Source: Victivallales bacterium
GTDB lineage: Bacteria > Verrucomicrobiota > Lentisphaeria > Oligosphaerales > Oligosphaeraceae
Length of the DNA stretch: 32,190 bases
Direction: 5' to 3'
Assembly: GCA_017450525.1 (NCBI GenBank)
Contig: JAFSTJ010000079.1
Coordinates: forward strand, 1-32,190
Positions 1-32,190 of the stretch are shown piece after piece. How positions within the stretch are numbered: position 1 is the stretch's first letter; each line of letters begins with the position of its first letter. The position numbers were made by a program, and so were the translations under genes. The notes beneath the pieces were generated by a model. That model made no database searches, was not told the origin of the DNA, and saw nothing but the letters and a program-made list of their open reading frames with translations.

Positions 1-1
1 C

Positions 2-691
2 GTTGCGGCAGGGAGCATCATTCCGCCAGGCGTTCCTGGCGGCACTATGGACAGCCAATACTTCAACAAATACGTCTTCAGCGACTGGAAGTCCACCAGA
101 AGCAGGCGCTCGATACAGGAGGCGCGGCAGCTGATGGCGGAGGCTGGCTATCCAGACGGCATTGGTGCGGATGGCAAGCGCCTGCAACTGAACTATGACA
201 ATTCATCAACTGGCGGCGCCAATTTCAAGTCAAAGTTCCAGTGGCTGAAGGGTAGGTTGCAAATGATTGGCATTGACTTGATTGACAATGGCAGCGACCT
301 GAACCGCTTCCGTGACAAAATCGCCACGGGCAATTGGCAGTTCATGCGCAAGGGATGGGTGGCGGACTATCCAGACCCCGAGAACTTCCTTTTCTTGTTC
401 TACAGCAAGAACGGGCATGTTGCCAGCAAGGGGCGTGGACCTAATTACACCAACTACAGCAATCCCGAATATGACAAGTTGTTTTTGAAGTTGGAATGCA
501 TGGAAAATTCGCCTGAACGGGAGGCGCTTATCCGCCAGGCAAATGAAATACTCATGCGCGATGCACCCTGCATCTGGGACAGTTATCCTGTAAGTTACAC
601 TCTTATCCAGCCCTGGCTGAAGAATTTCAAGCCAAATGAAGTGGGCAAGACCTTCATTAGATTCCGCCGCAAGGAACCACGCTCAAATTAG
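2..691 (+). CDS. ABC transporter solute-binding protein, family 5 (C-terminal part)
   Basis: This is the last 229 codons of a gene that begins before the window; the frame is open to the left edge, so the ATG at 47 is internal. It resembles the C-terminal lobe of SBP_bac_5 (DppA/OppA-type) proteins. Visible landmarks are the SIIPPGVPGG turn at the very start, an EARQLMAEAGYPDG stretch (family form: A..LL.eAGyp.G), GWVADYPDPENFL (family form: .w..DypDp..fl), and the closing helix EALIRQANEILMRDAPCIWDSY. Family 5 proteins bind peptides, nickel or, in many non-enteric bacteria, oligosaccharides outside the membrane and hand them to an ABC permease. Next to a CAZyme cluster an oligosaccharide ligand is plausible, but that is inference. 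Permease genes would be expected upstream, outside the window; none follow. The gene ends just before a hairpin repeat. Confidence 0.85.
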   Translation, partial: VAAGSIIPPGVPGGTMDSQYFNKYVFSDWKSTRSRRSIQEARQLMAEAGYPDGIGADGKRLQLNYDNSSTGGANFKSKFQWLKGRLQMIGIDLIDNGSDLNRFRDKIATGNWQFMRKGWVADYPDPENFLFLFYSKNGHVASKGRGPNYTNYSNPEYDKLFLKLECMENSPEREALIRQANEILMRDAPCIWDSYPVSYTLIQPWLKNFKPNEVGKTFIRFRRKEPRSN

Positions 692-697
692 GAAATA

Positions 698-791
698 GCC
701 CCGTAGGGGCGGCGGAACATAGCCGTGGGTGGAGCGAGCGCCACAGGCGCGAGCGAAACCCACGGATATGTTCCGTCGCCGCTAACGCGGC
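698..791. repeat. REP-like compound hairpin element
   Basis: Three nested or adjacent hairpins fill the gap between two genes. The left one is GCCCC-GTA-GGGGC (698-710). The central long stem pairs 713-730 with 758-776 (GGAACATAgCCGTGGGT against ACCCACGGaTATGTTCC), with a further GCGCC/GGCGC stem in its loop. The right one is GCCGC-TAAC-GCGGC (778-791), followed by TCCCTTTT. The layout of a long stem flanked by two small GC hairpins resembles REP-type or palindromic intergenic elements that are dispersed in many PVC and Bacteroidota genomes. It may also end transcription of the upstream transporter gene. Copy number elsewhere cannot be seen here. Confidence 0.75.
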
Positions 792-838
792 TCCCTTTTA
801 GACAGTTGCAAACTATAAGAAAAATCACAACAGTTGCA

Positions 839-3343
839 ATGAAAACAAGTGGCAGTGAAATATCGTTCCCTGTCGGGGGAATAGGAGCGGGTTGTATCGG
901 CCTAAGGGCAAATGGCGAGTTCATTGACTGGGAAATCTTCAATGCACCTGGCAAGGGAAAGCGCCTTGGTCTCAGCCATTTTTGCGTCAGGGCCCTTGAC
1001 GGGGAAGGCAAGCCAATTGCGACAAAGGTACTGCACGGTGACGCATATCCTCCGTATTCAGGTGAATTGCTGGGTAAATTCGGGCATGGCGTTGACAAGG
1101 GGACGCTGGCAGGCCTGCCTCATTTCCGCGATGTTTCATTCGAGGGCAAGTTCCCGATGGCACACCTGGAATTCCGCGACGAGGCTTTTCCTGGTCCTGT
1201 CTTCCTTGATGCCTGGTCTGTATTCATACCAGGGGATTCGGAAATCTCGTCATTGCCTGTCGCATGCTATGAACTGACATTCACAAACAACACGGCGCGA
1301 AACCTGTCTTACTCGGGTGTGTTATGCCTTTGCAATCATTTCGGCCCGCCACACGCCTACAACCGCTTGGAAAACAATGGTTCCAGGACATACCTGAAAC
1401 TTCTCTGCGATTTGCCTCAGGACGACCTGCAATATGGTGAATTAATCGCGGCCACTGATGCGGCCTCCAGCAGCGGGCAGGAATATCTCTACAGGGGAAT
1501 CTGGAGCGATGAATGGGAGGTTTACTGGCACGATGTCTCAAAGTTCGGCAAACTGCCACCAAGAAGCTACCCTGGCATAAGCGAGGACAAGCCTTCCGAC
1601 GGCGCACTTGAGGCTCAAATTTCACTTGCACCAGGTGAAACAAAAAGCATTCGCTTCCTGATTGCATGGTACTTCCCTAACAGAAAGAATGACTGGAGTA
1701 AATATTCGCCAGAAAAGGAGGCGGAACTGGCCTCAATGGGCGCACCGAACAAATGGCGCAACTACTACGCGACACGCTGGACTAGCGCACAGGAGGTTGC
1801 AGACACTGTACTGGACAAGTATGCCGATTTGCGCAAGCAGGTCAGCACCTTCACCGAAGCATTCTATTCATCCACCATACCAGAGCCTGCGCTGGAGAGA
1901 ATTGGTGCGGATTTGTCGATACTTGTATCGCCCACTTGCCTGCGCTTGGAGGACGGCACGTTCTATGGATGGGAAGGCGTCCACGCAAACAGGGGAAGCT
2001 GCGAGGGCAGTTGCGCCCACGTGTGGAACTATGCCCAGGCGCTGCCATTGCTTTTCCCTGACCTGGAGCGCTCCATGCGTCTAGCGCACCTGAAATTCGG
2101 AATGGATGAAAATGACGGGCTCCACTTCCGCCTGAAACTGCCATTGGGCTTCCAGGCAGTTGCCAGCGATTATCGCCCCTGCGTGGACGGCGCATTCGGC
2201 GAAATCATGAAATGCTACCGTGAATGGAGAATCTCTGGAGACGATGCCTTCCTGCGAGAGGTCTATCCCATTTTGGAGCGTGTCATGGCATACACCTGGT
2301 CCGACAAGAACTATGACCGCTGGGACAGTGGCGCCAAGGGCATACTTACGGGACGCCAGCATCATACGCTTGATCTGGAACTGTTCGGCCCCAACGCCTG
2401 GCTCCAGTGCCATTATCTTGGCGCACTAAAGGCAATGGCTACAATGGCGGCGGCAATGGGAAAGACTGACGACGAGCGCAAATTCCTGGAGATGTTCAAC
2501 AGAGGAAAGGCATACACAAAAGATGAACTTTTCAATGGCGAATACTTCATACAGAAAATCGACATCGGGGACGAGGCGCTCCTGCGCCAATACAATGGCA
2601 ACCCCTTGTTGCAAGGCGAGGACAACGCATACGACCGATACTGGGATGGGGAACATGGCCAGATTAAATACCAAGTCGGCCAGGGCGTTGAAATCGACAT
2701 GCCTCTTGCGCAGGCATACGCGGACCTTTACGGCATTGGCGAATTGCTGGACAAGGCACAACTGCGCTCCACGCTGAAGGCAATCCACAAGCACAATTTC
2801 CATAAATCCATGCGGGATGTAGCCAACACCTGGCGCATATTCTCCCTGAACGACGAGGCTGGAACCATGATATGCACCTGGCCTGAAGACGTTGAAAAGC
2901 CAGTTATACCGCTTTCCTACAACTGTGAGACAATGTCCGGCTTCGAATGGATGTTTGCGGTAAACCTGGTGCTGAATGACATGCTGGACGAGGCAGAAGA
3001 AGTGTCCCGTGCCATAAGCGAACGCTATGACGGCGTGAAGCGCAATCCCTGGAATGAAATTGAATGTGGCTCCAACTATGCCCGTTCAATGGCCAACTAT
3101 GCTCTGCTTCAGGCTTATGCAGGCTTCCATTACGATATGGTGGAGGGCAGTTTCTCCTTCGAGCCAAAACTGACTGGGAGCTTCCGCACCTTCTGGTCAA
3201 TTGGAGTGGCATGGGGCATCTGGGAAAGACTTGATAATGGCACTCGCTGCATTACAGTATTGCATGGAACTCTGAAACTGAACTGTCTGGATTCACATCA
3301 GGTATCCCTGGAATTGAATACTGGTGAACACTTTGAATACTAA
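839..3343 (+). CDS. GH116-like glycosidase (beta-glucosidase/GBA2-type family)
   Basis: A predicted 834-residue cytoplasmic enzyme of the GBA2/DUF608 type (GH116). It begins with the family's N-terminal signature FPVGGIGAGCIGL, followed by a beta-sandwich domain (to about residue 340). A C-terminal (alpha/alpha)6 barrel carries the hallmark SCEGSCAHVWNY (residues 387-398), a long run of barrel helices, and HHTLDLELFGPNAW (508-521), where Glu514 lies in the region expected for catalysis. GH116 members remove terminal beta-glucose, beta-xylose or beta-GlcNAc; which applies here cannot be read from sequence. The frame stays open back to 725, but those 38 codons lie inside the REP-like element. 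The ATG at 839, where the family homology starts, is therefore preferred, although no clear ribosome-binding site precedes it. No signal peptide is visible. It is 24 bp upstream of the next gene and probably cotranscribed with it. Confidence 0.8.
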   Translation: MKTSGSEISFPVGGIGAGCIGLRANGEFIDWEIFNAPGKGKRLGLSHFCVRALDGEGKPIATKVLHGDAYPPYSGELLGKFGHGVDKGTLAGLPHFRDVSFEGKFPMAHLEFRDEAFPGPVFLDAWSVFIPGDSEISSLPVACYELTFTNNTARNLSYSGVLCLCNHFGPPHAYNRLENNGSRTYLKLLCDLPQDDLQYGELIAATDAASSSGQEYLYRGIWSDEWEVYWHDVSKFGKLPPRSYPGISEDKPSDGALEAQISLAPGETKSIRFLIAWYFPNRKNDWSKYSPEKEAELASMGAPNKWRNYYATRWTSAQEVADTVLDKYADLRKQVSTFTEAFYSSTIPEPALERIGADLSILVSPTCLRLEDGTFYGWEGVHANRGSCEGSCAHVWNYAQALPLLFPDLERSMRLAHLKFGMDENDGLHFRLKLPLGFQAVASDYRPCVDGAFGEIMKCYREWRISGDDAFLREVYPILERVMAYTWSDKNYDRWDSGAKGILTGRQHHTLDLELFGPNAWLQCHYLGALKAMATMAAAMGKTDDERKFLEMFNRGKAYTKDELFNGEYFIQKIDIGDEALLRQYNGNPLLQGEDNAYDRYWDGEHGQIKYQVGQGVEIDMPLAQAYADLYGIGELLDKAQLRSTLKAIHKHNFHKSMRDVANTWRIFSLNDEAGTMICTWPEDVEKPVIPLSYNCETMSGFEWMFAVNLVLNDMLDEAEEVSRAISERYDGVKRNPWNEIECGSNYARSMANYALLQAYAGFHYDMVEGSFSFEPKLTGSFRTFWSIGVAWGIWERLDNGTRCITVLHGTLKLNCLDSHQVSLELNTGEHFEY

Positions 3344-3367
3344 TTTTGGACATAACGAGGAGAATAA

Positions 3368-6300
3368 ATGAAGAAGACATTATTTTTACTGCTGGCTGGC
3401 TCGCTGCTGGCAATGGGCTACTCGCTATCTGACAAAACATTGACGCGCTTCTGCAAAATGCCCGTACCGCCCACCATAGACGGCAAAATCGCCATCGGCG
3501 AGTGGGACTATGCCTCCACCACATTCGGCGGCATCTCCCCAAAGTCAGGCATGATGACGTATCGCGAAAGCAATTTCCGTATCGGCTACGACAAGGACTT
3601 CATTTACTTCGCCAGCACCAGCGAAATTCCATTGCCTCCTCAGCAACTTGACGACAATGACACGGTGGAACTAATCCTGCTGCCTCCTGGCGCGGAAAAG
3701 CCAGTGGCAATCAAGGTCGATAGCAAGGGTAAGGGAAACCTCCCCGAGGGAATCAAAATCGCAAACGACTTCTATGCGGATACGCTCACCAGCTATCTCC
3801 GCAAATGCTGGACTGTGGAGATGGCCATTCCCATTAAGGTATTCGGCATCGCAGCCATAGAGGATGGCAAGCCCTGGGGCCTCCAGATGAAGCGCAACTG
3901 GTCCAACATGCCAGAAACAGGTTGCTGGCATAGCGCGACAAAAAAGGATGAACTAGGCACATTCATTCCAGACAGCGCAGCGCCAGTAGTCAGTTTTGAC
4001 GGGTTCGGCCATTCCGCCTACAGAGCCAGCTACAACTACACCTGGACCAACAGGATAGAGAACATTACTGACAAGCCAATTGAAATCAAATCCAGTTCGG
4101 AGGTCCATGCATTTGACAGCCCACCCACGCTGGACATGATAAACCTGGAACATGTCGGCGACGCCAGGCAAATCTCCATGGAGCCAAGGCAACTCATCCT
4201 AGAACCAGGCAAGACAGGCATTGTGGACTTGTACCTGATGGCTCAGTTCGTAGGCACACGACAGGTATATTCCCATTTCCAGGACAAGAAGACAGGCACG
4301 CTCTACTTCCGCCGCAGAATGTACTGGGATCTGGGCAAGGCCAGGCAGATCATCTACAAGGAGACCAAGGGACTTCCATACGTATGCGCGGCATTCTATC
4401 CCAGCTACGGCAACAAATTGAAGGTGGCGGGTGTATTCTCCAGCACGCTTCCCTGCATGAAGGCCGTGATCGAGGTCAAGGACGAGAAGGGAAAGGTACT
4501 GAAGAGCTACAGGCATTCAGACTTTGGCCGCCCGATAGCAGACTTCGAGGAAGAGACATATCTCCCCAATCTGCCTTTGGGCAAGTATTTTGTGACAATG
4601 ACCGCCACAGATGAAAAAGGCAACGACTACGTTCAGACACGCACTTTCGAGGTAGCGAAATTCCCATGGCAGGGCAACACCATTGGCTGCGACCGCGTAA
4701 TCATCCCACCGTTCAAGCCACTCAAGGTCAAGAAGGGCAGCAATGAGATACATGCGCTGATGACAGGATACCGCATTGGAGGCGAACTTTGGGACGAGAT
4801 TTACGCCCAGGAATTCCTCTCCTCAAAGAGGGAGAACATCCTTGCGGCACCCGTGCGCTTCCTGCTGAATGGCAAGCCCTTCGGCAATGCAAAGTGCAAA
4901 TTGGTTTCCAGTGAAAAGGACAAGGTGGTCTATGAGACCGAAGCATCCAACGATGAGGCGACCATGACCATAACCCAGGAATATGACTTTGACGGTTTCT
5001 GCAAGGCAAGCATCAAGCTGGTTCCCAAGGGCGTCCTGCGCGTCAATGACTTCAGGCTGGAAATGCCCCTGCGCGACGATGTGGTAAAGTACTATTCCGC
5101 ATCTGGCCATTCAGGCTCAAGAAGCGGCGATGCGCCTGACTTGACAATTCCCGCTGGTGAAGGCGAACTTCAACTCAAAGGCGTTAATTTCCCCAAGGGA
5201 AGCCCAGCGTCGTATTTCTGGATGGGTGGCATATACAAGGGCTTCTGCATGATCAACGACCTGCAACGGCATTTCAGCCTGCAGGAGGACAAGGGCAACG
5301 TGACAGTCACCAGAAAGGGGAATGCCATCACATGCAACTACATAATCGTGAACAAGAGCACCTTCTGGCAGGAACCCGTTACATACACATTCGGCTTCGA
5401 ACCCACGCCCGTCAAGCCACAGGCCGAAGGCATCCGCGTCATTGGCGACTATATGTACGACTACCCGCCGCCGAAAGGCGCCATCTGGGCATCCATGAGT
5501 GTCAGCGGTAGCCGCGTCAACAATATGATGTTCCCACCAGGACAACTCATCAATAACGATGATTCATATCTGGACTTCGTGTTTGCGCACAGAAGCAAGC
5601 CTGCTCCGGACAAGGAGCGCCTGGCTTTCGCAGAGCAGTTCATGGCAAAGCACAAGGACTGGCTGCGCAAGAACATGCCCACTGTGACTTTGGGTCCCCT
5701 TGTTAGAAGCTTGAGGGACAAGCGCCACCTCGGCGTGGACATGTTCATGATGTACAACGACCCAACACTGTATTCCTGCCGCTGGCCTGAAGCGGAAATG
5801 TACAAGGCGGAATGGCTCCCATGGGACTATCCCGCGGACGACGCTGTGAACGAATACACCTGCACCCACAACAAGTCTTACACGGACAAATTGCTCTGGT
5901 TCATGAAGAGCCAGGTTGCACGTGGCTTTGACGGCATGAACTTCGACTGCTTCCCGCTGGGCGGCGGTTTCAATACCACCGTATTGGGCGCGTTCAGAGC
6001 CACCACAGGCAAGGTGCCTAATCTGCACAATGGCAACATGCTCCAGATTGCCTCGCCTGGCATCAAGACCGCAAACAGCCTGTTCAGCTGGCGCGAACTC
6101 ACCAGGCGCACCGCGATAATGCTGTACAAGGAAGGCAAGACATTCATGGGCTATCCATGGGTCGAACTCCACGACACGAACTGCCAATGCGTTCCAGTGA
6201 CCGCATTCTGCAGCACAACCATCACCTGGGAGCGCAGCTCCAGGGGCAACGAATACCAGCGGCGTTTCCCAGAGGGCTTCGTAATGGCGGAGACCGCTGG

Positions 6301-6778
6301 CACGCAGTCTGGCACCATACCCCGCTGCATCGTCTCCACCCACAAGACAAAAACACTCACTGGCCATGACATAGCCGAGACGCTTGTCGCCCACTCCTTT
6401 GCGTATGGTCTGCTCAATCATACGGACCAGGGCGTCATCGCCAAGGATGTGAACTACAAGCTGTGGAGGGACTATGTGTTTGATTTCGGCTTTGGTCGCC
6501 CCGCAAACAAGACCATATTGTTCTACAGCCAGGAGAAGCAGCCAGTGACCTGCAGTCAGCCAGGCATCAAGACTACACAGGTCATACGACCAGACAAAAA
6601 GGCGCTGGTCCTCATCGGAAACCTTCTTGACAAGCCAGTCAAGGCGGCTTTTGATGTTACTGCACTCAAATACGGCAAATGCCGCTTCACCGACATACGT
6701 TCAGGAAATGAAATCGACAAGCCTGAACTAGACATTCCCAAATACAGCTACGGCATGCTTTTAATTGAAAAATTGTAA
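3368..6778 (+). CDS. Secreted CBM9-like / DUF6067-like putative glycoside hydrolase
   Basis: A 1136-residue exported protein. A signal peptide (MKKTLFLLLAGSLLAMGYS) leads into a CBM9/DOMON-like sandwich at about residues 28-200, recognisable from VPPTIDGKIAIGEWDYAS, a DNDTVELILLPPG stretch and WTVEMAIPIKVFG. A long beta-rich middle follows. The C-terminal half (about 690-1136) resembles the DUF6067/GH123-like TIM-barrel group, with GFDGMNFDCFP (Asp855 and Asp860) as the likely active-site strand, and a final small beta domain ending in YGMLLIEKL. GH123 members are beta-N-acetylgalactosaminidases, but for DUF6067 no activity is assumed here. The start is fixed by a good ribosome site (GAGGAG, 6 bases before ATG). 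A distant relative of similar plan lies at 24912-28682. It probably acts outside the inner membrane. The family call is from memory and moderate. Confidence 0.65.
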   Translation: MKKTLFLLLAGSLLAMGYSLSDKTLTRFCKMPVPPTIDGKIAIGEWDYASTTFGGISPKSGMMTYRESNFRIGYDKDFIYFASTSEIPLPPQQLDDNDTVELILLPPGAEKPVAIKVDSKGKGNLPEGIKIANDFYADTLTSYLRKCWTVEMAIPIKVFGIAAIEDGKPWGLQMKRNWSNMPETGCWHSATKKDELGTFIPDSAAPVVSFDGFGHSAYRASYNYTWTNRIENITDKPIEIKSSSEVHAFDSPPTLDMINLEHVGDARQISMEPRQLILEPGKTGIVDLYLMAQFVGTRQVYSHFQDKKTGTLYFRRRMYWDLGKARQIIYKETKGLPYVCAAFYPSYGNKLKVAGVFSSTLPCMKAVIEVKDEKGKVLKSYRHSDFGRPIADFEEETYLPNLPLGKYFVTMTATDEKGNDYVQTRTFEVAKFPWQGNTIGCDRVIIPPFKPLKVKKGSNEIHALMTGYRIGGELWDEIYAQEFLSSKRENILAAPVRFLLNGKPFGNAKCKLVSSEKDKVVYETEASNDEATMTITQEYDFDGFCKASIKLVPKGVLRVNDFRLEMPLRDDVVKYYSASGHSGSRSGDAPDLTIPAGEGELQLKGVNFPKGSPASYFWMGGIYKGFCMINDLQRHFSLQEDKGNVTVTRKGNAITCNYIIVNKSTFWQEPVTYTFGFEPTPVKPQAEGIRVIGDYMYDYPPPKGAIWASMSVSGSRVNNMMFPPGQLINNDDSYLDFVFAHRSKPAPDKERLAFAEQFMAKHKDWLRKNMPTVTLGPLVRSLRDKRHLGVDMFMMYNDPTLYSCRWPEAEMYKAEWLPWDYPADDAVNEYTCTHNKSYTDKLLWFMKSQVARGFDGMNFDCFPLGGGFNTTVLGAFRATTGKVPNLHNGNMLQIASPGIKTANSLFSWRELTRRTAIMLYKEGKTFMGYPWVELHDTNCQCVPVTAFCSTTITWERSSRGNEYQRRFPEGFVMAETAGTQSGTIPRCIVSTHKTKTLTGHDIAETLVAHSFAYGLLNHTDQGVIAKDVNYKLWRDYVFDFGFGRPANKTILFYSQEKQPVTCSQPGIKTTQVIRPDKKALVLIGNLLDKPVKAAFDVTALKYGKCRFTDIRSGNEIDKPELDIPKYSYGMLLIEKL

Positions 6779-6797
6779 TAGCTAAGGAAACTGCACC

Positions 6798-7607
6798 ATG
6801 AAAAAAGACTTCACTTTGATTGAACTGCTTGTTGTAATTGCCATCATTGCAATTCTCGCGGCCATGCTGCTGCCCGCATTGAGCAAGGCGCGGGAAAAGG
6901 CACGCAGCATTTCCTGCACCAACAACCTCAAGACCATCGGTCTGGCGCAGGCATTGTACGCCAATGAAAACGACGACTGGATCTGCGCCGCAAACTACGC
7001 CCAGTCCACGGCTTACACTGGCGGCTGGAATGGCTGCTATTTCTCACCGCTCACAGTGCTGTCAGGCACGGACTGGTACGGAACAAAAAGCCAGTACTAT
7101 ACTGGATATGGCTGCGAATTTTATGGCACATCCGTGAACAAGGGCACATTCTACTGCCCAAGTTCAGACCAGGGAAAGGGCTGGTCATATTGCTTCAATG
7201 AGGTCATCATTGGCTGGCGTGCCATTAACAACGTCCGCAAGGCACACACACTCAACAATGTGACAAGCGCCTCCGATGTGATATATGCCGCAGACAATGC
7301 TCTGTACACCGCCTCCTGGGCAATGTACTGCTACGGCGAGGTGCTTTTCCGCCATGGCGGCGCTGATGCGGGACGCTCTGGCTCTGGACAAGGCTTTTAT
7401 GGCTTGACAGACAAGAACGGCGCCGTTCCCTCTGGCAGGGCAAACTGCCAGTATATCGACGGCCATGTCGAACCAAGAAACTGGCAACATTTCTTCGGAA
7501 TGGCAAGTCCAGGCTCCATAACTGTAAATGGCTCGAATTATAGCATAAACCGCCACGCCAGAATTACCCTCTGCGGCTATAACTGGGATGACGGCCTTAC
7601 TTGGTAA
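6798..7607 (+). CDS. Type II secretion/pseudopilin-like protein (H-Xn-DG type)
   Basis: A 269-residue protein with a class III (prepilin-type) leader MKKD followed by [15 protein letters not shown] and a hydrophobic helix to about residue 28, then [12 protein letters not shown]. Such leaders are cut and methylated by prepilin peptidase, and the mature helix packs into a pilus-like fibre or stays in the inner membrane. The residue before the Phe is Asp, not the usual Gly. The globular part is rich in Tyr, Trp, Gly and Cys and contains the FYCPSS turn common in this family. The C-terminal processing-associated motif is His186...Asp221-Gly-His-Val, with 34 residues between His and Asp instead of about nine, so a loop has been inserted. 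A ribosome site AAGGA lies upstream. It is 19 bp after the DUF6067-like gene. The function of these abundant PVC proteins is unknown; substrate binding or display on a fibre is a guess. Confidence 0.85.
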
Positions 7608-7855
7608 ATCCAACATAGAGACGAAGATATTTCAACGCAGAGACACAGAGATTTTTTGATATTGGCAGGCCACCTGGCGAGGCGCATCTACCTGCGGCTT
7701 TCGCCGCAGGCACCAATCCCTCCTCCCTGTATCTTTTCCCTGGCACGTATTGGCGTTTTTCCTTCCCCTCCTTGGCTGGTGCCCGCGGCGAAAGCCGCGG
7801 GTAGATGCGCCTCGCCAGGGGCCCGCCAATATCAATCGGCAAGGCATTACCATGG
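7608..7855. repeat. Intergenic cloverleaf-like inverted repeat
   Basis: The 250 bp between two convergent genes contain no credible gene. Two arms of about 60 bp (7656-7716 and 7774-7835) are near-perfect reverse complements, separated by about 57 bp of pyrimidine-rich sequence. Each arm holds its own hairpin: CCTGCGGC-TTTC-GCCGCAGG (7691-7710) and CCCGCGGC-GAAA-GCCGCGGG (7781-7800). Folded fully, this gives an outer stem (…CTGGCGAGGCGCATCTA…) with two GC-rich arms and a central loop. Before it, 7634-7651 carries the GCAGAGACACAGAG phrase that recurs next to such repeats in various bacteria (from memory). It could act as a bidirectional terminator or be a non-autonomous mobile element. The short frames it contains in both strands mirror the inverted repeat and are not genes. 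Confidence 0.8.
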
Positions 7856-7857
7856 GA

Positions 7858-8763
7858 TTACAGCCCATGACCCGCCTTGATATTCATTCTCTGCAAGCGG
7901 AAAGTTCCAGGCGGAAGACCGTATTTTTCCTTGAACTGGCGAATAAAGTAGCTGGTGTACCTGTAGCCGCAAGCCTCCGATATTTCATCAAGAGACAGTT
8001 CAAGTTCCAGCAACAGCATAGCCTTTGCCAGCCTCTTGTCCCTCACGAATTCCACAAATGTGCTTCCAGTCATCTTATGGCAGAGCGAACTCAGATAGCA
8101 TTGGTTTATCTTGAATCTGGCAGCAATGCTTCTGCGGGAAAGCTCCTCCTTTAAATTGGCCTCGATGTAATTGGATATTTTCAGCCAGGACGCCTGGGAT
8201 TTTCTGAGGTTTGTTGTTTTCTCGGCATTTTCAATGACATGCAATGCCATTTGAAACAGGGCACGGACAATGGTCGATGCGCAATCGGAATATTCTGGTT
8301 CGAACGCCAGACGGTTTAGCGTGTCCAGCATCATCCATGCGACAGAAGGCACGCCAGACAATTTATCACAGTATATGATGTCTGGAGGCATATTGTCACC
8401 ACGGAATGTGTATGAGACAACGCGAAGCCCCTTCGGCTCGAAATTCAAGGCGAATGTGCGGCATTTGACGCTTGCGGAAGAAAGCCCGCTTGGCGCGTTC
8501 GGCACAGCGTATAACAATGCTCCCGCCTGGATTTCCTTGTTCTCCGCACACCCTTCCCTTCCCATTTGAATATAAGGCATACCTTCCTCGATATATACCA
8601 GACGGGGCGAAAGCATATTCTTTGCTGGAGAGGAAATAGGCAGCGAGAAGTACAGCCCCTTGAATTCCTCCTTGAGAATCGTATTCAATTTTTCAGAGAA
8701 TATTTCCAGATTGGAAGCCATTGTAAAATGAAATACCAGATGCCCTTGAAACATTTGGAACAC
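7858..8763 (-). CDS. AraC/XylS-family transcriptional regulator
   Basis: A protein of about 300 residues with an N-terminal cupin-like ligand-binding half, containing PRLVYIEEGMPYIQMG and a hydrophobic AGALLYAVP strand. The C-terminal part is a typical AraC double helix-turn-helix: ISNYIEANLKEELSRRSIAA, then FKINQCYLSSLCHKMTG, then LSLDEISEACGYRYTSYFI and FKEKYGLPPGTFRLQR. Such proteins bind a sugar or other effector and activate nearby promoters. It is transcribed away from the pseudopilin-to-GH36 gene run that starts at 8911, which makes that run the obvious target. The start is uncertain. The longest frame begins with GTG at 8763; in-frame ATGs follow at 8754 and 8721 (MASNLEIFSEK), and none has a clear ribosome site. 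The 8721 start would give a more usual N-terminus. Confidence 0.9.
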   Translation of the reverse strand: MFQMFQGHLVFHFTMASNLEIFSEKLNTILKEEFKGLYFSLPISSPAKNMLSPRLVYIEEGMPYIQMGREGCAENKEIQAGALLYAVPNAPSGLSSASVKCRTFALNFEPKGLRVVSYTFRGDNMPPDIIYCDKLSGVPSVAWMMLDTLNRLAFEPEYSDCASTIVRALFQMALHVIENAEKTTNLRKSQASWLKISNYIEANLKEELSRRSIAARFKINQCYLSSLCHKMTGSTFVEFVRDKRLAKAMLLLELELSLDEISEACGYRYTSYFIRQFKEKYGLPPGTFRLQRMNIKAGHGL

Positions 8764-8910
8764 AATATATCATATTTTATTAAAATCCAACATTTGTATA
8801 ACTAATACAACCTTCTTTCTATGGTTTTGCACAAAAAAATCATTATAATTATATACGAAATTAAAATTACTGTTTATCTTCAATCAAATGAAAAATGGGA
8901 GACTGGCACA
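8764..8910. promoter_or_regulatory. AT-rich divergent promoter region
   Basis: This 147-bp gap separates the minus-strand AraC-type gene from the plus-strand gene run and is much richer in A/T than its surroundings. It holds a perfect 6-bp inverted repeat, TTGTAT-AACTA-ATACAA (8794-8810), which could be a regulator site. It also holds several -10-like stretches, such as TATAAT at 8844-8849 and TATATA at 8850-8855, the latter 17 bp after TTGCAC at 8827. None makes a convincing full promoter by eye, so only the general role is claimed. Confidence 0.5.
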
Positions 8911-9636
8911 ATGAGACAATTATTATTCCACAGAAATTTCACCTTGATCGAATTGCTTGTCGTGATAGCCATAATCGCTATCCTCGCGGCGATGCTCCTG
9001 CCTGCATTGAGCAAGGCAAGGGATGCCGCGCGCACCACCAGCTGCGTCAGCAACATGAAACAACTTGGCGTGGGCTATGCAATATATCTTGACGACAGCG
9101 ACGGCAACATGCTTACATACCGAATGCTGTCCAAGAACAATGGAAGCGCCGAAGGCGACTATGCAGGGAAATTCTGGTCATACACACTTGCTCCATACGT
9201 TTCTGAAAACGCTCTGGTGGCGACAGGATATTTCAACAAGAAAGGCGTATATGTCTGCCCCGCTTTCAGCGATAGGAAACCCTATTCTGGGTACGGTGAA
9301 AACACAGTCTGGGAGGCCAGCAGAACAGACTACGGCATTGCAAGATACGGCGCTGGCGGGATTCCAGGCTATACTGGCGTCGTGCGCAAGATAGAAGCCG
9401 TCAAAAAGCCTTCAGGCCTGCTTCTGTTCGGGGATTCATACAATTCCAATTTCAGCGGGCACGGCGGCAATGCGGACATCCTGCCCCACGCATACGTGGA
9501 GTTCAGGCACAATGGCAGCAGTGCCGCCAATTTCCTCATGGTTGACGGGCATGTCGAGAAGATGACATTGCTCCAACTCAAGTTTCCTGACCGCTCCACA
9601 AACGCAGCTGCCAACGCCCCATGGGGCAACAATTGA
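8911..9636 (+). CDS. Type II secretion/pseudopilin-like protein (H-Xn-DG type)
   Basis: A 241-residue pseudopilin. The frame is open from 8821, but the extra 30 residues ([12 protein letters not shown]...) come from the AT-rich promoter region. The ATG at 8911 has a GGGAG ribosome site nine bases upstream and puts the cleavage motif in its normal place: MRQLLFHRN, then [15 protein letters not shown]. Asn precedes the Phe where Gly is usual. The helix is followed by [20 protein letters not shown], a central domain with a YVCPAFS turn, and His200-X11-Asp212-Gly-His-Val near the C-terminus. It is the first gene of the run controlled from the AraC-side promoter, and 62 bp precede the GH110-like gene. 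The role is unknown; the position suggests it is made together with the glycan-degrading enzymes. Confidence 0.87.
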
Positions 9637-9698
9637 TTACAATCATATTCCCTGCTTGCGCATGATGCAGCAATTCCATTGCACTTGATTTTTGATTT

Positions 9699-11309
9699 AT
9701 GAGATTTTGCTTTTCTGAATGTCCAGGGACAAACAATATTGAGCGTGCCAGGAATGCAGCGGCGCGACTCAGGGCTCATCCTGGCAGTGAACTATTCATA
9801 GAGCCAGGTGTATATGATTTTGAGACAAGTCAATCAATGGATTTGCAACGGCGTGCAATGGCGGGTGAATTCTCCGTCATCCAGCTTTGGAAGCTGGGCA
9901 ACAGCTGCGAAACTGCGCTGAATCTTACTGGCTGCCGCAATGTCAGGATTATTGCGAAAGGTGTGCTGTTCCGTTTTCACGGCCTTTGGGAGGGGCTAAG
10001 GATTGAGAACTGTGAAAACATATCCGTTGAAGGGCTTGAATTTAACATTGACCGCAAGCCATTCAGTGTTGCGCGCATTCTTGAGGAAAATGATGAAGGG
10101 GCGATTGCGGACATCCAGGATTCCCGCCTTCTTGCAGGCAACACCCCATTCAAACGGGCCATGGTCTGGAAGGATGGAAAATATACGGAAATTGACGTTC
10201 CCAGTTCAATTGAGTTGAAGGATGACGGCAAGCTGCTTCTCAGGGGCCTGCAACGCAAAGGGCTTGTCGGCTGCCAGTTGTACCTGTGGCACTTTTATGT
10301 CTATAGGCCTGGGATAGCCATATACGACAGCAGCGATGTCAATATTCATTCCGTCAGAATATACAGTTTCTGTGGCTACGGTATAAATGGTGAAGGCTCC
10401 AGGAATATATCGCTGGACGGCGTATGGGTTGTCCCAGAACCTGGTCTGAGGGTATCCACTCCTGTTGATGCAACGCATTTCGCCTCCTGCCAGGGCAGAA
10501 TCACATACCGCAACTGCCATTTTGCGGGACATGGGGACGACGCCATCAATGTGCACGGCTATTTTCACCAGACGAAAATTATCTCAAGCAGGGAATGCAT
10601 TGCCCAATACAGGGCAGGATTACGTGATTTTGCCCACAGTGGCAGAAAAGCCGTCTTCAATGTTGGTGAACATCTTATACTGACACGAAAAGACAACCTG
10701 GAAATACTAGGAGAATATACCCTTGTAAAATCCCAGGACATGCCAGAAAATGCACAGTTGCTGGAACTGGACGGGCCTCTTCCTGTTAGCGACAGCGAGT
10801 TGCTGCTGAACGCGAAGGAACGCTGCAGCGTGGAGCTTGAGATTAGTGGCTGCACATTTTCCGACCACAATGCCAGAAGTATTCTCGCAAAATGCCGCAG
10901 AGTTAAGATAATGAACAATATATTCCGCCATTCGGTAATGGCGGCAATCTACATCGCGCCGGAAAGTTTTTATGCTGAAGCATCTGTAACAGAAGAAATC
11001 CTTATAAAAGGGAATATATTTCTGGACTGCGGGACACGCCTTCCCGCCCTGCCCTACGATACAGCCTGCATTCTAGTGCAGGTAGATGCACCATCACTGC
11101 CCAGGCAGCGCCACGGCCGCCTCTGCATAGAGTACAACCTCTTTGAGCATACAGGGACAAAACATGCCGTAATGGTGCGTGACGTTGAAAATTTGAAGCT
11201 TTCGTGCAACCGCTTCAGCCCTGGACAAGAAAGCATACTGCTGGATTCAAGGCGCATCGGCATGATTGACTGCGATTGCGCATACATAGATAAAACCATT
11301 AACAACTAG
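9699..11309 (+). CDS. GH110-like alpha-1,3-galactosidase (parallel beta-helix)
   Basis: A 536-residue protein of right-handed beta-helix type. Repeated strand units are visible, such as CRNVRIIAKGVLFRF, CENISVEGLEFNI, SSDVNIHSVRIYSF and SRNISLDGVWVV. The stretch THFASCQGRITYRNCHF followed by GHGDDAINVHGYF (Asp280, Asp281, His286) is the segment I associate with GH110, whose members remove terminal alpha-1,3-linked galactose, including the blood-group B antigen. Length is close to the family's roughly 600 residues. No signal peptide is seen, whereas characterised Bacteroides GH110 enzymes are exported, so this one may act inside on imported oligosaccharides. The ATG at 9699 has no clear ribosome site. 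It is followed 12 bp later by the GH65/95-like gene. Another beta-helix glycosidase or lyase is the alternative. Confidence 0.7.
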   Translation: MRFCFSECPGTNNIERARNAAARLRAHPGSELFIEPGVYDFETSQSMDLQRRAMAGEFSVIQLWKLGNSCETALNLTGCRNVRIIAKGVLFRFHGLWEGLRIENCENISVEGLEFNIDRKPFSVARILEENDEGAIADIQDSRLLAGNTPFKRAMVWKDGKYTEIDVPSSIELKDDGKLLLRGLQRKGLVGCQLYLWHFYVYRPGIAIYDSSDVNIHSVRIYSFCGYGINGEGSRNISLDGVWVVPEPGLRVSTPVDATHFASCQGRITYRNCHFAGHGDDAINVHGYFHQTKIISSRECIAQYRAGLRDFAHSGRKAVFNVGEHLILTRKDNLEILGEYTLVKSQDMPENAQLLELDGPLPVSDSELLLNAKERCSVELEISGCTFSDHNARSILAKCRRVKIMNNIFRHSVMAAIYIAPESFYAEASVTEEILIKGNIFLDCGTRLPALPYDTACILVQVDAPSLPRQRHGRLCIEYNLFEHTGTKHAVMVRDVENLKLSCNRFSPGQESILLDSRRIGMIDCDCAYIDKTINN

Positions 11310-11321
11310 CAAAAACATTAT

Positions 11322-13190
11322 ATGAATACCTTTCTACAGATTTGCAACAAGGCGCAGGCCGATGACCGCTATTATCCGCCTGTGCTAGGCAATGGCGACC
11401 TATCCCTAGCCGTTGACTATGAAGGCTCCCAGCGGCAGATTACGCGGCAGTTCATGACGCCAGCCATATTCAGGGCGGGCAAGCGCTATTTCGCGCCAGG
11501 ATATCCATTAATCAACTTCGGTTATTTCATGCAGGATTTCGGTTCGTCTGACTTGATTGACTGGACCCAGACCCTTGACACAGAAAATGCCATAATGACC
11601 TGCAATTGCGTTTTCAGCGATGGTCTCAAGGCCACCAGTCGCATATTCTGCCATGCGGAAAGAGCAGTAATCGCCTTCAATGTATCCCTTTCAGAAACCA
11701 GGGAATACAAATTCCGCCACAGCATTCCATATCAGCGTCGCATGGCGCTCTCGCCAATTTCAGACCATTGCATTGCATACGACGCCGATTCAATGAACCA
11801 TGACCGTGGAAGCATTTCATTGATAGCCCCTGAAGGAGCCCAGTCCTTTGCATGGCAGGATGGACTCTCCTTCAGCCTCAAAGGAAAAGATTTCACTTTC
11901 TTCCTGGTATTCGATGAAGAAGAAGGTGCTTATGATTATGAATCCCTGTATGCATCCCACCAGAGGAACTGGCATGCATTTTGGGACGAGGGCTATGTGC
12001 GCTTGCCCTCCGAGGCAATAGAGCGAATGTACCATACCGGGCTCTACCACCTCAAGATTTTTTCCACTAAATGGTCTATACCAATGGGGCTCTTCCCTTT
12101 GCACTGGGAAGGACGCTATTTCGGATATGACGAAATTTATTCATTTGACGCGCTGTTGAGCAGCGGCCACCTCAGCCTGGCGAAAAAGATACCGGAATTC
12201 CGCCATTCGCTTCTTGGAAGCGAGCTGCAACGCCACAAGGCCACCTGTGAAAAACGCGGGGTGGCAATGTCCTTCCCCGTTGAGACAATGGAGAATGGGC
12301 AGGAAGGCACACCACCTGGATTCTGGTGCGAACACATTTTCCAGACGGCGCATATCGGAATATGCGCAGGATGGTATGCAAAGTATTCAGGGGACAAGGC
12401 ATTCCTGAGCGAGAAAGGCTATCCACTTATGCGCAGCTGCGCGGAATATTTCCGTCTAGGCCATATATACCGCACGGAAGACCACAAGACAATAATCGGC
12501 AAATGCACTGATCTTGAAAGACTGGGGGCATTTGTGGAAAACGGCTTTGTAACTACCTGTTCAGTGATCTGCCTGTTCCGTCTAGTTTCAGAATATGCGA
12601 AACAGCTTGACCTGGACCAGCAACTGGCGGCCGAGTGGAAACGCCTGGCAGATGAGCTTAAAGAGAGCCTTCCAAAGGACAATGAGAAGTATCTTCCGCG
12701 AATTGGCTATGCACAGCGTTCGATTGCCGTATATACAGGGCTTTATCCGTATGGTGTCACCAGCGACGATGACCCGCTTCAAATCGCGGCAATCCAGGAT
12801 GCTGATGCGCATTGGGAGGACTTTGCGCTACAATATACAACTGGCGGCAAGGTCATGTCCAGCTGGTACAAGGGAATGATAAGCCTGGCCTACGCCCATT
12901 GCGGGCGTCTTGACGACGCAGCCGAACTGCTTGAATCGGGCGCGCATTCCGTCGGCTGTTTCCACGAGTGCTTTGAGATATACGACTGGCGCTACCGTCC
13001 CTGGTTTTCCACGGCGGCAGGCGCTCTTGTCCGCGCGGTAAATGCAATGTTTGTGCAAAATAATGCCCTTGTGCCTGGCATTCTCAAGGTCTGGCCGAAT
13101 TTTGAAATCAAACTGCAAATCGAAAATGGCAGGATGCTCTATGCCAAAGCCGTTTCAGGGACATTGCAGCAACAAATCATAGAACCATAG
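11322..13190 (+). CDS. GH65/GH95-like six-hairpin glycosidase
   Basis: A 622-residue protein. The N-terminal beta-sandwich (to about 215) opens with the PPVLGNGDLSLAVDYEG phrase typical of the GH65/GH95 superfamily. A linker SHQRNWHAFWDEGYVRLP leads into an (alpha/alpha)6 barrel with ERMYHTGLYHLKIF, GRYFGYDEIYSFDALL, GFWCEHIFQTAHIG and a late HECFEIYDWRYRPWFSTAAG. A small C-terminal beta domain follows (GILKVWPNFEIKLQ). GH95 members cleave alpha-1,2-fucose or galactose; GH65 members are mainly disaccharide phosphorylases. Which of these, or a neighbouring family, applies cannot be settled without alignment. No signal peptide is present, so the enzyme is probably cytoplasmic. It lies 12 bp after the GH110-like gene. 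The next gene's ribosome site overlaps its stop codon, which argues for one transcript. Confidence 0.65.
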   Translation: MNTFLQICNKAQADDRYYPPVLGNGDLSLAVDYEGSQRQITRQFMTPAIFRAGKRYFAPGYPLINFGYFMQDFGSSDLIDWTQTLDTENAIMTCNCVFSDGLKATSRIFCHAERAVIAFNVSLSETREYKFRHSIPYQRRMALSPISDHCIAYDADSMNHDRGSISLIAPEGAQSFAWQDGLSFSLKGKDFTFFLVFDEEEGAYDYESLYASHQRNWHAFWDEGYVRLPSEAIERMYHTGLYHLKIFSTKWSIPMGLFPLHWEGRYFGYDEIYSFDALLSSGHLSLAKKIPEFRHSLLGSELQRHKATCEKRGVAMSFPVETMENGQEGTPPGFWCEHIFQTAHIGICAGWYAKYSGDKAFLSEKGYPLMRSCAEYFRLGHIYRTEDHKTIIGKCTDLERLGAFVENGFVTTCSVICLFRLVSEYAKQLDLDQQLAAEWKRLADELKESLPKDNEKYLPRIGYAQRSIAVYTGLYPYGVTSDDDPLQIAAIQDADAHWEDFALQYTTGGKVMSSWYKGMISLAYAHCGRLDDAAELLESGAHSVGCFHECFEIYDWRYRPWFSTAAGALVRAVNAMFVQNNALVPGILKVWPNFEIKLQIENGRMLYAKAVSGTLQQQIIEP

Positions 13191-13203
13191 GAGCTTGAAA
13201 AAG

Positions 13204-16071
13204 ATGAAGCGGCTGTCTTGTATTTTTCTATGCCTTGCGCTGTTTGCCCTTGTTTCAATCGGTGGGGAGGCATATTCCGCGGCCTTCACATCGGAGGGCA
13301 CGATATTCTTCCTGGTGCATCCAGGAGGTCCTTTGAAACTGGAAATCACCTTGACACGCGGTACGCCTGACTATCGGGGCAATCCAATATTGAAGACCAG
13401 CCCCAATGCGCTGTTCAGCATCTTCAATCAGGATGAAAAACTGCTTGCAATGGAATATTGGCGCCCCGCGCCTGGCGAAAAGGAGAAAAAATACACTTTC
13501 GAATATCCTGAGGCAACGAAAGGAATATGGCAGATAAGAAATGCCTTTGCCCAGAACTGCAATCTTTCAATACGGCTTAAGACCACGCCTGAATTGAAAT
13601 ACGGAGTGCTTTTCCCAAGATGCAGAATACTTTCCCAGGACGCACATACAATACGCAATTCTTTCTTCATTGTGCCACCGCCAACCACACCGCTGAATCT
13701 CAAGCAGCCCACTCCAAATGACCCACAGAAGACAGAGCAAAGGCTTCATATTGCAGTACGTGGACGGCAGACGGAGTGCCGCACGTCAACAGGCGAGAAA
13801 ATCACCGACTGCGACATATATGAAATCGCGGGAGCCATGCCTGACCTGCCATGCAACGCCATGATTGAACTGCCCTTCGGCGCACAAGAACGCCAGCATT
13901 ATACAGGCATGCCCTCCGCCCGCATACGCGATGGGAAAAAGCAGACTTTGCTCACACTTCAGGCAGACAGCAGCGCGGTCCTGACACTGAAGGAACAAGA
14001 GGTATATCAGCTGCTGGTGGACAATGCCAAGGAAGGCTATCTGGCCATTGACGGCTTCCCTGTCATTTTCTGCCCCGACGCGGAAACTGCCAAGGCAATC
14101 GGCGGCAGCATGGTCAAGGCAAATGACGGAAGGCACTTCCATCACCTTTTCCAGGTGAAAATGCACGAATGGATAAAATCGCTTTCCAAAGAGGAGCTGG
14201 AAATACAGCCCGTGCCACTGGAGAAATTCAAGAAGGAATGGCTCAAGGACTCAAGAAGCAGGGATCTGCTGCAGCTTTTCGCATACGCGCCCCATCTTTT
14301 CAAGGCAATGGACACCAATCCAGGCAGCCTTACATTCGGTACCTCACCGCTGAATCTAGGAGACATGACGCTGCTTTACACGCTGGACAAGCCATACAAC
14401 CCATATTATGGAAACAAGGCTCTTATGAAGCGTGTTTTCCTATATTATTTCAGAAAATGGCTGTGCCTGTCCGAATCAGGCGCATTCCACGATGACCCCT
14501 CCCACCCCGCATACTGCGGCGGAATGGAGTGGAGCGGCTGGGAAGGAATGGTTTTCTGCGCAGACTATATGACACTTGCAATGATGGCACCCATTGCAGA
14601 CAAGGAACTGCTCGCCCTTTGGGAAGAGGCCTTGCGCCTGCCCGCCCATAGATTCTGGTCCCAAAGGCTCAATTGCGAAAACCAGTCGCTGCACTGGCCC
14701 CTTAAATTGTATGCGCTCAACATGGCCTCTGGAAATCCTCTTTACAAGAAAATGGCACAGGACTATCTGGCTGACATCGCCAATCCCGCCCTGTCCCGCA
14801 GCATGAAGACTGGATATCTGCTTGAGGCGTATGGTTTGGACGGCACATACATCGGCATATCCGCCTCGCTGCTGGCATTTGCCGCCCGCTTTTCAGGCGA
14901 TGATGCCGCCCTGCCTGTGCTTAGGCGCATGTACGAGCTGCTGTGCCACACCGTCGTGCGTGAACCAGACGGGAGCATGGCGGCCGCCAATGGCTTCGGA
15001 CACCGTACCCTTGGCAGCTGGCTTTCTCCCCAGTACGGCGCGGGCGTCAGCCTCGTCGATGACCGCCTGGAGGCGGCCGCAGTCATGTCCAGGCGCAAAG
15101 CGGCGGTGCCCCTTACTGAGGCGGAATTAGACAGGTACGCAAAAGTGCAGGTGCCCGACAACATTGAGGAATGGTGCAAGGTTGCAGGCAAGAATCTCAC
15201 CCACTATGCAATGTGCACCTGGCCTCCCATTTGGTTCAATTCAATACTGCCAATGGGGGACAAAATACAGAACGCACGCCTTCCCGTGGAAAAAGCAAGC
15301 GACTTCGAGAAAAATTTCAACGATGAATTCTACGCCCGCAGGAAGCCAGGCTACTACGCGTTCATCTACACGGGGAACTACAGCTGGCGCTGGCATTATC
15401 TGGAGACATTGACTGCGCCATTGACGACAAGCACCAAGATTACGAATGGCGAAGTATTTTCAAGCGGTTCTTCAGAGCCATGGCTGCCGATGCAAGGTCT
15501 GAACATCTTCTGGACGCCGTCATTCGGCATCTTTGCAAGTGCGCACAACTGGTCAATATACAGCCAAAATCTGCTTCGCGTAGAAAGAGAAGGCAAGCTC
15601 GTTGACTTTCCCGCCTGCAACAGTGCAATACAGCACATTGACAAGGACAATGTCACGCTTGAACACAAGTCCCGTTTTCTTAATCTGAACCTGAAAAGGC
15701 AAATGGAAATGCGCGAAGGTGGCATACGCGTCTGTTTGAGCGTAGGCAAGGCCACTGAAATTAAGCCTGTAACGCTGATTGAGCAGATACCATTTCAGGT
15801 CAAGGAGGACATGACATTCTCTGCCTGCAAAGATGTGCAGCAATTGAAACTGCCTGCAGAAGGAGTGACTTTGCTCAAGATAAGCCGAGACAACGGCAGC
15901 GCTATAATCCTGCGCTTCAGCAAGCCAGTGTCAGTTCGCCTTGGCTACACATCACGTGCAACGTTCAATGACGCCAAACTGCGCATACGCGCCTTGGAAA
16001 TTGCCTTTTCCAAGGATTTTGCTGGAAATGGCGCAGAGGACTTCTCATACGAAATGACTGGAGTAAGATGA
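13204..16071 (+). CDS. Secreted toroid-like protein of unknown family (copy 1)
   Basis: A 955-residue exported protein that I cannot place in a named family. The ATG at 13204 is chosen over the TTG at 13195 because AGGAG at 13188 is then 11 bases away and the signal peptide (MKRLSCIFLCLALFALVSIG) starts properly. After an N-terminal beta domain (TIFFLVHPGGPLKLEITL; GIWQIRNAF) comes a helical region of about 330-640 that looks like an (alpha/alpha) toroid. It contains NCENQSLHWP (490-499), LLEAYGLDGTYIGIS (539-552) and GFGHRT (597-602), and is followed by a beta-sandwich (GLNIFWTPSFGIF...). An Asn/His, Tyr and His set in such a fold recalls heparinase- and PL8-type lyases, so a polysaccharide lyase is a fair guess but unproven. 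It is paralogous to 17105-19735. The stop is one base before the next start. Confidence 0.6.
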   Translation: MKRLSCIFLCLALFALVSIGGEAYSAAFTSEGTIFFLVHPGGPLKLEITLTRGTPDYRGNPILKTSPNALFSIFNQDEKLLAMEYWRPAPGEKEKKYTFEYPEATKGIWQIRNAFAQNCNLSIRLKTTPELKYGVLFPRCRILSQDAHTIRNSFFIVPPPTTPLNLKQPTPNDPQKTEQRLHIAVRGRQTECRTSTGEKITDCDIYEIAGAMPDLPCNAMIELPFGAQERQHYTGMPSARIRDGKKQTLLTLQADSSAVLTLKEQEVYQLLVDNAKEGYLAIDGFPVIFCPDAETAKAIGGSMVKANDGRHFHHLFQVKMHEWIKSLSKEELEIQPVPLEKFKKEWLKDSRSRDLLQLFAYAPHLFKAMDTNPGSLTFGTSPLNLGDMTLLYTLDKPYNPYYGNKALMKRVFLYYFRKWLCLSESGAFHDDPSHPAYCGGMEWSGWEGMVFCADYMTLAMMAPIADKELLALWEEALRLPAHRFWSQRLNCENQSLHWPLKLYALNMASGNPLYKKMAQDYLADIANPALSRSMKTGYLLEAYGLDGTYIGISASLLAFAARFSGDDAALPVLRRMYELLCHTVVREPDGSMAAANGFGHRTLGSWLSPQYGAGVSLVDDRLEAAAVMSRRKAAVPLTEAELDRYAKVQVPDNIEEWCKVAGKNLTHYAMCTWPPIWFNSILPMGDKIQNARLPVEKASDFEKNFNDEFYARRKPGYYAFIYTGNYSWRWHYLETLTAPLTTSTKITNGEVFSSGSSEPWLPMQGLNIFWTPSFGIFASAHNWSIYSQNLLRVEREGKLVDFPACNSAIQHIDKDNVTLEHKSRFLNLNLKRQMEMREGGIRVCLSVGKATEIKPVTLIEQIPFQVKEDMTFSACKDVQQLKLPAEGVTLLKISRDNGSAIILRFSKPVSVRLGYTSRATFNDAKLRIRALEIAFSKDFAGNGAEDFSYEMTGVR

Positions 16072-16072
16072 A

Positions 16073-17101
16073 ATGACCTTAAATAATCTAAGGTGCGCCG
16101 TAATAGGCCTGGGAAGAATTGGATGGAATTTCCACATTCCCCAGCTTATGAAATATGAGGGATTTACATTGTCCGCCATTGTAGATCCAAATGAATCGCG
16201 ACTTCAGGACGCAAGGGAGAAACTGGGAATATCAGCGTTGTTCAAGAATTGCAGTGAAATTGCGGATGGCAGCATTGATTTGGCGGTCATAAGCTCACCC
16301 ACGCCATTCCACTGTGAACAGGCGCTTTATTTTCTCCGCCATGGGGTGGATGTCTTTTGCGACAAGCCAATGGCAATGTCGTATGCGGAGGCAAAGACAA
16401 TGGCACGTACGGCTGCTGAACTTGGGCGCAAGCTTATGGTGTATCAGCCGCACCGTCTCAGCACGACGGCTTTGACGGCAAAGTCAATCCTTGCCTCCGG
16501 AAAACTGGGCAGAATATTCAAGATAAGTCGTTCAGCGGACGGCTTCACAAGACGCAACGACTGGCAGGCACTTTCCAGATTCGGCGGTGGAATGCTGTTC
16601 AACTATGGAGCGCATTTCATAGACCAGCTGTTCTATCTTGGAAATGACAGCTGCGGGAGGGCAAAATGTGAACTGCGCAAGGTGCTGTCACTAGGCGATG
16701 CGGAGGATGTGGTATCTGCGCTGATAACAGGCAAAAGCGGTATTCTGTATGAACTTTCCATCAACCAGGCGAACGCCTTTACACAGCCTGACCTGGCAAT
16801 ATTCGGAAATATGGGAAGCGCCATGGAAATGCCTGACGGAAACTGGAAATTGCGCTACTGCACAAGCATGCCAGCCCTCACCCTTGAATCGGGCTTGGCC
16901 GCAAAAGACAGGAAATATCCCAGTGAAGAACTGCCTTGGCAGGAGGAAATAGTCAAGGCAATACCAGAACACTATGGAGATTTCTACATAAAGGTCCGTG
17001 AATACTTTGCGGAGGGACGGGAGCCCTTCATACCCATTGAAGAGACACTTGAAGTAATGCGAACCATTGAACTGTGCCAAGAAAGCGCCAGGGGAAATTA
17101 A
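16073..17101 (+). CDS. Gfo/Idh/MocA-family NAD(P)-dependent oxidoreductase
   Basis: A 342-residue cytoplasmic protein of the usual family length. The Rossmann half shows AVIGLGRIGWNFHIP (residues 9-23), a following acidic strand end (AIVDPNESR), and the catalytic CDKP loop with Lys98. The C-terminal half has the GAHFID motif (His181, Asp184) that normally positions substrate and proton transfer. Family members oxidise or reduce sugars and inositols at one hydroxyl, or use transient NAD oxidation for glycoside cleavage; the substrate here is unknown. It starts one base after the copy 1 stop and ends three bases before copy 2, so all three are very likely translated together. That close packing suggests it works on a sugar released by the two secreted proteins. 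Confidence 0.9.
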   Translation: MTLNNLRCAVIGLGRIGWNFHIPQLMKYEGFTLSAIVDPNESRLQDAREKLGISALFKNCSEIADGSIDLAVISSPTPFHCEQALYFLRHGVDVFCDKPMAMSYAEAKTMARTAAELGRKLMVYQPHRLSTTALTAKSILASGKLGRIFKISRSADGFTRRNDWQALSRFGGGMLFNYGAHFIDQLFYLGNDSCGRAKCELRKVLSLGDAEDVVSALITGKSGILYELSINQANAFTQPDLAIFGNMGSAMEMPDGNWKLRYCTSMPALTLESGLAAKDRKYPSEELPWQEEIVKAIPEHYGDFYIKVREYFAEGREPFIPIEETLEVMRTIELCQESARGN

Positions 17102-17104
17102 GCC

Positions 17105-19735
17105 ATGAGAAATCTGCTTGCCATTTTGCTTGTTCTTGCAATGTTTCATAGCCTAGCCGCCGATTTCGGTGTCCAGGCATGGAAGCTCCAGGCGGCCGTG
17201 TTCTTTCTAGAACACCCTGGAGGCGACTTGCATTTCCAATGCAAGCTTGCTCATCCAAAGGAAAATTACACGGAAAAAACAGGCAGCGGCACCACACCAG
17301 CCGCACTGCTGACCTTGTACACGCCTGATGAACATGTTTACAAGGACTTCTACTGGCGGGACTCCAAAGGCGAACTTGCCACCTCATTCAGCTGCATTGT
17401 GCCTGATGCAAAACCTGGCATCTGGCAGATACGCGTCGCAAATGATGAACGTTCCAAATGCTCGTTCAAATTCGACACAATGCCTGGAAAAATCGAAGGC
17501 ATAATGCCGGCGCGCTGCTGGCTATGGCACCAGACTGGAGCAATGCTGGACGGCACTTTTGTCATGGTTCCACCCAATGCGACGCAGGATTTGAAGGTCA
17601 ATGCATACAACTGCCAAATAGAATTCCTGGAACTGGACGGCCGTACTGTAGCAAAGGTGGACAAGGGAAGCCAATTGCTCAAATTGACACCAGGCAAAAT
17701 CTACAAATACCGCAATTCCACAAAACAGCCGTCTTGGAACTGGTCAGGTTATCTGGGCTACCCTGTCATATTCTGCTCTTCCCAGCAATTCGCCGAGAAA
17801 CTCAATGCCAGCCTGATTGAAATTGACGACATGCATTTCGTACCATTGGGGGTTCAAAAGCGCATTCTGGAGTGGAAGAAATCACTGCGCAAAGAGGATT
17901 TGCAGGTTCCGGAATTCAAGCTGGAGCCGCTGAAGGAAAAATTCCTTGCAGACAAAGAGAGTCGCTGCCTGCTGGAACCCACTGGTCTTCTTTCAAGCGC
18001 CTCGTTTCTGCTCTCGCAACAGGACATTGAACCCAGCTCCACTAAATTCGGCCATTCACCCCAGGACATAAGCGGACTTGCGTTCTTATACGCATTGGAC
18101 AGGCCCTACAATCCATATTTCAAATGCAAGGGCCTCCTCAACAGAGTTTCACTGTACTGGCTCAACACAATGGCACAACAGCGACCCCTTAGGGAAAATG
18201 GCACCATTTTCGAAACATCGTCCAACTATGCAGGGGCAGATGGAATGCTGCACGTCAACGCCTACACGGCATTCGCGCAACTTGCGCCTGCCATGCCCGA
18301 GGATGTCAAGACAATGTGGAGCGAGGCACTGGGCTATCCGCTCAGGCGCTTCTTCAGCGACAGGGTGTCCTGTGAAAACCAGTCTGCACACTGGCCAGCA
18401 AAGTTGTTCCTGTACGGGCAGGCCACCAATCTCCAAATATTCAAAGATATGGCGGAGGACTTTGTAGAGAACCTGGCGGACACCGCAAGGGACCGCTTCA
18501 TACGCACTGGCTATCTCCAGGAATCGTATGGGCCTGATGCCTCGTACATGGGCATTTCCACCTGCCTTCTGGCATATTACGCCCTGCTCTCCAATAGCAG
18601 GAAAGCATTGTCGCTGCTGGACAGGATATTCAATTTCATGAACCACACTGTTGCTCCAGAACCTGGTTCAACGCTGTTCTACGGTGCAAGCGGTTTTTCC
18701 CACAGGACGCCTGCGCCATGGAATCTCAGGCAATACGGCGGGGGAACCAGGTTGCTTGCAGACAAACTAGACAGCGCCGCCTGCCTTCACAGGCATATTC
18801 CTGAAAAATCCCCATGGAACGCAAAAGAAGTTGAGCGCCTGCTGTTCTGGATTTCCCGCAACAAACTCAAATACTACGCGCAGATGTCTTCAATGGCGGT
18901 GGAGTACGCCTATTCGCCATACGCGCAGCTCTGGTATTCCCTTCCGTATGTCCAGCCTAGGCAAAACGCCAAATTACCGGCGGAATTCTCCGAAGGCTTC
19001 ATCCACAATTTCAACAACGAGTTCATTTTCCTGCGCAAAGCCTCCTATTATACGGGAATCTACGCAGGCTCGACAGCCACGCCCAATGTGCCTTGGAACA
19101 AAAATGCAATATATGCATCCGGCGCCTGGAAGGAGGAAAATGGAATAAGGAATTACACTGGCTCAAGCTGTGCCCAGCCAGTTCAGGGAGCGCAGATATT
19201 CTGGACGCCAGAATACGGAACCGCACTTATTTCAATGAACTGGAGCCTTTTCACTCAATGGAACTGCTATATTAAAGGCAGCGATGAGTATGTGTTTCCC
19301 GACTACTTCACTGCCTCAAGTAAATTTGACGAGGCAAGCGGCATGTTGGAAATCAGGCACAAATTCCGCAATTCCAAGGCAAGCGTTGAACGTAGATTCA
19401 CATTTGAGGATGATTCATTGACCATCGATATAAGGGTACAGGACAAACCAGAGAATATGAAATTGCTTGAACAGCTGCCATACATCAGCAAAGAAGGCAT
19501 CAAGCTGGAATTTTGCTCGAATGGTAATTGGAAAACCGAAGCAGGGGACGCAGTCTCAGCCATACGCTGGAGCAATGGCTCTGGCGCTGGTATTCTGCTC
19601 ACTTTCTCAAGCCCGGTGAATGTCCACCGTGCGCCTTCCCAGTTTAAATACCAGTATATGACCGTCGCAAGTCTTGAAGCTGAAGCAGACGCAACGGAAA
19701 TATCATATACGCTATCTCCCATAAATGCAAAATAA
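17105..19735 (+). CDS. Secreted toroid-like protein of unknown family (copy 2)
   Basis: An 876-residue paralogue of 13204-16071 with the same domain order: signal peptide (MRNLLAILLVLAMFHSLAA), N-terminal beta domain (AVFFLEHPGGDLHFQCKL; GIWQIRVANDERSKC), helical toroid-like region and C-terminal beta-sandwich (GAQIFWTPEYGTALIS). The key motifs are kept: CENQSAHWP (423-431), LQESYGPDASYMGIS (471-485) and GFSHRT (530-535). Copy 2 lacks a stretch of roughly 60 residues that copy 1 has near position 200. Both being exported, and both keeping the His/Tyr/His pattern, suggests two active enzymes with different specificity and not one decayed duplicate. The family is unrecognised; a lyase- or heparinase-like fold is inferred from motif style only. 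The GH36-like gene follows 15 bp later. Confidence 0.6.
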   Translation: MRNLLAILLVLAMFHSLAADFGVQAWKLQAAVFFLEHPGGDLHFQCKLAHPKENYTEKTGSGTTPAALLTLYTPDEHVYKDFYWRDSKGELATSFSCIVPDAKPGIWQIRVANDERSKCSFKFDTMPGKIEGIMPARCWLWHQTGAMLDGTFVMVPPNATQDLKVNAYNCQIEFLELDGRTVAKVDKGSQLLKLTPGKIYKYRNSTKQPSWNWSGYLGYPVIFCSSQQFAEKLNASLIEIDDMHFVPLGVQKRILEWKKSLRKEDLQVPEFKLEPLKEKFLADKESRCLLEPTGLLSSASFLLSQQDIEPSSTKFGHSPQDISGLAFLYALDRPYNPYFKCKGLLNRVSLYWLNTMAQQRPLRENGTIFETSSNYAGADGMLHVNAYTAFAQLAPAMPEDVKTMWSEALGYPLRRFFSDRVSCENQSAHWPAKLFLYGQATNLQIFKDMAEDFVENLADTARDRFIRTGYLQESYGPDASYMGISTCLLAYYALLSNSRKALSLLDRIFNFMNHTVAPEPGSTLFYGASGFSHRTPAPWNLRQYGGGTRLLADKLDSAACLHRHIPEKSPWNAKEVERLLFWISRNKLKYYAQMSSMAVEYAYSPYAQLWYSLPYVQPRQNAKLPAEFSEGFIHNFNNEFIFLRKASYYTGIYAGSTATPNVPWNKNAIYASGAWKEENGIRNYTGSSCAQPVQGAQIFWTPEYGTALISMNWSLFTQWNCYIKGSDEYVFPDYFTASSKFDEASGMLEIRHKFRNSKASVERRFTFEDDSLTIDIRVQDKPENMKLLEQLPYISKEGIKLEFCSNGNWKTEAGDAVSAIRWSNGSGAGILLTFSSPVNVHRAPSQFKYQYMTVASLEAEADATEISYTLSPINAK

Positions 19736-19750
19736 CTCTCCTATTGGCAA

Positions 19751-21757
19751 ATGACAGCACTTACAGAAAATTTGCGCATTGAGTTCAAGGATGCATACGC
19801 CTTCCAGAATAATGGAAAACTGACAATTGGCAATGCTCTTTTCAGGCGCATTACGGACATTTCACAGGGCTATCCTCGGACAATTTCCCTGACATTCAAC
19901 GGACGGGAACTGGCAAACTCCGAAAAACGCAATTCAGATTGCTGCTTCATGGGGCTGACAAGACCTGAAAGGGAATGGGCACAATACGAAATGCTCGGCA
20001 TAAAGGCAGAAATTGTGGAAGAGAATATTCTTGACAGCCCGCATATTCTGGTCAATATGAGCTATCGCGACCTCTGGTCAGGCGCCTCCTATAGCAGGTT
20101 GTTCTATATTTATCCAGGAATGCCTTTTCACGCAGTGCGTTGCGGCGTCACCTCTCCTATACTGCCAGTGCTGTACTGGAACTACCGCAAGACAAATTCA
20201 ATTGGCAATGCAAGACGAAACGACACTGCCAGCAATGAAAGCAGAATAGACAGCATTCTTCCAGCCAAGGGAATCAAGCCACGCTTCTCCATGCAGTTCT
20301 TCGGAAGGACTGACTACACAAATGACTCGGTCAGAAAGCGCAGCATTCCTGCCAATGGACAATGCACAGGAAATATACTCTTTTGCGACAATGGCGAAAA
20401 CCAGGGTTTCTGCTGGCTACAGGAAGCACCCCCCAGCGATGAAAGGCGTGATATGGAGCCTTATGACTTCATACTGCGCCAAGATGAGCTTTCTTCATGC
20501 TGCTGGGGCATCTCCCCTGCGGAATTCCAGCGTGACACCTGCTACGAGAGCTACAGGAACGCGGTCATATTCTATGACTCGGAGCTGGAGCGCTGCCTCA
20601 ACATCAAAGAATATATTCGAACACGCTTCCCTATTCAGGAGGACAAACTGATTTCCATTGTCAATCCCTGGGGCTGTGGACGCTTTCCCGAATATGTCAA
20701 CCCGCAATTCCTCATTGAGGAAATCAAGGCGGCGGCCGATTGCGGAGCAGATTGCTACCAGATAGACGATTCGTGGCAAAAGGGAAACAGTCTCGCGGAT
20801 ATTCTTAATGGCAGGCACACTGGACTTGATTTCTGGGACATTTCAAAGACAAGGCTCAACGGCACTTTGAAACCCCAGGTCGCAGCAGCAAAAAACGCAG
20901 GTATTCAACTGGCACTATGGCTTGCGCCTAGCACAAACATACAATTCGACGACTGGAACGAATTTGCCGACATTATTCTGGATTTTTACCATAAGTACGG
21001 CTTCCATTTCTTCAAACTGGACGGCATCATCATGCGCAGCTACCAGGCGGAGAAAAATCTGGAAAAACTTATGCGAAAACTGAGACTGGCCTCCAATGGA
21101 GAAATATTTTGCAACCTTGACGTGACAAATGGACAACGCGGAGGTTTTCTCCTTTTCCAGGAATACGGTAATATCTTCCTCGAAAATCGCTATCTTCTCT
21201 GGTTCAAAGGCATTTGCAGCTACCATCCAGAAAAGTCTTTGCGGACACTATGGCAACTGTCCCATTATCTGCGTACCGAAAGGCTGCAAATGGAGCTCCC
21301 AGCCCCAGAGGACTTGGATAAAGCCTTCTATGAACCAAACAAGCTGCCTACGGACTATCCACTGGAATACTGGGCGGCAATCACACTTTTCGCAAGTCCC
21401 TTGATTTGGACGGCTCCCTCTAAAATAAAGCCTGAAACCAGGGCTGTTCTCCGTAAATTCATGGAACTTCACCATAGCATTAAAAGCAGTCTTCTGAACG
21501 GCAATGTATATCCTGTCGGGCAGATGCCCTCTGGAAAATCCATGTGCGGATTCTATGCTGACAGCGGCTATCTGCTTGTTTTTAGGGAGAAAGACTGCGT
21601 CAAGTCGGAAATGCGCCTCAACGGCATCATTCCCGACTGCAATTGGCGAGATTTCCAATTGCTTGCAGGAGCAGGCAAAGTGCGTTTCAACACCCATTCA
21701 TTCACGGCGGACATCACCAATGCGCCAGGTTTCGCCTTGTTTAGGCTTGTAAAATAA
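19751..21757 (+). CDS. GH36-like alpha-galactosidase (clan GH-D)
   Basis: A 668-residue protein with an N-terminal beta-supersandwich, a central TIM barrel and a short C-terminal beta domain, as in clan GH-D. The barrel shows CYQIDDSW (Asp339-Asp340, substrate contact in the family), FFKLDGI (Lys422, candidate nucleophile Asp424) and CNLDVTNGQRGG (candidate acid/base Asp457), then EYGNIFLENRYLLWF and a TLWQLSHYLRTERLQMELPAP run common to GH36-like enzymes. Family members release terminal alpha-linked galactose, sometimes alpha-GalNAc. No signal peptide is seen, so it probably acts in the cytoplasm. It is the last gene of the run beginning at 8911; the hairpin at 21943 is a likely terminator. 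No clear ribosome site precedes the ATG. Confidence 0.8.
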   Translation: MTALTENLRIEFKDAYAFQNNGKLTIGNALFRRITDISQGYPRTISLTFNGRELANSEKRNSDCCFMGLTRPEREWAQYEMLGIKAEIVEENILDSPHILVNMSYRDLWSGASYSRLFYIYPGMPFHAVRCGVTSPILPVLYWNYRKTNSIGNARRNDTASNESRIDSILPAKGIKPRFSMQFFGRTDYTNDSVRKRSIPANGQCTGNILFCDNGENQGFCWLQEAPPSDERRDMEPYDFILRQDELSSCCWGISPAEFQRDTCYESYRNAVIFYDSELERCLNIKEYIRTRFPIQEDKLISIVNPWGCGRFPEYVNPQFLIEEIKAAADCGADCYQIDDSWQKGNSLADILNGRHTGLDFWDISKTRLNGTLKPQVAAAKNAGIQLALWLAPSTNIQFDDWNEFADIILDFYHKYGFHFFKLDGIIMRSYQAEKNLEKLMRKLRLASNGEIFCNLDVTNGQRGGFLLFQEYGNIFLENRYLLWFKGICSYHPEKSLRTLWQLSHYLRTERLQMELPAPEDLDKAFYEPNKLPTDYPLEYWAAITLFASPLIWTAPSKIKPETRAVLRKFMELHHSIKSSLLNGNVYPVGQMPSGKSMCGFYADSGYLLVFREKDCVKSEMRLNGIIPDCNWRDFQLLAGAGKVRFNTHSFTADITNAPGFALFRLVK

Positions 21758-21766
21758 TTATTTCAA

Positions 21767-21925
21767 AGATATCCCATAACGCAATTGATATTCCTGCAGG
21801 AAATTAGCAGGGACAAAATCTGACAATATCACTTTTCTGGTATGCCATTATGGAGGACATAGCTTTCTGATAAATCCCTTGTAGGGCGTGTATTTCTACA
21901 ATTTCGGAAAAGTTATGGGATATCT
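21767..21925. repeat. 14-bp inverted repeat enclosing a 131-bp intergenic core
   Basis: AGATATCCCATAAC (21767-21780) and its exact reverse complement GTTATGGGATATCT (21912-21925) frame the intergenic sequence after the GH36-like gene. The core has no gene. It includes a perfect 12-bp palindrome TTCCTGCAGGAA (21791-21802) and a TTGTAG/CTACAA hairpin near 21878-21901. Possible readings are a small non-autonomous element, a structured untranslated RNA, or paired binding sites for a regulator. Nothing decides between them here. Confidence 0.55.
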
Positions 21926-21942
21926 GCGTAATTATTTGCTTT

Positions 21943-21968
21943 AGGGGCTTGACACGCCCCTTTTTTTT
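21943..21968 (+). terminator. Rho-independent terminator after the GH36-like gene
   Basis: AGGGGC (21943-21948), loop TTGACAC, GCCCCT (21956-21961), then a run of eight T (21961-21968). This is a compact GC stem followed by a U-tract, 186 bp after the GH36-like stop codon. It would end the long plus-strand transcript. The loop is also the -35 box of the next promoter. Confidence 0.7.
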
Positions 21969-21976
21969 GTTAAAAT
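21949..21976 (+). promoter_or_regulatory. Sigma-70-type promoter of the lacI-type operon
   Basis: A perfect -35 box TTGACA (21949-21954), a 16-bp spacer and a -10 box TAAAAT (21971-21976, one mismatch to consensus) lie 45 bp before the start codon of the lacI-type gene. Expected transcription start is near 21983, inside the palindrome that follows. This is the clearest promoter in the window. Confidence 0.75.
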
Positions 21977-21995
21977 TCATTCAACGTTGAATTAA
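21976..21995. promoter_or_regulatory. Palindromic operator, probably for the LacI-type regulator
   Basis: ATTCAACGTTGAAT (21979-21992) is a perfect 14-bp palindrome with a central CG step, extended by two more matching pairs across one mismatch to 21976-21995. A central CpG is typical of LacI/GalR-family operators. It covers the expected transcription start of the lacI-type gene's own promoter, so autorepression and control of the downstream genes are likely. Confidence 0.75.
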
Positions 21996-22021
21996 ACCGT
22001 TTTTCTGGAGAAATAGAGAGA

Positions 22022-23020
22022 ATGGCAATGGGAAGAAATGGAGTGACATTGAAGGACATAGCGCAACGCTGCGGAGTGACGCCCACAGTGGTTTCCGCCA
22101 TATTGAACCACCGCAACGGGCGCATAAGCTGTTCGCCAGCTAAGCGCGAGGAGATAACAAGGGTCGCCCGCGAGATGAACTACAGGGTGAATCTGCTGGC
22201 GCGTTCAATCAGGCAGCGCCATGTGCCCATTGTCGGCATGCTTATACATATTGAGATAAAGGACGACTTTGCCCTGAATCTCCATATCAACTCCTATCTG
22301 ACGGATATGACATACGTGTTCAACAGGCATAATCTTGAAGTGCTGTACATTCCATATTCGTCCGAGGCGGAGCAGTTGTCCCGCTGCCATAAACTGGTGG
22401 AGAATGGTCTTGTTGGCGGGCTTATCATGGATATCATACCAGACAGCCATGGGGATATATGCAGTTACTTGAAGGAGGCTGGCATTCCATATTACATCCT
22501 GGGCTGGCCAAGGCAGGACGGGCTTGTATGCGCATATTCGACGATGCCGAAACTGGACGGCATCATACAGCGGAAATGCAAGAGTGAAAAACTTGAACGC
22601 TGTGTTCAGGTCATAGGCCAGAAAGGCATTTTCCAATGCAGGGAATACCCATTTGCAGATGGCTACATGTGGCATACGGCGCCACATTCCCTGGAATATG
22701 AGCAGTCCTTGTCAAAGGACACATTTTATGCCTTTTTCGGAATGCGCCCCTTCATTGACGCGGTGGCTCTTGGCTTCAATCCACGGCATTACATGGTTCT
22801 GGAAGACAGCAGGCTGCTGACCTGCATGCCTTGGGAAATAGAAGTGCTTGTTGTCTCAAGAACCCGCGAAACATCGACAAAGTTCTGCCTGGCGGCGGAG
22901 GCTCTCTCAAAATGGGTGAACGAAGGCATTCCCCCGGAACAGCAGACCATCCATGTGGATGACAATGACATAGATTATGAATTCAAGACTGCCAATGGCA
23001 AAGGGGCTTGCGACAAATGA
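22022..23020 (+). CDS. LacI/GalR-family transcriptional regulator
   Basis: A 332-residue repressor-type protein. The N-terminal helix-turn-helix VTLKDIAQRCGVTPTVVSAIL (from residue 8) and hinge region ARSIRQRHVPIVGML match the LacI family. The rest is a periplasmic-binding-protein-like sensor domain, though its C-terminal half (ADGYMWHTAPHSLEYEQ...) is less typical. An ATG at 22022 with GGAG eleven bases upstream is used; ATG 22028 is an alternative. A strong promoter and a palindromic operator lie directly upstream. Its stop overlaps the start of the PL22-like gene (ATGA), so the regulator and enzyme are translated together. The effector is unknown, but an uronide or a related product of the neighbouring enzymes is the natural guess. 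Confidence 0.92.
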   Translation: MAMGRNGVTLKDIAQRCGVTPTVVSAILNHRNGRISCSPAKREEITRVAREMNYRVNLLARSIRQRHVPIVGMLIHIEIKDDFALNLHINSYLTDMTYVFNRHNLEVLYIPYSSEAEQLSRCHKLVENGLVGGLIMDIIPDSHGDICSYLKEAGIPYYILGWPRQDGLVCAYSTMPKLDGIIQRKCKSEKLERCVQVIGQKGIFQCREYPFADGYMWHTAPHSLEYEQSLSKDTFYAFFGMRPFIDAVALGFNPRHYMVLEDSRLLTCMPWEIEVLVVSRTRETSTKFCLAAEALSKWVNEGIPPEQQTIHVDDNDIDYEFKTANGKGACDK

Positions 23021-24126
23021 TTGACTTGACTGGACATCCATTCTTCCAGACCTGGAAAGACCCGGGGACAGGCGCCTTGTCCTGGGTTCTTGTCAAACGC
23101 GCGGCGCCAATACAGTTTCCGTTCTACTTCACCAACCCCTGCATCACCCGCAACGGAAAATACATGTTTTTCTATGCGGCATTTCCGCCGACAAAGGGGC
23201 TTTTCCTGGGCAGGGTCGCATTGGATCCCCGCAATCCAGAAATCACATGGTATCCCCAGGCGATGTTCACAGAGGCATCGCCGATGATTGCACCTGACGA
23301 TTCAGGCGTGTATTTCATGTCCAGGGAGGAACTTTGCTTCATGGACATGGAAGGACTGGTGCGCATTGTGGGGACCGTGCCAGCCGAATACATCGCCAAC
23401 CGCTATTTCTACCGTGGCTCAACACATCTTTCCATGTCATGCGACGGCAAATGGTTCTTCCTTGATGGCGAGGTGGGCAACGTGTGCTTCGCCGCTTTGA
23501 TGTCCACTGACACAGGTGAATTCAAACTGCTGCATGAATTCTCATTCTGCTGTGACCACGGCATGTTCTCTCCTGTGAACCCAACGCAGATTCTTCTTCC
23601 CAGGGACTGGAGGCGTGACCGAATCACTGGCAGATACGAATATATGGAGCAGAGGCTTTGGGTCATGGACATAGACCAGACCTACTACAGAAACCTGCGC
23701 CCAGATGTCTGGGAAGGACACAATGGCACTGACACCGCGCACGAGTGGTGGAGCAATGACGGGCTTGTATGCTATGTGGACTATATGCAGGGCGTATTCG
23801 AATGCAATCCCGACACGCTGGAGACAACGCACGTCTGGAAACGCCCTGTCTGCCATGCGCATTGCAACCAGGACAGAAGCATCTTCTGCGCGGACCAGAC
23901 GCCATACGCCTGGAATGCCAGGCCGCTGGAAATACTGCTGTACGACAGGCGCAATGACATTGAGAAGCGGATAGTCTCCGCCATGCCCAAGCCATGCCGT
24001 CCCAGGTCGCCATACCATCTTGACCCGCATCCGCATTTCTCGCCCGACGGCTCTGTCGTGGTTTACATGACTACCGTGCTAGGCGGGATTGACGTGGCCG
24101 TTTCACCAATAAGTCAATTTTTATAA
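23017..24126 (+). CDS. PL22-like oligogalacturonate lyase (beta-propeller)
   Basis: A 369-residue protein with the length and blade-like repeats of PL22 oligogalacturonate lyases (Ogl). Landmarks that line up with my memory of Ogl are [10 protein letters not shown] (His242), CHAHCNQD (His280, His282) and [10 protein letters not shown] (His338, His340). In Ogl the equivalent residues are a catalytic His in a HEFW context and the Mn-binding His set. The metal-binding Gln that precedes the PHPH motif in Ogl is not obvious here. Ogl cleaves di-galacturonates to keto-uronates in the cytoplasm, and no signal peptide is seen here. The ATG at 23017 overlaps the regulator's stop by four bases and is preferred to the TTG at 23008. 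The specificity may have drifted from galacturonate, given the other neighbours. Confidence 0.7.
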
Positions 24127-24172
24127 CAAGCATAGTCAAGGCGAAAAACAAATTACATTGGAGAAAGAGAAA

Positions 24173-24895
24173 ATGAAAACAAGAATGAAGTTCACTCTCA
24201 TTGAATTGCTGGTCGTGATCGCGATTATTGCCGTGCTTGCCGCAATGCTTCTGCCTGCCTTGAGCAAGGCAAGGGCCAAGGCCAGAAGCGTCAGTTGCCT
24301 AAGCAACTTGAAACAGATTGGCCTGGCATATCTGGAGTATGTGCATGACAGCGATGACTGCCTGCTCCCATGGAAAAACGATGAAACCGCCACTGCGACT
24401 ACGTGGGTTTCACTGGTAAGGCCATATCTTGGACTTTCAAATGCAGCTTCCGCAAACGGCACTACCGCATCGCCCCTTTTCTGCCCCGATTCAGAGACAT
24501 ACCCCAATGAGACATGGGGGCCTTATTGCAAGGACCAGGGGCATTTCGTCACTTATGGCCTGAATCTATTGCTGGTGCCTGGCGACGGCAACATAAAAAA
24601 GACGCCGCATGTCTCAAGAATCAAGTTTCCGACACAGACATCCCCGATTATGGATTCACGCAACAAGAACAGGACATACCTCAGCGATACTGGCGAAGAA
24701 TATCTGAACATAATGCGCCATCCGCGCAACAGGATCAACGCCCTGCTCGTCGATGGCCACGTTGAGGATTTTGATCTTAGCTACATGCGCGCCACACGTG
24801 ACAGTTATGGCACGGACCGCACTGGAAACATTTTCTTCCGCGGACACAAATCTCCAGGCGCGTCCTTCTGGACCAATGCCAATCTTGGCTACTGA
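24173..24895 (+). CDS. Type II secretion/pseudopilin-like protein (H-Xn-DG type)
   Basis: A 240-residue pseudopilin. The ATG at 24173, preceded by GGAGAAAGAG, is used instead of the TTG at 24158. It gives the leader MKTRMK followed by [15 protein letters not shown] and [12 protein letters not shown]. Lys takes the place of the usual Gly before the cleavage site. The C-terminal motif is His183-X10-Asp194-Gly-His-Val. In the middle, VKTPHVS-like and [13 protein letters not shown] stretches match the common plan of these proteins. It follows the PL22-like gene by 46 bp and precedes the LamG/CBM9/DUF6067-like gene by 16 bp, the same neighbour type as the pseudopilin at 6798. Its function is unknown. 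Confidence 0.87.
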
Positions 24896-24911
24896 GGAGG
24901 GATATTAAAAA

Positions 24912-27900
24912 ATGGCTAGACATGCTTTTGCCGTAGTGCTGGTGGCTTTGCTTGGCCTGCTTGCCGCTGACGACACACTTCTGTTCCATTTGAATTTCGA
25001 CTCGTACTTCACTGTGGCCGATGTCGCCGGCGGAAAGGCTGAATCCGTGAATTTCGAGAGGGACCTGCAATTGAGAATGTGCCCTGGAATAGACGGCAAG
25101 GGCAATGCCCTCAAGCTGAATGGCAGGGAATTCTGCGCATACAAGATGAAGGGCAACTTCGATACCCGCAGGGGGACGGTGAATCTGTGGTGCAGTCCCC
25201 AGAACTGGTCATTGGCTGAAAAGACGCAGAACGTGTTCTTCGAAGCCAAGCAGGCGGATTTCAGGCTGCTCCTGTACAAATTCGTCAACACGCCCTATGT
25301 ATGCGTTTATTTCCAGACCCGCAACTTCGAGGTGGTGAATGCAAAAATCAACACTGCAGATTGGGGTAACGGCCAATGGCACATGCTTACGGCGACCTGG
25401 GACAGTGAGCGCCTTCGTGTCTATGTGGATGGCAAGATGCCGCCAGCCCACAGGCCAGGCAACATGCAGCCAGCCATTCCAGAGAAGGTGTTCAATACTG
25501 AAAAGACGCTTCCGGATGTATCGGAGCATGGTGTAATCGGGCTGGGCAATCTGTTCCTGGGGTTCAGAGATTGCAAGGAGACCGAGGAGACCTCCTTCAA
25601 TGAACTTTCCATATACAAGCGTGTGCTTTCTCCAGCGGAGATTGAGAATCTCTATGAAAAGATACGTCCTCCACGCAGTGATGCCCGCAGGCCAGTGGTT
25701 CTTACCGTGCCCAAATGCAAGTCGGTTCCAATTCTGGACGGCAACGTAACCGACGATGAATGGAAGGACGCGGCCCATATCCCGCTGAAGGTGGTGTACA
25801 AGGGAGCAAACCATACATTGCAGTCAAGTACAAAGGTCCGTCTCAAGACAGTGGGAGAAAGTCTTTACATCGGCTTTACGACGGACCAGCCATTGACAAA
25901 AAGGCAATTCACCAGGCTTGACGAGAAGGTTTACAATGACGATTCCCTAGAGATGTTCTTTCAGGATGACGGGAAGCATGAATATTGGTTCAATATAAAC
26001 GCCAACGGCGCCATTCTTGATGCCATGGATGGCAAGGTGGAATGGAACAGCGGGGCCAGGGCGGCTGGCAGGCCGCTTGAAAAGGGCTGGAGCGCGGAAG
26101 TGGCAATTCCCCTTGCATCAATAGGCAGCCCTGTTCCAGGAAGGCAATATCGCGCGAATGTGCATGCGCTCAATTTCAGCAATGCGCCGAATTATTATTT
26201 GAGCTGGACTGGCTCGCCTGAAGCTCGCGCCAGTACAGGAAGCAGTTCGCTGGTGTTCGCGGAAAACGGGGAATGCGTTTCATTGGAAAAACTCGGTGAC
26301 ATCTATGGCGGCAATCTGGCGGCGCGCATAAAGGCCGCAGTGCCAGTTTCGGTGAAGGTCAACGGCGAGAATGTGGCGTCTCTGGATGGACTTTATTTGA
26401 GAAGGCTTAATGCGGGAAAGCACCAGCTGGAAATATCCGCTGGCGAAAAATTCTACTATCCTTTGGAATTTATAGTGGACGAGCCTCTGGCTCTTTCAAC
26501 AAAGGCATATCCTTCAAGGGAAAAGCTAGTGGTGAGGGCCAACCTCAGCAGCGCTGGCGGCGATTTTCTGGACGGACTTGGCTCCAGCACTGGTGAAGTA
26601 TGGCTGGAGCAGAATGGAAAGGTCTTTGCGAAGGCTGATTTCAAGCCTGGAATCGTCACCGACGTGGAATTGCCCCTGAAGCCAGCCTATCCTTCAGGTG
26701 AATACCAGATAAAGGCAATGGTAAAAGGAAAGAAAATCCTGAATGCCGGCATGAACTTCAGGATTCCCGACCAGGCCCCATACAAGGCAAAAGTCGCACT
26801 CGACCACACAGTTCCCGAACCCTGGGTTGAAATCCAGGAGCGGAACGCAGGGGCTTTTGAGATTCTTGACCGCAGGTATGAATTCAACGAAAGCCCATTC
26901 CCGAAGTCAATGGTATCGAGAGGAAGGAATGTTTTGGCCTCGCAGCCTGTCCTGCATATTGACGGGCGTCCTGCCAAATGGGGAAAAATCAATGTTGTCC
27001 AGCGCAATGACGATGTGGTTTTATTCTCTGGCGAGGGAAATTGTCGTGGAATCAGAATACCGTGGAAAGGCGAGCTTTGGTTTGATGGAATGTGGAAAAT
27101 CGACTTCACATTGCAGCCAGGAGAGGCATGCAAAATCGGTAACATGCGTATTGAATGGAGAATGCCTGAAGAATCCGCGAAATGTTTCATCTCCAATTGG
27201 AAAAGCGGGTATGTGACAGTGCCGTGGGAAAACCACCAGATAAAAGCTGACTTGACGGTAAAGGATTCCTGCTGGCTTACTGGAATTGAAACAGGTCTGG
27301 CGTGGATGCCGCTTTCCTCAGCCAACTGGGTGGCAGGCAAGTCCAAGGCAACAGTCTTGCAGCAGGAAAGCGGAGCCGTATCCGTTACATTGAACATAAT
27401 CGGCAAGGAAGTCCTTCTGGACAGGCCTGCCAGCTATTCCATGGCGTTCATTGCAACGCCCTCAAAACGCCCAGTGAAGAATTTCAGGACCGTTGCCGAA
27501 GGCGGGTATTTGAACAATCCATACGAGAACATGCAGATCACCAGCACTGGCTCTATGCTTGACAGGGCGGACAGGATTGACGGTTATTCGCACAAGATGA
27601 AATTCCCTGGACGATATCGCAAGGAGTACATTGAGCCATATTTGAAGCGAGGAGTGCGTCTTTTCCCGTACCAACAGCCCAAGAGCATTTCACAACTGGA
27701 CGCCGAATGGGACTATTACCTTGAAGAATGGAAGAGCGTCCCTGGATATGTGCAGTCTGGTCTGCTTGTTGACAAGGGGCAGAAGATAGACTGCGTGCAT
27801 TGCTGCGGCGAGGGCATTGCAGACCTTTGCTGCTACAATCTTGCACAATTGTACAAGGACTTTCCCGAACTTGGCGGAATATACTACGACATCTGCAATG

Positions 27901-28682
27901 TGGGCCAATGCAACAACACGAATCATGGTCATGGTGGAACTGATGCATTCGGGCAGAAATACTATGATTCAACTGTATTGTCATTGCGGGAATATCTTAT
28001 GCGTGTTTACAAGATATCCCATGGAATGGGCAAGGCTGTGTTCAACCACGCACATAACTACTTCACGCCCTTTGCCCACAATTTCACCGACTACTGGTAC
28101 CCAGGTGAAAACGAGGTATGGCTCTATGGCGAGAATCCTGACTACTACTATTGCGAGGCACCATTGCTGGAGTACCAGTACGCCTGGAGTCCAGTCATCC
28201 GCGGCGCTGCCATAATCCGCTGCAACCAGGTTTCCCGCGTGCTGTTCATGGAAAAACTCAAGCCAAGAAAAAAGGAACTTGAAGGGGAGAAAATGGCAGA
28301 GCGCTCATTTGCCAGCGCCTGGCTCCACGACTTCACGGTGGATTCCGATTGGATAAACAACAGGGCGGTCGCCAAGTTCTGGAAAATCAGGAACGAACTG
28401 AATCTCGATGAGGCCACATTCCATGGCTACTGGTTTGATTCAAATGTCAAATCCAGGTCAGCTGGCGTATATGTCTCCTGGTATGAACTCAAGAATGCGC
28501 CATACGGCAAGGTACTGATGGTCTGCAACATGTCGCGGAAAAATCAGCCCGCGTCATTGCAGACTGACATGCTGAAGGAAGGCGATGAAATAACCGAACT
28601 GTGGAGCGGAAGGAAATACGGCGCAAGGCAGGTAAATGAACTTGTTGTTCCTGAAAATGGCTTCCTGCTGCTGGCTTTTTAG
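24912..28682 (+). CDS. Secreted LamG + CBM9-like + DUF6067-like putative glycoside hydrolase
   Basis: A 1256-residue exported protein. Order: signal peptide (MARHAFAVVLVALLGLLAA); LamG/concanavalin-like domain at about 25-255, with GTVNLWCSPQNW, WHMLTATWDSERLRVYVDG and FNELSIYKRVLSPAEI; CBM9-like domain at about 268-465 (SVPILDGNVTDDEWKDA, NDDSLEMFF, WSAEVAIPLASIG); beta-rich middle; and a C-terminal TIM-barrel-like part of DUF6067 type with GGIYYDICNVGQCNN (Asp993), NHGHGG and FNHAHNYF. It ends in a small beta domain (VPENGFLLLAF). The two N-terminal domains suggest binding to a polymer before cleavage. The ATG is fixed by a strong GAGGAGGG site. It is the larger relative of 3368-6778, which lacks the LamG domain. 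The hydrolase activity is inferred. Confidence 0.7.
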   Translation: MARHAFAVVLVALLGLLAADDTLLFHLNFDSYFTVADVAGGKAESVNFERDLQLRMCPGIDGKGNALKLNGREFCAYKMKGNFDTRRGTVNLWCSPQNWSLAEKTQNVFFEAKQADFRLLLYKFVNTPYVCVYFQTRNFEVVNAKINTADWGNGQWHMLTATWDSERLRVYVDGKMPPAHRPGNMQPAIPEKVFNTEKTLPDVSEHGVIGLGNLFLGFRDCKETEETSFNELSIYKRVLSPAEIENLYEKIRPPRSDARRPVVLTVPKCKSVPILDGNVTDDEWKDAAHIPLKVVYKGANHTLQSSTKVRLKTVGESLYIGFTTDQPLTKRQFTRLDEKVYNDDSLEMFFQDDGKHEYWFNINANGAILDAMDGKVEWNSGARAAGRPLEKGWSAEVAIPLASIGSPVPGRQYRANVHALNFSNAPNYYLSWTGSPEARASTGSSSLVFAENGECVSLEKLGDIYGGNLAARIKAAVPVSVKVNGENVASLDGLYLRRLNAGKHQLEISAGEKFYYPLEFIVDEPLALSTKAYPSREKLVVRANLSSAGGDFLDGLGSSTGEVWLEQNGKVFAKADFKPGIVTDVELPLKPAYPSGEYQIKAMVKGKKILNAGMNFRIPDQAPYKAKVALDHTVPEPWVEIQERNAGAFEILDRRYEFNESPFPKSMVSRGRNVLASQPVLHIDGRPAKWGKINVVQRNDDVVLFSGEGNCRGIRIPWKGELWFDGMWKIDFTLQPGEACKIGNMRIEWRMPEESAKCFISNWKSGYVTVPWENHQIKADLTVKDSCWLTGIETGLAWMPLSSANWVAGKSKATVLQQESGAVSVTLNIIGKEVLLDRPASYSMAFIATPSKRPVKNFRTVAEGGYLNNPYENMQITSTGSMLDRADRIDGYSHKMKFPGRYRKEYIEPYLKRGVRLFPYQQPKSISQLDAEWDYYLEEWKSVPGYVQSGLLVDKGQKIDCVHCCGEGIADLCCYNLAQLYKDFPELGGIYYDICNVGQCNNTNHGHGGTDAFGQKYYDSTVLSLREYLMRVYKISHGMGKAVFNHAHNYFTPFAHNFTDYWYPGENEVWLYGENPDYYYCEAPLLEYQYAWSPVIRGAAIIRCNQVSRVLFMEKLKPRKKELEGEKMAERSFASAWLHDFTVDSDWINNRAVAKFWKIRNELNLDEATFHGYWFDSNVKSRSAGVYVSWYELKNAPYGKVLMVCNMSRKNQPASLQTDMLKEGDEITELWSGRKYGARQVNELVVPENGFLLLAF

Positions 28683-28741
28683 CATTGTCCATTGCATGTT
28701 TTGATTTGATTGCATCTGCATAAAAGGAGAAAAAGCGAAAG

Positions 28742-29998
28742 ATGAAAGAGAAGGTCAAAATTGCGTTTATCGGACTGGGGCAGCGTGGAGCTGGCTTGCT
28801 TGGTCTGCTTGCCCAGATGAGCGACGTGGAAATAGCGGGGCTTTCCGACCTTTACCAGGACAGGCTCGATGCTGGGCTCGCCATGCTCAAGGACAACGGC
28901 TACAAGAAAATGCCCCTGGCGGACCAGGACTACCGCAGGCTGCTGGAGATTCCAGGCGTGCAGGCCGTGATAACGCCCTCCAGCTGGACATCCCACGCGC
29001 AGATATTGCTGGACGCCATGGAGCACGGCCTGTATGCGGGCACGGAGGTGGGCGGCGCCACCTCCATTGAGCAATGCTGGCAGCTGGTGCACACCTCGAA
29101 GCGCACTGGAATGCCCTGCATGCTGCTGGAGAACTGCTGCTATGGGCGCGAGGAGATGGCTGTGATGAACATGATAAAGCACGGCCTTTTCGGCGAACTG
29201 GTCCACGCGGAGGGCGGCTACAGGCACGATCTGCGGGACGAAATATGCATGGGCGAGGAGAACCGCCACTACCGCCTGGTGAACTACAGCAACAGGACAG
29301 GGGACGTGTATCCGACGCATGACCTGGGCCCCATTGCAAAGTACCTTGGCATCAACAGGGGCAACCGCATGGTGATGCTGAGCTCCATGGCCTCCAAGGC
29401 GGCGGGGCTAAACGAGTGGAGCAGGCAGCATCGCGGCGAGGACGACCCGCTGGCCAGGCGGCGCTTCACGCTGGGGGACGTGGTTACAACCAACATCAAG
29501 TGCGCCCACGGCGAGACCATAACCCTTTTCCATGACACGTCCCTGCCGCGCCCCTATTCCAGGGCGAACCTGCTGCAGGGCACCAAGGGCATCTGGCAGG
29601 AGGACACCAGGGGCGTCTTCTTCGAGGGCGTGTCAAGGAAGACCGGGCACAGGACCCACGAGTGGGAGAAGATAGACGACTACTTCGGCAAATACGAGCA
29701 CCCGCTCTGGAAGTTCTTCCAGAAGACTGGCGTGCGCGGCGGGCACGGCGGCATGGACTACCTGGTGCTGCGGGCCTTCGTGGAGGCGGTGAAGCACCGC
29801 ACGCAGACGCCCATCGACGTGTATGACACGGCGTCCTGGATGGCCGTCACCGCGTTGAGCGAGGATTCCGTCAACATGGGCAGCATGCCAGTGGCTATAC
29901 CCGACTTCACCGACGGCGCCTGGATTGACAGGGAGCCAGCCTTGAAGGGGCCGTATTCGCTGGACGACTGGGACATGAAGGGCCTGAAGGCATATTGA
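28742..29998 (+). CDS. GH109-type NAD-dependent glycosidase (alpha-N-acetylgalactosaminidase-like)
   Basis: A 418-residue Gfo/Idh/MocA-fold protein of GH109 type. The Rossmann motif IAFIGLGQRGAGLL is at residues 7-20. It is followed by EVGGATSIEQCW, GDVYPTHDLGPIAKYLGINRG, the GGHGGMDYLVLRAFVEAV signature and a closing IPDFTDGAW, all characteristic of GH109. These enzymes split glycosides by transient NAD oxidation at C3 and elimination; the first ones described remove alpha-GalNAc from blood-group A. No signal peptide is seen. AAGGAG lies 12 bases before the ATG. The gene is visibly more GC-rich and uses more CTG, GCC and AGG codons than its neighbours: a hand count of 29041-29100 gives 65% GC against 40% at 20941-21000. 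This suggests strong expression bias or recent arrival. Confidence 0.85.
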   Translation: MKEKVKIAFIGLGQRGAGLLGLLAQMSDVEIAGLSDLYQDRLDAGLAMLKDNGYKKMPLADQDYRRLLEIPGVQAVITPSSWTSHAQILLDAMEHGLYAGTEVGGATSIEQCWQLVHTSKRTGMPCMLLENCCYGREEMAVMNMIKHGLFGELVHAEGGYRHDLRDEICMGEENRHYRLVNYSNRTGDVYPTHDLGPIAKYLGINRGNRMVMLSSMASKAAGLNEWSRQHRGEDDPLARRRFTLGDVVTTNIKCAHGETITLFHDTSLPRPYSRANLLQGTKGIWQEDTRGVFFEGVSRKTGHRTHEWEKIDDYFGKYEHPLWKFFQKTGVRGGHGGMDYLVLRAFVEAVKHRTQTPIDVYDTASWMAVTALSEDSVNMGSMPVAIPDFTDGAWIDREPALKGPYSLDDWDMKGLKAY

Positions 29999-30002
29999 GA
30001 TG

Positions 30003-30040
30003 TCAATTTGAAATTACCTCTCAATATGATACCAAATTGA
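30003..30040. promoter_or_regulatory. Short inverted repeat in the gap before the last gene
   Basis: TCAATTT (30003-30009) is repeated inverted as AAATTGA (30034-30040), and AATTT-G-AAATT (30005-30015) is a further small palindrome. The 52-bp gap is AT-rich, unlike the preceding gene. This could be an operator or a promoter part, but the signals are short enough to be chance. Confidence 0.25.
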
Positions 30041-30050
30041 ATGCTAATCT

Positions 30051-32190
30051 ATGGCTATGAAACAGTCGATAATTGAAGAAAAGTCATACCAATTTTACAA
30101 CATCGTGCCTTGCCTGCCAGGGCAGGAGGAACTGTTGGCGCAGGGTGCAATAGAACTGGAGGCCGCCACTGGCATTGACATGGCGCTCTATTGCCTCACA
30201 CTGCACCCCGAAGGATATCCAGCCTCACGCAAGGCTGAAAAACTTATAGAGAGCTACCGTAGATTCAGTCTTGCCCTGCGTGGAAGTCGTGTCCACTCGG
30301 GGATACTTGTGCAGAGTATCCTCGGGCACTGGCCAAGAGTTGACAAGAATGAGGAACACTGGCAGCGCACCGTCGATTCCGAAGGCAATACACCTCGCTT
30401 CTGCCCACTGGACCAGGATTTCAGGCAATACATCCGCGAGACTATTCGCTCCCTTGCCATGGAGCATCCCTGCTTCATGCTTTGCGACGATGACATCCGT
30501 TCCTTCTCCCCTCATGTGGAGTGCTTCTGCCCGTTGCACACTGCGGAATTCAACCATCGCACAGGACGCAACTTCACACCTGAGGAGTATCGGAAGGCTG
30601 TACGCGAATGTGCAGTTGGCGATGACATATACCGCGCCTTCGAGCAGTTGCGGCAGGACACGGTGAATGGCGTCTGCCGCCTGATAAGGGAGGCCATTGA
30701 TAGTGTTGACGGGAGCATTCCCGCAGGCACCTGCATGCCAGGATGGGAATTGCGATTCAATGGAGACGCCTCACGTTGCATAGCCGCCAAGGGACAGGCT
30801 CCTGTAATGCGCGTGGCAAGCGGCTACTATATGGAGCAGTCCTCCAATTATCTTCCAGAGAACCATCTGCTGTCGCAGGCACTGCGACTGTTCCACAAGG
30901 ACATACCAGTGGCGCTGGATGAGGCTGACACTTTTCCGCACAGCCTATACAGCAAATCAGCCCGCAGTTTCCATACAAAAAACTGTTCCGCCATGTTCGC
31001 TGGTCTGAACGGAGCCAAAATCTGGTACGTCAATAGCTACAAGAAAGGCCGTCCAATAAGTCGCAAATATACGGATGTGCTTGCACAAAAACGTTATTTT
31101 GACCATGAGTTGGCCGCCACGTTGAAAAACAGTGCGCCACAAGGCATCATTGTCCCCGTCCATGACCGCTTCCCCAAGTGGCATCCAGTCCATAATACAA
31201 ATGAGAATTTCCTGCCAGAAGAGAATTGGGTTTCGAATATGCTGGGAATGTACGGAATACCATTCCAGTGCTCATTTGAGCTGGACAGGGAGGGAATCTA
31301 TGCTGTTTCCGGAAGAGATGCCATTGACCGTTTCTCTGATGAGCAAATACTGCAACTGCTGGCTGGCAAACTGCTTCTGGACGGGCAGGCGGCGGTTGCG
31401 CTCACACTACGCGGCTTTTCGGAATACATGGGAATCTCTGCCGAAGAACGCGACTTCAAGTACAACGGCGAATACAGTGCGGACTGGACACGTTCTTACC
31501 CAATGTCCAAATCCTCAGGCGTGCCATTCCTGAATGTACTGTCTCAAGAGGCTGAAATACTTTCCAACCTGTGTTATTCGCCATTCTGCTTTTCCTCGGA
31601 AAATGAGGTGGTCTGCCCCAGTGCAGTGCTTTACCACAATGCTCTTGGCGGTAAAGTTTGCTGCACCGCCTACCATCGGTCTATTCTCTATGGATGGGCA
31701 AATGAGGCACGCAAGGATTGGCTTGTTGCCTTGCTTGACCGCCTGGACTGGAAGCAACTGCCATTTGTCGCCAAGGACTACCAATGGCTTATGCTGCTAC
31801 ATAACCGTACATCCAAGCAAGAGGATGTGGTTGGAATGTTCAATCTTGGCTTTGACCCATTGGAGAACCCGTCTCTCCGCTGTGCCCATAAGCCAGAACG
31901 CATGGAAAGGCTTGCCGACGACGGACTATGGCATCCTCTGGAATTCTCCTGGCAGGATAACGCGGTGCTCCTTCCGCTTCATCTGGAATGCTATGAGATG
32001 GCTGCATTGAAGATAATCTTGTACATCGGTTTATTCAAAACATCCAATGTGAGCGCCTTAGCGGCGCTCACTCAGGTTGGCCAACCTGTGTGGCTATCCA
32101 ACAGACGAAAACATGAAAGTTGGCCAACCTGTGTGGCTGTCCAACAGACGAAAACATGCCAGTTGGGAAACCTGAGTGAGCGCCGCTTCA
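30051..32190 (+). CDS. TIM-barrel glycoside-hydrolase-like protein, unknown family (3' open)
   Basis: The frame runs without a stop from the ATG at 30051 (or 30057) to the window edge: 713 codons, incomplete. I do not recognise a named family with certainty. It resembles GH42-like or GH-like TIM-barrel proteins, with an early strand ending in MLCDDDIR (Asp146-148, Arg150) and a following H-x2-C-x-C-x2-H cluster (His155, Cys158, Cys160, His163) that looks like a metal site. Later parts include GYYMEQSSNYLPE, a DEADTFPHS stretch and, near 540-600, alpha/beta segments suggesting a GH42-type accessory domain. The natural C-terminus is probably near residue 656 (LPLHLECYEMAALKII). The remaining codons read through a hairpin and a 43-bp tandem repeat and look like an abnormal extension. 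No signal peptide is present, and no clear ribosome site. It follows the GH109-type gene by 52 bp. Confidence 0.6.
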   Translation, partial: MAMKQSIIEEKSYQFYNIVPCLPGQEELLAQGAIELEAATGIDMALYCLTLHPEGYPASRKAEKLIESYRRFSLALRGSRVHSGILVQSILGHWPRVDKNEEHWQRTVDSEGNTPRFCPLDQDFRQYIRETIRSLAMEHPCFMLCDDDIRSFSPHVECFCPLHTAEFNHRTGRNFTPEEYRKAVRECAVGDDIYRAFEQLRQDTVNGVCRLIREAIDSVDGSIPAGTCMPGWELRFNGDASRCIAAKGQAPVMRVASGYYMEQSSNYLPENHLLSQALRLFHKDIPVALDEADTFPHSLYSKSARSFHTKNCSAMFAGLNGAKIWYVNSYKKGRPISRKYTDVLAQKRYFDHELAATLKNSAPQGIIVPVHDRFPKWHPVHNTNENFLPEENWVSNMLGMYGIPFQCSFELDREGIYAVSGRDAIDRFSDEQILQLLAGKLLLDGQAAVALTLRGFSEYMGISAEERDFKYNGEYSADWTRSYPMSKSSGVPFLNVLSQEAEILSNLCYSPFCFSSENEVVCPSAVLYHNALGGKVCCTAYHRSILYGWANEARKDWLVALLDRLDWKQLPFVAKDYQWLMLLHNRTSKQEDVVGMFNLGFDPLENPSLRCAHKPERMERLADDGLWHPLEFSWQDNAVLLPLHLECYEMAALKIILYIGLFKTSNVSALAALTQVGQPVWLSNRRKHESWPTCVAVQQTKTCQLGNLSERRF
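32049..32071. repeat. Perfect 9-bp hairpin at the end of the last gene
   Basis: GTGAGCGCC-TTAGC-GGCGCTCAC is a perfect stem of nine pairs with a five-base loop. Its second arm returns inverted at the window edge (32171-32187, CCTGAGTGAGCGCCGC). The TTAGCGGC core also occurs in inverse orientation in the right hairpin of the element at 698-791, so both may belong to one REP-like class. Confidence 0.65.
32076..32190. repeat. 43-bp tandem direct repeat (2 copies plus a partial third)
   Basis: A 40-bp unit beginning GTTGGCCAACCTGTG is present at 32076-32115 and 32119-32158 with one difference (A or G after GTGTGGCT). Short 3-bp joints give a period of 43. A third, degenerate copy starts at 32162 (GTTGGGAAACCTG). 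Each unit starts with the palindrome GTTGGCCAAC, which in copy 1 widens to a 14-bp palindrome (32074-32087). Because 43 is not a multiple of three, the open frame reads each copy differently. The array may continue past the window. Confidence 0.8.

Follow-up and report, generated by a model that had tools for sequence, protein, structure and literature searches.

Gene arrangement at the locus

What is the function of two large exported proteins encoded on either side of an oxidoreductase gene in a Victivallales bacterium, and do the three genes form a unit? Lentisphaerota and their relatives carry large polysaccharide clusters that are full of unannotated exported proteins. The window, meaning the whole stretch of DNA that was analysed, makes up the whole of contig C699 (32190 bases), in a genome of 906 contigs that is an estimated 78% complete. 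Three genes on the + strand encode a 955 aa protein (P0001, 13204..16071, read from its ATG), a 342 aa Gfo/Idh/MocA-family NAD(P)-dependent oxidoreductase recognised through Pfam (16073..17101) and an 876 aa protein (P0002, 17105..19735). The mechanical open reading frame of P0001 starts at a TTG (13195); an AGGAG at 13189–13193 lies 10 nt ahead of the ATG. Plausible ribosome-binding sequences are likewise present before the oxidoreductase (GGAG, 16060–16063) and P0002 (AGGGG, 17090–17094). A sequence-only reading had described two exported paralogues with shared motifs around the Gfo/Idh/MocA gene, and the reading frames, motifs and gaps were all confirmed, with junctions of one base (16072) and three bases (17102–17104).

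The neighbouring genes are also close. A GH65/GH95-like gene ends 13 nt upstream of P0001 (11322..13190, +; NF053734 at 75 bits and PF22124/PF03632, all below cut-off) and a GH36-like (melibiase-like) gene starts 15 nt downstream of P0002 (19751..21757, +; PF02065, E 9.9e-4, below cut-off). A right-handed beta-helix protein (9699..11309, +; PF13229, E 6.2e-10) is likely part of the same gene run, which ends at a terminator-like hairpin with a T tail (21943..21961, +; consensus match only). Since the flanking GH-like genes follow without a real gap and the run ends at the hairpin, the genes are better taken as an operon-like run, at least five genes long, than as a unit of three. GH116, GH123-like, GH109, GH36-like, GH65/95-like, beta-helix and PL22-like genes are found across the window, and P0001 and P0002 therefore belong to a complex-glycan cluster.

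Several other features of the window were recorded. The GH109-like gene (28742–29998; PF21252, E 6e-65) is another instance of the Gfo/Idh/MocA fold. Two very large proteins have GH123 N-terminal-domain matches (3368–6778 and 24912–28682), the second of which additionally carries LamG-like and CBM9 domains. An open reading frame that runs off the contig (30051–32189) encodes 713 aa or more and has no Pfam match.

An undescribed protein family

P0001 and P0002 are 31–33% identical over most of their length (BLASTP E about 1e-100) and, from this alignment, are true paralogues rather than a chance resemblance. They share the motif pairs CENQSLHWP/CENQSAHWP, YGLDGTYIGIS/YGPDASYMGIS and GFGHRT/GFSHRT, and both start with a hydrophobic, signal-peptide-like segment that can be read directly from the sequence. 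The earlier reading could name no family for them, and the searches agree. There was no Pfam match at E≤1 and no NCBIfam match for either protein, and none in Pfam for nine further homologues. A PDB sequence search with a profile of 23 relatives was empty, and searches with type A and type B profiles returned chance matches only. No literature on Lentisphaerota toroid lyases was found.

In the tree the window pair are sisters, each being the nearest relative of the other. This suggests an old tandem duplication with long branches, although the tool warns of possible long-branch attraction. Two further copies of the same type, called A, adjoin one another on contig C444 of the same genome, one of them cut by the contig end. 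Directly upstream of this second pair is a gene with a Schlafen/AlbA_2 domain (L008, 3444–4748; PF04326, E 7e-12).

A type-A profile (E≤1e-8) has matches in 28 of the 198 genomes of the class sample. Named relatives are mostly Lentisphaerota (Victivallales), together with a few Verrucomicrobia- and Planctomycetota-labelled records and one Zipacnadia genome. In many relatives the type-A gene stands beside a gene of a second type, B, encoding an exported protein of about 850–1000 aa without a Pfam match. A profile comparison of the alignments of the two types shows homology across 711 columns (probability 100, E 2.7e-40). The type-B motifs TCVNQW, EGFGHDNEYNLE, KTHLT and RTRYYTHK differ from those of type A, yet Asn, Glu, Asp, Tyr, His and Arg are retained in them. 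The type profiles also brought out groups a and c, and the superfamily comprises at least four diverged types, mostly 840–1150 aa long and about 17% identical by profile.

Some members have unusual features. In L073 the type-A gene is in two overlapping reading frames (9965–12557; 549 and 334 aa), which is a frameshift or an assembly error. Exported-looking proteins of 611 aa that resemble one another are encoded directly upstream of a type-A gene in L067 (695–2530) and L073 (7941–9776); the L067 copy has no Pfam match.

Predicted fold

AlphaFold2 modelling with 23 relatives gave confident models of P0001 (pLDDT 78.7, pTM 0.83) and P0002 (pLDDT 84.4, pTM 0.88), in which a signal-peptide-like start leads into a beta domain of about 190 residues at the N-terminus, then a helical toroid and finally a beta-sandwich at the C-terminus. 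In P0002 the predicted secondary structure places the beta-rich domain at residues about 30–217 (17192..17755, +), with an equivalent in P0001; the model and Foldseek place the toroid at about 227–612 (17783..18940, +), and the sandwich is modelled at about 632–873 (18998..19723, +).

Foldseek comparison with the PDB returned only toroid polysaccharide lyases or human dermatan-sulfate epimerase 1 at ranks 1–31 for P0002 (E 2.9e-11 to 1.3e-7) and at ranks 1–20 for P0001. For both models the E-values against the lyases run from 2.9e-11 to about 1e-6, and the families matched by both are PL35, PL33, PL15, PL8 and PL12. The GH127 toroid hydrolases enter the list only at 4e-5 and 1.9e-4. The TM-scores are modest, at 0.3–0.5 over the whole chain, which may be due in part to the extra N-terminal domain and to a hinge between toroid and sandwich, as documented for PL33 (PMC11848413). 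A toroid resembling heparinase- and PL8-type lyases had been suggested from the sequence, and this holds in the predicted structures, with lyases at the top of the ranking. The modelled fold thus supports the toroid-lyase assignment well, and in terms of chemistry the assignment is plausible.

The best fold matches of P0002 are PL35 GAGases and PL33 hyaluronate lyases (8khv, 8r71), which likewise have a toroid followed by an antiparallel beta-sandwich. They differ in having no sequence relation by profile search, and P0001 and P0002 have the additional N-terminal beta domain. The PL8 lyases of xanthan, hyaluronate and chondroitin (AC) share the fold and are among the best matches of P0001, but have a different N-terminal domain, and PF08124/PF02278 do not match either protein. 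For the heparinase-like families PL12/15/17/21/33/35/39 the toroid plus antiparallel beta-sandwich is common to the predicted models.

Candidate active site

Conservation was assessed in an alignment of 58 sequences from the four diverged types, in P0001 numbering. Tyr549, Arg601 and Gly537 are present in 58/58, Asn493 in 57/58, and Glu541 and Asp546 each in 56/58. His582 is kept throughout types A and B only, and His600 in type A only. The candidate active-site residues are N493, E541, D546, Y549, H582, H600 and R601 in P0001, corresponding to N425, E473, D478, Y481, H514, H533 and R534 in P0002. Spaced His, Tyr and His residues had been proposed from the sequence. Catalytic-looking spaced residues are indeed there, the tyrosine being invariant, but the histidines are restricted to particular types and the deeply conserved set is Asn493, Tyr549 and Arg601.

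The spacing from the conserved Asn to the Tyr is 56 in both proteins. In the P0002 model Asn425 and Tyr481 are each at the start of a helix, one helical hairpin apart. The catalytic Asn/His-to-Tyr spacing is 53–63 in PL8, 12, 15, 17, 21, 23, 35 and 39 (PMC12088678, Table 4), with 54 in PL35, and it is 53 in PL33 (PMC11848413). In chondroitin AC lyase (PL8) Asn-Tyr is 59 and Tyr-Arg is 54, from the residues named in PMC8733870, compared with 56 and 52 here. Of the PL8 tetrad of Asn, His, Tyr and Arg, the Asn, Tyr and Arg are found in the same order and at similar spacing; the PL8 His nine residues before the Tyr is replaced by a Glu at Tyr minus eight.

In a weak profile match to heparinase-type proteins (the heparinase II/III group, PL12 and PF07940/PF16889 proteins), Asn493 falls on the Asn of the heparinase III GNH, Tyr549 on the catalytic Tyr of that enzyme, and Gly537-xxx-Glu541 on DGxxxE, so that the N...GxxxE...Y pattern aligns in register. 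The superfamily profile scores 39.7 in this comparison, with reversed and block-shuffled decoys at most 24.2, but the score is not above that of a GH127 control (44.7, E 4.8e-4), and PF16889/PF07940 do not match P0001 or P0002. Because the control is higher, the match is no evidence for a lyase over a hydrolase, and supports only a toroid with a suggestive active-site register. Against PL8 the superfamily profile also beat the decoys but reaches only E 0.0045, and a type-A-only profile gave no signal with the PL8 and PL12 alignments.

The proteins could instead be toroid glycoside hydrolases with a GH127/GH65-like layout, in which Glu541 and Asp546 serve as acid and base on a neutral or amino-sugar glycan. 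The near invariance of these two residues would suit such an enzyme, as would the GH127 score, the mainly GH-like neighbours and the lack of GH88 in the genome. GH127 uses a catalytic Cys, however, and its conserved Cys/zinc site has no counterpart in this family: no Cys is invariant in the 58 sequences, C491 being conserved just in the majority of type-A members and in part of type B, and absent from types a and c. No role is established in such hydrolases for the invariant Tyr or for an Asn spaced from it as in lyases, and Foldseek places the lyases far above any GH toroid. A hydrolase is therefore considered unlikely.

A uronyl C5-epimerase acting at the polymer level, which like human dermatan-sulfate epimerase 1 would modify an acidic polysaccharide without cleaving its chain, was also weighed. 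That epimerase (6hzn) has a similar fold, comes third in the Foldseek list for P0001 and 22nd in that for P0002, and its key Tyr is also 56 residues after the carboxylate-binding residue (His205-Tyr261; PMC8006597). It is biosynthetic, whereas the gene setting here is catabolic, and neither its His205, its Tyr473 nor its Mn ligands are recognisable in the 58-sequence alignment, making this function very improbable.

The sandwich His, which is catalytic in PL12/15/17/21/33/35/39, has no conserved counterpart: there is no His among the sandwich columns conserved in more than 80% of the 58 sequences, nor among the invariant or nearly invariant type-A columns. As this residue is a feature of most toroid lyase families, P0001 and P0002 are an undescribed family, separate from the known ones.

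Proposed function

With the lyase fold and the Asn/Tyr register on one side, and the missing sandwich His and the higher GH127 control on the other, beta-elimination is the most likely chemistry and hydrolysis its main rival. P0001 and P0002 are probably secreted enzymes that form an undescribed family within the toroid-plus-beta-sandwich group, to which polysaccharide lyases and uronyl epimerases belong. For a beta-eliminating enzyme, the substrate uronate would sit in the cleft between toroid and sandwich, where Asn493/Asn425 would neutralise the carboxylate and Tyr549/Tyr481 would take the C5 proton and then protonate the leaving oxygen. The invariant Arg601/Arg534, with the conserved Glu541 and Asp546, may position the substrate or the tyrosine, and His582 is a candidate helper in type A. 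Two diverged copies in one gene run would each act on a different linkage of the same complex acidic polysaccharide, and the products would be trimmed by the GH-like and beta-helix neighbours.

A secreted structural or glycan-binding role, with the toroid fold kept but no catalysis, would fit the long beta domains at both ends and the lack of a known activity. The conservation in the toroid is point-like, at Asn, Glu, Asp, Tyr and Arg, across such distant types, and both window copies retain all the conserved residues; a non-catalytic role is the least probable of the readings considered.

Unsaturated-uronyl hydrolases of GH88 bear on the substrate. None was found in this genome at its 78% completeness, the sole match being a cross-match of a GH127 gene, and this weakens a classic glycosaminoglycan reading. 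If uronates are cleaved, an exo-acting lyase or another route for the products would be needed. GH88 was dropped as a functional marker of the family, as it shows no association in co-occurrence (3 of 24 carriers and 37 of 173 others, p = 0.42).

Placing the superfamily beside the toroid lyases gives named candidate active-site residues that are directly testable. If its members are lyases, they come in pairs and their helper residue differs from that of nearly all known relatives, which would bear on the breakdown of complex acidic polysaccharides in gut, sediment and bioreactor communities.

Pairing of family members

A neighbourhood survey covered 47 loci, each with one or more family members; two members count as a pair when they are on the same strand and separated by no more than two genes. 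Paired members are present in 17 of the 47, although many of these loci are from related genomes and the pairs are not independent events. The pairs are A-A in the window, C444 and genome G356; A-B in L055, L056, L059, L060, L061, L062, L068 and L069; a-B in L045, L046, L116, L117 and L121, with one partner cut by the contig end in both L116 and L117; and c-c in L051. Of the 16 type-B genes, 13 are paired in this way, and one of the other three is at a contig end. Where both partners are present the branching orders of A and B in the tree are compatible, which suggests joint inheritance of the pair.

The oxidoreductase is between two family members in a single locus of the 47, that of the window. 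Elsewhere Gfo/Idh/MocA genes are at a distance or on the opposite strand (e.g. L053, L061, L104). The proposal that the three genes are locked together as a functional unit is not supported by this survey, whose outcome is close to the one that the sequence-only reading had itself named as refuting. The recurrent unit is a pair of toroid proteins, often type A with type B, not the trio, and it is the superfamily and its pairing that are new here.

The middle gene is a Gfo/Idh/MocA member (PF01408, E 2.5e-26, 93.1 bits where the cut-off is 24; PF22725 and PF02894, the Gfo/Idh C-terminal domain, likewise over cut-off), and its sequence starts without a signal peptide. No NCBIfam equivalog is over cut-off, and the nearest solved relatives are DgpA2 and uncharacterised oxidoreductases. 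As it matches enzymes of unlike substrates about equally, its role is not assignable. The idea that its substrate is the sugar set free by the two toroid enzymes, an internal redox step in the sequence-only reading, has in its favour only the adjacency: one strand, 1- and 3-nt gaps and a ribosome-binding sequence at each start. Close pairs without an oxidoreductase exist in C444 (27-nt gap) and G356 (3-nt gap), and together with the survey these make a three-gene unit quite improbable. The gene would rather be a cytoplasmic passenger, or a downstream sugar-modifying step special to this genome, outside the conserved module.

It is possible, though tentative, that the pairs are obligate. The proteins would then be a new lyase family without the sandwich His, in which A+B or A+A partners are co-inherited as neighbouring genes and act as a two-toroid complex or as a matched set of complementary enzymes on an acidic polysaccharide.

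In L061 (9923–15019, the two genes being at 9923–12448 and 12464–15019), and also in L062 and L068, the type-B partner has a lipobox-like start (LSGC/FTGC) and its type-A neighbour an ordinary signal peptide. This suggests that in these pairs one member may be anchored and one free.

In about 20 of the 47 loci, DUF1559 prepilin-like genes stand no more than two genes away from a family member; such genes are abundant in these genomes generally. In the window they are at 6798–7607, 8821–9636 and 24158–24895; the other loci are L055, L056, L059–L062, L064, L068–L070, L104, L107–L109, L116, L118–L120, L045 and L046. They often follow a GntR/LacI/AraC-type regulator, and in L056, L059 and L060 they are between the A and B genes.
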